Positions 1 through 64,000 of a stretch of DNA of 64,000 bases are shown one piece after another. A program made the translations under genes and the position numbers. The notes under the pieces were generated by a model. That model did no database searches. It had not been told where the DNA came from and worked only from the letters and a program-made list of their open reading frames with translations. The stretch comes from Hyphomicrobiales bacterium (lineage in GTDB: Bacteria; Pseudomonadota; Alphaproteobacteria; Rhizobiales; Xanthobacteraceae): positions 1-64,000 of the forward strand of contig JAKFUP010000031.1 of assembly GCA_021732625.1 (NCBI GenBank). The letters run 5' to 3'. How positions within the stretch are numbered: the first letter of the stretch is position 1; the number at the start of each line of letters is the position of its first letter.

Positions 1-418
1 ACAATTGCTCGGGGTAGCGATCGAGCATCTCTGTCAGCCCGAGCCGCGCGGCAAGCTCATTCAGCCATGCATCATCAACCTTGCCGGCAATTCGTGCCTG
101 AAACGACAAGTTGTCGCCAACCTTGAGACTCGGAATGAGATTGAACTGCTGAAACACCAGGCCGAGTTTTTCGCGCCGTATCAGCGCGCGGTCGTTTTCC
201 GATGCACCGGACATTTTCTTGCCGTCGAGCGTGATCTCACCGTTGTCCGGCTCATCCAAGCCAGCAATCAAATGCAACAACGTGCTCTTGCCGCTGCCGG
301 ACTCGCCGGTCAGCGCCACGGCCTCTCCGGCGGCGACCTGTAAATCCACATCGCGCAAAACTGACAGCATTCCCTGCGGAAGGCTGTAACTCTTGCTCAA
401 CCGCGACACTTTCAGCAT
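1..418 (-). CDS. ABC transporter ATP-binding protein, LolD/MacB-like (3' part cut by window edge)
   Basis: The complement encodes the N-terminal ~139 residues of an ABC ATPase and runs off the left edge. The start is the ATG at 418-416, giving MLKVSRLSKSY. A Walker A loop GESGSGKSTL and a Q-loop region VFQQFNLIP are visible; the ABC signature, Walker B and H-loop would lie outside. The spacing and the wording of the D-loop-proximal region resemble the LolD/MacB/FtsE class that powers lipoprotein release or efflux through an FtsX-like permease. The permease should be the next gene leftwards. No substrate can be assigned. Confidence 0.85.
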   Translation of the reverse strand, partial: MLKVSRLSKSYSLPQGMLSVLRDVDLQVAAGEAVALTGESGSGKSTLLHLIAGLDEPDNGEITLDGKKMSGASENDRALIRREKLGLVFQQFNLIPSLKVGDNLSFQARIAGKVDDAWLNELAARLGLTEMLDRYPEQL

Positions 419-551
419 CAACGCTAACGCTCGCTCGATTTGCAGGATATTCGGTTTCGTTGTGAGAACGCTATACCAACCCGGCGGCTTTTGGCATACG
501 GGAGAGAAGCTGGCCCATCACAATGCGGCCAGCGCCGGGAGGATACTGAAA

Positions 552-1736
552 ATGAAACCGTCAGCGGAATTCGACATCATCGTTTACGGCGCCAGCGGTT
601 TCACCGGCCGCCTCGTCGCCGAATATCTCGCCCAGCGCTACGGCGCCGGCAAGGACATCAAGTGGGCGATGGCCGGCCGCAGCCTCGACAAGCTCGCGCA
701 GGTGCGCGACGAGATCGCCGCGCCGCGTGAAACGCCGTTGATCGTTGCCGACGCGAGCGATGCGGCATCGCTCAACGCCCTCGTGAAGCGAACGCAGGCG
801 GTGCTGACCACCGTCGGTCCCTATCAGCTTTATGGCGAAGAGCTGGTGGCGGCCTGCGCCGCGACCGGCACCGATTATCTCGATCTCTGCGGCGAGCCGG
901 CATGGATGCGCAAGATGATCGACGCACACGAGGCAACCGCGAAAAAGAGCGGCGCACGGATCGTGTTTTCCTGCGGCTTCGACTCGATTCCCTTCGAACT
1001 CGGCGTGTACTTCCTGCAGCAGAACGCAAAAGCGGCGTGGGGTTCGGCAGCACCGCGCGTGAAGGGACGGGTGCGCAAAATGCGCGGTACGTTCTCGGGC
1101 GGCACGGCGGCCAGTCTCAAGGCAACGCTTGTGGCCGCGGCGAAAGATCCCGGCATCGTCGCGCTGCTGAAGAATCCGTTCTCGCTGACACCGGGCTTCG
1201 ATGGTCCGAAGCAACCATCCGGCAACAAGCCGCAATTCGACGAAGACTTGCAGATGTGGAGCGCGCCGTTCGTGATGGCAGCAATCAATACGCGCAACGT
1301 CCATCGCAGCAATGCGCTGCTGGGTCACGCCTATGGCCGCGACTTCATCTATGACGAGATGCTGCTGGCAGGTCCCGGCGAAAAGGGAGAAGCGACAGCG
1401 CAGGCCATTGCCAAGGCGATGGCCGGTCCCGATGCCGCAATGGCTGGCAAGAAGCCCGGCGAAGGCCCATCAAAGGAAGAGCGCGAGACGGGCTTCTATG
1501 ACGTGCTGTTCGTTGCGACCGCCGCAGACGGGCGACAATTGCGTGCGGCTGTCAGCGGCGACAGGGATCCCGGCTACGGCTCGACCTCCAAGATGATTGC
1601 AGAGACTGCGATCTGTCTCGTGCGCGATGCGCGCGACGTGCCCGGCGGCATCTGGACGCCAGGCGCAGCGATGGGAGAGAAGTTGATCGGGCGGCTCACT
1701 GCGAATGCCGGTATGACGTTCAAGATGGAGACCTGA
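552..1736 (+). CDS. Saccharopine dehydrogenase-like NAD(P)-binding reductase
   Basis: A 394-residue protein with an N-terminal Rossmann motif (VYGASGFTGRLVAEYL, residues ~11-26) typical of the saccharopine-dehydrogenase NADP-binding family. Family members of this length include mycobacterial trans-acting enoyl reductases and eukaryotic SCCPDH-like proteins, so a lipid or ketide double-bond reductase is possible, but no substrate can be read from sequence. The reading frame is open further upstream to 393, but the ATG at 552 gives the conserved start a few residues before the Rossmann strand. It is a single gene facing a convergent epimerase-family gene 6 bp away. Confidence 0.8.
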   Translation: MKPSAEFDIIVYGASGFTGRLVAEYLAQRYGAGKDIKWAMAGRSLDKLAQVRDEIAAPRETPLIVADASDAASLNALVKRTQAVLTTVGPYQLYGEELVAACAATGTDYLDLCGEPAWMRKMIDAHEATAKKSGARIVFSCGFDSIPFELGVYFLQQNAKAAWGSAAPRVKGRVRKMRGTFSGGTAASLKATLVAAAKDPGIVALLKNPFSLTPGFDGPKQPSGNKPQFDEDLQMWSAPFVMAAINTRNVHRSNALLGHAYGRDFIYDEMLLAGPGEKGEATAQAIAKAMAGPDAAMAGKKPGEGPSKEERETGFYDVLFVATAADGRQLRAAVSGDRDPGYGSTSKMIAETAICLVRDARDVPGGIWTPGAAMGEKLIGRLTANAGMTFKMET

Positions 1737-1742
1737 CGCCGA

Positions 1743-2597
1743 TCAGTTGCTTTTGATCTTCGCGAGATCGAACGAGAACTGATCCGAACAGAACGCGCCG
1801 CCCTGAAATGCGTCAGCGACTGGATTTGGCGCAATGCCACGTTGCGCCGCCATCGCACGTTCGACATGGTCCCCGGCGCGGCCCTTTGGCTGGTAACCCA
1901 GCTCATACGCACGTGCGTTGTCCCACCACGCACGCGCGTTGTCCGACATGCCGTAGACGATCTCATAGACCAGACCCTGCCGTTCCAGTCCGATCCGTAT
2001 CAGCGACACCAGATCGTCGGGATTGAGCCAGATCGCCAGCCGCCGTTCGTCGATCGGATGGTCATTGAGATTGCCGATGCGGATGCACAGCGCGCCGAGG
2101 CCATGCTTGTAGGCATAGAGCGCCGCCAGCGCCTCGCCAAACACCTTGCTGACGCCGTAACGCGAGTCGGGCAGAACATGCGCATCGACGCCGATCGTCG
2201 TTGAGCGCGGATAAAAGCCGACAGCGTGATTGGACGACGCAAACACGATGCGCTGAACCCGCGCGAGCCGCGCCGCTTCGAACACGTTGTAGGCGCCGAT
2301 GATGTTGGCATTGAGGATCGCGTCCCACGACCCTTCCCCCGAATATCCGCCGAGATGCACGATGCCATCGATGTTTTTCATCATCGCGTGCACAGCAGCG
2401 GCATCGGCGAGATCGGCCTGAATGAAAGTCTCGCCGCGCACGAGGTCGTCCGGTTTGCGGATGTCGCTCAGGATCAGTTCTGGATAGAGCGGCTTGAGCA
2501 GCTTGCGCAATCGCGTACCGATGTCGCCGCTGGCTCCGGTCAGGAGAACGCGCCGCATCGCCGGTGTTTGCCCAATCGGAGCCGTCACGCCGTTCAC
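1743..2597 (-). CDS. NAD-dependent epimerase/dehydratase family oxidoreductase, uronate dehydrogenase-like
   Basis: An extended short-chain dehydrogenase: glycine motif TGASGDIG (residues 20-27), catalytic Tyr147/Lys151 in YGVSK and an SSNHAVGFY segment (121-129) that matches the active-site region I know from Agrobacterium/Pseudomonas uronate dehydrogenase (oxidation of galacturonate or glucuronate to the aldarolactone, EC 1.1.1.203). The start used is a GTG at 2597 whose GTGA overlaps the stop of the GntR gene, implying translational coupling; the ATG at 2558 is an alternative. The coupling to a GntR regulator, with a divergent TRAP transporter, fits uptake and first oxidation of a sugar acid. 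The exact substrate is inferred. Confidence 0.75.
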   Translation of the reverse strand: MNGVTAPIGQTPAMRRVLLTGASGDIGTRLRKLLKPLYPELILSDIRKPDDLVRGETFIQADLADAAAVHAMMKNIDGIVHLGGYSGEGSWDAILNANIIGAYNVFEAARLARVQRIVFASSNHAVGFYPRSTTIGVDAHVLPDSRYGVSKVFGEALAALYAYKHGLGALCIRIGNLNDHPIDERRLAIWLNPDDLVSLIRIGLERQGLVYEIVYGMSDNARAWWDNARAYELGYQPKGRAGDHVERAMAAQRGIAPNPVADAFQGGAFCSDQFSFDLAKIKSN

Positions 2598-3451
2598 CGC
2601 ACCTTGCCGTTCGGCTTGAGATTGATCTTGCTGCTGGTCTTGCGACCGGTTCTGCCTTTCATGCCATCGCCAATGTCGTCGCCAGCAACACCCAGCCGCC
2701 GGTAGCGCTCGCGGCCGTTGAGCAGATGCTTGCGCATCGCCTCACGCGCTTTCTCGGGTGCACGCGCCTCGATCGAGCCAAGGATGATCTCGTGCTCACT
2801 CGCAACCTTGCGAAGATAAGAGCGGTCGTCGATCAGGCGGATGCTCTGCCGCGGAATGATCAGACCGCCGAGATATTCCAGAAATCCAACGAAGCGCCGG
2901 TTGTGCGTCGCCAGAGCGATGGCACGATGAAAGTCGAAATCTTCCTGCACTGCACGATCGTCGCGCTTGACGGCCTTGCTGAACACCGCCGCTGCACGGC
3001 GGATCGCTTTCAGCTCGGCCGCGGAAGCTCGTTCGCAAGCAATCGCCGCCGCTTCCATCTCGACGGCGGTGCGCAGTTCGAGAATCTCGATCACACTACC
3101 GATGGAGCCAAGCCCGTCCGGATGGATCACGTAGGGCTGCTGGGCGGGATCGGCGGTGACGAAAGCGCCCGCACCTTGCCGCGTCATCACCAGCCCGCGG
3201 GCCCTGAGCGCGGAGATCGCCTCGCGCACAACCGTGCGGCTGACGCCCATCGCGGCCATCATCTCCTGCTCGGTCGGCAGCTTCGCGCCCGCCCCGAGCT
3301 TTCCGGAACCGATCTGATCGGCAATTCGCTCGACAACCTCCTCGGTACGGCGTCGCGCCGGACTGAGCGGACGCAGCAAACCCCGCGGCGCGGTGGCTGC
3401 GTCTTTTGGCTTGCGTGAGAGGTATCGTATTGACGCTCGTTGTCCGGTCAT
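2594..3451 (-). CDS. GntR-family transcriptional regulator, FadR/FCD type
   Basis: A 285-residue regulator with an N-terminal winged helix (about residues 38-100, motif KLPTEQEMMAAMGVSRTVVR) and an all-helical FCD ligand domain (about 120-245) carrying the scattered Asp/His residues usual for a metal-dependent acid-binding pocket (DFHRAIA, HEIILGSI). The ATG at 3451 was chosen over a TTG at 3490. The gene overlaps the uronate-dehydrogenase-like gene by 4 bp and is divergent from dctP, so it most likely controls both, responding to the transported sugar acid or its product. A single operator could not be read with confidence in the 109-bp divergent gap. Confidence 0.9.
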   Translation of the reverse strand: MTGQRASIRYLSRKPKDAATAPRGLLRPLSPARRRTEEVVERIADQIGSGKLGAGAKLPTEQEMMAAMGVSRTVVREAISALRARGLVMTRQGAGAFVTADPAQQPYVIHPDGLGSIGSVIEILELRTAVEMEAAAIACERASAAELKAIRRAAAVFSKAVKRDDRAVQEDFDFHRAIALATHNRRFVGFLEYLGGLIIPRQSIRLIDDRSYLRKVASEHEIILGSIEARAPEKAREAMRKHLLNGRERYRRLGVAGDDIGDGMKGRTGRKTSSKINLKPNGKVR

Positions 3452-3560
3452 CGTACAAATTTTGCTAACACCGCCCCAAGGCGGGAGCAAGACGTTTCGA
3501 AGCTTGCTCGCAAGAAGCCCGGTTCACGCGGCCACACCAAGCAAATCAACGGAGGACGTC

Positions 3561-4550
3561 ATGACATACGAATTGCGCCGGCTGCCGCTGGCGATCGCAA
3601 CAATTGCAGCACTTGCCGCTTTCGCCACGCCTGTCTCAGCCCAAACCAAACTGAAATGGGCGCATGTCTATGAGGTTGCCGAGCCTTATCACACCGAAGC
3701 GCTGTGGGCCGCCGAGGAAATAAAGAAGCGCACCAGCGGCCGCTACGAGATCGGCGTGTTCCCGGCCTCCCAACTCGGTAACGAAAACCAGATCAACGAA
3801 GGCCTCGGGCTCGGCACCGTGGACATGATCTATACCGGCACCTCATTCGCCGGTTCGATCCACAAGCCGCTCGCGATCTCCGGCGCGCCGTTCATGATGC
3901 GCGACTTCGATCACTGGAAAGCCTATCGCGACAGCAAGCTGTTCCGCGATATCGCCAAGGGTTACGAGGACAAGACCCGGCACAAGATCGTGTCGCTGAC
4001 CTACTACGGCGAACGCATGGTCACCGCCAACAAGGAGATCAAGAAGCCCGAAGACATGAAGGGCATGAAGCTGCGCGTACCGCCAGCGCCGCTCTACCTG
4101 ATGATGGCGAAGTCGGTCGGCGCCAACGCCACCCCGATTGCGTTCGCCGAGGTCTATCTCGCGCTTCAACAGGGCACGGTTGACGGGCAGGAAAATCCGT
4201 TGCCGACGATCATGGCCAAGAAGTTCTACGAGGTGCAGACCCACATCATGCTGACCGGCCATATCTCCGAATCGCTGCTGGCCATCGCCGGCGGGCACGT
4301 CTGGTCGAAGTTGTCGGACGCCGACAAGAAGGTGTTTGAGGAGGTTCTGACGCAGGCCGCAGCAAAAGCGACAGATCAGATCCGCACCTCGGAACAGAAA
4401 ACCGCGGATGAATTGCGCAAGCTCGGCAAGACAGTGGTGACGGTCGATCGCGCAGCGTTCCGCGAGGCCGCGATCAAGCTGCACAACGATGCCAGCGCGG
4501 GCGCCGGCTGGAGCCAGGCCGAATATGACGCGCTGCAGGCGCTGAAGTAA
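3561..4550 (+). CDS. dctP: TRAP transporter periplasmic substrate-binding protein (DctP family)
   Basis: A 329-residue DctP/SiaP-type solute receptor. The start is the ATG at 3561, behind a GGAGG at 3551, and yields a signal peptide with cleavage predicted after VSAQ (~residue 28). Mature-protein hallmarks include the conserved Arg region KLRVPPAPLYLMM that contacts the substrate carboxylate and the AEVYLALQQGTVDGQENP motif. It delivers an organic acid to the DctQM membrane complex downstream. The uronate-dehydrogenase-like gene across the divergent promoter suggests a hexuronate or related sugar acid, which is inference. Confidence 0.92.
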   Translation: MTYELRRLPLAIATIAALAAFATPVSAQTKLKWAHVYEVAEPYHTEALWAAEEIKKRTSGRYEIGVFPASQLGNENQINEGLGLGTVDMIYTGTSFAGSIHKPLAISGAPFMMRDFDHWKAYRDSKLFRDIAKGYEDKTRHKIVSLTYYGERMVTANKEIKKPEDMKGMKLRVPPAPLYLMMAKSVGANATPIAFAEVYLALQQGTVDGQENPLPTIMAKKFYEVQTHIMLTGHISESLLAIAGGHVWSKLSDADKKVFEEVLTQAAAKATDQIRTSEQKTADELRKLGKTVVTVDRAAFREAAIKLHNDASAGAGWSQAEYDALQALK

Positions 4551-4617
4551 CACCACCGCCCTTGAACAACGCGGTTGCGCTCGTCACAGCCGCGCTTTCT
4601 CCGCCACGGAGCGCGTC

Positions 4618-5193
4618 ATGACAACTGCGATAGAAAAGGCACCCGCCGCACATCCGGATCAACCGGAGCGCCTGATCGTCGCGCAGGACGAAGACATTAT
4701 CATCGAGCATCATCCGGAAGACTGGCTGGCTTTCGTCCTGTTCTGGAGTCTGGCGTTCATCGTCTTCCTGCAATTCTTCACGCGCTACATTCTCAACGAC
4801 AGCCTTGCCTGGACCGAGGAGATCGCGCGCTACGGCCTGATGTGGCTGACCTTCATCGGCGGCGCGGTCGTGACCCGCAAGAACAGCCATATCGCGGTCG
4901 AGCTGGTATCGAACCTGATGAAGCCCGGCCCGGCCCGCACGTCGCTGCTGGCCGCGGCCGATATGGTCACACTCGGCTTTCTGGGCCTGCTCGCGTATTT
5001 CTCCGTCTCGATCATCGAGCGCATGCACTACCAGCGCATGACGGTGTTCGAGGTGCCGATGAGCGCGGTCTATGGCGGCGTCGGCCTCGGATGCTTCCTG
5101 ATGTTCGGACGGCAGCTCTGGGTGGTGTGGCAACACTACAAGCAAGGGTGGCGCAGGCCGCACGAACTCACCGACCAGATCAAGGCAGATTGA
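4618..5193 (+). CDS. dctQ: TRAP transporter small permease (DctQ family)
   Basis: A 191-residue four-helix membrane protein. The helices start near residue 37 (AFVLFWSLAFIVFLQFF) and the family motif WTEEIARYGLMWLTFIGG follows. A ~35-residue acidic cytoplasmic N-terminus precedes the first helix. DctQ couples the periplasmic receptor to the DctM sodium/proton-driven channel in the inner membrane. It lies 67 bp after dctP and 12 bp before dctM, in one operon. Confidence 0.92.
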   Translation: MTTAIEKAPAAHPDQPERLIVAQDEDIIIEHHPEDWLAFVLFWSLAFIVFLQFFTRYILNDSLAWTEEIARYGLMWLTFIGGAVVTRKNSHIAVELVSNLMKPGPARTSLLAAADMVTLGFLGLLAYFSVSIIERMHYQRMTVFEVPMSAVYGGVGLGCFLMFGRQLWVVWQHYKQGWRRPHELTDQIKAD

Positions 5194-5205
5194 GCGGACG
5201 ATCAC

Positions 5206-6486
5206 ATGGCAATTATGGTCTTTCTGTTTCTGGTCGTGCTGCTTGCGGGCATTCCGGTCTTTATCGCGCTGGCCGGATCGTCGCTGATCTACACCCACTT
5301 CATCGCTGGCATTCCGGACTTCGTCATCTTGCATCGCATGGCCGGCGGCATCGACAGCTTTCCGCTGCTGGCCGTGCCGTTCTTTATTCTCGCCGGCAAT
5401 CTGATGAATTCAGCCGGTATCACCAACCGTATCTATGATTTCGCGGTGGCGACCTGCGGCTGGATGCGCGGCGGCCTCGCGCATGTGAACATCTTCGGTT
5501 CGGTGATCTTTGCCGGCATGTCCGGTACCGCGATCGCCGACGCGGCCGGCATCGGCACCATCGAAATCAAGGCGATGAAGGATCATGGCTACACCACCGA
5601 ATTCGCGGTGGGTGTCACGGCCGCGTCCGCAACGCTAGGCCCCATCATCCCGCCGTCATTGCCGTTCGTGATCTACGGAATGATGGGCAACGTCTCGATC
5701 GGTGCGCTTTTTCTCGGCGGTTTCATCCCCGGCCTCGTGATGACGGCTTTCATGATGCTGTACGCTTATTATTGCGCTCGCAAATACAACATGGGGCCGG
5801 ATCAGGCGTTCAACTGGGGCGTCCTCGGCCGCACCTTCGTCGCAGCGCTTCCGGCGCTCATGACGCCCGCTCTCATTGTCGGCGGCATGACTTTCGGCTG
5901 GTTCACGCCGACTGAAGCAGCGATCGCCGCGTGCACATGGGCGCTCATTCTTGGCACGCTGCTGTATCGGTCCATGAGCCTGAAGCAGTTCTACAAGGTG
6001 ACGATGGATACGGTGGAAACCACCGCCGGCGTGCTGCTGATCGTCGCCGCCGCCTCGCTGTTCGGCTGGGTTCTCACCACCACGCAGGTCACCGAGCGGG
6101 CCGCCGAAGCGCTGTTACAACTGACAAACAACCGCTACGCTATCCTGTTTCTGATCAACATCCTGCTGCTCGTCGTGGGATGTTTTCTCGAACCGATTGC
6201 ATCGATCAGCATTCTGGTTCCGATCCTGATGCCGATCATCCTCAAGGTGGGCATCGATCCGGTCCACTTTGGCGTCATGATGACGCTGAACCTGATGATC
6301 GGTCTGCTGCATCCGCCGCTCGGCATGGTGCTGTTCGTGCTGTCACGGATCGCCAAACTGTCGATCGAACGCACCACGATGGCCATCGTGCCGTGGCTGA
6401 TTCCACTGTTGATGTCGCTGGTGGCGATCACGCTGCTGCCGGAGCTGACGCTGTGGCTGCCGCGCACCATGGGCATGCTGAAATAG
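5206..6486 (+). CDS. dctM: TRAP transporter large permease (DctM family)
   Basis: A 426-residue, about 12-helix DctM subunit, the ion-coupled transport channel of the TRAP system. Family signatures include FFILAGNLMNSAGIT near residue 60, GSVIFAGMSGTAIADAAGIG near 104 and ATLGPIIPPSLPFVIYG near 143. The length is normal for the family. The last codons sit inside a perfect 16-bp tandem duplication that repeats the C-terminal codons and stop signal, so the original stop may have been copied. Operon dctP-dctQ-dctM. Confidence 0.93.
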   Translation: MAIMVFLFLVVLLAGIPVFIALAGSSLIYTHFIAGIPDFVILHRMAGGIDSFPLLAVPFFILAGNLMNSAGITNRIYDFAVATCGWMRGGLAHVNIFGSVIFAGMSGTAIADAAGIGTIEIKAMKDHGYTTEFAVGVTAASATLGPIIPPSLPFVIYGMMGNVSIGALFLGGFIPGLVMTAFMMLYAYYCARKYNMGPDQAFNWGVLGRTFVAALPALMTPALIVGGMTFGWFTPTEAAIAACTWALILGTLLYRSMSLKQFYKVTMDTVETTAGVLLIVAAASLFGWVLTTTQVTERAAEALLQLTNNRYAILFLINILLLVVGCFLEPIASISILVPILMPIILKVGIDPVHFGVMMTLNLMIGLLHPPLGMVLFVLSRIAKLSIERTTMAIVPWLIPLLMSLVAITLLPELTLWLPRTMGMLK

Positions 6487-6503
6487 CGGCATGCTGAAAT
6501 AGC
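6472..6503. repeat. Perfect 16-bp tandem duplication over the dctM stop codon
   Basis: GGCATGCTGAAATAGC occurs at 6472-6487 and again at 6488-6503 without mismatch. The first copy supplies the dctM stop TAG; the second repeats it in the 3' untranslated region. It looks like a slippage duplication. Confidence 0.9.
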
Positions 6504-6660
6504 AACGGCCGTAAACCCGACTCATGACGCGCGAGGTCATGGTTTAGCGGCGCGTTTGCCGCCATCCCCACATTTACATTGCAGTCCGGGCATCCCAAGA
6601 TCGTGCGCCCGTTCGTCTCAAGGCAAAGGGCCAATGAAAAACGTCCGGGACTGAAACCGC

Positions 6661-7950
6661 ATGCGTCTTCCCTTTTTCTACGGCTGGATCGTCGTTGCCG
6701 TCACGTTCGTCACCATGGGGATCGGCGTCAACGCGCGCACCTCGTTCTCGCTGCTGTTTCCGCCGATCATTACCGAATTCGGCTGGCCGCGCAGCTTAAC
6801 TGCAGGCGCGTTCTCGTTTGGCTTTATCATCTCTGCGATCATGGGTCCGGTCATCGGGCGCGTGATGGACAAATACGGTCCGCGCGTCGTGATGGAGTTT
6901 GGCACCGTGTTGATGGGCGCGGGCCTTCTGCTGTCGCCGCTAACGACGCAGCCCTGGCATCTCTATCTCACCATCGGCGTGCTGGTGGGTATCGGCAGCA
7001 TCTGCCTCGGCTACTCGGGTCAATCGCTGTTCCTGCCGAACTGGTTCGTGCGCAGGCGCGGGCTCGCGGTCGGCATCGCGTTCGCCGGGGTCGGCATCGG
7101 CTCGATCACATTGCTGCCGTGGATGCAATCCATGATCGAAGCGGTCGGCTGGCGGCAGGCGAGCTTCACGTTCGGTGTCATCGTTCTGGTGGTGCTGATG
7201 CCGATCAACCTGCTGCTGCGCAAAAGGCCGGAAGATATCGGTCTGTTGCCGGACGGCGAAAGCACAGCGGCCGCGGCGGCTGCGCCGATTTCGAACATCG
7301 TCGATCCAGCGTGGGCGGCGATCGACTGGACGCTGGCGCGCGCGATGCATACCGCGCGGTTCTGGTGGCTGACATCCGGCTTTTTCGCCGGATTGTATGT
7401 CTGGTACGCGGTGCAGATTCACCAGACCAAATATCTGCTTGAGATCGGTTTCGATGCGCAGTTCGCCGCTTTCGCGCTTGGCCTCGTCAGCTTCGCCGGC
7501 ATCCCGGGACAAATCCTGCTTGGTCATTTGTCGGATCGCTTCGGGCGCGAGGCGATCTGGGCCACCGCGTGTTTCGGTTTCGCGATTTGCTATCTGGCGC
7601 TGATCGCGCTGCAGGCCGCTCCCTCGCCGCTATTGCTTTACGTCATGGTGCTGGCGCAAGGCTTCCTCGGTTATGGACTCACCTCGGTGATGGGCGCGGT
7701 CGTGCTTGAAATTTTTCAGGGCAAGAGCTTCGGCGCAATCTTCGGCACCGTCATGCTTGGTGCGTTGATTGGCGGCGCTGCCGGTCCATGGCTGACCGGC
7801 TTGCTCTACGATCTGCTCGGCAGCTACACGCTGGCGTTCTGGATCGGCGTCGGCATGAGTTTGTTTTCAGCATTCGCGATCTATATGGCGGCGCCGCGCA
7901 AGGTCCGTGCGGTCGCCGGACAGATCGTGCAGTTGCAGGCGGCAAAGTAA
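6661..7950 (+). CDS. MFS transporter, oxalate/formate antiporter or monocarboxylate type
   Basis: A 429-residue, 12-helix major facilitator. Starts MRLPFFYGWIVVAVTF, the YGW motif typical of the OFA/monocarboxylate branch. GPVIGRVMDKYGPR (loop 2-3) is the MFS signature A, with GHLSDRFGRE as its second-half repeat. A variable central loop lies around residues 195-225 (rich in Ala). The carrier is probably a proton-linked organic anion transporter in the inner membrane. It starts 174 bp after dctM and is followed by an amidase, so uptake or export of an amide-derived acid is possible but unproven. Confidence 0.85.
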   Translation: MRLPFFYGWIVVAVTFVTMGIGVNARTSFSLLFPPIITEFGWPRSLTAGAFSFGFIISAIMGPVIGRVMDKYGPRVVMEFGTVLMGAGLLLSPLTTQPWHLYLTIGVLVGIGSICLGYSGQSLFLPNWFVRRRGLAVGIAFAGVGIGSITLLPWMQSMIEAVGWRQASFTFGVIVLVVLMPINLLLRKRPEDIGLLPDGESTAAAAAAPISNIVDPAWAAIDWTLARAMHTARFWWLTSGFFAGLYVWYAVQIHQTKYLLEIGFDAQFAAFALGLVSFAGIPGQILLGHLSDRFGREAIWATACFGFAICYLALIALQAAPSPLLLYVMVLAQGFLGYGLTSVMGAVVLEIFQGKSFGAIFGTVMLGALIGGAAGPWLTGLLYDLLGSYTLAFWIGVGMSLFSAFAIYMAAPRKVRAVAGQIVQLQAAK

Positions 7951-8033
7951 CTATCGCAAACATCAAATCGACAGCCCGCATCGTTGACGCGCGCGCCTGA
8001 GAATGATGATCTCCGCGCCGTCTGTCGGGAGAA

Positions 8034-9473
8034 ATGAAGAATGAAAGACGCTGCATGAAAGAGTTCGGCAACTACGACGGCCTCGGCCTCGCCGCACTGG
8101 TGAAGAAAGGCGACGTCAGCGCAACCGAGCTCCTCGACGAAGCGATTGCGCGAACCGAGGCGATCGATCCGAAGATCAATGCCGTCGTCGTCCGCCATTA
8201 TGATTACGCGAGGAAGCAGATCGAGACAGGTCTACCGCAAGGGCCGTTCACCGGCGTCCCGTTCCTGATGAAAGATCTCAACTACGTCGCCGGCACCCGC
8301 ACCACATCCGGCGCGTCGCTGTTCAAGGATTTCATAGCCCCGATCGATCACACCATCAGCAAGCGCTTCATGGCTGCCGGCGTGACTATCTTCGGCAAGA
8401 GCGCGTCCCCGGAATTCGGCCTGATGCCGACCACGGAAACGCGGCTGTTCGGCGCGACCCGCAATCCGTGGAATCTGGCGCACTCGTCGGGCGGGTCATC
8501 CGGCGGCGCAGGAGCGGCGGTCGCGGCCCGCATCCTTCCCGTCGCCCATGCCACCGACGGCGGCGGTTCGATCCGCATTCCGGCCTCAGCCTGCGGCGTG
8601 TTCGGCCTGAAGCCGACGCGCGCACGCACGCCGCTCGGCCCCGAGCGCGGCGAAGGCTGGGGCGGATTTTCGGCCGGGCACGTGATCAGCATCAGCGTGC
8701 GCGACAGTGCGGCGATGCTCGATGCGATACACGGCCCGGAAGTCTCAAGCCCCTATCAGGCGCCGCCGCCGGAGCGCCCCTTTCTCGACGAAGCCGGCCG
8801 CGATCCCGGCAAGCTGCGCATCGCGTTCACCGGCCGATCGGCGTTTGGCGACGCTATCGATCCGGAGATCGCAGCGGCCGTGCGTGACGTGGCGCAGCTA
8901 CTCGAAACTCTCGGCCACCACGTAGATGAACGCGCACCACAATTGCCGCAGGACCCGGCCCGCACGATCAGCACCATCGTTGCGGCGAACACAGCTTTGG
9001 TCGTACGGCTCGCCGAGCAGAATCTTGGCCGCCCTGTAACCGAAGACGACTTCGAGCGATTGACGCTCGCCAGCGCGCGCAACGGCAACAATGCGGCCGC
9101 TGCCGCCTATGTTGAGGCGCAGCTCCATGCGTTTCAGATTTCCCGCGCCGCCGCTGAGTTCGCACAGACCTGCGACGTGTTTCTGTCGCCAACGCTATGC
9201 CTGCCACCACTCAGGCTCGGCGAGATCGACACCATGGCGGACGACCTGTCGCCGATCGCCGCGCTGATCCGCCGCTATATCCCGGGTACCAACATGGCCA
9301 ACATGTCGGGGCAGCCGTCGATGTCGGTGCCGCTGGCGTGGAACTCTGCCGGCCTGCCGCTCGGCATGATGTTCACGGCGCGGTTCGGCGACGAAGCCAC
9401 CCTGTTTCGTCTGGCCGCGCAACTTGAGCGGGAACGGCCATGGCGCGACCGCAAGCCGCCAGTTTGTGCCTGA
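8034..9473 (+). CDS. Amidase signature family hydrolase
   Basis: A 479-residue amidase-signature enzyme. The Ser-cisSer-Lys triad is visible: Lys80 in FLMKDLN, cis-Ser155 in GGSSGG and nucleophile Ser179 in DGGGSIRIPA, with the usual 24-residue spacing between the serines. The closest everyday annotation is amidase or 6-aminohexanoate-cyclic-dimer-hydrolase-like; it is not an obvious GatA since no gatB/gatC is adjacent. The ATG at 8034 follows GGGAG; an internal ATG at 8055 is an alternative. It lies 83 bp behind the MFS gene. Substrate unknown. Confidence 0.88.
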   Translation: MKNERRCMKEFGNYDGLGLAALVKKGDVSATELLDEAIARTEAIDPKINAVVVRHYDYARKQIETGLPQGPFTGVPFLMKDLNYVAGTRTTSGASLFKDFIAPIDHTISKRFMAAGVTIFGKSASPEFGLMPTTETRLFGATRNPWNLAHSSGGSSGGAGAAVAARILPVAHATDGGGSIRIPASACGVFGLKPTRARTPLGPERGEGWGGFSAGHVISISVRDSAAMLDAIHGPEVSSPYQAPPPERPFLDEAGRDPGKLRIAFTGRSAFGDAIDPEIAAAVRDVAQLLETLGHHVDERAPQLPQDPARTISTIVAANTALVVRLAEQNLGRPVTEDDFERLTLASARNGNNAAAAAYVEAQLHAFQISRAAAEFAQTCDVFLSPTLCLPPLRLGEIDTMADDLSPIAALIRRYIPGTNMANMSGQPSMSVPLAWNSAGLPLGMMFTARFGDEATLFRLAAQLERERPWRDRKPPVCA

Positions 9474-9477
9474 CATT

Positions 9478-9547
9478 CGAATTGGAGTTTGCGAATTGAA
9501 GTTTGCGAATTGAGGTTTGCGGATTGAAGTTTGCGGATTGAAGTTTC
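9478..9547. repeat. Five tandem 14-bp repeats
   Basis: Five adjoining units of the form CGRATTGRAGTTTG (9478-9491, 9492-9505, 9506-9519, 9520-9533, 9534-9547) differ by one or two bases. They begin just after the amidase stop and lie upstream of the Bug gene. There are no spacers, so this is not a CRISPR array; it is a minisatellite-like tract with possible length variation. Confidence 0.9.
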
Positions 9548-9664
9548 ATAAAATTTCGCGGAGGTTCGCCGCCGAGAAACCTGACTAACCAGTTTCCGGA
9601 TAGCACCTGTCACCAATCGCAAAGATCGGCATCAGATCGATCGCGCGACGAAGGAGGAAGACCC

Positions 9665-10639
9665 ATGAAGACTATTCGTTTCGCAGCCGTGACATTCGCT
9701 GCATTCGCCGCCGGGTTGCTTGCGACCAACACCACGCAGGCGCAAGGCTATCCGACCCGGCCGATCACGCTGGTGCTGCCATTTGCCGCCGGCAGCGGCA
9801 CCGACACCACCACGCGCATCATCTCAAGGCATCTGGCGGATGCACTGGGGCAGCAATTCATCGTCGATAACAAGCCCGGCGCCAACGGCATGATCGCGGC
9901 AACCTACGTCGCGCGCGCGCAGCCCGACGGCTACACGCTGTTCGTCACCACCAACACGACGCACTCCGCCAATCCGTATTTGCTGAAGACATTGACCTAC
10001 GATCCGGTCAAGGATTTCACCGCGATCGCGCGCACCGGCGACCTGCCGTTCATGCTGATCATCAATCCGCAAGTGCCGGCGAAAAACGTGCAAGAGCTGG
10101 TCGCCTACGCCAAGGCCAATCCGGGCAAACTCACTTACGCCAGCGGCAGTTCGTCATCGAGCGTGTCCGGCGCGACCTTCGCCAAACAGGCCGGCATCGA
10201 TCTGCTGCACGTTCCCTACAAGAGTTCGCCGCCGGCGCTGAGCGATGTGCTCGGCGGACGCATCACCATGATGTTCATCGACGTGCTGACCGGGCTGCCA
10301 CACGTCAAGAGCGGCGACCTTAAAGCGCTCGCGGTGACGACCAAGAAGCGGTCGGCGCTGGTCCCCGATCTGCCCTCGATGGAAGAGGCCGGGGTGCCCA
10401 ATTTCGACATCACGTCATGGCAGGGTTATTTTGCGCCGGCTGGCACGCCCAAGGACATTATTGTCAGGGTGAATGCGGAAATCCAGAAGATCATCGGCAA
10501 GCCGGAAATCAAGGCAGAGCTGGCGACGCGCGGCATGGACGCTTTCTCTTCTTCGCCGGAGGAGATGGAAAAGTTCGTCAAGGACCAGCTCGTGTTGTGG
10601 GAGCGGCTCGTCAAGGACGCTGGAATCGAAGCCCAATAA
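9665..10639 (+). CDS. Tripartite tricarboxylate transporter substrate-binding protein (Bug family)
   Basis: A 324-residue periplasmic receptor with signal peptide (cleavage expected after TTQAQG, ~residue 28) and the Bug core: YPTRPITLVLPFAAGSGTD at the mature start, DNKPGANGMIA, and the late VPYKSSPPALSDVLGGRI segment. The GAAGGAGGAAG ribosome site just upstream fixes the start. Bug proteins bind small carboxylates; some work with TctAB permeases and others are orphan receptors. No tctA/tctB gene is adjacent, so this is an orphan here. The ligand cannot be predicted. Confidence 0.9.
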   Translation: MKTIRFAAVTFAAFAAGLLATNTTQAQGYPTRPITLVLPFAAGSGTDTTTRIISRHLADALGQQFIVDNKPGANGMIAATYVARAQPDGYTLFVTTNTTHSANPYLLKTLTYDPVKDFTAIARTGDLPFMLIINPQVPAKNVQELVAYAKANPGKLTYASGSSSSSVSGATFAKQAGIDLLHVPYKSSPPALSDVLGGRITMMFIDVLTGLPHVKSGDLKALAVTTKKRSALVPDLPSMEEAGVPNFDITSWQGYFAPAGTPKDIIVRVNAEIQKIIGKPEIKAELATRGMDAFSSSPEEMEKFVKDQLVLWERLVKDAGIEAQ

Positions 10640-10735
10640 GCGTGTAGACTACAGATCAGGAGTGCGTGGATCGCCGGTATCCGGCGGTCCCGCTTTCGTG
10701 TTCTGTTTAGCTTTTGTTGAGCTTGGGGTTGCGTG

Positions 10736-12040
10736 ATGGCTATCACCGATATTGCGTCACGAACCTACAATCACGGCTGGCGGCTCGATCCGATCATCCG
10801 CAGCCTGCTCGACACCGACTTCTATAAATTGCTGATGCTGCAGATGATCCGGGAGCTGCATCCGGATGTCGATGTCACGTTTTCGCTGATCAACCGGAGC
10901 TGGCATGTCCGGCTTGCCGAGGTGATCGACGAGGGCGAACTGCGCGCGCAGCTCGACCACGCCCGCACCATCCGCTTCACGAAGAAGGAGCTGATCTGGC
11001 TCGCGGGTAACACGTTCTACGGCAAGACCCAGATGTTCTCGCCAAGCTTCATTGCATGGCTCGCCGATTTCCGGCTGCCCGAATACGACCTGCGCAAGGT
11101 CGAGGGCCAGTACGAACTGCACTTCTACGGTCCATGGACCCACACATCGATGTGGGAAATCCCGGCGCTGGCGATCGTCAACGAGTTGCGTTCGCGCCAG
11201 GCCATGAAGGGCAAGGGCCGCTTCGTTCTCGACGTCATCTACGCGCGCGCCAAAGCCAAGCTCTGGAGCAAGGTCGAGCGGCTGAAAACACTACAGACCC
11301 TGCGGGTGTCCGACTTTGGCACGCGGCGGCGGCACGGTTTCCTGTGGCAGCGCTGGTGCGTCGAGGCGCTGAAGGAAGGACTGGGCTCGGCCCTGACCGG
11401 CACCTCGAACGTGCTGCTCGCCATGGACAACGATCTCGAAGCGATCGGCACCAACGCCCATGAGCTGCCGATGGTGATGGCGGCGCTCGCGACCAGCGAC
11501 CAGGATCTGCGCGAGGCACCCTATCGTGTGCTCGACGAATGGCAGCGTACTTATGACGGCAATCTCTTGATCGCCTTGCCCGACGCCTTCGGCACGGCGT
11601 CGTTCCTGCGCGATGCGCCGGACTGGGTTGCCGACTGGACCGGATTCCGCCCCGACAGCGCGCCGCCGATCGAGGGCGGCGAGGAAATTATCCGCTGGTG
11701 GAAGCAACACGGCCGCGATCCGAAAGAAAAGCTGCTGATCTTTTCCGACGGCATGGACATTGATGCCATCGAGGCGACCTACCGCCATTTTGCCGGACGC
11801 GTCCGCACCAGCTTCGGCTGGGGCACCAACCTCACCAACGATTTCATCGGTTGCGCGCCCGACGGCGGCAACGATCTCGATCCGATTTCGCTGGTTTGCA
11901 AGGTCACCCACGTCAACGGCCGCCCGGCCGTCAAACTATCGGACAACCCGGAAAAAGCCACCGGCGATCCGGCCGAGATCGCCCGCTATCTGCGCGTGTT
12001 CGGCGACGCCGGCCGGGTTCGCATTCCGGTCAGGGTGTGA
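10736..12040 (+). CDS. pncB: Nicotinate phosphoribosyltransferase
   Basis: A 434-residue PncB-type enzyme that converts nicotinate, PRPP and ATP to nicotinate mononucleotide in the Preiss-Handler NAD salvage pathway. The N-terminal [13 protein letters not shown] motif and the TNAHELPM segment with the phosphorylatable histidine are present; FSDGMDID and [10 protein letters not shown] form the phosphate-binding region near the C-terminus. The ATG at 10736 is preceded by an overlapping GTG at 10733. It appears to be a single gene; the palindromic dispersed repeat follows immediately. Confidence 0.95.
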
Positions 12041-12061
12041 GCGGCTGGCTCACAAGCCTAT

Positions 12062-12143
12062 CGTCATTGCGAGCGCAAGCGAAGCAATCCAGCCAACAAA
12101 ATATCACTGGATTGCTTCGTCGCAAACGCTCCTCGCAATGACG
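12062..12143. repeat. Dispersed palindromic repeat, copy 1 (MITE-like)
   Basis: Ends CGTCATTGCGAG (12062-12073) and CTCGCAATGACG (12132-12143) are exact inverted complements, with an inner pair GAAGCAATCCA / TGGATTGCTTC. A second copy with the same ends is at 18751-18862. I recognise this architecture as an abundant dispersed intergenic repeat in Bradyrhizobium/Rhodopseudomonas genomes. As RNA it would fold into a long hairpin between the convergent pncB and luxI genes and could act as a terminator for both. Confidence 0.85.
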
Positions 12144-12147
12144 GAGT

Positions 12148-12774
12148 TCACGCCCTGCGCCGGACGATGTCCTCGACAGGCATTTTGTGTTCGAGCACCG
12201 AACCGGTCAGACCGCCCGCGGCGCGGACGCGCTCGAGCGACGCCTCGTTGATCTCGTACATCACCGCGATGAGCTTCTCGCCGTCGACATCGCGCGGCAG
12301 ACCGAGCGGATGCACGGTGATCCCCGCGCCCTGCACCACCGGCATCCGGTAAGCGCGGATCACGGCGGTGGCCCCGACGTAGTCTTCCTGCAAGCAGAGT
12401 TCCTGCAGGCCTGCGAACATTTCGTAGTAGGTGCGTCCGTCACGCTTGTCGCGCGCGATCGCGAGTCGCGACAGTTCGACGATGTCGCTTTGCTGCGGCA
12501 CCGGCCCCTCGACGAGATAAGCGAAGGTCTCCGCCAGCATGTGAGGCAGGATGGATGGATAGAGCCGCAAACAGCCGACGACACGGTCGTCTTCGGCTAG
12601 CGAAACGCCATACAGAGCATGCTCGTCGTCATAGCTGTCGCCTTCACGCTCGCCGTCCAGATCGAAGTCTGTCCAGCGGCACTCCTTGACGAAAATATCG
12701 TGACGAAAACGGGATAGTCTGTCGAATGTATCTCGGTAGCGAAGGCGATTGGCCTGATCGATTAACCGGATCAT
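12148..12774 (-). CDS. Acyl-homoserine-lactone synthase, LuxI family
   Basis: A 208-residue autoinducer synthase that makes an N-acyl-homoserine lactone from S-adenosylmethionine and an acyl donor. All conserved family residues fall close to canonical numbering: Arg24, Phe28, Trp34, Asp46/Asp49, Arg70, Phe84, Glu100, Arg103. The start at 12774 is chosen over a frame extension to 12810 because AGGAGGACGAC lies directly upstream. It sits 81 bp downstream of a luxR-type gene on the same strand, as in the BjaR-BjaI and RpaR-RpaI pairs of this bacterial group, whose synthases use branched or aryl CoA donors. That the substrate here is also a CoA thioester is inference. Confidence 0.92.
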   Translation of the reverse strand: MIRLIDQANRLRYRDTFDRLSRFRHDIFVKECRWTDFDLDGEREGDSYDDEHALYGVSLAEDDRVVGCLRLYPSILPHMLAETFAYLVEGPVPQQSDIVELSRLAIARDKRDGRTYYEMFAGLQELCLQEDYVGATAVIRAYRMPVVQGAGITVHPLGLPRDVDGEKLIAVMYEINEASLERVRAAGGLTGSVLEHKMPVEDIVRRRA

Positions 12775-12855
12775 GTCGTCCTCCTGCAGGATTTGCAGAA
12801 GGACGCTCACATAGGGCGAAGAGCCGCTGTATTCAGACGAGTAGGAATTGACAGG

Positions 12856-13596
12856 CTAGATCTGAATCTCGCCGCGGCGAATTGATTCGGCGACAGCCTG
12901 GGTCTTGCTGAACGCATCGAGCTTGCGCATCGCGGATGCGATGTGCTTGTTCACCGTATCGGTAGAAATCTGAAGGATGCGCCCGGTGTCCCATGCGGTC
13001 TTTCCGACCGCGGCCCACTTCAGAACTTCCCGCTCGCGCGTCGAGAGAACCGCTTCATCCGACATCTGCGACCGCAGCCGCGAGAGATGGTTCACGGCAT
13101 AGATCGCGACCAGCTCCATCGCGGATTGTGCCGAGGCGCTGTTGTCGATATCCGGACCGCCGAAATTGACCGAACCCTGATAGCCCTGCATGCCGTAGAT
13201 CGGGACGCAAAGACCTTGCGGCATATCGAAGTCACGCGCCGCGCAATCCATCACGCGCGAGGGCATGGCCCGATCGGCTTTGTACGGCGCCTGCTCCCAG
13301 TAAAACGAGTGAACCTGACTCCGTGCAAAATTTACGACGGGATCGTGGTCCTGAAAGTTCTCGTGAACATATTGCTGCAGCCAGTTATCCGGCCAATGCA
13401 GCAGCATGATCCGCTGCTCGAAGTTTGCACGGGCGAGTTGCGGGCCGGCGATGATCGAGAAATTGCGGTAACCGAACGTCGAAGCGGCGGCCAATATATG
13501 CCGTGTCAAAGCCTCGATGGACTCTGACTGCTTGAACCGCTCGATAAACGATACAGCGGTCTCGTAAGGCTGACGCCCTCCGCTCAGCATTCCCAT
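12856..13596 (-). CDS. LuxR-family quorum-sensing transcriptional regulator
   Basis: A 246-residue regulator with an N-terminal autoinducer-binding domain and a C-terminal LuxR/GerE helix-turn-helix (about residues 180-240, LSTREREVLKWAAVGKTAWD). Ligand-pocket residues match canonical spacing: Trp72, Tyr76, Asp85-Pro86-Val87 (W57/Y61/D70-P71-V72 in TraR/LuxR numbering). The ATG at 13596 is preferred; a TTG at 13605 and an ATG at 13590 are alternatives. It probably senses the product of the synthase gene just downstream and activates that gene; I could not identify a convincing lux box in the 81-bp gap. Confidence 0.93.
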   Translation of the reverse strand: MGMLSGGRQPYETAVSFIERFKQSESIEALTRHILAAASTFGYRNFSIIAGPQLARANFEQRIMLLHWPDNWLQQYVHENFQDHDPVVNFARSQVHSFYWEQAPYKADRAMPSRVMDCAARDFDMPQGLCVPIYGMQGYQGSVNFGGPDIDNSASAQSAMELVAIYAVNHLSRLRSQMSDEAVLSTREREVLKWAAVGKTAWDTGRILQISTDTVNKHIASAMRKLDAFSKTQAVAESIRRGEIQI

Positions 13597-13756
13597 GTTC
13601 CCCAAGACATAAAGAATGAATTACAACTATTTATTGCATGGCCGATGGGCCGATACAATCATGGGACGAGCGCAGCGCTCAAGAAAAAAACCGGAATGGC
13701 GGCAAAACTCAGGTAATGATTGGAAGCTTGCAAGCGTAATACCGGCTCGATTGGAC

Positions 13757-15826
13757 CTATTTGGTTTCAGCCACGGAAGTGCCGGTCCAGCCAGCGTCGG
13801 GCGGTGCGGCGATCGCTTCCTGAGAGCGCTCGATCATAATCCGGGACGGCGGATCGCCACCGGGGCGGCTTGCATGAGCCTCTTCAAAACAGCGGATCGC
13901 GTCCGAAAAATCGCGTGAACGATAGGCAGCGAGCCCGGCTTCATAACGGCTGACCCACACTGCAGAACCTGCCGTCGAGTCAAGGTGTTCATCGGCAATC
14001 CCGATCAGTTCGTAGATTGTCGATCCGGCAGCTCGGCCGTAGACCGCAAGACGATCCAGCTCGCGGACACGGATGAGGTTGCCGGCAAGGCGGCGGGTTT
14101 CCTCGCCGATCATGACCTTCGTGCCATATTGCTTATTGGCCCCTTCCAGCCTGCTCGCCACGTTCACCGCATCGCCAATCGCCGTGTAATTCAGCCGGAC
14201 GTCCGAGCCGATATTTCCCACCAGAATATCGCCCGAATTGATACCGATGCGTATCTGCAACGGCGCTCCGGAATCGTCGCAAATCCCTTGTTCGACAATC
14301 GCCCGCTGGCTGGCCAAAGCCGCGCGGCAGCATGCCAGCGCATGATCCGGATTGGCCGCCGGCGCGCCCCAGAACGCCATCACGGCATCTCCGATGAATT
14401 TGTCGATGGTGCCGCCGTGAGTCTGAACCTCCGCCGAGATCGCGCCGAAATATCGCGACAGCAGCGGGATGATCTGGTCGCCGAGCCGTTCTGACAGACC
14501 GGTGAATCCGGCGATGTCCGCGAACATCACCGTCATCGGCCGTACCGTGCCGCCGAGCTTCGCCTCGGTGCCTTCGCTGATCAGCCGCCGCACCAGATCG
14601 GCCGGAATGTATTTACGAAACGCAGAGAGACCGGTCGCCATATCGGCAATCGCGCCCGACAGATTGTTGATCTCGTCGAGCCTCGAGGAATGGCGCTGCA
14701 CCTGATCCAGCTCGAAACGCTCGACGTGTTTGATCTCGTTGACGACCTTGATTAGCGGCGCTGCGATCAGGCGCTGCGCCAGCCACGCCGACAGCAGGCT
14801 CGCAACCACAACAAGAAATCCCAGCACGAAAACCAGTTGGCGGATGGTCGCCGCGACCGGGCCGAGAAACTCCGATTCCGGAATGATCGTCACCAGCGTC
14901 CAACCCGAGAAGGTTAGCGGCGTCAGGTTGACGTCATACGCCTTGTCCTGCTGGACGAAGCGCGTCCGGTAGGCGTCGCCCTTCTCTTGCGCGTAGACGC
15001 CAGCCGACTTCTTCAGCGCATTCATCGCCACCGGCAGCAAAGGCTGATTGGTCATAACCGCATTGATTTCATCGGCATCTTCATCAGGGGCCGCAATAAC
15101 GCGGCCACCACGGTCGAGGATGAAGACGGCACCGGACTTACCGGCCTTGATCTCGGCAAGGAACCGCGAAACCCTTGTCAGCTCAACGACGATGCTCAAT
15201 ACACCGCGCCGCTCCTGATTGACGATGATTGGCCCGGCAAGCGTAACCGCAAGCCGGTCGCCGGCTGGAAGCTTGGTCAGGTTGAACCAGTTCCATCCAT
15301 CCGATTGCATGCTGTCCTTAAACCACTCCTGTTCGGGCGCTTTGTAGGACGTGGTCGTGAACTTGCGACTCTCGAACTGGAGATCGCGGCCGACCAGCCG
15401 GTATGTCTCGATCTCCTGCGCAACCTGTCCGGTCCCGGCTGCGATGTTGAAAACCTCCGCTCCGTTATCGCCGAGCTTGTGAGCGGCGCTCAAAGCTCCA
15501 TCGGGAGTGCCGAATGTGACCCATGAAATCGAAGGTTGCGATTGAAGCAAGGACAGAAACGTCAACTCGCGCTTGTCGACATCGTCAGTTTCGACAACGT
15601 GCCGGATAAACAGCGCCCGTGCGGCGATGAAGGCCGATGTTGTCTCGATGGTAATCGAGAACAGCTCTTTGCTGACCGCAGACACGATCTGTTCGTTGAT
15701 GGTTTTCGCAAGCGCCTGGCTGGTTTCCTGCGCCGTTCTCCACCACAGAAAGTGGACGCCGAATGCGCTGACCGCGATCGACAGCAGCACAAGGCCTGAT
15801 ACCGCAAGACGAACGCCAATTCGCAT
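13757..15826 (-). CDS. Membrane class III adenylate/guanylate cyclase with Cache-type sensor and HAMP
   Basis: A 689-residue receptor cyclase. Order: transmembrane helix 1 (~5-27), a large periplasmic double-Cache-like domain (~30-315, with FVLDRGGRVIAAP-like core), transmembrane helix 2 (~325-350, LVFVLGFLVVVASLLSAWLA), HAMP region (~350-405), and a class III catalytic domain. Catalytic pieces are visible: FADIAGFTGLSERL with the metal-binding Asp, GDAVMAFWGAP, GINSGDILVGNIG and NYTAIGDAVNVASRLE with the transition-state Asn/Arg. A ~90-residue C-terminal tail looks TPR-like (AAYRSRDFSDAIRCFEEA). It would turn a periplasmic ligand into cAMP or cGMP. Confidence 0.9.
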   Translation of the reverse strand: MRIGVRLAVSGLVLLSIAVSAFGVHFLWWRTAQETSQALAKTINEQIVSAVSKELFSITIETTSAFIAARALFIRHVVETDDVDKRELTFLSLLQSQPSISWVTFGTPDGALSAAHKLGDNGAEVFNIAAGTGQVAQEIETYRLVGRDLQFESRKFTTTSYKAPEQEWFKDSMQSDGWNWFNLTKLPAGDRLAVTLAGPIIVNQERRGVLSIVVELTRVSRFLAEIKAGKSGAVFILDRGGRVIAAPDEDADEINAVMTNQPLLPVAMNALKKSAGVYAQEKGDAYRTRFVQQDKAYDVNLTPLTFSGWTLVTIIPESEFLGPVAATIRQLVFVLGFLVVVASLLSAWLAQRLIAAPLIKVVNEIKHVERFELDQVQRHSSRLDEINNLSGAIADMATGLSAFRKYIPADLVRRLISEGTEAKLGGTVRPMTVMFADIAGFTGLSERLGDQIIPLLSRYFGAISAEVQTHGGTIDKFIGDAVMAFWGAPAANPDHALACCRAALASQRAIVEQGICDDSGAPLQIRIGINSGDILVGNIGSDVRLNYTAIGDAVNVASRLEGANKQYGTKVMIGEETRRLAGNLIRVRELDRLAVYGRAAGSTIYELIGIADEHLDSTAGSAVWVSRYEAGLAAYRSRDFSDAIRCFEEAHASRPGGDPPSRIMIERSQEAIAAPPDAGWTGTSVAETK

Positions 15827-15970
15827 CGTGCCCTTCTCGTAGCCACCGGAGCGATCCGCCGGCTGTTCGATAGTCGCATTGTTAATCTAACATTTACGAC
15901 AATCTTTCTCGAACTTTATGTAACCGAAACTTGCGTACCACTCTTGCGCTATCTGTGCGAGGAAAGCGCT

Positions 15971-16231
15971 ATGGCTGCATTCGGAAGAAAGTCGCGAGAA
16001 CCAAGGCGATCACAAAACGCCAAGGCCTGGATCACATTTCCGGGGGCATTCGGTGTTGTCGAATGCTCGGTGCTCGACATGTCGCCGAGTGGCGCGAAGC
16101 TGTCGATCGCCAATGCCGAGCGGCTGGGCTCCCGGTTTACCCTCACCTTCTCGCTCGCTTCGCGAACAGGACGGACCTGCGAGATCAGATGGCGCAAGGG
16201 ATCGCTGATTGGCGTCAGATTCGTCGCGTAG
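15971..16231 (+). CDS. PilZ-domain protein
   Basis: An 86-residue single-domain PilZ-like protein. The N-terminal KSREPRRS stretch provides the RxxxR c-di-GMP-binding arginines, followed by VLDMSPSGAKLSI, the D/NxSxxG part of the fold, and the WRKGSLIGVRFVA ending usual for PilZ. The start ATG at 15971 is preceded by GGAAAG; the frame is open upstream to 15944. It is a standalone gene divergent from the cyclase, so the divergent pair could link two cyclic-nucleotide pathways, but nothing shows a direct connection. Confidence 0.85.
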   Translation: MAAFGRKSREPRRSQNAKAWITFPGAFGVVECSVLDMSPSGAKLSIANAERLGSRFTLTFSLASRTGRTCEIRWRKGSLIGVRFVA

Positions 16232-16257
16232 CCGTCCGTCAATCAATCGAGCCTGCC

Positions 16258-16304
16258 GAGCCTCAAAGCTGCTGAGCCTCAAAGCTGCTGAGCCAAAGCT
16301 GCGA
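16258..16304. repeat. Short tandem repeat, about 2.8 copies of 16 bp
   Basis: GAGCCTCAAAGCTGCT occurs at 16258-16273 and 16274-16289, followed by a shortened copy lacking two bases. It lies in the 290-bp gap between the PilZ gene and the acyl-CoA synthetase; the rest of that gap shows nothing supportable. Confidence 0.8.
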
Positions 16305-16521
16305 TCAATCTCACAAAGATTGAATTATTATTCCTTTCTAGAGCCCAAGCTCGCTCTTGCCGCCGCCAAATGGCTGGCGCCGGCCGGTCATGCCACTGTC
16401 CGTATGACGGAAAATCAAACGCCTGACGGGTTGTTCTCGCGTCAACCGCATTCGCCGATGTACATGGCGAAGTGCGCCGCTTACGTTGTCGCAAACAACA
16501 ATAAGCGTCAGAGGAAAGTCC

Positions 16522-18741
16522 ATGGAAGGCCGTTCGAAATCCGCGTCTCAATCTGCCGGCACCTGGTCCCCCGCATCGAAAGACAGTGACACCGTCAAAC
16601 GCATTCACGCGATGCTGCATCCGCGCAACATCGTTGTGGTGGGAGCCACCGACAAGCCCGGCAATTACGCCGAACGCATCTGGAATAACCTCGTCAAGTA
16701 TCGATTCCGCGGCGATCTTTATCCGGTCAACGCCAAGCGCGAATCAATCTGGGGCGTACCTTGCTTCAAGGATTTCGCCAGCCTGCCGGATAAACCGGAT
16801 CACGTTCTGGTCCTGGTGCCTGCCCGGTTCGTCGTGCAGGTGATGCGTGAGGCCGCAGCAGCCGGTGCGCGCTCGGCAACCATCGTCACCTCGGGCTTCA
16901 GCGAATTGCAGGACGCCGAAAGCCAGCGGCTTGCTGTCGAACTCGCCGGCGTCATCCGCGAGACCGGGCTTGCGGTGACAGGACCGAATTGCCTCGGCAA
17001 TCTGAGCGCGAGCGAGAACCTGTTCACCAATATCGACGACCGCATCGTGACCATGGGCAAAGGGCCTGTCGCTATCGTCGGGCAATCCGGCGCGATCGTC
17101 ATGTCGATCCGCCAGACGCTGGAGGATCGCGGCGTCGGTGTTGGATACATGGTCACCACCGGCAACGAGGCCGGTCTCGAAACGCCGGAGTTCATGGAAT
17201 ATTTCGCCGCCGATCCGTCGGTGCGCGCGATCGTGGTCTATCTCGAAGGGGTGCGTAACACCAAGGTGTTTCGCGCAGCCTGCAAGGCCGCACGCGCTGC
17301 CGGCAAGCCGGTGATCGCGCTCAAGCTCGGCGCATCGGAAGGCGGACGCGCCGCTGCGATGGCGCATACCGGCGCGCTCGCAGGCTCGATCGAATCGTTC
17401 GATGCGATCTCGACCCGCGAAGGCGTGATCCGCGCGCGCGGCCTGGATGAACTGATCGAAATGACGGAATGCTTCGTCCACGCGCACTTGCCGAAAGGCC
17501 CACGCCTTGCCGCGGTCTCGCTGTCCGGCGGCAAGCGCGGCCTGTTGATCGACGCTTTTTCGGCAGAAGGCCTGAGTTTCGCTGACTTGAGCAAGGACGC
17601 CAGCGGCAAGCTGGCAAAAATGCTCGGCCCCGGCAGCATCGTCGGCAATCCGCTCGATGCGGGATTTGCGGCGGTGGTCGATCCCTCGGTCTACATGCAA
17701 TCGATCAAGATCATGATCGAGGATCCCGATACCGACATCGTCATCATCGATGCCGAACTACCGAAAGCGCCGCATGAGTTGCGCGAGCGGAATTTGCGGA
17801 TCGTCAACGATATGGCGGGCGCCGCCAGCAAGCCCGTGATCTATATCAGCGCGATGTCGATCGGCTTTACCGACTTTATGAAAGAGCTGCGCCTGTCATT
17901 GCCGAACATTGTGGTGACGCAGGGCCTCGACCGCGCAGTCATCGCCATCAAGGCGATGATCGGCTATGCGTCGCTGCGCAAGGAAGTGCCCGACGTGCTG
18001 TCGAGTTCGAGTTCATCGGCACGGGCGACACTGGAGCGGGTGCTCAAGAGCGCCAAGGGCGCGGCGCTCGACGAAGTCGCCTCGAAGAAGCTGCTCAAGG
18101 CCTACGGCATTCCGGTCTCGAAGGAAGAGATCGTGCAGGATGCGGCTAGCGCAGCAAAGATCGCAAAGAAAATCGGCTTTCCGGTCGTCGCCAAGATCGT
18201 CAGCGAGGATATCCTGCACAAGTCCGATATCGGCGGCGTCGTGCTGAACATCAAGAACGCCGCTGAAGCGAAGAAGGCCTTTAATGACATTACCGCGCGG
18301 GTGAAGAAGCTGAAAGGCAAACCGCGCATCGAGGGCATCCTGATCGCGCAACAGGTCAAGGCCGACCTCGAACTGGTCGTCGGCGCGTCGCTCGATGCGG
18401 AAATGGGGCCGGTGATCCTGTTCGGCAGCGGCGGCGTCGATATCGAACTGATGAAGGATGTGGCGCTGGCGGGCGCGCCGCTCGATGCGAACGATGCCAG
18501 GGAGCTGATCGACCGGACCAAGGCCGGCGTCAAGCTGCGCGGCTATCGCGGCAAACCCGCGCTGCATGAGCCGTCGGTGTCAAAGGCGATCGTCGGCCTC
18601 TCCAACCTGATCGCCGACGCCGGCCAGCGCATCGCGTCGATCGATGTCAATCCGTTTCTGGTCAACACAAAAACGGGTGTCGCGGTCGATGCCTTGATCG
18701 TGCTCAACAACGACGCCAGCAAAAGCGCTGCAGGACACTAA
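16522..18741 (+). CDS. NDP-forming acyl-CoA synthetase (acetate-CoA ligase family, fused alpha-beta)
   Basis: A 739-residue fused enzyme of the ADP-forming acyl-CoA synthetase superfamily. Order: CoA-binding domain (~32-130, HPRNIVVVGATDKPGNYAERI), succinyl-CoA-ligase-like flavodoxin domains (~150-470) containing the phosphohistidine candidate His282 in MAHTGALAGS, and a C-terminal ATP-grasp domain (~515-735, GFPVVAKIVSEDILHKSDIGG). It interconverts an acyl-CoA plus ADP/Pi with an acid plus ATP through a phosphorylated His. GAGGAAAG precedes the ATG at 16522. Substrate could be acetate, a longer acid or an aromatic acid; the sequence does not decide. Confidence 0.88.
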   Translation: MEGRSKSASQSAGTWSPASKDSDTVKRIHAMLHPRNIVVVGATDKPGNYAERIWNNLVKYRFRGDLYPVNAKRESIWGVPCFKDFASLPDKPDHVLVLVPARFVVQVMREAAAAGARSATIVTSGFSELQDAESQRLAVELAGVIRETGLAVTGPNCLGNLSASENLFTNIDDRIVTMGKGPVAIVGQSGAIVMSIRQTLEDRGVGVGYMVTTGNEAGLETPEFMEYFAADPSVRAIVVYLEGVRNTKVFRAACKAARAAGKPVIALKLGASEGGRAAAMAHTGALAGSIESFDAISTREGVIRARGLDELIEMTECFVHAHLPKGPRLAAVSLSGGKRGLLIDAFSAEGLSFADLSKDASGKLAKMLGPGSIVGNPLDAGFAAVVDPSVYMQSIKIMIEDPDTDIVIIDAELPKAPHELRERNLRIVNDMAGAASKPVIYISAMSIGFTDFMKELRLSLPNIVVTQGLDRAVIAIKAMIGYASLRKEVPDVLSSSSSSARATLERVLKSAKGAALDEVASKKLLKAYGIPVSKEEIVQDAASAAKIAKKIGFPVVAKIVSEDILHKSDIGGVVLNIKNAAEAKKAFNDITARVKKLKGKPRIEGILIAQQVKADLELVVGASLDAEMGPVILFGSGGVDIELMKDVALAGAPLDANDARELIDRTKAGVKLRGYRGKPALHEPSVSKAIVGLSNLIADAGQRIASIDVNPFLVNTKTGVAVDALIVLNNDASKSAAGH

Positions 18742-18750
18742 AGTAATCTC

Positions 18751-18862
18751 CGTCATTGCGAGCCACCGGGTCTCGCCTCCGGCGAGCCCGATGACAGGCT
18801 CTGCGAAGCAATCCAACTCCTAAGCACTGGATTGCTTCGTCGCTGCGCTCCTCGCAATGACG
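18751..18862. repeat. Dispersed palindromic repeat, copy 2 (MITE-like)
   Basis: The same CGTCATTGCGAG / CTCGCAATGACG ends as the copy at 12062-12143, with the inner GAAGCAATCCA / TGGATTGCTTC pair, but 30 bp longer because of an additional hairpin (TCTCGCCTCCGGCGAG region). It lies between convergent genes and could terminate both. Confidence 0.85.
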
Positions 18863-18877
18863 AACGGATCACTTTTT

Positions 18878-19870
18878 CTAGCGCGTGCTGCTGCCCGCCG
18901 ATGCGACCTTCAGCCGCCCCTTGCGTGCAGCTTTGGCGGCGACTTTGGTCGTCGCCTTCGTCGCCGCTTTCGCGGCAATCTTGATATGACCTTTTCCGGT
19001 CTTCGCTTTGGCAAGCTGCGTTGGCTTGCCCTTGTTGGAGCGAAGCGCAGCCAGCGCGCGCCTTTCAGTTTCGATCTTCGCCTGGCGCGCTTCTTCCTCG
19101 GCGATCTCGGCTTTGCGCACGATCTCGCCCGCCGTGGCCGACAACGCGACCTTCATCGCGATCGGTTTGCTTTGTGGCGAGAGACCGGCCTCGCCTTCGC
19201 ACGGCGCCGCACGCGGCAGCTTGTGTTCGAGATCGATATCTTTTGAATCGCGGGTCCAGTTCTCGGCGGCTTGCCCGGTGACGGCGCGAACATAGTTTTG
19301 CGTTTCCGCAGGCAATGTTTTCTTGCGCGCCAGCCAATCCTGCACCCGGCCGCCGCCGGCGTTATAAGCCGCCGCCGCAAGTCCGAGGTTGCCGAACTGC
19401 TCGTGCAGCTTGCGCAGGAAGCGCGCGGATGCAGGCAAAGCCGCGACCGGATTGAACGGATCGGCAAGACCATACTCGGCCGCGGTCGCCGGCATGAACT
19501 GGGCGACGCCTTGCGCACCGGCGTGACTAACAGCGCGCTGACGAAAGCGGCTTTCGGTCCAGATCAGCCGCGCGAAAAATCCTACCGGCAGCCCGTTGGA
19601 TTCGGCGGCCTGCGCGAGCGTGCGGCATACCACCTCGATCGCAACGTCAGTCGGCGTGCCGATATCCTCATTGTCGGGCATCGCAGGCACAGCGCGTGAC
19701 GCATACTTTTCGACGATCAACGGTAGCTGCGGCAACGCCGCTGCATAATCTCCGATCGCCTTGACGATGGCGTTGACGTTTGCAGCAATGTTCCGATCCG
19801 GGACCGACGCCTCGACGAATACGGGGCCAAGCAGAATGGTTCCGATTAATGGAATAATTGCTGGTCGCAC
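18878..19870 (-). CDS. Lytic transglycosylase (Slt/MltE-type) with basic Lys/Ala-rich C-terminal tail
   Basis: A 330-residue secreted murein hydrolase. The N-terminus is a signal sequence (cleavage near FVEASVP, ~residue 22). The catalytic domain (~80-205) has the catalytic Glu106 in WTESRF, then AQGVAQFMPATAAEYGL and LAAAAYNAGGGRVQDWL, the three hallmark motifs of family 1 lytic transglycosylases that cleave peptidoglycan to 1,6-anhydro ends. The C-terminal ~60 residues are almost only Lys, Ala, Thr and Arg (KAATKATTKVAAKAARKG), resembling histone H1-like tails and probably binding wall polyanions. Convergent with the acyl-CoA synthetase gene. Confidence 0.9.
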   Translation of the reverse strand: MRPAIIPLIGTILLGPVFVEASVPDRNIAANVNAIVKAIGDYAAALPQLPLIVEKYASRAVPAMPDNEDIGTPTDVAIEVVCRTLAQAAESNGLPVGFFARLIWTESRFRQRAVSHAGAQGVAQFMPATAAEYGLADPFNPVAALPASARFLRKLHEQFGNLGLAAAAYNAGGGRVQDWLARKKTLPAETQNYVRAVTGQAAENWTRDSKDIDLEHKLPRAAPCEGEAGLSPQSKPIAMKVALSATAGEIVRKAEIAEEEARQAKIETERRALAALRSNKGKPTQLAKAKTGKGHIKIAAKAATKATTKVAAKAARKGRLKVASAGSSTR

Positions 19871-19999
19871 GGCGCCTCACTTGAATGTGTGAAGCGCCTT
19901 TACCTTCAGACCGAGGGCCTTAATGCGAGGCAGTTGTGGCGGAGATGTGAGAAAGCGTGGCGGAAATGATCGCCGGGAACTTAATGAAGAACTTTGCGA

Positions 20000-20485
20000 T
20001 CAGTTCTCGAAAATTCGTCCGAAAAAGCCGCTGAATTCAAGATTCGAGTTCCGCGGTTGAGCCGTTGCGACGACAGCCTTGCTGCCAACAACCTTGCGTT
20101 TCGCTTTTGGCTTTGTCTTTGCCGCATCGGCGTCCTGACGCACCGGAACAGATTCCGTCAGCTCAGCCCGGGCATCGTTGGAGGAACTCCGGACTTCCGA
20201 CACTGTCGCCGGCGCGGGAATTTTGTTGGATGCAATCTGGCGCTCGTAAGCGAGCCGTTCAGCGGTTGGCGCCATCGGCGTAACCGCAGGCAGGATCACG
20301 GCCGCCGACGTGTCGCGTCCGTCCTTGCTGGCTTCCTTGCGCGCCTCGGCCGCACGCCACGCTTCTAGCGACGCCATATCATTCTGCTGCGCTTTCGGCG
20401 CGGACGGACCGTTGATGGCGTCAAGCGCCCAGAAACAACCCAGCAGCATCGCGCCGGCGAAAACGAAATAGCGAAGCAGCAGCAT
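20000..20485 (-). CDS. Hypothetical protein with N-terminal membrane anchor
   Basis: A 161-residue protein I do not recognise. Residues ~3-22 (LLRYFVFAGAMLLGCFWALD) form a single membrane anchor or signal; the rest is hydrophilic, Ala/Lys rich and probably disordered, with a basic KPKAKRKVVGSK stretch. It ends in an aromatic SGFFGRIFEN, a C-terminal pattern often seen in short rhizobial cell-envelope proteins. It stands alone, downstream of the DehI-family gene and on its strand. Confidence 0.6.
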   Translation of the reverse strand: MLLLRYFVFAGAMLLGCFWALDAINGPSAPKAQQNDMASLEAWRAAEARKEASKDGRDTSAAVILPAVTPMAPTAERLAYERQIASNKIPAPATVSEVRSSSNDARAELTESVPVRQDADAAKTKPKAKRKVVGSKAVVATAQPRNSNLEFSGFFGRIFEN

Positions 20486-20588
20486 GATCGGTCCTGTTGG
20501 CGTCGGGGAGAGAACGCCGATCGGGGCGTTCTGTTCCTTGGTCGCGACAGGGTATGATCCCGTTCAAATGGCCCGGCCTGCTCAACGA

Positions 20589-21464
20589 TCAGGCGGCCTT
20601 CAATTGCTCCTGCATAAAGCCGACATTGACGATCAGCCCCGGCAGCAGCCATTGGAACAGACGCACCACCGACAGCACTTCCGCCAAAGGCGCGTCCTTT
20701 TCTGCGGCCGCGATCAGGGCCGATGACGTCAGGCCGCTCGGATTGGGCAGGCTCCTTGCCAAATTGACCACGGTGTTGTGCGTAGCGAGCACCGCATCGG
20801 CATAACCCGGTCCCTCGATGGCGCGCTTCATGTCCGCCCATGCCAGCGCGAAATAGCTCGGCCAACGCGCGAACGCGCGGTAGTCGGTGTTCACCAGAGG
20901 CAACCCCAGCGTTTTCATCACGTCGTCAAAGAGGGCGCGCGTCGTCGGATCGGCGTGGTGCAATTGCATCAGCGCAGGCCTGTCAGGAAACGGCGCGCCA
21001 CCAACACGCGGCCCGGTAGGCCCGCCCGCTCCAAGGTCCTGACCTTCGAGTTGCAGCCGCGCCAGCGTCGCCATCAGAACGTAAGGCATGTTGCCCACCG
21101 AGAAGATCTCGATGCAGGCGCGGATCTCGTCCAGCTCTTCGGGCGCATAGCCGCGCCTGGCCAATTCCTCGCCGAGCAGCGCGGGCTTGAGTTGAAGCGC
21201 ATTTGCTTCGGCCACGGCGCGCAATTCGGCACAGGCTTTTGCAAACGGCGCAGTCGATGCGACCGGCGCAAGCGACGACCAAAGCTGGTCATAGAAATTC
21301 GGATAGTGCGCAAAGGACATCGACACCACGCCCATCCACGGGACGTTCAGTCCCTTCTTGGTGGCGTTGTAGACATCGAGCAGCCGCCCGGTCGCGAGGT
21401 ATTCCGGCACGGGAGAAATCTTCGGGATCGGATCGGGCTTCAGGCGTGCAAGCATGTCAGGCAT
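20589..21464 (-). CDS. DehI-family protein (group I 2-haloacid dehalogenase-like)
   Basis: A 291-residue all-helical protein with two related halves, as in DehI, which hydrolyses both D- and L-2-haloacids with an Asp-activated water. NVPWMGVVSMSFAHYPNFYDQLW (first half) and LPLVNTDYRAFARWPSYFALAW (second half) are the paired repeat motifs; Asp194 sits where I expect the catalytic Asp of DehI. No haloacid transporter, regulator or other dehalogenase gene is adjacent, so a different native hydrolytic or non-enzymatic role is possible. Family assignment is from memory of the motif; substrate is not claimed. Confidence 0.65.
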   Translation of the reverse strand: MPDMLARLKPDPIPKISPVPEYLATGRLLDVYNATKKGLNVPWMGVVSMSFAHYPNFYDQLWSSLAPVASTAPFAKACAELRAVAEANALQLKPALLGEELARRGYAPEELDEIRACIEIFSVGNMPYVLMATLARLQLEGQDLGAGGPTGPRVGGAPFPDRPALMQLHHADPTTRALFDDVMKTLGLPLVNTDYRAFARWPSYFALAWADMKRAIEGPGYADAVLATHNTVVNLARSLPNPSGLTSSALIAAAEKDAPLAEVLSVVRLFQWLLPGLIVNVGFMQEQLKAA

Positions 21465-21606
21465 TCTCTCTCAATCCAAAATGGTAGAATTCAGCACGCA
21501 ACGAAACGCGCGGATCAGTCAATCAGGGTTGACCAAAATAACAGTCACGAAGTGATGAGTTTGAGTAAGGTAACCTGACTGCCAAAAGGCAGCCGCGGGA
21601 GCCCTT

Positions 21607-22608
21607 ATGTCCAATCTCATGTCCAGAGCCCAGGTCATTCACAAACTCGGCCCGCCGAGCGCCATGACATGGCAGGACTGGCCGGTGCCGGAGCCTGGCC
21701 CCGGAGAGGTTCTGCTTCGGCATACTGCCGTCGGCGTCAACTATGCCGACACCTATCATCGCGGCGGCATCTCACATCCATGGCCGGTCGCGCCATGTCC
21801 GGTCGTGATCGGGTTCGAGGGTGTTGGCGTTGTCGAGGGCGTCGGCGAAGGCGTGACTGGTTTCAAGACGGGAGACCGCGTCGCCTACGGCATTCCGCCG
21901 CTCGGCAGCTACTCAGAGTATCGCAACTATCCTGCCGACAAGTTGCTGCATTTGCCCGATGGTCTCGACGACCGCACGGTCGCGGCGCTTCTGATGAAGG
22001 GCATGACCGCGCATTACCTGCTGCACCGGACTTATGCTGTTCAGCCGGGCGATACGATTCTGGTTCATGCGGCGGCAGGCGGCATGGGGCTTATTCTGTG
22101 CCAATGGGCCAAGGCGCTGGGCGCGATCGTGGTCGGCACCGTCAGCACCGATGAAAAGGCCGAGGTTGCACGCGCAGCAGGTTGCGATCATCCGGTGGTG
22201 CGCAGCAAGCAAAGCTTCGCCGATGTGGTGCGCGACGTCACCGATGGCGAAGGTTGCGCTGTCGTCTACGAGGCCATCGGCAAGGAGACGATGCATCAAT
22301 CGCTCGACTCGCTGCGGCCGATGGGCGTTTGCGCAGCTTATGGCCATGTCTCCGGCCCGCCGGACCCGATCGACATCATTCAGGATCTGGGACGGCGCGG
22401 ATCGCTGTTCATCACGCGCCCGGCGATCATGCATTATGTCGCCAAGCGCGCGGATCTTGAGATGACCGCGAACGCGCTGTTCAAGGCGATCGGCGCGGGC
22501 ATCCTCGATGCCAATATCAACTACGAGTACCCGCTGAAGGACGCGGTCAAGGCGCACGAAGCGATCGAATCCGGCAAGACGCTCGGCGCGACGGTGCTGA
22601 TTCCGTAA
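21607..22608 (+). CDS. Zinc-independent quinone oxidoreductase (NADPH, Qor family)
   Basis: A 333-residue medium-chain dehydrogenase without catalytic zinc ligands. The N-terminal GroES-like half contains VGVNYADTYHRGG; the Rossmann half carries HAAAGGMGLILCQWAKALGA (about residues 156-175), the AAxGGxG nucleotide motif of the quinone reductase subgroup. Such cytosolic enzymes reduce quinones or conjugated enones with NADPH. The ATG at 21607 has a second ATG four codons later. It is divergent from the DehI-family gene, sharing a 142-bp promoter gap. Confidence 0.88.
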   Translation: MSNLMSRAQVIHKLGPPSAMTWQDWPVPEPGPGEVLLRHTAVGVNYADTYHRGGISHPWPVAPCPVVIGFEGVGVVEGVGEGVTGFKTGDRVAYGIPPLGSYSEYRNYPADKLLHLPDGLDDRTVAALLMKGMTAHYLLHRTYAVQPGDTILVHAAAGGMGLILCQWAKALGAIVVGTVSTDEKAEVARAAGCDHPVVRSKQSFADVVRDVTDGEGCAVVYEAIGKETMHQSLDSLRPMGVCAAYGHVSGPPDPIDIIQDLGRRGSLFITRPAIMHYVAKRADLEMTANALFKAIGAGILDANINYEYPLKDAVKAHEAIESGKTLGATVLIP

Positions 22609-22771
22609 GGGCTTGTTCTTGCGCCTCGGCGGAAAATCCAGATTCACCCTCTTGTCGTCTTGTGACTTAGGTGCGATCTCGCGTAAACTTGTCGAAATGG
22701 GGACAAGCAGACTCCCCGTCAGACCTCCGTCCAAGCTCTGTGCAACACGCGATTCGTCGTGAGGCTTGCGC

Positions 22772-23851
22772 ATGAACATGGAACAGAAGACATCTCCCCG
22801 TACCACAATCGCTATCCTGTCGCGCGGCGACGCTGCGGCGCACCGGGACGCGACCCCGCAAAACAGCCGCTTCGTCCGCGTCTTCGATGCACTTGCCGCC
22901 ATCGGCATCGAAGCCTGTCCCGTCATCTACGACGAAACCTTCGCCGACGCGGTCCGTGACCGATTGCTCTCAGTTGACGGCGTACTTGTCTGGGTCGATC
23001 CGATCCATCAGGGCAAGACGCGCGCCGCGCTCGATCTGCTGTTGCGCGAGGTCGCCACGCGGGGCCCATGGGTGAGCGCACATCCCGGCGTCATCCTGAA
23101 GATGGGCGTCAAGGAGGTGCTTTACCAAACGCGTCACCTCGGCTGGGGCGCCGACACGCACCGCTACGACAGCGCAAGTGCCTTCCGCGCTGAATTTCCG
23201 TCGCGGCTGCGGGAGGGCGGCTCGCGCGTGCTCAAGCAAAACCGCGGCAACGGCGGTCAAGGCGTCTGGAAGGTCGAGACTTTACCGAACACGGACGCGA
23301 CTGTGCGGGTGCTCCACGCGCTGCGCGGCAGCCAATCCGAAGACATGCCGCTTGAGGCTTTCATTGCCCGCTGCGAACCGTATTTCGGCTGGGGCGGCTG
23401 CATCATCGACCAGGCGTTTCAACCGCGGCTGCCCGAAGGAATGATCCGCTGCTACATGAGCGGCTCCAAGGTCGCAGGCTTCGGCCACCAATTGATCAAG
23501 GCCTTGATCCCACCGCCCCGGGAAGGATCGGACTCACCCGAGGCGCAGCCCGGGCCGCGCATCATGCACGGGCCCGATGCTCCGCCCTTCCAGGCTCTGC
23601 GAAGATTGATGGAAATGCAATGGACGCCCCAGATGATGAAAACGCTCGGCATCGATGAATCCTCGCTGCCGGTGATCTGGGATGCTGATTTCCTCTACGG
23701 ACCGCGAGACGCGGCCGGCGCCGACACTTACGTTCTTTGTGAAATCAACGCGAGCTCTTGCTTCGCGATCCCGGAGGAGGCGCCGCTTGCGATTGCACGG
23801 ACCGTCAAGCATCGGCTTCTGCAAACCCAAGGGACAAATTTCAGCCGATAG
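22772..23851 (+). CDS. Cj0069-family protein with ATP-grasp-like fold
   Basis: A 359-residue protein of a widespread uncharacterised family (often named after Campylobacter Cj0069). Features of an ATP-grasp enzyme are visible: VLKQNRGNGGQGVWKV (~residues 151-167) as the nucleotide-binding Lys/Gly loop and a late DADFLYG...CEINASS region supplying metal-binding Asp/Glu/Asn. ATP-grasp enzymes ligate a carboxylate to an amine or thiol; no substrate is known to me. The ATG at 22772 was used; 22778 is possible. This is the last backbone gene before the island, 24 bp from the attachment-site repeat. Confidence 0.7.
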   Translation: MNMEQKTSPRTTIAILSRGDAAAHRDATPQNSRFVRVFDALAAIGIEACPVIYDETFADAVRDRLLSVDGVLVWVDPIHQGKTRAALDLLLREVATRGPWVSAHPGVILKMGVKEVLYQTRHLGWGADTHRYDSASAFRAEFPSRLREGGSRVLKQNRGNGGQGVWKVETLPNTDATVRVLHALRGSQSEDMPLEAFIARCEPYFGWGGCIIDQAFQPRLPEGMIRCYMSGSKVAGFGHQLIKALIPPPREGSDSPEAQPGPRIMHGPDAPPFQALRRLMEMQWTPQMMKTLGIDESSLPVIWDADFLYGPRDAAGADTYVLCEINASSCFAIPEEAPLAIARTVKHRLLQTQGTNFSR

Positions 23852-23875
23852 GAGTTGCCGCCACCAAGGCGCATA

Positions 23876-23891
23876 CTGGCGGAGAGAGTGG
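23876..23891. repeat. Left attachment-site repeat (attL core)
   Basis: CTGGCGGAGAGAGTGG, identical to 56551-56566 inside the tRNA-Ser 3' end. The following bases diverge (AGTTTAGG here, GATTCGAA in the tRNA). It lies 24 bp after the Cj0069-family stop and 159 bp before the integrase. Confidence 0.85.
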
Positions 23892-24050
23892 AGTTTAGGT
23901 CCCAGTTTCTGAACGTAGCTGTGCGTGTCACCGACGTAAGTTTTTTAAGTTTATTCAGATGCTTGCGGCATTTCGTCGTTGCCCGATGGCTCTTGTTGAT
24001 CCCGACAATGGCACTTAGTTGTTGGGGCTCGGAGTGGGACAGAGCATCAC

Positions 24051-25229
24051 GTGCCTCGACAGATCAATCGCCTTTCAGCGCGCGCAGTCGCGACGCTGAC
24101 GAAACCCGGTCGTCACGCTGACGGCGGCGGGCTTTACCTCAGCGTCTCGAACGACGGTGCCCGTCGCTGGGTGTTTCTCTATTCTTATGCCGGCAAGCGA
24201 CGCGAGCTTGGTCTTGGCGGCGCGACTGTTGTGTCGTTGAAGGACGCGCGCGAGCGTGCCGACAGCGCCCGCAAGCTTGTGTTCGATGGCGTTGATCCGA
24301 TCGCCCGTGGCAATGAAGTTGATCCGAAGAAGAAGACGTTTTCAGAATGCGCCACTGGATACATCTCCGATCACGCTGACGGCTGGCGCAATCCGAAGCA
24401 CCGGCAACAGTGGGCGAACACGCTTAAGGCATATGCCGAACCGACCATCGGCAACTTGCCAGTCGACGCGATCAACATCCAGCACATCAAGTCCGTGCTG
24501 GACCCGATCTGGAAAACAAAGACCGAAACGGCATCCCGCGTTCGCGGTCGTATTGAAGCCATTCTGGATTGGGCCGCAACGCACGGTTACCGAGATCCGA
24601 TCAACCCTGCCCGCTGGCGCGGCCATCTTGCGAACGTAATGACGTCACCGCACAAACTTGCGCGCGTGAGACATTATCCGGCTTTGCCTTACCGCGAACT
24701 TCCGGCGTTCATGGCCGAGCTGCAGCAACGTTCGGGCGTTGGCGCCCGTGCCCTTGAGTTCACAATACTCACCGCGGCCCGGACTGGCGAAACCGTGGGT
24801 TCTCGTTGGGCTGAGATCGATCATGCGCAGAACATTTGGTCAGTTCCGGGGGATCGAATGAAAGCCGGACTGCAGCACCGCGTGCCTCTGGCGCCGCAAG
24901 CGATGGCTGTTTTGGCCGATTTCTCAAAGGAAGAAGACTTCATTTTCCTTGGCGCTGACGCCAAAGGACCGCTCTCGAACATGAGCATGTTGGGCGTCTT
25001 GCGGCGGATGCGCCGGACCGATTTGACCGTCCACGGCTTCAGGTCGACGTTCCGCGACTGGGCGGCGGAAACGACCGAAACGCCAAACGAGGTTGTCGAG
25101 ATGGCCCTCGCCCACACCATAAAGAACAAAGCTGAAGCCGCATACCGGCGCGGTGATTTACTGGACCGTCGACGCGAACTGATGCTGCGTTGGGCGCAGT
25201 TTGCCTGCAGTCTTCGTTGTGCGTTGTGA
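24051..25229 (+). CDS. Tyrosine-type site-specific integrase, P4 family
   Basis: A 392-residue integrase with an N-terminal arm-DNA-binding domain of the DUF4102 type (GGGLYLSVSNDGARRWVFLY, LGLGGATVVSLKDAR), a core-binding SAM-like domain, and a catalytic domain. Catalytic residues are all present: Arg244 (TAARTGE), His328 and Arg331 (HGFRSTFRDW), His355 (ALAHTI), nucleophile Tyr365 (AAYRRGD). GTG start at 24051. It would catalyse integration and excision between the element and the tRNA-Ser 3' end. It sits at the end away from the intact tRNA, pointing into the island. The C-terminus (LRWAQFACSLRCAL) is slightly unusual but the domain is complete. Confidence 0.95.
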   Translation: MPRQINRLSARAVATLTKPGRHADGGGLYLSVSNDGARRWVFLYSYAGKRRELGLGGATVVSLKDARERADSARKLVFDGVDPIARGNEVDPKKKTFSECATGYISDHADGWRNPKHRQQWANTLKAYAEPTIGNLPVDAINIQHIKSVLDPIWKTKTETASRVRGRIEAILDWAATHGYRDPINPARWRGHLANVMTSPHKLARVRHYPALPYRELPAFMAELQQRSGVGARALEFTILTAARTGETVGSRWAEIDHAQNIWSVPGDRMKAGLQHRVPLAPQAMAVLADFSKEEDFIFLGADAKGPLSNMSMLGVLRRMRRTDLTVHGFRSTFRDWAAETTETPNEVVEMALAHTIKNKAEAAYRRGDLLDRRRELMLRWAQFACSLRCAL

Positions 25230-25322
25230 AGCACCGGGCATTGCGGGAAACTGATCACAGATGCTTGCGTGTTCTCCGGACGATCCCCACATTCTGGCGC
25301 ATCTGAAACGGAGTTTTTTGAC

Positions 25323-25628
25323 ATGCGTTATGCATTTATCCAGAAGCTGAATCGCCGCAAGGGGCAGCGCCGCAAATGGGATGTACCGGGAAACTTACGC
25401 CTGCTGAATCGCGTCAAGGCGGAACAGATGTCGGTCCCCCGCCTGTCGAGTCGTAAGGCGATCGCGATCATCAAGGACAAGTTTTCCGAATACCGTCATA
25501 TGAGCGTTGATTCGCTCTATTCACGCTGGAAATGCGCCAACGCGAAGAACGCAAGAATTCGTGCGCCCCGCGCACCTCTGGATCCTTTGCAATCGCAGGG
25601 CTGGAATTTTACCGACCTGCCGTTCTGA
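25323..25628 (+). CDS. Hypothetical basic protein
   Basis: A 101-residue, strongly basic protein (many Lys/Arg) with no recognised domain. The ATG at 25323 was chosen over an upstream frame extension. It includes SRKAIAIIKDKFSEYRHMSVDSLYSRWK, which looks like a short helical DNA- or RNA-binding segment. It follows the integrase and precedes the excisionase-like gene, so an accessory role in element maintenance is plausible but unsupported. Confidence 0.5.
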   Translation: MRYAFIQKLNRRKGQRRKWDVPGNLRLLNRVKAEQMSVPRLSSRKAIAIIKDKFSEYRHMSVDSLYSRWKCANAKNARIRAPRAPLDPLQSQGWNFTDLPF

Positions 25629-25796
25629 CAGGCAGTCCGCACTGCGTATTTTCAACTGTAAGCTACGACACGGCCTTCGCCTGGATGTGAAGTTCAACTT
25701 TTGAATCTGTACCATCTCACCGGCAGCGATACTTTGTATCACATCGCCCCGCTGCGATGTGATTGATAGGTCCTCACCGAAACGATTGGTGAGACC

Positions 25797-26096
25797 ATGA
25801 AAACCTACCTGAACAAAAAGCAAGCAGCGTCGATCGCCAACGTGTCGTTGGCCTCGATCAACCGCGCCTTGGCTGCCGGAACCTTGAAGGCCCACAAACC
25901 TCTCATCGGCGCACGCGTTGCGCGCATTGTCCTAATTGCTCAAGACGACATTGTGGCTTGGGTTGAGGGCAAGGCTAACGCGCCGTGTTCGACAAAATCC
26001 ATTGCCCCGACCAACACGGCGCCCACCCACACGCGCAATCAAAATGACCCGTGCGCGCATGCCGTCGTCGAGCAGATCGGCGAGGAAATCACATGA
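25797..26096 (+). CDS. Excisionase-like helix-turn-helix protein (AlpA/MerR-type HTH)
   Basis: A 99-residue protein whose first ~60 residues form a winged-helix like those of excisionases and AlpA: YLNKKQAASIANVSLASINRAL is the HTH, followed by LKAHKPLIGARVARIVLIAQDDIVAWVEGK, the wing and anchoring helix. Such proteins direct the integrase toward excision or activate integrase expression. The last ~35 residues are a low-complexity tail. Its stop overlaps the next start (ATGA), so the two are translated together. Confidence 0.8.
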   Translation: MKTYLNKKQAASIANVSLASINRALAAGTLKAHKPLIGARVARIVLIAQDDIVAWVEGKANAPCSTKSIAPTNTAPTHTRNQNDPCAHAVVEQIGEEIT

Positions 26097-26602
26097 CCCG
26101 GCATAGTAACAGCCCGGCCAGCAAGCCGCGCATGCCCGCGTCTTCCCGCCGCTTCGTCGGAACGCTCCCCGAGTTGATTTCCCACTTGCGTGAACTCGGA
26201 GTGGAGGACCTTCGTCGCACACGATTGTCAGCGTTCGATCAGCGCATCGATTCCCTCGGTGTGATCGTTCGCTGCGATCAAGCTTCAGGCACAATCGCGG
26301 TACGCGGTGACAGAACATTGTCGCCGCTGATTGCGGCAATCGTCACTCATCCGGTGTTGATCCGCCGGCTGCCACTGGACTGCCAGTCTCCGAGCAGCCG
26401 CGTCCGTTCCCTCGACCCGCTGCTCAAAGCCCTCGGACTCGACGCAACTGTCGTGATCGACGGCAAAGAAGTGCTCATCAAAATCACGGGACACGATGTC
26501 GTCGTCCATGGTCGTCGCACCACGGACGAAGTGCGCGTGATCGGCCAGGGCCGTCTCGCCCGTTTTCTCGCACTGCTGCTGAACGCGAGCCCCGTGCATT
26601 GA
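26093..26602 (+). CDS. Hypothetical protein coupled to the excisionase-like gene
   Basis: A 169-residue protein I do not recognise. The ATG at 26093 overlaps the preceding stop (ATGA). The central and C-terminal parts alternate charged and hydrophobic residues (LDATVVIDGKEVLIKITGHDVVVHGR), suggesting a compact beta-rich fold; no membrane segment or signal. Its position between an excisionase-like gene and a double ATPase suggests a role in element replication or maintenance. Confidence 0.55.
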   Translation: MTRHSNSPASKPRMPASSRRFVGTLPELISHLRELGVEDLRRTRLSAFDQRIDSLGVIVRCDQASGTIAVRGDRTLSPLIAAIVTHPVLIRRLPLDCQSPSSRVRSLDPLLKALGLDATVVIDGKEVLIKITGHDVVVHGRRTTDEVRVIGQGRLARFLALLLNASPVH

Positions 26603-26671
26603 TCTCGCAAACGCTAGCGCATCCAAAATCGCTAACACCTCCAACAGAATCTGAACCCAAAAGGACATAAA

Positions 26672-28756
26672 ATGACCGACACAAATTCACATCACGACGA
26701 GTCGAGCGAAGGCTCGGCGCTCGATGATTTTCACGGGGATCGCGTCGTTCAATGCGACGGCGAGACCGCTGATACCCCGGTAGCAGTTGACACGCCCCAG
26801 TCGAAGGCAATCGCGGCGCTCAATGACATGTGGGAACCCAAGACCATCGATGACATTGCTTGGCCGATCGCTGATCGCGATCGTCTCAAGCGCTTTGTCG
26901 CGGCTAACAACAGCAACCTTCTAATTGTCGGCCCGACGGGTATCGGTAAGACAACGACCGCACGCATCGTTGCCGCTGCCACCAAACGCAACTTGAACAT
27001 GACCCACGGCAATCGCGTCAATGGTGAGGACCGCAAGCTAATGCGTGACTTCGGGCGCGGGCGCGTCGACGTGTTTGGCGACAATAAGATTTCTATTATC
27101 GATGAGGCCGACAAACTCATGAAGTCTCAAGTGGAGATATTCACCGGCAACACCATGGATGAAGTCATGCATGTTTTTACGGGAATCCATCCGAGCAAAT
27201 TTCCGGATGACCTCCGTTCGCGGTGCGAGTGTTTCATTTTCACTGCCGATAAGATGCAGGCGCTTAAGAACGCTCAGTTGGACCGCCTGCGCGGGATGAT
27301 CAACCATGCCGGCGCCGATATCGACTCCGGCGTGCTGCAGTCGATTGTTGAAACGGCGGGTGGCGATTTGCGCCAATGCCGACGCCTAATCGAGGAATAC
27401 TTGGCTCCCGGTGGCGCGGAACGTTTCAATGCGCTCATCGATGACGAAGACGGTGTGCAGGATGAGAAATTCGCTGGTTCTAATGAGGGCGGCAATAATT
27501 CCGCAGGTTCGGCCGGTGTTCCAGTCATGCCGCCTTTGTCAGTACCGGAAGGCGAGCTTTCGCCGATAACCTCGGATCTTTTGAACGACATTTGCACGCT
27601 GTATGGCCGGTTTCTGGTCGTCGAGCCGGAGGCGATCAAGACCATGGCGCTGTGGGTTATGCACTGCCACTTGCACCCGGTTGCCACGCATTCGCCGATC
27701 TTGGGCTTTATCTCGCCGCAGCAAAATTGCGGCAAGTCGACCGCATTGGAGATGTTGGCGAGATCGCTGATAGACGCAAGTCTGACGACCGACTTCACCA
27801 AGGCGGCACTCTATGCTGTCGCAGCCGGAGGCTTTCCGATTTTGCTGGATGAAGTTGACGACAAGGACATCGTCGACGGCAAATCGCTCACCAGATTCCT
27901 CAATGGCGGCATCAAGCGCAATGGCACTTCGCGCCTGACCGCAACTGCCATCCCGTATGACAACTGGTGCCCGAAAGTCATCGCGAAGATCGGGTCGATC
28001 AAGACGCAAGCAGTCGCTTCTCGCGTGATCACGATCTTCCTTCACCGCGCGCTTCCGGGCCAGAAGTACGAAATGCTCGGGCCTCAGAGTTATGCAGACT
28101 TCAAGAAAATCGGCGTGCGCCTGACAGTCTGGGCGCAGTACGCAGAGGCCACCTTCGTGTCTTCGGACCCAGCAATTCCGTCGGTGTTCACGACCCGGCG
28201 CGCTGATCTCTATCGCGGTCTATTCGCAATCGCCGATATTGCAGGTGGCCTTTGGTCGGCTGAAGCACGCGACGCCGCTCTGCTCATCGAAACACCGGCC
28301 ATCGCGAGCCAGAATCTGAAACCGGAGCTGCTGCCCGATATTTTCGAAATCCGGCAGCGGTCGACATCGTCTGGCATCTTTTCTGCCGACCTCGTCATGG
28401 AATTGAAGGCTTTGGCTCACCGTCCTTGGGGTTCGATCAACGAATCCCTTCTGGCAGGCCATTTGGCCGGGTATGGCGTAGGACCGAAGAACGTCCGCAT
28501 CGGCTTGAAACAGCGCAAGGGCTACAAATGGAGCGAGCTCGACCCGTTGTTCCCGCGCTACGTGCCCGGTGCGGCTTCCAGCGCACCTGTTGCATCGGGT
28601 CCGGTCCACGCCGACGTGGGCATTTCGCCTCCGATCTCGCCTGCCATTCCTGAATCGGTCGTGGCAGACAGCGATGAAGGTACGGCTGGGACGGCTGGGA
28701 CGGCTGATTTGCAGGAAGCCATCGGTGAGGCCGAATCTGACCGAGGTGCAGAATGA
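26672..28756 (+). CDS. Double ATPase: RFC/RuvB-like AAA+ domain fused to DUF3631
   Basis: A 694-residue protein with two P-loop domains. The N-terminal AAA+ domain (about 50-245) begins with WEPKTIDDIAW, the clamp-loader-like lead sequence, then Walker A GPTGIGKTT (87-95), Walker B IIDEAD (142-147) and an SRCE-type arginine-containing segment. After a Gly/Asn/Ser linker (~262-285) comes a DUF3631 domain (~300-560) with its own P-loop SPQQNCGKST (347-356) and LLDEVDD (391-397). DUF3631 is usually the C-terminal part of mobile-element primase/helicase proteins. The tail holds a GTAGTAGTA repeat. Likely role: helicase or loader for element replication. It overlaps the next gene by ATGA. Confidence 0.75.
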   Translation: MTDTNSHHDESSEGSALDDFHGDRVVQCDGETADTPVAVDTPQSKAIAALNDMWEPKTIDDIAWPIADRDRLKRFVAANNSNLLIVGPTGIGKTTTARIVAAATKRNLNMTHGNRVNGEDRKLMRDFGRGRVDVFGDNKISIIDEADKLMKSQVEIFTGNTMDEVMHVFTGIHPSKFPDDLRSRCECFIFTADKMQALKNAQLDRLRGMINHAGADIDSGVLQSIVETAGGDLRQCRRLIEEYLAPGGAERFNALIDDEDGVQDEKFAGSNEGGNNSAGSAGVPVMPPLSVPEGELSPITSDLLNDICTLYGRFLVVEPEAIKTMALWVMHCHLHPVATHSPILGFISPQQNCGKSTALEMLARSLIDASLTTDFTKAALYAVAAGGFPILLDEVDDKDIVDGKSLTRFLNGGIKRNGTSRLTATAIPYDNWCPKVIAKIGSIKTQAVASRVITIFLHRALPGQKYEMLGPQSYADFKKIGVRLTVWAQYAEATFVSSDPAIPSVFTTRRADLYRGLFAIADIAGGLWSAEARDAALLIETPAIASQNLKPELLPDIFEIRQRSTSSGIFSADLVMELKALAHRPWGSINESLLAGHLAGYGVGPKNVRIGLKQRKGYKWSELDPLFPRYVPGAASSAPVASGPVHADVGISPPISPAIPESVVADSDEGTAGTAGTADLQEAIGEAESDRGAE

Positions 28757-29112
28757 CGCTCCTTCATCAGCCGCAGGTCTTCTTCCAGAACCATCAGTGG
28801 CGCGTCACTTGCCTTGGGCTTGAAACGTTGCCAGGCGCCAACCGTGTTTACTGGGTCGACGCCAAAGATCTGCTCGCACTTCATCTTGACGGCCACCGCT
28901 ATCGCTGGCCGCTGGTGATGGCCGTCAAAAACTGGGTGGACTTCGACGCCTTTGTCCAGGCCTACGAAGCTGCGATTGCGCACCATCGCCCCGATGCTGA
29001 CCTCCCCCATCTGGCGGCGTCCATTGCTGCTGGCCGGGTTCAGCGAATCGCGCCACGTACACCTCGAGTCCCGGCAACGCCCAGCAAAAGATTCTTTCCC
29101 CGACATTGGTGA
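28753..29112 (+). CDS. Hypothetical protein coupled to the double ATPase
   Basis: A 119-residue protein, unrecognised. The start overlaps the ATPase stop (ATGA), and its stop overlaps the GTG of the next frame (GTGA), so the three appear translationally coupled. The first ~75 residues are aromatic-rich (YWVDAKDLLALHLDGHRYRWPLV), consistent with a small globular fold; the C-terminal ~35 residues are basic and proline-rich. Confidence 0.55.
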   Translation: MTLLHQPQVFFQNHQWRVTCLGLETLPGANRVYWVDAKDLLALHLDGHRYRWPLVMAVKNWVDFDAFVQAYEAAIAHHRPDADLPHLAASIAAGRVQRIAPRTPRVPATPSKRFFPRHW

Positions 29113-29834
29113 GCGCCAGCGCAACTATAAATACGAACGATATGCAAGTCGCAACCAAGCTCCAGCTCCTGACCCGCATCGCCAACGGCATCGTTGATGC
29201 TCCTCGCCGCCACGATTCTTCGCTGGCCGGCTGGAAACGACCGTCGGCACGATCAGAGCTAATCAAAAGTCTTAAGGCCTGCCGCAACGAGCAGGAGCTA
29301 ACCGCTGCTCTTCGAGGCCGCACGCCGACCCATGAAGAGCACGAAGTCGCCATTCGCATGGCATCGATGATCCAAGTCCAAAGCATTCAGCCTAATCTGG
29401 CAGTGGTGTTCAACTTCGACTGGCATGACCTCATGGCGCCGGAAAACGCGAATGTTGCTTCTTACTGCATTCTCGAATGGGTGTGGCGTTTGGCCAAAAA
29501 TGTCCAGTTGAGGCGGGAATGCAAGGCCGAGGTAATACTGTTCGTCGCCGTGCCAGAAATTTGGGATAGAGAGATGAAGCACGTACCGCTTCATTATCAC
29601 ATGGCCCTGAAGCTCGACGACTATCGGAGGATCGATCAGATCGGCGCGATTGGCCGACGACTCTGGTACCAACTGCTGAAGCAGCGCGGTCTCGGAGGTC
29701 CTAACGCCTACGTCTACATTGAGGCCTGCACCAATACAAACTCCCTCAGCCGTTACGGCGTGAAGCAATCAGACATCGACTGGGTGTTCCAGCGCACACT
29801 GACAACAAGTGATCTCGTGCGCTACCGGTCGTAA
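29109..29834 (+). CDS. Hypothetical protein, possible HUH-type replication/relaxase-like protein
   Basis: About 241 residues. The GTG at 29109 overlaps the previous stop; an ATG at 29142 is an alternative start. A hydrophobic strand EVILFVAVPEI is followed by VPLHYHMALKL, an H-x-H motif inside a strand, and later SLSRYGVKQ, a Tyr-x-x-Lys; this strand / HUH / YxxK order resembles rolling-circle replication initiators. A second protein with a comparable pattern ends near the right attachment site (55861-56502). The match is by eye and weak, so the function is a hypothesis. Confidence 0.5.
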   Translation: MSASATINTNDMQVATKLQLLTRIANGIVDAPRRHDSSLAGWKRPSARSELIKSLKACRNEQELTAALRGRTPTHEEHEVAIRMASMIQVQSIQPNLAVVFNFDWHDLMAPENANVASYCILEWVWRLAKNVQLRRECKAEVILFVAVPEIWDREMKHVPLHYHMALKLDDYRRIDQIGAIGRRLWYQLLKQRGLGGPNAYVYIEACTNTNSLSRYGVKQSDIDWVFQRTLTTSDLVRYRS

Positions 29835-30198
29835 CATGACGCGCAGCTAGTCTGGCGTCGTGACATCATGGTGTTCATTGTAACGGGTCCAACAGATTCG
29901 GTACGAATGCCACGCATTGATCGAATTAGATAACACAAAGGAATTCAGATTGATGTCAGAGCTAAACGATCACTGCTAAGCAGATGATGATGGAAAACAC
30001 AGTGCTCGACTGGACTACAGCTCAGATGTGAACTGCAAGTCCATTAGCATCTGCCAGATCAGTTACCCTTAACCAGAACATCATGATCTCAATTCGATCT
30101 AGTTCGGTATCGAACTTGGTCGATATCCAGCACTAATCAAATCCGATCCAGTTCGTAATGATGAAGCGATCAACCAATAACAAAAAGAACCATAACCA
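29835..30198. other. AT-richer non-coding stretch with a repeated CGATCYAGTTCG motif
   Basis: No supportable gene. CGATCTAGTTCG (30095-30106) and CGATCCAGTTCG (30144-30155) form an imperfect direct repeat 49 bp apart, and GTTCGGTATCGAAC around 30102 is a near-palindrome. GATC and ATCATGAT words are frequent. The location, directly after the replication-like block, would suit an origin or a regulatory region, but nothing proves it. Confidence 0.4.
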
Positions 30199-30546
30199 AT
30201 GTCAGAACGAACGAAAATATCACGATCAACTTCAACCAAGATGCGCTGCAAGACCATCGGTGAACTGAAAGCTATCGTCGCTACACTCGGCTTTGACGGC
30301 AGATGGTTTACCGATCGATTTTACTACTTCGTTCTACCAGGACACGGCCTTCAGATACGATTCAATCAGTTTAACCAATCTGTGTTCTTCGAAGGGCACA
30401 GCCACTACAAAGCGACCTTCACTGAGACACTATCGAAGGCGCTGGCTTGTTACGTTGATACCGAGCGCAAGCATCGCTGCAAGTACGTTGACGTACCGCC
30501 GGCACCTAAAGAAGTGACGCTCCTTGATTTCTTGTCGCTTGATTGA
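30199..30546 (+). CDS. Hypothetical protein
   Basis: A 115-residue protein with no recognised domain. Composition is lower in GC than the flanks. An aromatic core (FDGRWFTDRFYYFVLPGHG, VFFEGHSHYKATF) suggests a small beta-rich fold. Start ATG at 30199. It probably forms a unit with the zinc-ribbon gene 50 bp downstream. Confidence 0.5.
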   Translation: MSERTKISRSTSTKMRCKTIGELKAIVATLGFDGRWFTDRFYYFVLPGHGLQIRFNQFNQSVFFEGHSHYKATFTETLSKALACYVDTERKHRCKYVDVPPAPKEVTLLDFLSLD

Positions 30547-30596
30547 ACTGCAGAGCTTAACGTTCCTCGACAAAGTTTCAGTACGAGGAATTTTTG

Positions 30597-30773
30597 ATGT
30601 CGATACTTTTGCCGGTTTGCAATTCGTGCGGAAGCGTTGATGTGAAAGCCGACGCCTTTGCTACTTGGGACAGCGAACGACAGGAATGGCAAGTCTCTGA
30701 TACGTTCGACAAAGGTGCATGGTGCGAAGATTGCGAAACCACCGTTTCAATCGAATGGTGCGATATCCAATAA
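30597..30773 (+). CDS. Small zinc-ribbon protein (58 aa)
   Basis: A 58-residue reading frame starting at the ATG at 30597, a few bases behind GAGGAA. Two Cys-x-x-Cys knuckles (CNSCG near residue 8 and WCEDCE near residue 43) frame an acidic, Trp-rich middle, the layout of a small zinc ribbon. Short proteins like this accompany many mobile elements; its job is unknown. Confidence 0.55.
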   Translation: MSILLPVCNSCGSVDVKADAFATWDSERQEWQVSDTFDKGAWCEDCETTVSIEWCDIQ

Positions 30774-31082
30774 GAACGTCGCTGATTGGATTTTGTGTCC
30801 GTCCGGGCGCCAACCCACCGGCCAACGATTTGAAACCATAATCGCGGTTAGCTGGCCGATTGCGAACGCTTCGACGCTCCTTGGAAGCATCAACAAGCGT
30901 CGGCATGCCTCTTCCCCTGGCCGACAATACGCCGGCCCACATCAAGACCATGCAACTTCGCGCAGTCTGAATACCAATGATCGACAGCGAATTGCCGCTT
31001 AGCAGGCCATCTGTTATATGGAACACCGCGCTCGGCCCATCAAGGGGCCATCGTGTTACAGTTCATGGGAACGTGAGCAACA
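30774..31082. other. Intergenic stretch without a supportable gene
   Basis: About 309 bp between the zinc-ribbon frame and the convergent secreted-protein gene. Short open frames on both strands lack ribosome sites and protein-like composition. I see no clear hairpin or repeat. Confidence 0.4.
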
Positions 31083-31940
31083 CTACGGGCAGCGTGTGTA
31101 CTGAAACTTATCCCCGCCTCTAATTACTTCTAGGTGATCGTTTCGTGCCTCTACTTGCTCTCGGCTATTCCAGCTACTTCCTTCGCCAGCGCACCTTAGG
31201 CTTAGTTCAGTTCTTGTGCCTCTGGGCGTTGCTTTCAAGATGCTGCAACGAGTTTCGTGACTCTCGATGTTTTTAGTCGTGTAAATCAAGAGATCTTCTT
31301 TATCCTGCGACTTACATGCCTTGGGGTCGTCACTATACCACCTGCCTTGCCATGCCGTACTCGTCGGCGAGCCGATTAGCGATTTACGCGCCTCTTCCAA
31401 CGTTCCAACAACCTTCTGTTGATCCGCGCCCTCATAGCCATACGCCGCCAATAACTTTGGATACATTGGGTCGTCAAACGACTGGATCATCCACGCGTGG
31501 CAAACGACTAAAAAATTTTTCATACTGAAGTCTTTGAATGACGCGAAATTTTTCCTCATGTCCAACGCATGGATTAGGTACTTTCCAGCATCAACCGGAG
31601 CTGACCCAGAGATACGTGTCGCTATCGCGGGCTCTGTCCGCGAGCAAAGAGCCATACCCTTCTCATACTCCCCCCGCTTCCTAAGTGTTGGTCGCGTGCA
31701 ATCCTCTTCTTGATTGTTGTTCCGAGGGCAAACGTATTCGTCCGTTGCCATCTCAAATTCTTTCAAAACGAATGCTGGTTGCTTAGAGAACTGTAGCGGC
31801 CTCACAGCTCTTATCTTCGTTTGATAGCATTCACCCATCCTGCAGCTTAGCTCCATGGTGATGAAGCTTGTTTCCGCTTGCGCCGAGACAACAAACACCG
31901 AGAACACGAGCAATCCGAGAGACTTTGCCCAATACGACAT
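31083..31940 (-). CDS. Secreted protein of unknown function
   Basis: A 285-residue protein with a signal peptide (LGLLVFSVFVVSAQAE, cleavage after ~residue 22). The mature part has about ten Cys residues, many placed like disulfide partners (SCRMGEC, CPRNNN...DC, RCS...RC), so a periplasmic disulfide-stabilised fold is likely. No known domain. It ends 3 bp upstream... on the same strand as the SHOCT/superinfection-like gene, whose stop is 3 bp before its start, so the two share an operon. GC is low for the window. Confidence 0.6.
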   Translation of the reverse strand: MSYWAKSLGLLVFSVFVVSAQAETSFITMELSCRMGECYQTKIRAVRPLQFSKQPAFVLKEFEMATDEYVCPRNNNQEEDCTRPTLRKRGEYEKGMALCSRTEPAIATRISGSAPVDAGKYLIHALDMRKNFASFKDFSMKNFLVVCHAWMIQSFDDPMYPKLLAAYGYEGADQQKVVGTLEEARKSLIGSPTSTAWQGRWYSDDPKACKSQDKEDLLIYTTKNIESHETRCSILKATPRGTRTELSLRCAGEGSSWNSREQVEARNDHLEVIRGGDKFQYTRCP

Positions 31941-31943
31941 CAG

Positions 31944-32336
31944 TTATTCTCCCTTTGCCGACGTAGCCGACCATATCAACGCGCCTAACCAACCTATAAT
32001 TGACCACCCAAGGAACAAGTTGATTAGTAAGATGGCGTGTCGGTTACTGTGGGCGCGCTGATAAGCAATGAACGCGGGTAATAAATAGAGGACCAAGCCA
32101 AACATCGTTGCAAGGATGATTGCGCCATTGCCACCGAAGGCAGCACCTACCGCTAGCGATATTCCAATTACCGACACCGCTAAGAAAGTACCCGGTCGCT
32201 TCGAGCGAGCGGCAGGTACTGGCGGAGCTAGAAGTCGCAGTTTCCGAGAGTTGAATTCAGCTTCGGTAATCACGCCCCGGGTCTTTAACTCATCCAACTT
32301 GTCAATTTCGTAAGCAACGCTTGCCGTATCAACCAT
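31944..32336 (-). CDS. SHOCT-domain protein with superinfection-immunity-like membrane domain
   Basis: A 130-residue membrane protein. Residues ~9-35 (YEIDKLDELKTRGVITEAEF) form a SHOCT oligomerisation motif. After a Pro/Ala linker come helices at ~48-70 and a C-terminal pair whose sequence LPAFIAYQRAHSNRHAILLINLF then LGWSIIGWLGALIWS matches the Imm-superinfection family, named for phage T4 Imm that blocks DNA injection by related phages. Many chromosomal members have no proven immunity role. Start ATG at 32336. On this island it is a candidate exclusion protein. Confidence 0.75.
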   Translation of the reverse strand: MVDTASVAYEIDKLDELKTRGVITEAEFNSRKLRLLAPPVPAARSKRPGTFLAVSVIGISLAVGAAFGGNGAIILATMFGLVLYLLPAFIAYQRAHSNRHAILLINLFLGWSIIGWLGALIWSATSAKGE

Positions 32337-32439
32337 CGAGCAGCCCCTCCCGCCTTTGTTATCTGTCTGGAAGCAACTCACCGGCTAGCGAGTTCAGTCC
32401 ATGGTTGCCGCTCCCGCCGTTTTGATTGGCTGTCGTAAA

Positions 32440-33837
32440 TTAGAAGTCTCGCTTTGGACTCGCATCTGGCTTTGGCCGCATGGCCTCCAGGCTGGCAAGC
32501 GACGACTGACAGACTAGGCGCATATCGTCCGAAGCCAGATTGCCACCCATGACTTGAGCCATCTTGAACAGCCCGAGTGTTTGCGTCATGTCCTCGTTAG
32601 CCTGCTTCCAAACGTCGTCTTTTTCCGACTTTGACAGCGTGGTGAGGTCTTCGACGTTTCTAATCAGCCGTTTCGCTAGCTCAAACTGTTTTGGCGTAAC
32701 GAGCTTCACTAGATATTCGCTGCGAACGTCGTGGCAGAGTTTGACGGTTAGATACGCAGTATATGCGTTCAGAAGCTCTTCTTTTGTTGGAGTTCGTACA
32801 ACTTCGGCTCGCTTTGCTTCCGCTTGTCGCGCTCGTTCTTCTGATGCTCGCGCCTTCAACGCATCAAGCTCGGGCCGAGCTTCGACTCCGTTTCTGACTG
32901 CGGTTTCAAACCAGTGAATAGCCTTGTCGATGTCTTTGCCGATGACTTTGACTTTGCCATCCCGATACAGTTCGCCTAGCACGGCTTGAGCGTCGGCATA
33001 CCCAGCGTTTGCCGATCGCTCTATTAACTGGAGTGCGGCCTTCTCGTCTATTAGGGTACTCCACCCTTTCAGTTTTGCCGCTCCAAACCAAAATAATCCT
33101 TCGGGGTTTCCTTGGTCAGATGCTTTCTTGAACCAAATCACTGCGTCAGGTTGGCTTCTTACGACGCCGCGCCCGTCAAAAAACAGCTTACCAAGCAACA
33201 CTTGAGCTTCGGGATCGTTTGCCTCGGCTGCTTGCCTAATCCATTTCGCGCCAGTCGCGGCATCTTTGGTTAGACCGGCGCCATCAAGATATCTCTTTCC
33301 TAAATTGACTTGCGCCGCTGACTCACCTTGTTCGGCTGCTTTCCTGATCCAGTTAATTCCTTCGTAAAGGTTCTGCGCCGTCCCGAACCCTTCCGCGATC
33401 ATGATCCCTACTGCGTTCTGACACGCGGGATGCCCCTTATCAGCGGCGGGTTTGAACCACCGGAACGCTTCTTCATGATTTGATTTTAGGTCCCGGCTTC
33501 CATCAAAATGGATTTTCCCGATCCGATACGAGGCATCAAGGTTACCTTGATTGTGCGATCGGGTTAGATGGTGGAGAGAAGTCTTGGCATCACCGTGAAT
33601 GAGTAGCGCGCGGCCAAGCTGAAGGGGCAATCTCGAGTCGTCAGGACGTTCGTTTGCTGCCTGCTCACAAGCAGCGATTGTCGGGACCGGATCAAACCCT
33701 GACGTTCCGATTTCTTTGGCTAAGCGCAAACATGTATCGCTACTTGCCTGCTGCGCATTTCCTTCTGAGACCAATGCCAAAGTTGACAATAGAATTGCGA
33801 ATCCAATGTCGGCACAACGGCGTGCATAGTTGACCAT
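32440..33837 (-). CDS. Secreted Sel1-repeat protein
   Basis: A 465-residue protein with an N-terminal signal peptide (cleavage near SEGNAQ, ~residue 28). From ~90 to ~320 it carries six or so Sel1-like repeats of ~36 residues (for example AAQVNLGKRYLDGAGLTKDAATGAKWIRQAAE), alpha-solenoid units for protein-protein contacts. The C-terminal ~130 residues are helical and charged (ASEERARQAEAKRAEVVR), with a Cys pair. Sel1 proteins often scaffold stress or envelope functions. It is alone on its strand; a putative partner is not evident. Confidence 0.82.
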   Translation of the reverse strand: MVNYARRCADIGFAILLSTLALVSEGNAQQASSDTCLRLAKEIGTSGFDPVPTIAACEQAANERPDDSRLPLQLGRALLIHGDAKTSLHHLTRSHNQGNLDASYRIGKIHFDGSRDLKSNHEEAFRWFKPAADKGHPACQNAVGIMIAEGFGTAQNLYEGINWIRKAAEQGESAAQVNLGKRYLDGAGLTKDAATGAKWIRQAAEANDPEAQVLLGKLFFDGRGVVRSQPDAVIWFKKASDQGNPEGLFWFGAAKLKGWSTLIDEKAALQLIERSANAGYADAQAVLGELYRDGKVKVIGKDIDKAIHWFETAVRNGVEARPELDALKARASEERARQAEAKRAEVVRTPTKEELLNAYTAYLTVKLCHDVRSEYLVKLVTPKQFELAKRLIRNVEDLTTLSKSEKDDVWKQANEDMTQTLGLFKMAQVMGGNLASDDMRLVCQSSLASLEAMRPKPDASPKRDF

Positions 33838-33919
33838 CGGTGGCCCTCCCCGATAATCGTTATAGGATATTCCGATGTGGTTTTAAAGCCGACGGCTTTA
33901 AGTCATCTAGTGCCGCTTC

Positions 33920-34147
33920 TTACGGCTTTCTTCGCTTTGGCTCGGGCTTGAAAAACTCTATCGGATCGACTGAAAGTACCACTGCAAATTTGCCAATGAT
34001 CTCAAGACCAACGAACGTGCCAGCCCGCTCAATCTTGCTCACATGCGCACGATCCACGCCTGCCTGATTGGCAAGATCTTCTTGCGAAACACCCGCATCC
34101 TTACGAACTCGGCGCAGGTTGTCCGCGAATCGTCGGCGGAGGTCCAT
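33920..34147 (-). CDS. XRE-family transcriptional regulator (HTH_3)
   Basis: A 75-residue single-domain Cro/C1-type repressor: FADNLRRVRKDAGVSQEDLANQAGVDRAHVSKIERA covers helices 1-4 of the HTH_3 fold, followed by the wing helices. Such short XRE proteins often repress their own operon or neighbouring mobile-element genes. A C-terminal basic tail (KPEPKRRKP) may add DNA affinity. Lower GC than the backbone. Confidence 0.9.
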   Translation of the reverse strand: MDLRRRFADNLRRVRKDAGVSQEDLANQAGVDRAHVSKIERAGTFVGLEIIGKFAVVLSVDPIEFFKPEPKRRKP

Positions 34148-34231
34148 ACCCCAGCCAACCGCTTTGTGGGTTTTCGCCCCACGGGATTAAAACCGAATCT
34201 TCGATACTCCTAGAAATTACCGTGACTGAGC

Positions 34232-34483
34232 TTATCGGCCCTGCTCCGCTTCCAACAGCACCATATCAAGCAAGTATTCGAGAATCGGAAGATTAGCGCA
34301 CTCGGCCAACTCGATCAGCACTTTCAACTGCGCAGCAATGAAGGCCCCGTCCAAACCCATACTGGAAAGGCTTAAACTATTCGGAGATATAACATCCGCT
34401 TCCACGCCTGCGAACAATCTCGCGTAGCTATTTCTTTTCCAATAGCCTCTGACCTCGCTCTCGTATAATTGCTTGAGCACCAT
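34232..34483 (-). CDS. Hypothetical protein overlapping the PHA-system gene
   Basis: An 83-residue reading frame from the ATG at 34483, overlapping the end of the upstream PHA-system gene by 56 bp on the same strand. The C-terminal half (AAQLKVLIELAECANLPILEYLLDMVLLEAEQ) is amphipathic helical and protein-like. The overlap is unusually long, so a downstream start is possible; the existence of the gene is likely but the start is not settled. Confidence 0.5.
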   Translation of the reverse strand: MVLKQLYESEVRGYWKRNSYARLFAGVEADVISPNSLSLSSMGLDGAFIAAQLKVLIELAECANLPILEYLLDMVLLEAEQGR

Positions 34484-34739
34484 GTGCGATGCCCGCAAGC
34501 AGCCACGGGAGCATCACCTCAAGCTGAACATGGTCGTCATAGAGATCGATCGTACCACTCGCATGCTGCTTAAGTGCGGTGATCTTGAATGTCAGCCGGT
34601 CACCACTCCATATCTCTTCATCTATTGATATGACCGACCCGAACTGCGTTGCAGCTTTACCTATGCCTGCTTGCAATCGACGACGCGCTTCGTCCTTATC
34701 TAATTTATGCGGAAGTGAGACGATAAATGGCTGAGGCAT
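34428..34739 (-). CDS. Polyhydroxyalkanoic acid system family protein (PHA_gran_rgn-like)
   Basis: A 103-residue cytoplasmic protein matching the small PHA granule-region family: FIVSLPHKLDKDEARRRLQAGIGKA at the start is the family's IxxxHxxxxxEARxR lead, followed by a beta-rich LTFKITALKQHASGTIDLYDDHVQLEVMLPWLL. These proteins occur near PHA synthesis genes in rhizobia, but no phaC/phaR lies nearby, so it is an isolated accessory copy carried by the island. Role unknown here. Confidence 0.7.
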   Translation of the reverse strand: MPQPFIVSLPHKLDKDEARRRLQAGIGKAATQFGSVISIDEEIWSGDRLTFKITALKQHASGTIDLYDDHVQLEVMLPWLLAGIAHGAQAIIRERGQRLLEKK

Positions 34740-34805
34740 CGCTGAACTCCCGAACGGTCGTCATTTCACATGGCAGCAAACTTCGCTACCCCTAACTACA
34801 AGGCG

Positions 34806-35057
34806 TTACGCCATCCCGCCAACGAAGCCTTCGGACATATCGCCGTAGTTCATGGCAAGCCTGACCGGCCCGCTGCATAGCCGCTTCTTGCATTTCAGCG
34901 CGCGTTCGACTTCATCGACATAAAAATCCTTGAAGCTGTCGCACATCAGCGCCGCTTGCGTTTCGTGACGGCACAGACGGCAACGCCGGCATGTGATTTC
35001 GAAGATCGTGCCAGCATCAATGTCGGCCAGCTTCAAATCCGTTTTCCAGTTCATCAC
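34806..35057 (-). CDS. Small cysteine-rich hypothetical protein
   Basis: An 83-residue protein with Cys pairs (ITCRRCRLCRHE and later KCKKRLCSG), which look like metal ligands of a zinc-binding fold. Start at 35057, with a second Met immediately after. It is on the strand opposite to the acyl-CoA dehydrogenase remnant to its right. No family recognised. Confidence 0.5.
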   Translation of the reverse strand: MMNWKTDLKLADIDAGTIFEITCRRCRLCRHETQAALMCDSFKDFYVDEVERALKCKKRLCSGPVRLAMNYGDMSEGFVGGMA

Positions 35058-35202
35058 ATGAAGTCCTCTGCGGACGGGATGCGAGTGAAACTGATCTTCC
35101 CGCCCGCGAACTCACCAGGCGGATGCCACTCGCCGACATGGACAAGCGCGCAACCGTACCGACGACGTGTCGATCCGCATTACACATGGCTTAGGATGCC
35201 AT

Positions 35203-35684
35203 CGCGTGCAGGTGCACGGCGGCATGGAATTCATGGAGGAGACAGGCGCCGCGCAATTCGGGACGCTCGCATTCTCACTATCTATGAAGGCACCAACGGC
35301 GTGCAGGCCAACGATCTGTTGATGCGCAAGCTGCAGATATCCGGTGGCGAAGCGATGGGGGATCTGCTCGGCGAGCTGTCGGCCATCGTCACCAAGGTCG
35401 AAGCCTCGAACGATCCGGCTTTCGGCACCACCGCGCCGCGCGAGGCACTCGCTGGCGCAACGCCTTACCTGTACCTGTTCTCGGTCACGGTCGGCGGTTG
35501 CATGCTGGCGAAGGAGGCTCTCGCCGCACGCAACGATGAGCCAGTACAAGGCGATACGAAGCGCTACGCCACGCTGGCGCGTTTCTTTGCGGAGAACCTC
35601 ACCATGCAAGCGGGCGCGCTGGAGCGATCGGTGATCGACAGCACTGATGCCGTGAACGGCCCCGACGCTGTGCTGGTGGCTTAA
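35203..35684 (+). pseudogene. Acyl-CoA dehydrogenase C-terminal remnant (fadE-like)
   Basis: The translation contains the acyl-CoA dehydrogenase core VQVHGGMEFMEETGAAQF then, in the next frame, RDARILTIYEGTNGVQANDLL and the acyl-CoA dehydrogenase C-terminal (FadE5/AidB-like) helical tail up to 35684. The frame shift falls at about 35260, where a single C appears to be missing (TTCGGGAC where TTCCGGGAC would keep frame). The upstream three quarters of the enzyme are absent. The remnant keeps its 3' end and a strong hairpin after it, so it seems to be a piece of a backbone gene captured or left at a recombination joint. Confidence 0.85.
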
Positions 35685-35702
35685 GTATTCATCGGATGCA
35701 AT

Positions 35703-35741
35703 TACAACACGCGGGTTTCATCAGAGATCCCGCGTGTTGTA
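35703..35741. terminator. 13-bp stem hairpin after the acyl-CoA dehydrogenase remnant
   Basis: TACAACACGCGGG (35703-35715) pairs perfectly with CCCGCGTGTTGTA (35729-35741) around a 13-nt loop. No clear T-run follows, but the stem is strong on both strands and lies between the converging remnant and the small secreted-protein gene, so bidirectional termination is likely. Confidence 0.7.
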
Positions 35742-35758
35742 TTAACGACAGCAATTCA

Positions 35759-35986
35759 TCAGCAAACGCGCGAGCCCGTCTTCGGGCCGCCTTGATAGCT
35801 GCAGACCTTCGCGGTGTTGCTGACCGGTTTAACGATGCTCGCCCGCGCATCAAATGCAGACGACGCATTCTGCTGCGCGGTGGACTGGCCCGGCCAATAC
35901 CTCACATCCGAAATAGTTGTACCGGCGTGGGCTACAGCCGACGCAGCGATCAACAGCATTGAAGCGGTGAGAGCGATTCTGGTCAT
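35759..35986 (-). CDS. Small secreted protein, probable ECF sigma regulon member
   Basis: A 75-residue protein with a clear signal peptide (TASMLLIAASAVAHAG, cleavage after ~residue 20) and a short mature region with two Cys at the C-terminal end (KVCSYQGGPKTGSRVC). AGGAAAT precedes the ATG at 35986. Its upstream region carries a promoter (36088-36113, reverse) of the same GTAACC-N16-CGAA form as the ECF sigma promoter, so it is probably an output gene of the sigma/anti-sigma pair. Function unknown. Confidence 0.65.
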   Translation of the reverse strand: MTRIALTASMLLIAASAVAHAGTTISDVRYWPGQSTAQQNASSAFDARASIVKPVSNTAKVCSYQGGPKTGSRVC

Positions 35987-36087
35987 AGTGATTTCCTCTT
36001 GTTCGAATTTGAAGCAGACCGCCAAACTCACCGATCGTGTCACAAATGCCGGTTGGCTGTCGGGACGATGCGCTTCCTGAAACTGAG

Positions 36088-36113
36088 TTCGGCGCAAATC
36101 GCGAACCGGTTAC
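36088..36113 (-). promoter_or_regulatory. ECF (sigma-F/NrsF type) promoter for the small secreted protein
   Basis: On the reverse strand, GTAACC (complement of 36108-36113), 16 bp, then CGAA (complement of 36088-36091), matching the layout of the forward promoter at 36167-36192. It points at the gene starting at 35986. The consensus is as I recall it for Caulobacter sigma-F; not tested. Confidence 0.65.
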
Positions 36114-36166
36114 AAATTCACGGAGGAGTGAAAAGCCTGGTGGCCCCTTCAAGAACGTGTGATCTT

Positions 36167-36192
36167 GTAACCGACGCGTGCATTTCTCCGAA
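36167..36192 (+). promoter_or_regulatory. ECF promoter for the sigma/anti-sigma operon
   Basis: GTAACC (36167-36172), 16-bp spacer, CGAA (36189-36192), 14 bp before the sigma gene's ATG at 36207. It would let the sigma factor activate its own operon, the usual ECF arrangement. Exact spacer and sequence match the divergent copy at 36088-36113. Confidence 0.7.
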
Positions 36193-36206
36193 CTGGCAAT
36201 AAGGAC

Positions 36207-36776
36207 ATGAACAGCGACAGCGAACTCACATCGCTTATGATGGCCAGCATTGCAGGTGACGATGCGGCCCATCGGCGATTGTTAACGGCGCTAAGCGGGC
36301 GCCTGCGAAGCTATTACAGGAGCAGGCTTTCCCGGTTGAGCCGTGGAGACCGGGAAGCGGAAGACCTCGTGCAAGAGGCGCTGATTGCCATTCACACACG
36401 CCGGCATACTTTCGATACCGGACAACAGTTAATGCCGTGGGTTTATGCAATTGCCCGCTACAAACTGATCGACCATTTGCGCCGAACGAAGGCATCCAAG
36501 GCCGACGTTCCGATAGAATATGCGAGTGACGTCATGGCTGCTGACGACCGTGAGTCTGCCGAAAGTGCGTTTGACCTTAACAACCTTCTTGCGCGACTAC
36601 CTGAAAAGGTGCGGCTTGCGATTCAGTACGTCAAGCTCGATGGATTGAGCGTCGCGGAAACGGCCGCTCGATGTAAAATTTCGGAGTCGTCCGTTAAGAT
36701 CAACATTCATCGTGGATTGAAAGTGTTGGCGAGATCGATGGCTAAAGAGAGCGGATCATGCAAACAGATGACCTGA
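36207..36776 (+). CDS. ECF RNA polymerase sigma factor (sigma-F / NrsF-linked type)
   Basis: A 189-residue ECF sigma factor. Region 2 (about 25-95) has DREAEDLVQEALIAIHTRRHTFDTGQQLMPWVYAIARYKLIDHLRR; region 4 (about 125-180) has LLARLPEKVRLAIQYVKLDGLSVAETAARCKISESSVKINIHRGL, the promoter-recognition HTH. The stop overlaps the anti-sigma start by 19 bp, so the two are translationally coupled. The partner's NrsF/DUF1109 family suggests the sigma-F group, which in Caulobacter responds to heavy-metal or oxidative stress; with metal-resistance modules nearby that role fits, as inference. Confidence 0.92.
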   Translation: MNSDSELTSLMMASIAGDDAAHRRLLTALSGRLRSYYRSRLSRLSRGDREAEDLVQEALIAIHTRRHTFDTGQQLMPWVYAIARYKLIDHLRRTKASKADVPIEYASDVMAADDRESAESAFDLNNLLARLPEKVRLAIQYVKLDGLSVAETAARCKISESSVKINIHRGLKVLARSMAKESGSCKQMT

Positions 36777-37399
36777 TCGATGTCCTCAGCACTAACGTCG
36801 AAGCGGTGGATACACGCCGCATCGAGTTATACGTCCATACGGCAATTCTGACTGGAGTTGCGGTTGCGATCACGCTGACCGTTGTTGCTCTCGGCGTCCG
36901 TCCAGACTTTCAGAGCGCTGGTGCCCTTGCTTTCATGTTCGCAAAATTAGCTTTTGGTATCGCTATTACCGGATTGGCAGCCGCCTATCTTGTCAAGCTC
37001 CTGAGACCCGGCGGCGAATCCCGCTTCTCCTTTCCGATAGTGGCTCTCCCGTTTATTTCCATCATTGTGGTTGCTGCTATCAATCTTGCGATGGCTCCGC
37101 CCTCGCGATGGGAAAGCATGGTCATCGGCGGCGAGTGGCTCGAGTGCATCCTGTCCATTCCGGTAATCGCAGTCGTGCCATTTGCTGTCGTTATGTGGGC
37201 GGTTCGTCAGGCGGCCCCCACCGATTTGATACGCACCGGAGCACTGGCAGGTTTGGTTGCAGGCGGCGTGAGTGCCGTTGCCTACGCCTTACATTGTACA
37301 GACGATACGATGCCTTTCGTGGCGGTATGGTATGGCTCGACGATCGTCCTGTGCACTCTTGCTGGCGCGACGCTTGGGCCGCGGCTTTTGCGCTGGTGA
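36758..37399 (+). CDS. NrsF-type integral membrane anti-sigma factor (DUF1109)
   Basis: A 213-residue protein with about six membrane helices: short cytoplasmic N-terminus (QTDDLIDVLSTNVEAVDTRRI), helices from ~27 on, and Cys residues at WLECIL (~129) and ALHCTDD (~179), the pair usual for NrsF and needed for stress sensing in the family. It should hold the sigma factor until a metal or oxidant alters it. It overlaps the sigma gene by 19 bp. Confidence 0.85.
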   Translation: MQTDDLIDVLSTNVEAVDTRRIELYVHTAILTGVAVAITLTVVALGVRPDFQSAGALAFMFAKLAFGIAITGLAAAYLVKLLRPGGESRFSFPIVALPFISIIVVAAINLAMAPPSRWESMVIGGEWLECILSIPVIAVVPFAVVMWAVRQAAPTDLIRTGALAGLVAGGVSAVAYALHCTDDTMPFVAVWYGSTIVLCTLAGATLGPRLLRW

Positions 37400-37624
37400 A
37401 CAAGGCGCATCGCAAACGGCGATCGACAGACGGACTGTGACCATTCCATGTTTCGACGAGATTTGATGACTGTCCGGAACGAGCATCATGACCCGATGTC
37501 CGCACCCACATGCGCATAGCAGATCGGCAACCTCAAACTCTGGGCTGTGATACACAACGCCATCACTGAGCAGCTTAGGTAGGCGGTCGCTGCGAACCGC
37601 ACAAACGGACCTGATGGCGAGGGG

Positions 37625-38041
37625 TCAACGCCAGTAGGTGAACGCAGGGTTAGCCAGCGTCCCTATGATCCGGCATTCGGAAATCCGCCCGCGCTTGCAC
37701 TGCCGGATCATGCGCTTCATCTCGGACCGCAGACCGGCAAGTTGTTCGATCTTGGTGTCGATTTCGGCAACGCGCTGGCGCGCGATCTGATCGACCTCAC
37801 CGCACCGAAGGTCCGGTTGGTCCGCGAGGGCCAGGAGCTGACGGATGGCCTCGATATCAAAGCCCAAGTCCCGCGCATGGCGGATAAATGCCAGCCGACT
37901 TACGTGCTCGTCTGCATAGCGCCGCTGGCCGCCGGAGGTACGCGGCGGATGCGGCATAAGCCCGATTTGCTCGTAATACCGGATCGTCTGCACTTTGCAG
38001 CCCGTAGTTCCAGCAAGTTCGCCAATCGCCAAGTCGCGCAT
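37625..38041 (-). CDS. MerR-family metal-responsive regulator
   Basis: A 138-residue MerR regulator: N-terminal winged helix (IGELAGTTGCKVQTIRYYEQIGLMPHPPRTSGGQRRY, ~5-42), long dimerisation helix, and Cys ligands Cys79, Cys115 and Cys122 spread as in the ZntR/CadR/PbrR group. It is divergent from a CDF-type exporter gene, with a MerR-type promoter between them, so it most likely activates that exporter on binding Zn, Cd, Pb or Co. The exact metal cannot be told from sequence. Confidence 0.9.
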   Translation of the reverse strand: MRDLAIGELAGTTGCKVQTIRYYEQIGLMPHPPRTSGGQRRYADEHVSRLAFIRHARDLGFDIEAIRQLLALADQPDLRCGEVDQIARQRVAEIDTKIEQLAGLRSEMKRMIRQCKRGRISECRIIGTLANPAFTYWR

Positions 38042-38053
38042 TCGAGATAGTCC

Positions 38054-38084
38054 TTGAAGCTCTAGTCACTGGAGAGTTTAGGAT
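38054..38084 (+). promoter_or_regulatory. MerR-type promoter/operator for the CDF exporter
   Basis: TTGAAG (38054-38059) and TAGGAT (38079-38084) are separated by 19 bp, longer than the 17 bp of normal promoters, as in MerR-controlled promoters. The spacer contains the dyad CTCTAGTCACTGGAG. It faces the gene at 38121 and lies upstream of the divergent MerR gene. Confidence 0.8.
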
Positions 38085-38120
38085 TGGGCCACGGTCGGTT
38101 CAAGAGCGAAGGCCAGAATC

Positions 38121-38765
38121 ATGGAATCGTGCGGCAGTTGTTGCGGTAGCAACGTCAAATTTGAAGGGCTGTCAGTCGACTACAAGCGACGGCTCTGGAT
38201 CGTCATCGCGATCAACGCCGGTATGTTCTTCATTGAGATGGGCGGTGGCACGCTCGCAGCCTCCAAAGCATTGCAAGCCGACGCACTTGACTTTCTAGGC
38301 GATGCCTTGACCTACGGGATCACGCTTGCTGCCATCGGGTCGTCCGTTGCGGTGCGGGCACGCGCTGCGCTGTTTAAGGGCGTTACGCTGAGCCTGATGG
38401 GCCTTTGGGTGTTCGGCTCAACCGCCTACCACATTCTGATCTTGGGCGTTCCAAAGGCCGAACTGATGGGTGCCGTGGGGTTCTTGGCGCTCGCGGCCAA
38501 TGTCACCAGCGTCCTTCTACTCGCCAAATACAAAGACGGTGACGCTAACGTGCGTTCGGTTTGGCTTTGCTCGCGGAACGACGCGCTCGGCAACGTCGCC
38601 GTCATGGTAGCCGCTCTCGCCGTCTATTGGACCGTCAGCGCGTGGCCCGATCTGATTGTGGCCGCCATCATGGGCGGGCTGTTCTTGTGGTCCTCGGCTC
38701 AAATTTTGAAGCAGGCCCTAAGCGAGTTGCGGCAGACCAGAACCGCCGCCGTTCCTGCTGAATAA
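38121..38765 (+). CDS. Cation diffusion facilitator family metal exporter
   Basis: A 214-residue inner-membrane protein of the CDF family with a short Cys-rich start (MESCGSCCGSN). Motifs ADALDFLGDALTYG (~helix 2) and WLCSRNDALGNVAVM (~helix 5) supply the paired Asp/Asn metal sites; the first has a double Asp where HxxxD is usual. The short C-terminal tail lacks the cytoplasmic CDF dimer domain. It is controlled by the divergent MerR gene and probably exports a divalent or soft metal. Confidence 0.85.
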   Translation: MESCGSCCGSNVKFEGLSVDYKRRLWIVIAINAGMFFIEMGGGTLAASKALQADALDFLGDALTYGITLAAIGSSVAVRARAALFKGVTLSLMGLWVFGSTAYHILILGVPKAELMGAVGFLALAANVTSVLLLAKYKDGDANVRSVWLCSRNDALGNVAVMVAALAVYWTVSAWPDLIVAAIMGGLFLWSSAQILKQALSELRQTRTAAVPAE

Positions 38766-38899
38766 AATTGGACGATTGATGTCGCCTTTTGGCACCCAGC
38801 GGACTTACAATCCACTCTAACGTACGTCTGCTTTGAGTGACGAAATGGACATGCCCTAGTCCGTCGCGACTTCCGTTAGATATTGCGGCTTTGCCCGCT

Positions 38900-39595
38900 T
38901 CACATCGCCAATGATGGAATCCAGAAGTAATAGGTATTCAGCATATAGAGCCCGGAAGCAATCATCGTGACTGCGCCAGCAATCTCGAAACCTCTTTGGT
39001 ACTTGGTGAGGATGTTTAGGTTTTCTAACCATCCGACCGCCAAGGCGCCGATCACGATAGGAACCGCCCGCCCCACAGAAAACGCGAACAATAGCACCGC
39101 CCCGTAAAATGGTGAGGCGATAGCGGCAGACGCACCGAGCAAGATGATAAGCGCGGGGGTACAGACCGGGCAGATCGCAACCGAGAACACTGCGCCAAGC
39201 GCAAATGCTCCCCAGACGGTGTTTGCACGGCTGGCTCGCAGCCCCAGCGAAGGCAACGGCAGGTTTATCCATCCGGCCCACAGGAACCCAAGTACGATAA
39301 GTACGGGACCGAGCAGCAGCCCCCATTCGCGTCCCAATACATCGGCCGCCCAACTCCCACCGAACCCGGCAATGAAGCCGAGGAGAACCTGAACGATGAT
39401 CATGCCAGCAGTGAAGGCCACACCAAATAGGATTGATTGGCGTATATCTCTGGCTTTGGTCACATAGGCAAGTGAAACAGGTATGGAAGCAAGCGCGATG
39501 GGATTAAAACTGAAGACGAAGCCAGCCAGGAAGCCGACGCCGAGTGCGAGAAGACCAGCGTGTTCTGCCGCCTGACGGAGTGCTTCGGTATCCAT
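38900..39595 (-). CDS. CcdA/DsbD-like membrane thiol-transport protein
   Basis: A 231-residue protein with six membrane helices of the CcdA/DsbD-beta family, which carries electrons across the inner membrane to periplasmic thiol proteins. In the second half, AICPVCTPALIILLGAS holds Cys residues; in the first half the usual SPC motif is FNPIALASIPV with no Cys, so the canonical cysteine pair is incomplete. It is last in a four-gene, reverse-strand operon with two thioredoxin-like proteins and a MerR regulator. Confidence 0.82.
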   Translation of the reverse strand: MDTEALRQAAEHAGLLALGVGFLAGFVFSFNPIALASIPVSLAYVTKARDIRQSILFGVAFTAGMIIVQVLLGFIAGFGGSWAADVLGREWGLLLGPVLIVLGFLWAGWINLPLPSLGLRASRANTVWGAFALGAVFSVAICPVCTPALIILLGASAAIASPFYGAVLLFAFSVGRAVPIVIGALAVGWLENLNILTKYQRGFEIAGAVTMIASGLYMLNTYYFWIPSLAM

Positions 39596-39596
39596 T

Positions 39597-39857
39597 TCAA
39601 GCTTCCTTGCTGATCCGTTTGACTAGCTCCCGTTCGAAATGCTGCGACGTGGGCAACGAGGCGAACACCACTTCTCCGTCAATTGCGATTGCAGGCAGTG
39701 TGAGGACGCCGAGTTCGACAGCATAGTCGATCTCATCGAGAACATTCATTTCACGCCAAAGAAGATTCGGGATCAGTTTCTTGGCCGTCGCTCTCAGCCC
39801 CTCCTTGTTGGCGACGCATTTCGGACAGCCGGGGGTATAAAAAAGGTCAATCCTCAT
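39597..39857 (-). CDS. Thioredoxin/glutaredoxin-like protein with CPKC
   Basis: An 86-residue thioredoxin-fold protein. Active site CPKC follows the first strand (IDLFYTPGCPKC), and the cis-proline segment LGVLTLPAIAIDGE is present. Its start overlaps the MerR stop by one base, and 1 bp separates its stop from the ccdA-like start. It probably uses electrons carried by the CcdA-like protein, or shuttles metal-thiol adducts. Confidence 0.85.
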   Translation of the reverse strand: MRIDLFYTPGCPKCVANKEGLRATAKKLIPNLLWREMNVLDEIDYAVELGVLTLPAIAIDGEVVFASLPTSQHFERELVKRISKEA

Positions 39858-40273
39858 CAGTTTGTATTCCCAATTGCCTGTTCAAGAGCGGCGAGGATTG
39901 GGCAGTCATCCAAAGGTCGGCTGTCTATGCTGCACGCCTCAATCAGGTTATGAAGCGCATTTGACATGACCTTCATCGCCTTAATCTTGGCCTCAAGCTG
40001 CAGCCTCTTTTCCAGCGCTAGTTGGCGCACATCTTGGCAGCAGGCCTCATCACGCTTGCGCAAGGTGAGAAGCGCGCGAATCTCCGTCAAGGTGAAGCCG
40101 CACTGTTGAGCTTGCTTGATGAAGCGGATGCGCCGTAGTGCGTCTTGTCCGTAGAGTCGGTAGCCACCCCCGCTCTTAGCGGCGGGTTCAATGAGAAGCT
40201 CTCGCTCGTAGTATCTCAGGGTGTCGGTACTTACGTTAGCGAGCGTGGCGATCTTTCCGATTGTGAGAGACAC
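39857..40273 (-). CDS. MerR-family heavy-metal-responsive regulator
   Basis: A 138-residue MerR regulator: [41 protein letters not shown], then a dimer helix and a Cys-rich ligand region with adjacent cysteines at DEACCQDV, then [17 protein letters not shown] near the C-terminus. This is the metal-sensing architecture of CadR/PbrR/MerR relatives. It sits inside the operon it probably controls (thioredoxin-like genes on both sides), 2 bp after the first gene's stop. Confidence 0.9.
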
Positions 40274-40275
40274 CT

Positions 40276-40542
40276 CTACAAAGCCTTTCCTAGTCCTGCC
40301 GCCCGCAGTTGCTTTTCGTCAATACCGCGACCGGCGCAGCAGTCAGCAAGCTTGCCGTCTATCACGACGGATGGGACGGAAAGAATTCCGAGAGATTTGG
40401 CGCGTTTGGCTACATTTATGTCCTTCATATCTTGAATAGTTACCTCGCAAGACGGACACGCCGTGCTCTTAACAGTCTCAATGACTTCGTTGCATGCATC
40501 ACAGCCTGCACTGAACACTTCGACTTTGCGTTTCGCGGCCAT
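40276..40542 (-). CDS. Thioredoxin-like protein with CDAC and a second Cys cluster
   Basis: An 88-residue thioredoxin-fold protein. Active site CDAC in [11 protein letters not shown]; additional Cys at STACPSCEV and DCCAGRG, so seven Cys residues in all, suggesting metal binding as well as redox work. [13 protein letters not shown] is the cis-proline segment. First gene of the four-gene operon behind a MerR-type promoter at 40576-40607. Confidence 0.82.
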
Positions 40543-40575
40543 TAGGTCACTCCTTGTGGAACCAGTTGAACCAGC

Positions 40576-40607
40576 AGGCTACACCTTGGAGTCAACTCCA
40601 GAGTCAA
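40576..40607 (-). promoter_or_regulatory. MerR-type promoter/operator for the thioredoxin-merR-thioredoxin-ccdA operon
   Basis: On the reverse strand TTGACT (40607-40602) and TAGCCT (40581-40576) are separated by 20 bp, with the dyad CTGGAGTTGACTCCAAG in the spacer; the long spacing marks a MerR-activated promoter. The remainder of the gap to 40872 holds no supportable gene. Confidence 0.8.
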
Positions 40608-40872
40608 GCGATTGGCGTTCACAAGCCCTTGATCGGAGGCGGCTACCTAGATTCAACGTGTGGTGGGCGGGGGAAAGTTGGGAGTTGTGGCCCAACACGG
40701 GCCATTTAGATCCGTCGCGCTGAAGAAAGAATTTTTTCGGCAGCAACGTCAGTTCAAGGCCCAAACCAGAAATGATACGCGCATCAATCAATGTCGGCTG
40801 TTGCGGGGAAAACGGACTCTATGTTTCCGCGATGAGTATTTCAGCTTTTGATCCGTTGCGGACATGCGTCCC

Positions 40873-41304
40873 TTATTTTGAACGCCTGATATCGAGAATA
40901 TCTAATACGGGGCAATCGGGTGCCTTGGTGCCGGTGCACTGCGCAACTGTTTTTGACAGCAATCGTTCCATTTTACGAAGGTCGGCAATCTTCGCACGGA
41001 TATCGTCGAGATGATGTGTCGCAATTTCGCGAACCTGGCGGCACGAAGCTTTATCAGGCCCTCCGAGGCGGATCAGCGCCCGGATTTCTTCAAGCGAAAA
41101 GCCCAACTCACGCGACCGCCGTATAAAGGCGAGGATGCGAACGTGAGTAAGATCATATACGCGACGGCCACCCGCAGTGCGCGGCGGTGCGGGTAGCATC
41201 CCGATCCGCTCGTAGTAGCGGATGGTTTCGATATTCACGGTCGTCAGGTCCGACAAATCGCCGATAGCGAAACTTTCCGCTCGCACATCTGTGATCGAGT
41301 GCAT
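40873..41304 (-). CDS. merR: Mercury-responsive MerR regulator
   Basis: A 143-residue MerR regulator: winged helix (IGDLSDLTTVNIETIRYYERIGMLPAP) and the three Hg(II)-ligand cysteines Cys88, Cys123 and Cys131 placed like Cys82/117/126 of classical MerR. The start ATG at 41304 is used; the frame is open upstream. It is divergent from merT with a MerR operator between, so it represses and then activates merTP when Hg(II) is present. Confidence 0.93.
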   Translation of the reverse strand: MHSITDVRAESFAIGDLSDLTTVNIETIRYYERIGMLPAPPRTAGGRRVYDLTHVRILAFIRRSRELGFSLEEIRALIRLGGPDKASCRQVREIATHHLDDIRAKIADLRKMERLLSKTVAQCTGTKAPDCPVLDILDIRRSK

Positions 41305-41315
41305 GCCCAATTGCC

Positions 41316-41346
41316 TTGCTCCTGTAGTCACTACAGGAAGTACATA
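41316..41346 (+). promoter_or_regulatory. mer promoter/operator
   Basis: TTGCTC (41316-41321) and TACATA (41341-41346), 19-bp spacer with the dyad CCTGTAGTCACTACAGG. It lies between merR and merT and should be bound by MerR. Confidence 0.82.
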
Positions 41347-41373
41347 GGCGAAAGAACAACAAAGGACAATGAA

Positions 41374-41787
41374 ATGAGCACCCCGCCGAACGCTGTTGGG
41401 TCATTTACGTTAGGTAACGAAACCAGCCGCACTTCTCTCAACACGGGGCAAAAACTGGCAGCAGCGGGCGGGATCATCGGTGCCCTCGCAGCATCCTCTT
41501 GCTGCATCCTACCGTTGGCACTCTTTAGCCTTGGCATCGGCGGCGCTTGGATTGGGAACTTTACGAAACTCGCTCCATATCAACCCTACTTTATCGCGGC
41601 CACGCTTTCATTCGTCGGCGCTGGCTACTGGCTTGTCTACCGCTCGGGCAAGCTCGCGTGCGCCGAAAGCGAAGCTTGTGCGCGGCCTCTGCCCAATAAG
41701 CTCGTCAGGTTCGCCCTCATCGCCGCAACGGCAATCGTGATCGCTGCGTGGCTCTTTAATTACATCGCGCCCTATGTCCTGTCATAA
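41374..41787 (+). CDS. merT: Mercuric ion transport protein MerT
   Basis: A 137-residue inner-membrane protein with three helices. The first helix carries the Hg(II)-accepting Cys43-Cys44 pair (ASSCCILPL); Cys96 and Cys102 (CAESEAC) lie on the cytoplasmic loop. It receives Hg(II) from MerP and passes it into the cytoplasm for reduction. Start ATG at 41374, behind AAAGGAC. It is followed by merP with an 18-bp gap. Confidence 0.93.
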   Translation: MSTPPNAVGSFTLGNETSRTSLNTGQKLAAAGGIIGALAASSCCILPLALFSLGIGGAWIGNFTKLAPYQPYFIAATLSFVGAGYWLVYRSGKLACAESEACARPLPNKLVRFALIAATAIVIAAWLFNYIAPYVLS

Positions 41788-41805
41788 CTAACGGAGCAAC
41801 TCCTG

Positions 41806-42087
41806 ATGAAATACCTAATCGTCGCTACCTTCGCACTCGGCCTCGTCGCTTCCTCCGCAGCGGTCGCTGATGAGCAAACAGTAACGCTGGCGGTAAAAAA
41901 CATGGATTGCGTGGCGTGTCCGCACATCGTGAAGTCAAGCCTGCAATCCGTGCCGGGCGTAAAGGCGGTATCAGTCTCCTTTGAGAAGAAAACCGCAGTC
42001 GTTACATTCGATGACGCGATAGCCGACGTGAGAGCGTTGACGGCAGCCACAACAAATGCGGGCTATCCATCCTTGCCAAAAAGCTGA
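41806..42087 (+). CDS. merP: Periplasmic mercuric ion-binding protein MerP
   Basis: A 93-residue HMA-domain protein with a signal peptide (cleavage after ~SAAVAD). The metal site is MDCVAC with Cys35 and Cys38, then the ferredoxin-like HMA fold (SLQSVPGVKAVSVSFEKKTAVVTF). It captures Hg(II) in the periplasm and hands it to MerT. It lies between merT and a GDCCVxC gene, 6 bp apart from the latter. Confidence 0.93.
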   Translation: MKYLIVATFALGLVASSAAVADEQTVTLAVKNMDCVACPHIVKSSLQSVPGVKAVSVSFEKKTAVVTFDDAIADVRALTAATTNAGYPSLPKS

Positions 42088-42093
42088 GGGCCC

Positions 42094-42324
42094 ATGATGC
42101 TTCAATCCGTAATCACTTGTCCGCACTGCGAGGTCGCGAAGCTGGAAACGATGCCAACCGATGCATGTCAATTTTTCTACGTGTGCACGGGGTGCGGCAC
42201 GAAGCTCAAGCCGAAGGACGGCGACTGTTGCGTTTTCTGTTCATACGGCTCTGTGCCCTGTCCACCAATCCAAGCCGAACGTGAGACCGGTGCGGCCTCC
42301 TGCTGCACAACGCAGCCACTGTGA
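42094..42324 (+). CDS. GDCCVxC-domain small protein (mer-associated)
   Basis: A 76-residue cysteine-rich protein of the GDCCVxC family: two N-terminal zinc-knuckle-like pairs (CPHCE, CTGCG) and the name motif GDCCVFCSYGSVPCPP. In other genomes some members carry selenocysteine in this motif and cluster with mercury genes. Here the positions are Cys. Nine to ten Cys suggest soft-metal binding. Third gene of the merTP operon. Confidence 0.85.
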   Translation: MMLQSVITCPHCEVAKLETMPTDACQFFYVCTGCGTKLKPKDGDCCVFCSYGSVPCPPIQAERETGAASCCTTQPL

Positions 42325-42520
42325 GCAAAGTCGCAAAGCCGATTCTCGCGTGGTGGATACCAAAGGGTTTCATCATTGCCGCACTGCTGCCCCCCGCACC
42401 CGTGCGTGTTGCGGTATGGACCACCGCGCTCATCTGAATGGGACAGCGTGCATCTTGAACTTGCGGCGCTGGCGGGCGCACTCACTGCCGCTATCGAGTA
42501 CACGCCCTAGCCAGAGGGCT
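42321..42520 (+). pseudogene. Broken small membrane-protein gene of mer operons
   Basis: A GTG at 42321 overlaps the previous stop (GTGA) and opens 38 residues (VAKPILAWWIPKGFIIAALL...) before a TGA. Continuing in other frames gives TACILNLRR and then GRTHCRY, which I recall as the continuation of a conserved small membrane protein found downstream of merTP-like genes. An in-frame stop and at least two frame changes break it. Beyond it, to 42711, nothing else is supportable. Confidence 0.5.
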
Positions 42521-42711
42521 TTGAGCAGCCAATGAACTCCGAGCAATTCAAACAGGCTCATCCCCGTGTTCGGGAGCGCGCGATGCCATTTGCGATTCAG
42601 CGCACTTCGTCTGAACTTAGCCGGTAACGATGAAATGGCGATTCCGTTATAATATTCGGCTTGATCGAGCCCGGTTGTCCTCGTAGACCTTAGACGTGGA
42701 AGGATGAAAAG

Positions 42712-43065
42712 TTGATCATTGGGATATCAGCAATCAAACGTTGGCCGGCAATTCGCCGGACGATTGCCGCTATGTGTGCCGCAGCATTCCTGATTGTGAC
42801 ATTCGCGCACTCCGTCGAGCATTATTCCTCCCAGCAATCCGTCGGGCATGATGTAAGCTTTTCCACTGATGGGGGAGATCAACCGAATTCCGGCAAGGTC
42901 GCCGATGTCGATGGTCACTGCCACGGCTGCATTATGCTCGCCACCATCGACTTTGATGCTCGCGAAACGGAAAAGTCCGTACATTTGCGCGCGCCTTACA
43001 TCCCGATTGGGATGTCACGCATAAATCTTCCTACCGATATCCCTTACCCCATAACCGCCATCTGA
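42712..43065 (+). CDS. Small membrane-anchored protein upstream of czcC
   Basis: A 117-residue protein from a TTG start at 42712 behind GGAAGG. One N-terminal helix (RTIAAMCAAAFLIVTFAHSVEH, ~15-37), then a mature part with DGHCHGCIML, a His/Cys motif that could bind metal. Similar small CHGC proteins sit in front of cus/czc operons in other bacteria (from memory). Probably the first gene of the efflux operon. Confidence 0.6.
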   Translation: MIIGISAIKRWPAIRRTIAAMCAAAFLIVTFAHSVEHYSSQQSVGHDVSFSTDGGDQPNSGKVADVDGHCHGCIMLATIDFDARETEKSVHLRAPYIPIGMSRINLPTDIPYPITAI

Positions 43066-43116
43066 CGCTGTTCGCCGCGCTCTCTAGAGTGCGTGATTGC
43101 TTGTCAGGTTGGTGCC

Positions 43117-44375
43117 ATGCTTGTCCGTATTTCTGTAGTCGTAACGCTTTGGCTATGTTTCGGCTTTATCCCACCCGCGTGGGCTCAGGCCGGAAGCCCG
43201 TTGTCGTTGCGGGATGCCGTCCAACGCGCGCTTTCTTCAAATCCGCGGCTCACGTCCGCGGATCGAGACATTGGCATTGCGACCGGGAGACGCGTTCAAG
43301 CAGGTGCGATCCCGAACCCTGAAGTGTCGTTTGAAGCCGATAATGTTCTCGGCACGGGCGCATATCGCGGCACGCGATCTGCCGAAACCACGCTTCAGCT
43401 TGGACAGTTGGTCGAGCTCGGTGGCAAGCGAGACGCGCGTATAGCGGCTGGATCGGCGGGTGTCGATGCCGCGTTCTATCAACGCGCTGCGGTCCGCCTT
43501 GAAGTTATTTCTGATGTGGCCGTGTCGTTCTTTAACGTACTGGGAGCGCAGCGACGCATCGCTATTTTCGACGTCCACGTCGCGGCCTTGCAAAGACTGA
43601 TCCCGCTTTTGCAACGTCGGGTAGATGCGGGCGCATCCTCCTTCGCGGAGGTAGCTCGCGCGCAAGTGGCTGCGGACCTCATCCGGGCAGATCGAGAGAA
43701 AGCTAAAACGGCCCTTGCGATAGCCAAGTTGGAGCTTGCGACCCTGATGGGAGCGTCGCGCGTCGACTATTCGCTAGCGATCGGTGACTTCAGCCGAGCA
43801 GGAATCGTCCCCTCGTTCTCCATGATACGCCGGGCGGTTGAAGGTAACCCACAGCTCATCAAGTTCACAGCGTTGCGTGCTCAGCGCGATGCAGAACTGC
43901 TTGTTGCGCGATTGAAGGCCGTACCCGATCTGAGGGCTGGCGTTGCATGGCGCCACCTTAATGACACCGGCGACAACGCTGTTCGCATTGGAGTTTCCAT
44001 CCCGATTCCGGTGTTCGATCAGAACCGAGGCGGCATTCTCGAAGCGCAGCAACAGCGGGCAAAGGTTGAAGCTGAGGCATCGATTTCCCGTGCGGCGCTT
44101 CTCCTAACTCTTGGTCGTGCATACGAAACCCTCAGCGGATCGGCGCGCGAGGCCGATATCCTTCATGGTTCGCTACTCAACGCGCGCCGTGCCGTCGAGA
44201 GCATGGAGAACGGTTATACCCAAGGCCGGTTTTCGCTTCTTGAACTTCTCGATGTCCACAGTAGCGCGGCACAAGCTGCCTTGCGGGAGTTGGATGCGCT
44301 TATGAGTTTCTACGTTTCACTTGCAACAATCGAGGGGCTGATCGGAACGCCGCTGCACCTCAGCGGAGGACCACG

Positions 44376-44379
<4 letters not shown>
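43117..44379 (+). CDS. czcC: Outer membrane efflux protein, CzcC family
   Basis: A 420-residue TolC-like outer-membrane factor. Signal peptide from the ATG at 43117 (cleavage near PAWAQA); a GTG at 43093 is an alternative. Two repeats of the helical TolC pattern are present (LRDAVQRALSSNPRLTSADRDIG; VARAQVAADLIRADREKAKTALAIAKLELATLMG). It forms the outer-membrane channel of the HME-RND pump. Stop overlaps the czcB start (ATGA). Confidence 0.9.
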
Positions 44380-48887
<4,508 letters not shown>

Positions 48888-48891
<4 letters not shown>

Positions 48892-49349
48892 TCCCGCTCG
48901 GTAAGTTTGCCTTCTCGCTATCGTTCGGCTTCTTAGCAATCAGTCCAGTAGCCGTAGAGCCAGCGTGGTCACGCTCAGCATTCAAGGAGCGCGGGGCATG
49001 GGCTGACGAGCATATCGATACGTTACCGAGCAAGATCCGAACTCGTGTAAAGTTGTTTCAAAGAAACTGCGGAGACCGAATTGCCGCCACGCAATTTTTT
49101 GCTCGACCAGTTAGCAGCGGCCGTTTTTTAGTTCTGCATTACGAAGCTCTTTGGTGTCCCAAACCCGACCTTGTTTGCAGGAAGGAGACCTGCCTGCACG
49201 AAGTCTATGTGCAATCAAGTCGTGGATTCGCGCGAGTGTTCTCTGGATTTATAGACGACGAAACACTCTTCCGTGGAAGGAGCGGGCTTAAGCTAAATCT
49301 CATGGAAGAACTTCAGTGGGACGGGAAACGCTTCTTGCCCCTGCAATGA
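48888..49349 (+). CDS. Hypothetical secreted protein of the czc operon
   Basis: A 153-residue protein with an N-terminal signal (FAFSLSFGFLAISPVAVEPAWS). The mature part has four Cys (RNCGDR, LWCPKPDLVCRKETC), consistent with a disulfide-linked fold. No family recognised. It is translationally coupled to the preceding gene (ATGA), so it belongs to the efflux operon. Confidence 0.6.
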
Positions 49350-49381
49350 TTTGAAACGCGATACAGGGGTTTGACCTTAAC

Positions 49382-50320
49382 ATGAGCATTCACGATCACG
49401 AAAGCGAGCGACACTCGCATGGCGGACCCCAGCATCTCCATGTGCCTGCTTCGTATGGACGAGCGTTTGCACTTGGCATCAGCTTGAACATTGCGTTTGT
49501 TGCTATCGAAGCTGCGTTTGGTTTCTGGAGCAACTCGGTTGCACTGCTTGCCGACGCTGGCCATAACCTCTCTGACGTTCTTGGGCTTATGGTGGCTTGG
49601 GTCGCGACGTTTTTGTCCGCGCGTGCGCCGTCGTCCCGATACACATACGGTCTTCGTGGTTCGTCAATACTCGCGGCACTTTTTAATGCGATGCTCCTTC
49701 TCGTTGCTATGGGAGGTATTGCGTGGGAGGCAATCCTTAGGCTTCAGAAACCCGAGCCGGTTGCAACCATGACGGTGATGATAATTGCTGCCATCGGCAT
49801 CCTCATCAATGCGCTCACGGCTTGGCTCTTCGCTTCGGGCAGAAAGGGCGACCTCAACATTCGAGGCGCTTATCTTCACATGGCGGCCGATGCTGGTGTC
49901 TCCGCAGCAGTCGTCGTTGCCGCCCTGGGCATTTATCTTACAGGCTGGCTATGGCTCGATCCCGCCGTAAGCCTGTTGCTCGTAGGCGTTATATTTTGGT
50001 CAACGTGGGGGCTACTTCGAGATAGCGTGGCCATGTCTTTAGCTGCTGTTCCCACCAACATCGATTTGGATGTCGTGCGTGCTTATTTCCTTGACCTTCC
50101 GGGTGTGTCAACGCTGCACGATCTTCATGTCTGGTCAATGAGCACGACCGAAACCGCGCTGACCGTTCACCTAGTGATGCCGGAGGGCTACCCGGATGAT
50201 AAATTTCTCATGCAAATCCAATCCGATCTGCACGATCATCATGGTATTGAACACCCGACGATTCAGATCGAAACCAGCTTGGATACAGAGTGCAAGCTTT
50301 CTGCGGAGAACGTTGTCTGA
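49382..50320 (+). CDS. CDF-family metal exporter (CzcD/DmeF-like)
   Basis: A 312-residue cation diffusion facilitator with a His-rich cytoplasmic start (HDHESERHSHGGPQHLHV). The transport sites ADAGHNLSDV (helix 2) and HMAADAGVSAAVV (helix 5) provide the HxxxD/DxxxD metal tetrad, and a ~90-residue C-terminal cytoplasmic dimer domain is present. It moves Zn, Co, Cd or related ions from cytoplasm to periplasm, where CzcCBA can take them. 32 bp after the previous gene. Confidence 0.92.
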   Translation: MSIHDHESERHSHGGPQHLHVPASYGRAFALGISLNIAFVAIEAAFGFWSNSVALLADAGHNLSDVLGLMVAWVATFLSARAPSSRYTYGLRGSSILAALFNAMLLLVAMGGIAWEAILRLQKPEPVATMTVMIIAAIGILINALTAWLFASGRKGDLNIRGAYLHMAADAGVSAAVVVAALGIYLTGWLWLDPAVSLLLVGVIFWSTWGLLRDSVAMSLAAVPTNIDLDVVRAYFLDLPGVSTLHDLHVWSMSTTETALTVHLVMPEGYPDDKFLMQIQSDLHDHHGIEHPTIQIETSLDTECKLSAENVV

Positions 50321-50446
50321 TCTGGCATTGTGGACAGGACTCCCCTAAATCTGTTTGAAATCCCTTTGCCAAGCACAAGGCGGCTTTAGTTAGTTGCGTT
50401 CGCGTGCGATTTAGAGTGCGAGCTATCGTTTGGCTTCAATACGGCG

Positions 50447-51043
50447 TCAAACGTAAACGCTGGTACATGCTTTAAGCGCTTGCTTAGTGCGAGGACTGGG
50501 AAAATGCTTGTAAAGCGTGGAATCTGACACGCCAATCTGATCAGCGACCTCTTTAACGGTTAGCTTGCCGTCCCGCAGCAGCGTTTCGGCGACTGAGCGT
50601 TTTTGATCGTTCATCAGCGGAGGTCGGCCACCCCGTCTTCCTCTAGCGCGAGCTGACTTCAATCCCGCAAGAGTGCGTTCACGAATGATGCTTCGTTCAA
50701 ACTCGGTCAAAGCGCCGAAGATATGAAATACGAGCCGACCACTGGGTGTCGTTGTGTCGATAGTTTCTGTCAGGGAACGAAAGCCACATTCTGCATGGTG
50801 GACGGCTTCGATTGTCGCGATAAGTTGGGTCAGCGAGCGCGCAAGTCGGTCAAGCTTCCAAACAACCAAGCTATCGCCCGGCCGTAAGTAGTCCAACGCG
50901 GCTTTCAGCTGCGGGCGATCCGCTTGCGAACCTGAAGCTTCTTCCGAGAAGACTTTCAAGCAGCCTGCGGCATCTAAAGCGTCAAGCTGTAAAAGCGGAT
51001 TTTGATCCGAGGTTGAAACCCGCGCGTAGCCGATCAGTGACAT
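50447..51043 (-). CDS. Serine resolvase/invertase
   Basis: A 198-residue small serine recombinase. Catalytic Ser10 in YARVSTSDQN, conserved DRLARS (~residue 71) and the long E-helix EFERSIIRERTLAGLKSARARGRRGGRPP, then a C-terminal HTH (TVKEVADQIGVSDSTLYKHF). Resolvases of this kind belong to Tn3-type or invertible elements. The ATG at 51043 was used. No transposase gene accompanies it, so it may be a relic of a transposon or a local inversion/resolution function. The 243 bp to the TIR gene hold nothing clear. Confidence 0.92.
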   Translation of the reverse strand: MSLIGYARVSTSDQNPLLQLDALDAAGCLKVFSEEASGSQADRPQLKAALDYLRPGDSLVVWKLDRLARSLTQLIATIEAVHHAECGFRSLTETIDTTTPSGRLVFHIFGALTEFERSIIRERTLAGLKSARARGRRGGRPPLMNDQKRSVAETLLRDGKLTVKEVADQIGVSDSTLYKHFPSPRTKQALKACTSVYV

Positions 51044-51286
51044 GGTGGACGCTCCAGTAAACGTCCGCACCATAAGACATTATAGGAATAATTTCCAGAT
51101 AGTGTTTTTGGATGTTTTTTGCAGGGCATTTCAGCGCGATCAGCTTTCTTCGACCAACATCAAGAAAACGAACGTTTTCCTGAAAGGCCCCCGGTAGCTC
51201 AGCCGCTTACCAATATTAGGTATTGAAACGACGCAGCAAGCCCACGACCTACTACGAACTGCGTAAGGGGATGGGAAGATGGGAAT

Positions 51287-51775
51287 ATGACACCGATAAA
51301 AGTTTTTCTTTCACATCAGCAAGCCGATACGAGTATCGCAGCGATGATTGCGCAACGACTACGCAGCTATCATCAAATCGATGTCTATCTTGATGTCATC
51401 GACTCAAATATGTGGCGGGGTGGGCTTGATCTAGCCGATTACATTCGAGAGCAGCTTGAACAATGCACTCAGCTGCTGGCGGTCATTTCTGAACGAACAA
51501 AAGCTTCGCAGTGGGTGCCTTGGGAAATTGGGGTTGCCACGGAAAAAGAGCGCCCCCTAGCTTCGTTCGTAGAGCGACCGGCAATCGTCCCGGAGTTTTT
51601 GGCGAAGTGGCCGTATCTCCAAACAGTTGACGATATTGATAAGTACGCACAAACATCAAAAAGAGCTCGCGCTACCTTTGACAGTCTTAGTCGAACAATT
51701 ACGGCTTCTACAGCTCGACGAACGGCTTTCCGAGAATTTCACACGGGTCTTAAGTCGGCTTTGGGACAGCGCTAG
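51287..51775 (+). CDS. TIR-domain protein (TIR_2-like), first gene of a TIR-caspase operon
   Basis: A 162-residue protein that is nearly all TIR domain: strand A VFLSHQQADTSIAAMIAQRL, then IDVYLDVIDSNMWRGG, IREQLEQCTQLLAVISERTKASQW and the catalytic-type VPWEIGVA with Glu80 (candidate NADase glutamate). A ~55-residue helical tail follows. Bacterial TIR enzymes cleave NAD and make ADPR-cyclic messengers in immunity. It is the first of five closely spaced genes. I cannot tell whether the tail controls activation. Confidence 0.88.
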   Translation: MTPIKVFLSHQQADTSIAAMIAQRLRSYHQIDVYLDVIDSNMWRGGLDLADYIREQLEQCTQLLAVISERTKASQWVPWEIGVATEKERPLASFVERPAIVPEFLAKWPYLQTVDDIDKYAQTSKRARATFDSLSRTITASTARRTAFREFHTGLKSALGQR

Positions 51776-51822
51776 CAAACTATCCTCAAAAAAACCAATT
51801 TAATGCAGTTTTGGAGGCATTT

Positions 51823-52194
51823 ATGGCTGAAACGAAAACGGTTTTTGTTGCGTTTGCGATTGAAGACGAAAAGCAAAGGGATCTCCTAAAGGGACAATCG
51901 CTTCATCCGAGAGCACCATTTGAGTTCATCGATATGTCAGTGAAAGAACCATATGACAGCAATTGGAAAGATCGCGTGCGCACGCGCATAAGGCGTTCCC
52001 ACGGCGTAATTGTGCTCGTCAGTTCGAGCTCTCACAACTCCAGTGGCCAAAAGTGGGAGATTGCATGCGCCAAGGAAGAGAAAAAGCCTATCCGTGGAAT
52101 TTGGGCATACTCAAATGATCGAGCAAATATTATCGGCGTTCAAACGACTACTTGGAGCGACGTCAACATCAGCGGCTTCATCGACTCGCTGTGA
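51823..52194 (+). CDS. TIR-like protein of the ThsB/DUF1863 type
   Basis: A 123-residue protein of the TIR-like DUF1863 branch that includes ThsB of Thoeris: [51 protein letters not shown] and the catalytic region [11 protein letters not shown] with Glu79. Unlike the first TIR it has almost no additional domain. ThsB-type TIRs detect phage and make a cADPR-related signal. 47 bp after the first TIR and 7 bp before the caspase. The ATG at 51823 is used; an earlier one at 51811 is possible. Confidence 0.85.
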
Positions 52195-52201
52195 GGACCA
52201 A

Positions 52202-53197
52202 ATGCGAAAGGCACTAATCGTTGGCGTCGACTATTATACAGCGCTATCCAAACTGACCGGTTGCGTTCACGACGCACAGTCTGTGTCGCAGATGTTGGAA
52301 CATCATGCAGACGGGCAAATTAATTTTACGGCGCCAAAGCTATTAACTGCGACTGCGCCTCACAAAATGATCAAACGCAACGAGTTGCGTGAGGCAATTA
52401 AGGATCTGTTTTCAGACAAGAGCGAAATTGCACTTTTTTATTTCGCGGGTCACGGTTTTGTAGATGAAACAGGCGGATTTCTTTGTGCAAGTGATTGCGT
52501 TGACGGAAACGATGGCCTGCCGCTAAGCGATATCATGACGTTTGCGCGCGAGTCCAAAGCAATTAACAAAATTATCATTCTCGACAGTTGCCATTCTGGA
52601 GTCGTAGCGGACCGCCCTGGAGACAAAAAGATCGCCGAAATTAGCGACGGAATGACCCTTTTAACAGCATCGACTGCGGAACAGTATGCGCACGAGGGTG
52701 GGAACGGTGCGCCGGGAGTTTTCACAAATCTTTTGGTGGATGCTCTCAATGGAGCAGCAGCGAATTTGGTTGGTGACGTTAGCCCTGGAAGCGTCTACGC
52801 ACATATTGACCAGTCGCTCGGACCATGGGGCAAGCAAAGACCTGTATTCAAAACAAACGTACAGTCGTTTGTTTCGTTAAGGCGCGCCGTTGCGCCGATT
52901 GCGCGCGAAGAGCTGCGCCAACTCGCCACTCTTTTCCCAACCCCCGGTTTCGAGTTTCCTCTTGACCCAACTTATGAGCCGGAGCGGTCTGCCGATCAAC
53001 TCGCCAACAGTGCCATTCCTCCGCCTGATGCTGCCAAGAATTCCGTTTTTAGAATTCTACAGAATTACGTTCGGGTGAATTTAGTTGTGCCTGTGGGAGA
53101 ACCGCATATGTGGCACGCCGCTATGAACAGCAAAAGCTGCCGTCTGACCGTCCTCGGAGAGCATTATAGACGGCTAGTTGCTGAGAAACTTATTTAA
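52202..53197 (+). CDS. Caspase-like cysteine protease (peptidase C14) in TIR operon
   Basis: A 331-residue protein. The caspase domain (~1-225) has the catalytic dyad His84 (YFAGHGF) and Cys130 (ILDSCHSG) and the [12 protein letters not shown] substrate-loop region. A C-terminal ~100 residues ([17 protein letters not shown]...[13 protein letters not shown]) have no family I can name. GAGG overlaps the previous stop and supplies the ribosome site for the ATG at 52202. In some Thoeris systems a TIR-made signal activates a caspase-like protease; here it probably is the effector that degrades cellular proteins or matures a partner. The activating mechanism is inferred. Confidence 0.88.
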
Positions 53198-53206
53198 CCT
53201 GAGAGA

Positions 53207-53497
53207 ATGATGACCACTTTCAACGATGATAACAGCAAGGATGAGCTCGTTGAAAGATTGGCATCTATCGAACACGAGCGATGGTCACACTGGCAATCAT
53301 ATCTACATGGGAAGGGCCAACGCCAGCCCGATGGTTCGCTTGTATTGCCCTCGGAGCTTGTAGAGCGATGGGAGCGCCAAATACAAACTCCTTACGAGCG
53401 ATTAACTGACGCTGAGAAAGCAAGCGATCGAGAGCAGGTGCAAAAGTATTTTCCGGTGGTCGAAGATTATTTTCGGAGAGCACGGCGTGAGCAGTGA
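53207..53497 (+). CDS. RyR-like domain protein in TIR-caspase operon
   Basis: A 96-residue protein whose pattern (LVERLASIEHERWSHWQSYLHG, then TPYERLTDAEKASDREQVQKY) matches the RyR domain, with the HExW aromatic motif and the PYxxLxxxEKxxDR signature. RyR domains in prokaryotic conflict systems have been predicted to bind nucleotide-derived ligands. As a stand-alone gene between caspase and phosphoesterase it may be the sensor or regulator of the operon. It starts at 53207 behind GAGAGA, 9 bp after the caspase stop, and overlaps the next gene by 11 bp. Confidence 0.65.
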   Translation: MMTTFNDDNSKDELVERLASIEHERWSHWQSYLHGKGQRQPDGSLVLPSELVERWERQIQTPYERLTDAEKASDREQVQKYFPVVEDYFRRARREQ

Positions 53498-54836
53498 CCT
53501 TCGAACTTTTAGAGATCCCATTCTTTCGCTTTTTCAATCTGCCGTGAGCGAAATTGGACGAGCAATTGACGCCAAACCTCAAACGGACAGGTTCCTTCGC
53601 AAGTCTGCAGAGGCGGAGCTTGCGGCCGTTGCGGCGGACATAGCCGAAAGAGAGCATGATGGCTCGATACCGAGCACTCCAGCGCCCCGCGATCTGTCGA
53701 AGTCTGGCATCGCAAGGGAGTGCGCTGAACACGCTTTGAGATACTTGAAAGCATTGGCACGTCGCGACACAGAAGCACTTGCGGCTTTAGCTAACGAATT
53801 CACAATGGGTACATGCGATCCTGCCTGGCTTTCGACCCTAAAGGAGTATGACAAGTATTTCGATAAATCTGGGAATCGAAAGTCCGCGCCATACGTGCGC
53901 CCGTCAGACGCAGGCGCGGGCATAATTCAAATTCCTTCTAACGCGCGATTGGCGCTTGTGGGTGATTGGGGAACGGGGGCTCCGCCTGCGGCCGAATTGC
54001 TGAAGCTGATCGCGGCGGACAAACCAGATATTTTTGTTCATTTGGGCGACATCTACTATTCTGGCACTCCAGATGAATGCCAACGCAATTTTGCCGACCT
54101 GATAAGAGATGTTTTGCGTGCTGAGCGACAGACACATGTTTTCACTTTGTCGGGCAACCATGACATGTACTGCGGCGGCGTCGGATTCTATGATCTTATC
54201 AAGAATCTGAATGAGCGACCGTTTATCCAGCCTGCTAGCTTTTTCTGTTTACGCACAGCGGACGAGAAGTGGCAGCTTCTTGCTATGGACACGGGACTTC
54301 ATGATGACAATCCAAGCGGCGTGCATTCAGTGGAGACCTTTTTGGAAAGTGACGAAATTGATTGGCATTGTGAACGTATTCGCGAATTTCCTGGCAAGAC
54401 GATCCTCTTATCACACCATCAGTTATTTTCCGCTTTCTCTCCTATGGGAAAGACCACGATTGAAGGTGATAGATCAGCGATCAATCCATTACTGATGGCG
54501 TCGTTTGAGCGAATGTCATCGTGCGGGACAATTTCCGCATGGTTCTGGGGCCATGAGCATTCCCTCAGCATCTATCAGCCATTTGCAGGACTACAGCGTG
54601 GCCGATGCATCGGTCATGGCGCAATACCGGTTTCGCTTGCAGACAATATCTACGAACCGGTGAAGGGTTTGAGTAACCTCCCGTCCCTCATCGAGGGCAC
54701 GAAATTGATATCTCACGGCAATGTTTACACGCATGGCTATGCGCTGCTTTCATTGGGCGGATCGAAGTGCCACGTTGACTACATCGAACATCGGCCAACA
54801 GGGCGCTACGAAGTGTTCTCTGAAGTAATTGATTAA
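53487..54836 (+). CDS. Calcineurin-like metallophosphoesterase in TIR-caspase operon
   Basis: A 449-residue protein. The N-terminal ~145 residues are helical with no recognised family; from ~155 a calcineurin-like phosphoesterase follows with the full metal-ligand set: GDWGTG (Asp160), GDIYYSG (Asp188), GNHDMY (Asn224, His225), SHHQ and WGHEH near the C-terminus. This class hydrolyses nucleotides, cyclic nucleotides or phosphoproteins. A GTG start at 53487 overlaps the RyR gene. It could degrade the TIR-made signal to switch the response off, or act as a nuclease-like effector; both are inference. Confidence 0.85.
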   Translation: MSSDLRTFRDPILSLFQSAVSEIGRAIDAKPQTDRFLRKSAEAELAAVAADIAEREHDGSIPSTPAPRDLSKSGIARECAEHALRYLKALARRDTEALAALANEFTMGTCDPAWLSTLKEYDKYFDKSGNRKSAPYVRPSDAGAGIIQIPSNARLALVGDWGTGAPPAAELLKLIAADKPDIFVHLGDIYYSGTPDECQRNFADLIRDVLRAERQTHVFTLSGNHDMYCGGVGFYDLIKNLNERPFIQPASFFCLRTADEKWQLLAMDTGLHDDNPSGVHSVETFLESDEIDWHCERIREFPGKTILLSHHQLFSAFSPMGKTTIEGDRSAINPLLMASFERMSSCGTISAWFWGHEHSLSIYQPFAGLQRGRCIGHGAIPVSLADNIYEPVKGLSNLPSLIEGTKLISHGNVYTHGYALLSLGGSKCHVDYIEHRPTGRYEVFSEVID

Positions 54837-54932
54837 CCCAGTAGAACTGCTCAGAGGCAACTCTTCGGTATGTGATTGCAAAATTCGGCATTATACTTCG
54901 TCGTCCTCACTCATCACTTGATGGAGGACCAT

Positions 54933-55349
54933 ATGAGTTTGCTAAAGCCGTTGAACTTCACTGCCCTTCCGAAGTCTCAAGTCAATCCCACAACCGATCG
55001 CCGCACGCGAACAATAGCCCGGCTTGAGGAGCAGAAAGTGCTTCTCAAGGACGCCAGCTTTGTTCGTAAGGTCCGATCATTCGTCAAGAAGGAAGGCGTG
55101 CGGACGATGATCGAGAATGATCAGCGCGTGTTGCCGTGGTGGAAAGGAGCCCCGGACGGATCTATCCTTTTCGCAATCCGAATCGGCTCGAAGACGGTGG
55201 AGTTCGAGAAAGGCAAGGCGGCTGTCGTTGTTCAAGCAATCGACAAGCTGCCAGCAGTCATCGACACTTTGATCGCAGCAACCAAGGCCGGTGAACTCGA
55301 CACGCAGCTTGCGCAGACGAGTCGACCGCCACAAGTCAAGAAGCGTTGA
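54933..55349 (+). CDS. Hypothetical protein after the TIR-caspase operon
   Basis: A 138-residue protein, unrecognised. ATG at 54933 behind GGAGGA; an upstream frame extension is rejected. A short hydrophilic head is followed by a mostly alpha region (LEEQKVLLKDASFVRKVRSFVKKEGVRT) and a FAIRIGSKTVEFEKGK strand. Similar proteins of ~140 residues are common in alphaproteobacterial islands, as I recall. It may be part of the defence operon or separate; the 96-bp gap and own ribosome site favour separate. Confidence 0.6.
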   Translation: MSLLKPLNFTALPKSQVNPTTDRRTRTIARLEEQKVLLKDASFVRKVRSFVKKEGVRTMIENDQRVLPWWKGAPDGSILFAIRIGSKTVEFEKGKAAVVVQAIDKLPAVIDTLIAATKAGELDTQLAQTSRPPQVKKR

Positions 55350-55382
55350 TCTAGCCCTATCGGTAATTTCTAAGGCACGATC

Positions 55383-55410
55383 TAGGGTGTCTTTTCACGG
55401 AGACACCCTA
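55383..55410. terminator. 10-bp stem hairpin after the hypothetical gene
   Basis: TAGGGTGTCT (55383-55392) pairs perfectly with AGACACCCTA (55401-55410), 8-nt loop, 33 bp after the stop at 55349. No T-run follows, so it is a probable but not classical terminator. Confidence 0.55.
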
Positions 55411-55860
55411 CTTCCATGGCTTCTTTAAGAGCTTCTGACTTGTTGCAGGCTTCAAATGCATCAGCCCTACGGGGGATCGAGCGTCAAATCTTCAGTTTGT
55501 GACGCAGCAATCTTGTCTTAAAAAAATATCGAATGCATTGCGGCGGCGCATATAAATAGATTCGGGACGAACAAGGTTCGCCAAACTTCAAATCGATGCT
55601 TCTAATTTTCGATATGCCGAACTCTGGACGATGATTAGTGCTCGCCAGAGTCGTTGAGAAGTATCACTGCGTTTGCCCTCAAGCACCCAATCTCGGGACG
55701 CTTGATACACTGTGACTGCAGTTCGCAGTTCGCAATCTGCACACAATGTCACCAATGAACACACCATCATGCAATCCATCGAGATCAGACGATGGTTCGT
55801 GGTCACTACAAACATCAATCTTCATCATGAGAGTCTTGATTACAAAAGAAACGATATCTC
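55411..55860. other. Non-coding stretch upstream of the HUH-like gene
   Basis: About 450 bp of lower GC. A reverse frame at 55588-55818 lacks a ribosome site and a protein-like composition. There are small internal repeats (GCAGTTCGCAGTTCGCAATC near 55716) but nothing I can name. It could contain the nick site or promoter of the gene at 55861. Confidence 0.35.
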
Positions 55861-56502
55861 ATGATTACGAACCACCTGATTGCCAAAGGCATCGCTGACT
55901 CAATTGCGACAATTTACCAGTCTTCAACCGAAGCCGACCTGAACCAAGCAGTCATCGACAACGTGCTTGCCGTCACAATGAAATTCGATTCCGTGAAGCT
56001 TGAAGGTTCTCGTAACGATCCAGCGACTTATCTGACTGCTTATGGTGATTGGTTTCATTCGATCATGGTCCGATCGTTCGGAAACAATCTTGGCCGCAAG
56101 CGTCATCTTCAGCCGGTTAGTTACGCCTTCGTGGATTTCTCAGCATCACGCGGTCGTTCGAAGATCAATCCAGGGGAAATGGTGCGAGCCGGACTACTTC
56201 ATCTCCATGCGGTAATTGCATTACGTCCAGGCGACGGTCAAGCTTGTCGGTTGCCGTTCTTGGTTGCCGGATCAGCACATCGACAGCGTCAGTTTGGCGA
56301 CGTGAAGGTTACGCCGTTCGATCCGGCGCAAGGATCGCTTGAGAACATGATCGCCTACTTCAAGAAAGGCGCGGACGCCATCGGACCCTTCGCCCGGAGC
56401 GATTGTTTCGATGTATTTCCGCGATTCCGTACTCGGCAACGAGCGTGTCCGGACGTATCTGGCAATGGCAATATTGATGTGGGGCGCGCGTTGGGGCGCT
56501 GA
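55861..56502 (+). CDS. Possible HUH-type replication initiator at the right end of the island
   Basis: A 213-residue protein. A strand VSYAFVDFSAS precedes LLHLHAVIALRPGDG, an H-x-H metal-binding motif in the rolling-circle initiator style, and ENMIAYFKKGADAIG gives the Tyr-x-x-Lys catalytic pattern. Together they suggest a HUH endonuclease such as a replication protein or relaxase. It ends 48 bp before the right attachment-site repeat, and the ~40 residues before the stop (DVFPRFRTRQRACPD...) look atypical, so the C-terminus may be altered or the gene may have been shortened. Assignment is by motif only. Confidence 0.55.
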   Translation: MITNHLIAKGIADSIATIYQSSTEADLNQAVIDNVLAVTMKFDSVKLEGSRNDPATYLTAYGDWFHSIMVRSFGNNLGRKRHLQPVSYAFVDFSASRGRSKINPGEMVRAGLLHLHAVIALRPGDGQACRLPFLVAGSAHRQRQFGDVKVTPFDPAQGSLENMIAYFKKGADAIGPFARSDCFDVFPRFRTRQRACPDVSGNGNIDVGRALGR

Positions 56503-56550
56503 AACAGCCAAATCGAAAAATGCTTATTTCGCAATAATTTGCGGACGCTG

Positions 56551-56566
56551 CTGGCGGAGAGAGTGG
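56551..56566. repeat. Right attachment-site repeat (attR core) in the tRNA-Ser 3' end
   Basis: CTGGCGGAGAGAGTGG, identical to 23876-23891. On the reverse strand it reads into ...CACTCTCTCCGCCA, the acceptor-arm end of tRNA-Ser, so integration rebuilds a complete tRNA. Confidence 0.85.
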
Positions 56567-56641
56567 GATTCGAACCCACGGTACGGTTTCCCGCACACAC
56601 GCTTTCCAAGCGTGCGCCTTAAGCCACTCGGCCATCCCTCC
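56552..56641 (-). tRNA. tRNA-Ser(GGA)
   Basis: Reading the reverse strand gives a 90-nt tRNA including CCA: acceptor GGAGGGA pairing with TCTCTCC (one G-T), D arm GCCGAGTGGCTTAAGGC, anticodon loop TTGGAAA with anticodon GGA (complement of 56605-56607), a long class II variable arm, T arm with GTTCGAATC, and the discriminator G then CCA. The long variable arm fits serine. Its 3' end is the island target site. Confidence 0.97.
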
Positions 56642-56929
56642 GGGCGCTCTCTCATGACGGCGCAGGGCGGATTTTGCAAGGGATTCAAGGGGAAAACGGC
56701 GTCTTTCCGCAAACATTTGAGCCGCAAAGGGGTTTGCGGGACCGGCCGGCGGCGGATAACGCTGGACCAGCGTGCATGACAATGCGCCTCAGTGCCGCCG
56801 ATCTGACGTTCCTGCAGCGGCTGCCGCAATGACTGACGAACTTCGGAAACAGGGTACTGGGCATTGAACCGGCTGCCCGGTCCAATCGCCTGATGTGCAG
56901 GACATCCGGACGAACCGCAGGATCAGGTC

Positions 56930-57268
56930 ATGAGACGATTCAATCGAGCGGCACTGCTGCTGATGGCCGCGATCACCCAGGTTCCTACGACCGCTGCTGC
57001 GCAGGCCTGCTCGCGCGCCGGCTTCGATGTCGCCTGCGAAGATGGCCGGCGCGGCGTGTTGTCGGGCGACGCGATCATCTGGACCGACGGCACGCGCTCG
57101 AGCAAGGCATCGCCACACCCGAGCGTCATCATAGGTCACAAGCCATCGGTACAGGTTGGCCCTGGCGTATTCGTCGGCACAGGCAAAGGCTCTGTGCCGC
57201 TCGACAATCCAAACGCACCGAACAAGCTGAAATGCGCCGTGCTTGAGGGCGTGTCGTATTGCTATTGA
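56930..57268 (+). CDS. Small secreted protein of unknown function
   Basis: A 112-residue protein with a signal peptide ([17 protein letters not shown], cleavage near residue 25) and four Cys in the mature chain (ACSR, VACED, LKCAV, SYCY), probably two disulfides. The middle contains Gly/Ser-rich short turns. No family recognised. It lies between the tRNA and the convergent otsA gene. Confidence 0.6.
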
Positions 57269-57314
57269 TAAGCAAACCGCCCGCGTCAGTGCGCAAACGC
57301 CCGGTGCAACGCTT

Positions 57315-58754
57315 TCAATGTACCGTCAGATCGGCGGCGGCCTTCCGCTTCGGAAAATCACAATACTGCACCGGCTCCGCCGTGCGGGTTTGCTCCAGTG
57401 CCGCAATGAAGCTCGACGACCATTGCTCGATGGTGCCATTTCGCAGCTTCTTCATCATGGCTTCCCAGCGCAATCGCCGCTCCGGCGCCGGCATGGTGAG
57501 CGCCATCGAGAGCGCACGCGCCATCCCATCGACATCGTGCGGATTGACCAGCAGTGCGGTGTCAAGCTCGTTGGCCGCACCTGCGAACTTCGACAGCACC
57601 AGCACGCCGGGATCAACCGGGTTCTGCGCAGCGACATATTCCTTGGCCACGAGATTCATGCCGTCATGCAATGGCGTAACGAGACCGACCTGCGCGGTGC
57701 GATAGAAACCGGCCAGCATGGTCTGGCTGAAACCCTTGCTGAGATAGCGGATCGGCGTCCAATCCACCTCGCCGTGACGGCCGTTGACTTCAGTGACGAC
57801 ACGCGACAGCTCGGTTTGCAGCGCTTCGTAAGCTTCGATCGCTCCGCGCGACGGCGTTGCGATCTGCAACAGCGAGACCGTGCGGCTGAGCGACGGATTG
57901 ATCGCAAGCATCCGGTCGAATGCCTTGATGCGGTTGACCAGACCTTTGGAGTAATCGACGCGATCGACACCGATCACCAGCCGCTTGTCATCGACGCTCT
58001 TGCGCAGCCGCACCACCTCCGGATGCGAAATCGCCCTTGCAGCATTTGCGGCAAAGGCGTCGACGTCGATTCCGATCGGAAACGCCGCAAGGCGCGAGGT
58101 GCCATGGCGCGAGGTCACGACGTTATTCTCGATTTTGAGGCCGAGGTCGGACTTCAGATAGCTCGCGAAATTCTGGCAATCGTTCTCGGTCTGGAAACCG
58201 ATCAGATCGTAGGCCAGCATCGCCTCGATCAGTTCGCGATGATTGGGAACGCCGTTCATCACATCGCGCGACGGCCACGGCGTATGCAGAAAGAAGCCGA
58301 TCGGCTGCGTCACGCCGAGCTTGCGCAGTTCCTCGCCGAGCGCGAGGAAATGATAATCCTGAATCCAGAACGCCGAGTCGGGTTTGCGGAATCTCAATAG
58401 CGCACGCGCCATGAAAGCATTGACTTCGCGGTAGGAACGATAATCGTCGAGCGAGACCCGGATCAGATCGCTGCGCGAATGCAGTGCGGGCCAGAGCGCG
58501 GAATTGGCGAAGCCTTCGTAGTAGCCGCCGTAGTGCGCGGCAGGCAGATCGAGCAACGCGATTGCGCCCTCACCCAGAGGCTCAATGTCAGCGAATGCAT
58601 CCTTGGTCGCACCATCGCGGACGCGGCCGCTCGAGCCAACCCAGATCGCGCCGGATTTTTCGACGACAGGCAACAGCGCCGCCGCCAATCCACCGGTCAT
58701 CGGCTCGTTGGCCTTTACGCGCGCCACGCGGTTCGAAACGACAACGAGGTTCAC
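57315..58754 (-). CDS. otsA: Alpha,alpha-trehalose-6-phosphate synthase
   Basis: A 479-residue glycosyltransferase family 20 enzyme that joins glucose from UDP-glucose to glucose-6-phosphate. Recognisable motifs: N-terminal [21 protein letters not shown], the DRVDYSKG loop and [11 protein letters not shown] near the end. The GTG at 58754 was chosen because GGAGGGG lies 8 bases upstream; a longer frame adds six residues. It works with OtsB encoded directly upstream to make trehalose, a protectant against osmotic and desiccation stress. Confidence 0.95.
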
Positions 58755-58931
58755 TGCGTCCCCTCCGCACAAGGCTGCCCATACCTAAACGGATATTCAT
58801 CAATATGGTTCCGGGTTATAGTTTGACCCGATTGGAACCGAATTCAGGCGAGAGCGAACGGAACTCTAAGTTCCATCACAGGAACTGAAACCGCAATTCC
58901 GAGATGCAGCGTGTCTACAAAAGCGCCAGGT

Positions 58932-59750
58932 CTACTTTGCATTTTGCAGCAGATACGCGATCCACTGCCGCACATCGTGCGGCGAATTGAAATGGCCTTG
59001 CACGCCGCGCGAATGGCGGCCGACTGAAAACGAAATGCCTTCAAGATCGGGCATGATCGCAAACACCGACTCGTCGGTGACATCGTCGCCGAGAAAAACC
59101 GGCGTGCGTCCCTGAAAAGGCTCGTTGGTCATCAACTCGCGCACGCCGGTTGCCTTGCTGACACCGGATGCCTTGATCTCGCAGACGAACTTGCCCGGCA
59201 GTACCTCGATGGTCGCATCGGGCAGATCGGCGCGGATCGCGGACACCGCGTCGTAGAGAGCGCGCTCAGACAGCGGCGCCTTGCGATAATGCAGCGCCAA
59301 TGAGTAACCCTTGTCCTCGAGCAGAATACCGGGATCGAGCTGCGCGATATCGGCGAAACGCTTCTTCAATTCCGGAGCCATCGGCGGCGCATGTGACGCC
59401 ACTGCTTCCGTGCCGATGTCGAGACGCATCTCGGCGCCGTGACCGCCGACGGCCGGAAACAGCACCGGATCGAAAATCCAGTCGATGTCGATCAGCGAGC
59501 GGCCGCTGACCAGCGCCAGCGCGCCAGAGGTTTTCGCCAGCAGCGTCTGCAAGTTCCTGGTCAGGTCCGGAGGCACCACCACCTCGCGGGGCGAAGGCGC
59601 CATCTCCAGCAGCGTGCCGTCGATATCGAACAGCAGCGCACAGCGCTTCAGATCGATCTGCGGCATCGTTGCGAAATCGGCCTGCTGAACGGGTGGCGCA
59701 TCGCGCGTCATAGCGTCCGCTGTGCGGCGCGGTGGGGTTAGAATGCTCAT
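58932..59750 (-). CDS. otsB: Trehalose-6-phosphate phosphatase
   Basis: A 272-residue HAD-superfamily phosphatase that removes the phosphate from trehalose-6-phosphate. Motif I LLFDIDGTLLE has the nucleophile and acid Asp pair; LVSGRSLIDID is motif II; VCEIKASGVSKATGV gives the Lys of motif III; FLGDDVTDE is motif IV. The start ATG at 59750 lies behind GGGAAAGCGG; the upstream frame extension to 59891 looks non-protein-like. otsB and otsA lie on the same strand, 177 bp apart. Confidence 0.95.
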   Translation of the reverse strand: MSILTPPRRTADAMTRDAPPVQQADFATMPQIDLKRCALLFDIDGTLLEMAPSPREVVVPPDLTRNLQTLLAKTSGALALVSGRSLIDIDWIFDPVLFPAVGGHGAEMRLDIGTEAVASHAPPMAPELKKRFADIAQLDPGILLEDKGYSLALHYRKAPLSERALYDAVSAIRADLPDATIEVLPGKFVCEIKASGVSKATGVRELMTNEPFQGRTPVFLGDDVTDESVFAIMPDLEGISFSVGRHSRGVQGHFNSPHDVRQWIAYLLQNAK

Positions 59751-59944
59751 CCCGCTTTCCCGTTTCCGGCGAAAGTCCCAGCGGCCTGGAATGGCTTGGA
59801 TACGCCGAAAACAAAGAAGGCGCCGGAACGAGATGTCCCAGCCCTTCTGACGTACGCGGTGGGTACATCCGCCACCGGCACGAGGAATCAACGTGGAAAG
59901 GGAGATTTGGTTCCCGGCGGACGTGAGGCCGGGAACCCTGAAGA

Positions 59945-62026
59945 TCAGGCGGCGCGAATGGTCGTCATGAACCTGTCGAGTTCTTCGCGCAGGCGCGTGC
60001 TCTCCAATGAGAGGGTCTTCGCCGAGTGCAGCACTTCGCCGGCAGCCGAGCCGGTTTCGGTCGCACTACGGTTCACCTCGGTGATATTGGACGCAACATC
60101 TTGCGTTCCTTCCGCGACACCCTGCACGTTACGCGCAATTTCCTGCGTGGCGGAGCCTTGCTCGTCGACTGCGATCGCGATGGTGGAGGCAATCTGCGAG
60201 ATCTGGTTGATGGTCTGGGCAATCTCCTTGATCGCACCGACCGACTCCTTGGTCGCGTCCTGCATTCCGGCGATATGGGCGGAAATCTCGTCGGTCGCCT
60301 TGGCGGTCTGGTTCGCCAGCGACTTCACTTCCGATGCGACGACGGCAAACCCACGGCCGGCCTCGCCCGCGCGTGCCGCCTCGATGGTGGCGTTCAGCGC
60401 GAGAAGATTGGTCTGTTCGGCGATCGCGGTAATCAGCTTGACGACATCGCCGATCTGCTGCGCGGCGCGCGACAGCTTGCCGATACGATCGTCGGTTTGC
60501 TTCGCCTGCATCACAGCGCTCTCGGCAATCCGGTTCGAATCGCGGGCCTGACGGCCGATCTCGGCGACGGAAGCCGAGAGCTGTTCTGTCGCGGACGCCA
60601 CCGACTGCACATTGGATGAGGCTTCTTCCGACGCGGCAGCGACCCGGCTCGACAATTCCTGCGTCACATCGACCGAGTGCGACATGGTGCCTGCGGCGCC
60701 TTCGAGCTGCGATGCGGACGACGATACGCTGGACACGATTCCACCGACCGCCAACTCGAAATCGTCGGCGAAGCGAATGAGCTCGGCGCGGCGCGCAGCG
60801 GTGGACGCGCGATTCTTCTCGTCTTGGTCGGCGGCGTCGCGCTGCGCTTTGGCAACCGCCTCGAGCTTGAAGGCCTCGACCGCACTCGCCATCTGGCCGA
60901 TCTCATCCTTGCGGCCGAGACCGGGAAGAACGACGTCGAAATTGCCGCCGGCAAGCTCGCGCATCGCCTTGCACATCGCGACGATCGGCCCCGAAATGCC
61001 GCGGCCGACCGCGATGGCGAGTAGCAGCGTCAGGATTAGCTGGCCGATCGTCATCATGCCGACGACCTGTTCGGTCTGCTTTGCCGCTTCGGCGCTCTCT
61101 TTCTCGATCTTGTCCAGATCGGCGAGCAAGGCCGACTTCATGTCGGCGGCGCTGACGATCATAGCGTTAGCCGAGGTGGTCATGTCGACGCCGAGACCGA
61201 TGACGAGCTTGCTGTTTTCGATCAGCTTGGCGAACGACGCGCGGTAACTCTCCAGCAGGCCAGTGATGTCCGCCGTCTTGGCCTTCAACGCATCGCCATC
61301 GACCGAAAGACCACCAAAGGTTTTCTGGATGAAGGTGATGCGCGCCAGCGCGCCACCCGCGACAGCCATGTCCGGCTTTGCCGCGAATGTGTTTGCCGTC
61401 GCAGCAGCCGAGATCAACTGCGTGGTGATTTCAGAAATCGTCGTTTGCAAGCTTGCCTGACCGGCGAGCGCTACGCTGTCGGACAGGTCTTCCAGCTTGG
61501 AACGCAGCAGGGTGCCGGTGCGAGCCACCTGATTGGCGGCGATCTGCGCATTGTCCGCCTTGAGCTTGATGATGCGCGCCAGCAGTTTCGAGAAGTCCTC
61601 GTATTGCGACTGCAATTCCAGCGCGCTCGCCAGCAGCATCGCATTCTGCCCGTCGCCCTTCTTCGCTTGCGCGGCCGAGTTCTTGATCGCGACCTTCACG
61701 CCGTCCTGAGCGCCAAGCGCGGCCTTGGCGTCGGCATCGGCGCCGGTCAGCACGAAAAAGCGCGAAAGCATTTGATACGTCGCCATTTCGCGATCGAGAT
61801 CGCGCGCCACGTTGGCCGAGGCGACGCTGGCGGTGTAAGCTTTCTGGCCTTCGTTGATCTGCATGTAGCCCATGTAGATCGCGCCCATGTTGAGGGCGAA
61901 CAGCATGGTCACGACACCGAAGGCGGACATGATTTTCTTGCGCAGACTGAGATTGGCGATCAGCCCCGGCTTTTTTGATTTTGGCTGTTTCGGTGTTTGG
62001 CTGCGTTTGAATGTGAACCAGGCCAC
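59945..62026 (-). CDS. Methyl-accepting chemotaxis protein
   Basis: A 693-residue chemoreceptor. A Lys-rich cytoplasmic start (~1-27), helix 1 (~30-52), a helical periplasmic sensor (~55-320) rich in Ala/Gln heptads, helix 2 (~322-342), HAMP (~345-395), and a signalling domain whose hairpin tip [31 protein letters not shown] is the invariant MCP motif. The sensor is a bundle rather than Cache-type. It should steer the CheA/CheW complex; no che genes are adjacent. Confidence 0.93.
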
Positions 62027-62532
62027 CCGTATCCCCCAGATTGCTTCGGTCGATGCTTATCGGGTTATGGCCACCCGATGCTGCACGCCAAGGTAAATGG
62101 AAATGGATAAGGAGGCGTAAACTCACGCCCGGAAATGACCTCGCCGCGCCGAACCAAAACGGAGAATTTCTTCAACGATATCAGCATGAAATACATATCG
62201 CTTTGGTACGGCACTCGATCGCGGCCAGACCCGATTACCGTTCCGCACGTTTACATTGTGATGAAGGCAAATGTCACGGCATGCAGGTGCCCCGATCCAA
62301 CAAGACAGATCGGTACGATGCCGCTCAAATTTTCCAGAACCAGCCGCTCCTCACTTCGCTACTGCACAAAATCACCTGCGCCTTGCGGCTTTGGCAAGTT
62401 ACCTCGCGCCAGTTCGCCCGGCCGCGCCCATCCGTCATAAGGCAAAGACCTTTTTGCCGAATACCTCATTGCAAACTGCGGAGACCGTGTTTCTAATTAG
62501 AATAATGAAAAATTGAATATGGGGAGGCAGAC
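62027..62532. other. Intergenic region between the chemoreceptor and coxS
   Basis: About 506 bp. Forward frames in 62041-62516 have no good ribosome site and unusual composition (many Pro, Arg, Cys), so they are judged non-coding. It should hold the promoters of the divergent chemoreceptor and cox operon; AATTAGAATAATGAAAAATTGAATATGGGGAGG just before the coxS start includes an AT-rich stretch and the GGGGAGG ribosome site. Confidence 0.5.
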
Positions 62533-63018
62533 GTGTCGACCATCAAGCTGACTGTCAACGGAAAGGCCGTTTCCGCTGACGCTGAAGACAGAACACTCCT
62601 CGTCCATCTGCTGCGCGATCATCTGGGTCTCACCGGCACGCATGTCGGCTGCGATACCAGCCAGTGCGGCGCCTGCACCGTCCATATCGACGGGCGCGCG
62701 GTGAAATCCTGCACCGTCCTCGTTGGGCAAGCCAACGGCAGCAAGATCACCACCATCGAGGGCCTGTCGAAGGGCGACGAACTGCATCCAATGCAGGCCG
62801 CGTTCCGCGACAATCATGGTCTGCAGTGCGGTTACTGCACGCCCGGCATGATTATGTCCGCGGTCGATATGGTGCATCGTCACAGTGGAAAGCTCGATGA
62901 AGCTACCGTGCGGCAGGAACTCGAAGGCAATATCTGCCGCTGCACCGGCTATCACAACATCGTTAAATCGGTGCTCGACGCCGCCGGCCGGATGAAGGTC
63001 GCGAACGCTGCCGAGTGA
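62533..63018 (+). CDS. coxS: Aerobic CO dehydrogenase-type small [2Fe-2S] subunit
   Basis: A 161-residue iron-sulfur subunit of a molybdenum hydroxylase. N-terminal ferredoxin-type cluster motif [15 protein letters not shown]...SCTVL with four Cys; C-terminal second cluster [13 protein letters not shown] and [15 protein letters not shown]. Two [2Fe-2S] clusters carry electrons from the Mo-pterin site to FAD. GTG start at 62533 behind GGGGAGG. It precedes the large-subunit gene by 124 bp; the medium FAD subunit is not seen within the window. Confidence 0.92.
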
Positions 63019-63141
63019 TGTTTTGCGCGAACGCCGGCGAGTAAATCCCGGCGCTCGTTGATCGTCAGGCTTCAACCAGCAGCAGAACCGCCATGCAGCG
63101 ATTTCCCGCGCAAGGCGCAAACTGCCCGACAGGAGAGAACG

Positions 63142-64000
63142 ATGGGTGTTGAGGGAATTGGCGCACGGGTTGCGCGCAAGGAAGACAAACGCTTCGTCAC
63201 CGGCAAGGGAAAATATGTCGACGACGTCCGCGTCCACGGCATGACCTACGCGCACTTCGTGCGCAGCCCCCACGCCCACGCCAAGGTCAAAAGCATCGAT
63301 ATATCCGAGGCAATGAAGAAGACCGGTGTTGTGGCGGTGCTCACCGGCAAGGAAATCGTCGAGGACAAGATCGGTAATCTCATTTGCGGCTGGATGATCC
63401 ACTCCAAGGACGGCACGCCCATGAAAATGGGCGCATGGCCGGCGATGGCGCCGGAGACCGTGCGCTTCGTCGGACAGGCGGTTGCCGTCGTGATCGGCGA
63501 AACCCGCAATCAGGCGCGCGACGGCGCCGATGCTGTCGAAGTTACTTACGACGAACTGCCGGCAGCGGCCAGCATTACCGCGGCGATCGCAGCAGGCGCG
63601 CCGCAGCTTCACCCGGAGGCCCCCGGCAACATCATCTATGACTGGCATATCGGAGATCAGGCCGCGACGGATACAGCCTTCAAGAGCGCCGCAAATGTCG
63701 TCGCGATGGACATCCTGAACAACCGCCTCGTCCCGAATGCGATGGAGCCGCGGTCGGCCGTTGCCGAATACGATTCCGCGGAAGAGCATTTCACGCTCCA
63801 TACGACGTCGCAGAACCCTCATGTCGCACGGCTTGTGCTATCGGCATTCTACGGCGTCGCGCAGGAGCACAAGCTGCGTGTGATTGCGCCGGATGTCGGC
63901 GGCGGCTTCGGCTCGAAGATCTTCATCTATCCGGAAGAAATGGTGGCGCTGTGGGCGTCCAAGCGAACCGGCCGTCCGGTGAAATGGACGTCGGACCGTA
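63142..64000 (+). CDS. coxL: Aerobic CO dehydrogenase/xanthine dehydrogenase-type molybdopterin subunit (3' end beyond the window)
   Basis: The first 286 residues of a CoxL-type subunit. ATG at 63142 behind AGGAGAGA. Visible: FVTGKGKYVDDVRVHGMTYAHFVRSPHAHAKV, VRFVGQAVAVVIGET, then NRLVPNAMEPRSAVAEYD and PDVGGGFGSKIFIYPEE, the conserved early motifs of the family. The active-site signature (AYRCSFR in true CO dehydrogenase form I) lies beyond the edge, so CO oxidation versus another hydroxylation cannot be decided. Operon coxS-coxL. Confidence 0.88.
   Translation, partial: MGVEGIGARVARKEDKRFVTGKGKYVDDVRVHGMTYAHFVRSPHAHAKVKSIDISEAMKKTGVVAVLTGKEIVEDKIGNLICGWMIHSKDGTPMKMGAWPAMAPETVRFVGQAVAVVIGETRNQARDGADAVEVTYDELPAAASITAAIAAGAPQLHPEAPGNIIYDWHIGDQAATDTAFKSAANVVAMDILNNRLVPNAMEPRSAVAEYDSAEEHFTLHTTSQNPHVARLVLSAFYGVAQEHKLRVIAPDVGGGFGSKIFIYPEEMVALWASKRTGRPVKWTSDR

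Follow-up and report, generated by a model that had tools for sequence, protein, structure and literature searches.

The window (the whole 64,000-nt stretch of DNA analyzed here) carries on its + strand, at positions 51287-54836, a five-gene operon in the order TIR1, TIR2, caspase, RyR-like gene and metallophosphoesterase (Table 1). It represents a two-TIR form, recurrent but optional, of a known TIR-caspase system. TIR1 itself recurs as an optional module among TIR-caspase (type IV Thoeris-like) loci, since it was found at 10 of the 80 best-scoring loci among 385 caspase relatives and its distribution requires at least eight changes on the caspase tree. The first-pass annotation had considered the pairing of two TIR classes with a caspase unusual; the pairing is real, but it is not a one-off. 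By joining a second TIR and a RyR-like gene to the TIR-caspase pair, the operon touches on two open questions: how a single effector can serve the sensing of several phages, and what holds back a lethal cADPR signal until it is needed. Both can be tested by single-gene deletions.

Table 1. Coordinates of the operon genes and of the surrounding island in the window.
Feature	Position	Strand	Basis
TIR1: TIR_2-type TIR protein, 162 aa	51287..51775	+	Pfam TIR_2, putative Glu80, C-terminal helical hairpin
TIR2: ThsB_TIR-type TIR protein, 123 aa	51823..52194	+	Pfam ThsB_TIR, putative Glu79
Caspase-like (Peptidase C14) effector, 331 aa	52202..53197	+	Pfam Peptidase_C14 1.6e-19
RyR-like small protein, 96 aa	53207..53497	+	Pfam RyR 0.0057, below cut-off
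Calcineurin-like metallophosphoesterase, 449 aa	53487..54836	+	Pfam Metallophos 6e-16
Probable genomic island carrying the operon	23876..56566		Direct repeat, tRNA-Ser, tyrosine integrase

Operon organization and genomic context

The operon genes are separated by gaps of 47, 7, and 9 bp, followed by an 11-bp overlap, and the G+C content of the operon is 49.9% vs. 57.5% for the window. The same five-gene order was also detected on Bradyrhizobium, Rhodopseudomonas and Methylobacterium plasmids, with proteins 53-80% identical to those of the window. This recurrence indicates that the arrangement is more than chance. The unit recognized earlier was right in joining the two TIRs to the caspase, but it missed the RyR-like gene and the metallophosphoesterase. 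An NCBIfam scan of the five operon proteins gave no match above cut-off; the caspase reached 102 of the 140 bits for the EACC1-associated caspase. In the metallophosphoesterase, ∼150 N-terminal residues lie outside the Metallophos match.

The operon sits within a probable genomic island at tRNA-Ser. The 16 bp that form the 3′ end of tRNA-Ser (56551-56566) recur as a direct repeat at 23876, with a tyrosine integrase gene (24051-25226) just inside the repeat, and the G+C content is ∼0.60 outside the island ends vs. 0.50-0.58 between them. The island cargo also includes an RND efflux pump at 45326-48523 as well as a cation-efflux protein at 49382-50320. A serine recombinase gene of the Resolvase family (50447-51073, - strand) lies immediately upstream of the operon; in Methylobacterium currus a recombinase family gene (L016, 4306-4929) occupies the same place relative to the operon. 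The operon is followed by a gene for a small DUF6641 protein (54927-55349; Pfam 3e-6, just above cut-off).

Two TIR proteins of different classes

The best Pfam match of TIR1 was TIR_2 (2.7e-13, 50.9 bits), and the second was ThsB_TIR (PF08937; 2e-7, 31.7 bits), which passed its cut-off of 21.2. The putative catalytic Glu80 (WVPWEIG) was kept in all 23 aligned rows. The AlphaFold2 model of TIR1 (mean pLDDT 90.7) consists of a TIR core plus helices 114-135 and 140-159, in agreement with the helical tail proposed earlier for a TIR_2-like domain of 162 aa, whose coordinates and length were also correct. In Foldseek the best matches of this model were a B. cereus TIR (8fz9, 1.1e-4), SARM1 (9ugj, 1.5e-4) and EcThsB (8wcf, 1.6e-4). 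VIA-align superimposed 127 residues of the model on 8fz9 (Z 12.6, 3.2 Å), placing 8fz9 level with other TIR and nucleoside deoxyribosyltransferase folds. The resemblance to NADase TIRs and the strictly kept Glu80 would suit a TIR that simply depletes NAD+, adding to the killing without producing a signal. We consider such a second effector the least probable role of TIR1, given that signal-making ThsB is also among its closest fold matches and that 23 of 24 TIR1 loci are TIR-caspase loci, not free-standing effectors.

TIR2 gave ThsB_TIR as its best Pfam match (7.5e-11, 42.8 bits; above the same cut-off of 21.2), a family that we take to be DUF1863 renamed. Its TIR_2 score, 22.3 bits, is below the TIR_2 cut-off of 28. 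The protein is 123 aa long from its ATG (51823-52194), and 127 aa if begun at the upstream TTG 51811 of the ORF listing; the previous description of a 123-aa protein of the ThsB/DUF1863 branch therefore matches the ATG start and the best family. The putative catalytic Glu79 was present in 74 of 75 distinct frames (the exception is one frame of a split gene in L022) and in 64/64 of a chosen subset. When the flanking residues were required as well (K[WE]E[IVL]), the count was 49/75, lower than for Glu alone.

Comparison of TIR1 with TIR2 by BLASTP gave a single sizeable match of 41 residues, 10 of them identical. The profile-to-profile alignment (hhalign) covered 84 columns at 19% identity (E 7.5e-6), with the two putative catalytic Glu residues in register. 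In a joint quick tree of 22 TIR1 and 75 TIR2 proteins, one branch with SH-aLRT 100 parts the two groups, so that neither protein derives from the other as a recent or degenerate copy. This agrees with the first-pass annotation, which saw two TIR classes sharing only the generic fold. The idea that one TIR was copied from the other and degenerated is ruled out by BLASTP, hhalign and the joint tree. Both TIRs look functional, as far as the conservation of the putative catalytic Glu in each can tell.

A TIR2-caspase core with the make-up of type IV Thoeris

A scan of 84,980 species genomes with the caspase alignment gave 385 confirmed relatives, of which the best-scoring 80 were retained. A TIR2 profile match was found beside the caspase at 75 of these 80 loci. 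At three of the others (L084, L087, and L091) another ThsB-like TIR occupies the TIR2 slot; at L056 and L065 no TIR for this slot was seen within 700 bp upstream. We conclude that TIR2-caspase is the stable core of these loci. In the window the two genes lie on the same strand, 7 bp apart, and the caspase residues His84 and Cys130 were kept in 83/83 aligned frames, the window's included.

Two sequence marks of type IV Thoeris were thus present: a single operon joins a TIR gene to a gene for a caspase-like protease, and the caspase has its catalytic His and Cys. By gene content and conserved residues, the TIR2 and caspase core fits the type IV Thoeris make-up. In type IV Thoeris, as described in PMC12847820 (citing Rousset et al., 2025), the TIR product N7-cADPR activates a caspase-like protease. 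Type IV Thoeris has in common with the window a TIR gene (ThsB class) adjoining the caspase-like protease gene and the retained catalytic His/Cys of the protease. What the window operon has in addition is a second TIR, from a different class, together with the RyR-like gene and the metallophosphoesterase. The N7-cADPR messenger and the protease activation belong to the characterized system, whereas the window is known from its genes.

A caspase search of 61 genomes (the source genome and its relatives) gave matches in 20 at E<=0.001. Beside the own locus, the best caspase match was partial (2.3e-12, G025) and the rest were weaker. At three loci, two from Bradyrhizobium and one from Nitrobacter (L022, L023, and L046), a second, divergent TIR2-caspase pair was seen upstream of the five-gene operon at ∼4200-5760 on the - strand. 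In L022 the caspase of the second pair and the TIR2 of the main operon each lie in two frames.

Occurrence of TIR1

Among the best 80 of 385 loci, TIR1 and the phosphoesterase occurred together at 8, TIR1 only at 2, the phosphoesterase only at 1, and neither at 69; the RyR-like gene, found at 68 of the 80, was far commoner than TIR1. With near-copies removed from this sample (67 distinct caspases at 97%), the counts were 62 for TIR2, 55 for the RyR-like gene, 9 for TIR1 and 8 for the phosphoesterase. At 10 of the best 80 loci the flank on one side is short, so that a gene there may have escaped notice. Since the sample is the best 80 of 385, the frequencies of 68/80 and 10/80 describe close relatives of the window's caspase and not all type IV Thoeris systems.

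The caspase tree used for counting changes has 84 rows and includes plasmid loci chosen for carrying TIR1. It is an earlier 87-row version without L023_4235, L046_4205, and L079_11406; in the 87-row version the neighboring operon had contaminated the labels of L023_4235 and L046_4205. On the 84-row tree the RyR-like gene requires seven changes and the phosphoesterase two, against the minimum of eight for TIR1. The window's caspase falls in a 12-row group of the 87-row tree (SH-aLRT 99), in which 10 rows carry TIR1, the RyR-like gene and the phosphoesterase, and two are without TIR1.

A search of 72,556 plasmid records with TIR1 gave 18 matches, 16 of them over most of the protein; the two partial matches (Aureispira and Priestia) were excluded. 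The most divergent TIR1 (Klebsiella), used as the query, recovered the same 16 and the partial Aureispira match. A caspase was found beside TIR1 in 13 of the 16 records, i.e., in 12 that were opened, where it lies within ∼2.5 kb of TIR1, and in R. bangladeshense by hit coordinates. The other three, all from Agrobacterium and with hit scores identical to those of L106, stand outside the caspase count. At E<=1e-20, TIR1 was detected in 3 of 385 class-level and 2 of 397 order-level genomes, the source genome being included in each.

Together, the sources yielded 28 fetched loci with TIR1, or 24 after repeats were removed. A caspase and another, ThsB-type TIR were present at 23 of the 24, counting L101 and L105, where the caspase gene is in pieces; the exception, L119, is cut by the contig end. 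Gene content, conserved putative TIR active sites and caspase dyad, and the linkage of TIR1 to TIR2-caspase loci are direct observations on these loci. L091, L100, and L117 retain TIR1 together with a different ThsB-like TIR in the TIR2 slot. The gene set withstands rearrangement; at L118 and L100 it is arranged as two divergent units. A second TIR unique to the window operon, which was also considered, is ruled out by the TIR1 plasmid and genome loci.

One presence/absence pair was found among the plasmids. The TIR2 and caspase genes of L019 (E. coli plasmid) and L108 (Klebsiella plasmid) are 96.7% identical over 1,704 bp; the match stops 30 bp before TIR1, and the L019 stretch is without TIR1 whereas that of L108 has it. 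TIR1 thus comes and goes as a module, and a near-identical TIR2-caspase pair without it means that TIR1 is not always needed. A weak match to the caspase C-terminus follows the intact caspase in both plasmids (L108, 6045-6194; L019, 7006-7302), in L108 directly before TIR1; judged from the sequences, the core may have been exchanged while TIR1 stayed. The L108 stretch was matched in only one of 5,426 E. coli genomes, that of L019.

Some TIR1 loci contain additional genes. In Sinorhizobium chiapasense (L103, 7560-8765) a third TIR (401 aa, TIR_2 5.1e-22) follows TIR1. Rhizobium binae has a SLOG-like gene between caspase and TIR1 (L107, 6963-7442; annotated as DUF1273, Pfam YpsA 0.0023, below cut-off); SIR2-SLOG effectors of other Thoeris systems are described in PMC11204291 as activated by cADPR isomers. 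Annotated S8 proteases and CHAT-domain genes occur near TIR1 in Sphingomonas parapaucimobilis (L104) and on an Agrobacterium Ti plasmid (L106), hinting at protease cascades.

Possible roles of TIR1

Our preferred, though tentative, reading is that TIR1 is a trigger-recognizing partner of the TIR2-slot cyclase and that both feed one caspase. We rank it above a parallel cyclase, which in turn stands above a second messenger and, last, the NADase effector discussed above. In the scheme that we infer, with all of its catalytic steps, its messenger, trigger and heteromer, the two TIRs would form the signaling half of a type IV Thoeris-like TIR-caspase defense operon. TIR2 would be the core cyclase, converting NAD+ upon phage infection to a cyclic ADP-ribose signal (N7-cADPR in the characterized type IV system). 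This signal would switch on the caspase-like protease, and the cell would be killed or stalled. TIR1 would be an accessory second TIR that recognizes an additional trigger, most likely within a trigger-dependent mixed TIR complex with the TIR2-slot cyclase, like staphylococcal ThsB1/ThsB2. The RyR-like protein most likely would bind or hydrolyze the signal and thus tune or end it.

The closest precedent for TIR1 comes from S. aureus (PMC12578639), in which a phage capsid protein binds ThsB1, and ThsB1 recruits ThsB2 and stimulates its cyclase. In the same paper, Glu and Phe changes disrupt immunity in ThsB2 and not in ThsB1. A kept Glu alone is thus no proof of TIR1 activity, because staphylococcal ThsB1 has a Glu that is not needed. 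The type I Thoeris system ThsA-ThsB1-ThsB2 shares with the window two different TIRs and one effector; one TIR as the cyclase and the other adding trigger recognition was demonstrated there and would apply to the window by analogy. According to the same source, the S. aureus effector depletes NAD+, whereas a caspase takes that place in the window operon, and His6-tagged ThsB1 is 41.8 kDa in size, whereas the 162-aa TIR1 has only a helical hairpin added.

We favor the partner role because TIR1 is never the only TIR and because 10 tree rows carry it without either accessory gene. TIR1 as the only TIR was found at none of the 23 readable TIR1 loci, which weakly suggests that it depends on another TIR; this pattern rests on 23 loci with at least eight tree changes, i.e., few independent events. 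Against a partner role, a complete TIR fold and a Glu in every aligned homologue fit an independent cyclase equally well. No specific TIR1-TIR2 interface is obvious, as L091, L100, and L117 hold another ThsB-like TIR. Distance correlations among TIR1, TIR2 and caspase (r 0.59, 0.66, and 0.36) were not relied on because the TIR2 of L022 is split and its row probably comes from the neighboring operon.

The absence of TIR1-only loci also bears on the possibility that TIR1 and TIR2 are independent cyclases for different phages that make the same signal for one caspase. Such parallel sensors would be expected to leave some loci with TIR1 alone, and the few independent events apply to this argument too. 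The putative active sites are conserved in both TIRs, the TIR2 slot of TIR1 loci can hold different ThsB-like TIRs, and the L019/L108 pair has nearly the same TIR2-caspase stretch without and with TIR1, all as parallel sensors would predict. TIR1 also looks additive because TIR2-caspase without TIR1 is the common form (70 of the best 80 of 385 loci, 10 of the 80 having a short flank). We regard parallel sensing as improbable, yet ahead of the remaining alternatives.

It is rather unlikely that TIR1 produces another nucleotide, with the RyR-like protein or the metallophosphoesterase reading or clearing it. Eleven of the 13 phosphoesterase-bearing rows of the 84-row tree also carry TIR1 and the RyR-like gene, which together with the joint occurrence in the best 80 of 385 loci (8 with both TIR1 and phosphoesterase vs. 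2 and 1 with one of them) is what two messengers would lead one to expect. However, no phosphoesterase gene lies within ∼4.5 kb in 12 of the 23 TIR1-bearing rows (L106, one of the 12, has it at a greater distance), and 10 are also without the RyR-like gene, leaving the caspase as the only recognized reader. With two tree changes for the phosphoesterase, its association with TIR1 amounts to essentially one event, in the window's clade, plus the divergent L100. The 12 rows weakly oppose the idea that a second messenger is produced solely for the phosphoesterase, and the tree gives no support to TIR1 as a partner dedicated to that enzyme. An independent-pairs test of TIR1 vs. phosphoesterase on the 87-row tree was uninformative, as the phosphoesterase did not differ in ∼6/6 pairs. 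We propose that the metallophosphoesterase is a lineage-specific extra.

The RyR-like gene

The RyR-like gene is the least expected part of the operon and may prove to be the more important one. It lies directly after the caspase gene in the genome loci that have it, and elsewhere in the gene set in the plasmid loci L100 and L104. In our sample it ranges over alpha-, beta-, and gammaproteobacteria, actinobacteria and acidobacteria. The window protein scored 17.3 bits against Pfam RyR (PF02026), under the cut-off of 27.4. Among the 56 relatives scanned, 51 matched Pfam RyR at E<=0.1, the best of them at 4.2e-5; every other Pfam family matched 6 of the 56 at most. Alignment of the RyR-like profile with six bacterial RyR domains (hhalign) gave a probability of 95.3 and E 2.4e-8. 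The model of the protein has a pLDDT of 91.9; no RyR structure was among the matches listed in its fold search, and for this reason the RyR link rests on sequence profiles.

In PMC13232231 it was reported that the phage protein RyDEP, which has a RyR domain, cleaves 2′- and 3′-cADPR, with H75, W78, H100, and D117 as ligand residues and H100 binding the phosphate. Of eight RyDEP homologues tested, six bound signals and none other than RyDEP cleaved them, according to the same paper. The terms "type IV" and "N7-cADPR" do not occur in the main text of that paper. The RyR-like protein shares with RyDEP the H..W motif and a conserved Asp (equivalents of H75, W78, and D117): H23, W26, and D74 were kept in 61/61 aligned homologues. 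This equivalence was set by profile alignment to other RyR domains plus inspection, and not by direct alignment to RyDEP. Unlike phage RyDEP, the RyR-like gene is host-encoded and lies inside a defense operon, its score is below the Pfam RyR cut-off, and the position equivalent to H100 is not conserved (R, K, T, A or other).

Because a phage RyR protein cleaves cADPR signals (PMC13232231), the host RyR-like gene may be a signal eraser or buffer. By analogy this is a reasoned guess, which we hold to be doubtful. Equally speculative is a two-input, one-executioner circuit with an off switch, in which two TIRs would raise a cADPR alarm, the caspase would fire, and the RyR-like enzyme would hydrolyze or sequester the alarm. 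As an off switch the RyR-like protein might work as a timer or set a threshold, comparable to the ring nucleases of type III CRISPR. If this is true, the RyDEP proteins of phages would be either captured from such a host component or parallel to it. In the titles and abstracts of the open-licence PMC literature we found no host-encoded RyR-like gene paired with a caspase effector; that literature does not include Rousset et al. (2025). Such a partner would tie RyR domains to host-side immune signaling, beyond phage evasion.

TIR2, caspase and the RyR-like gene were also seen together in an unverified phage record from human faeces (L120, 2222-3888).
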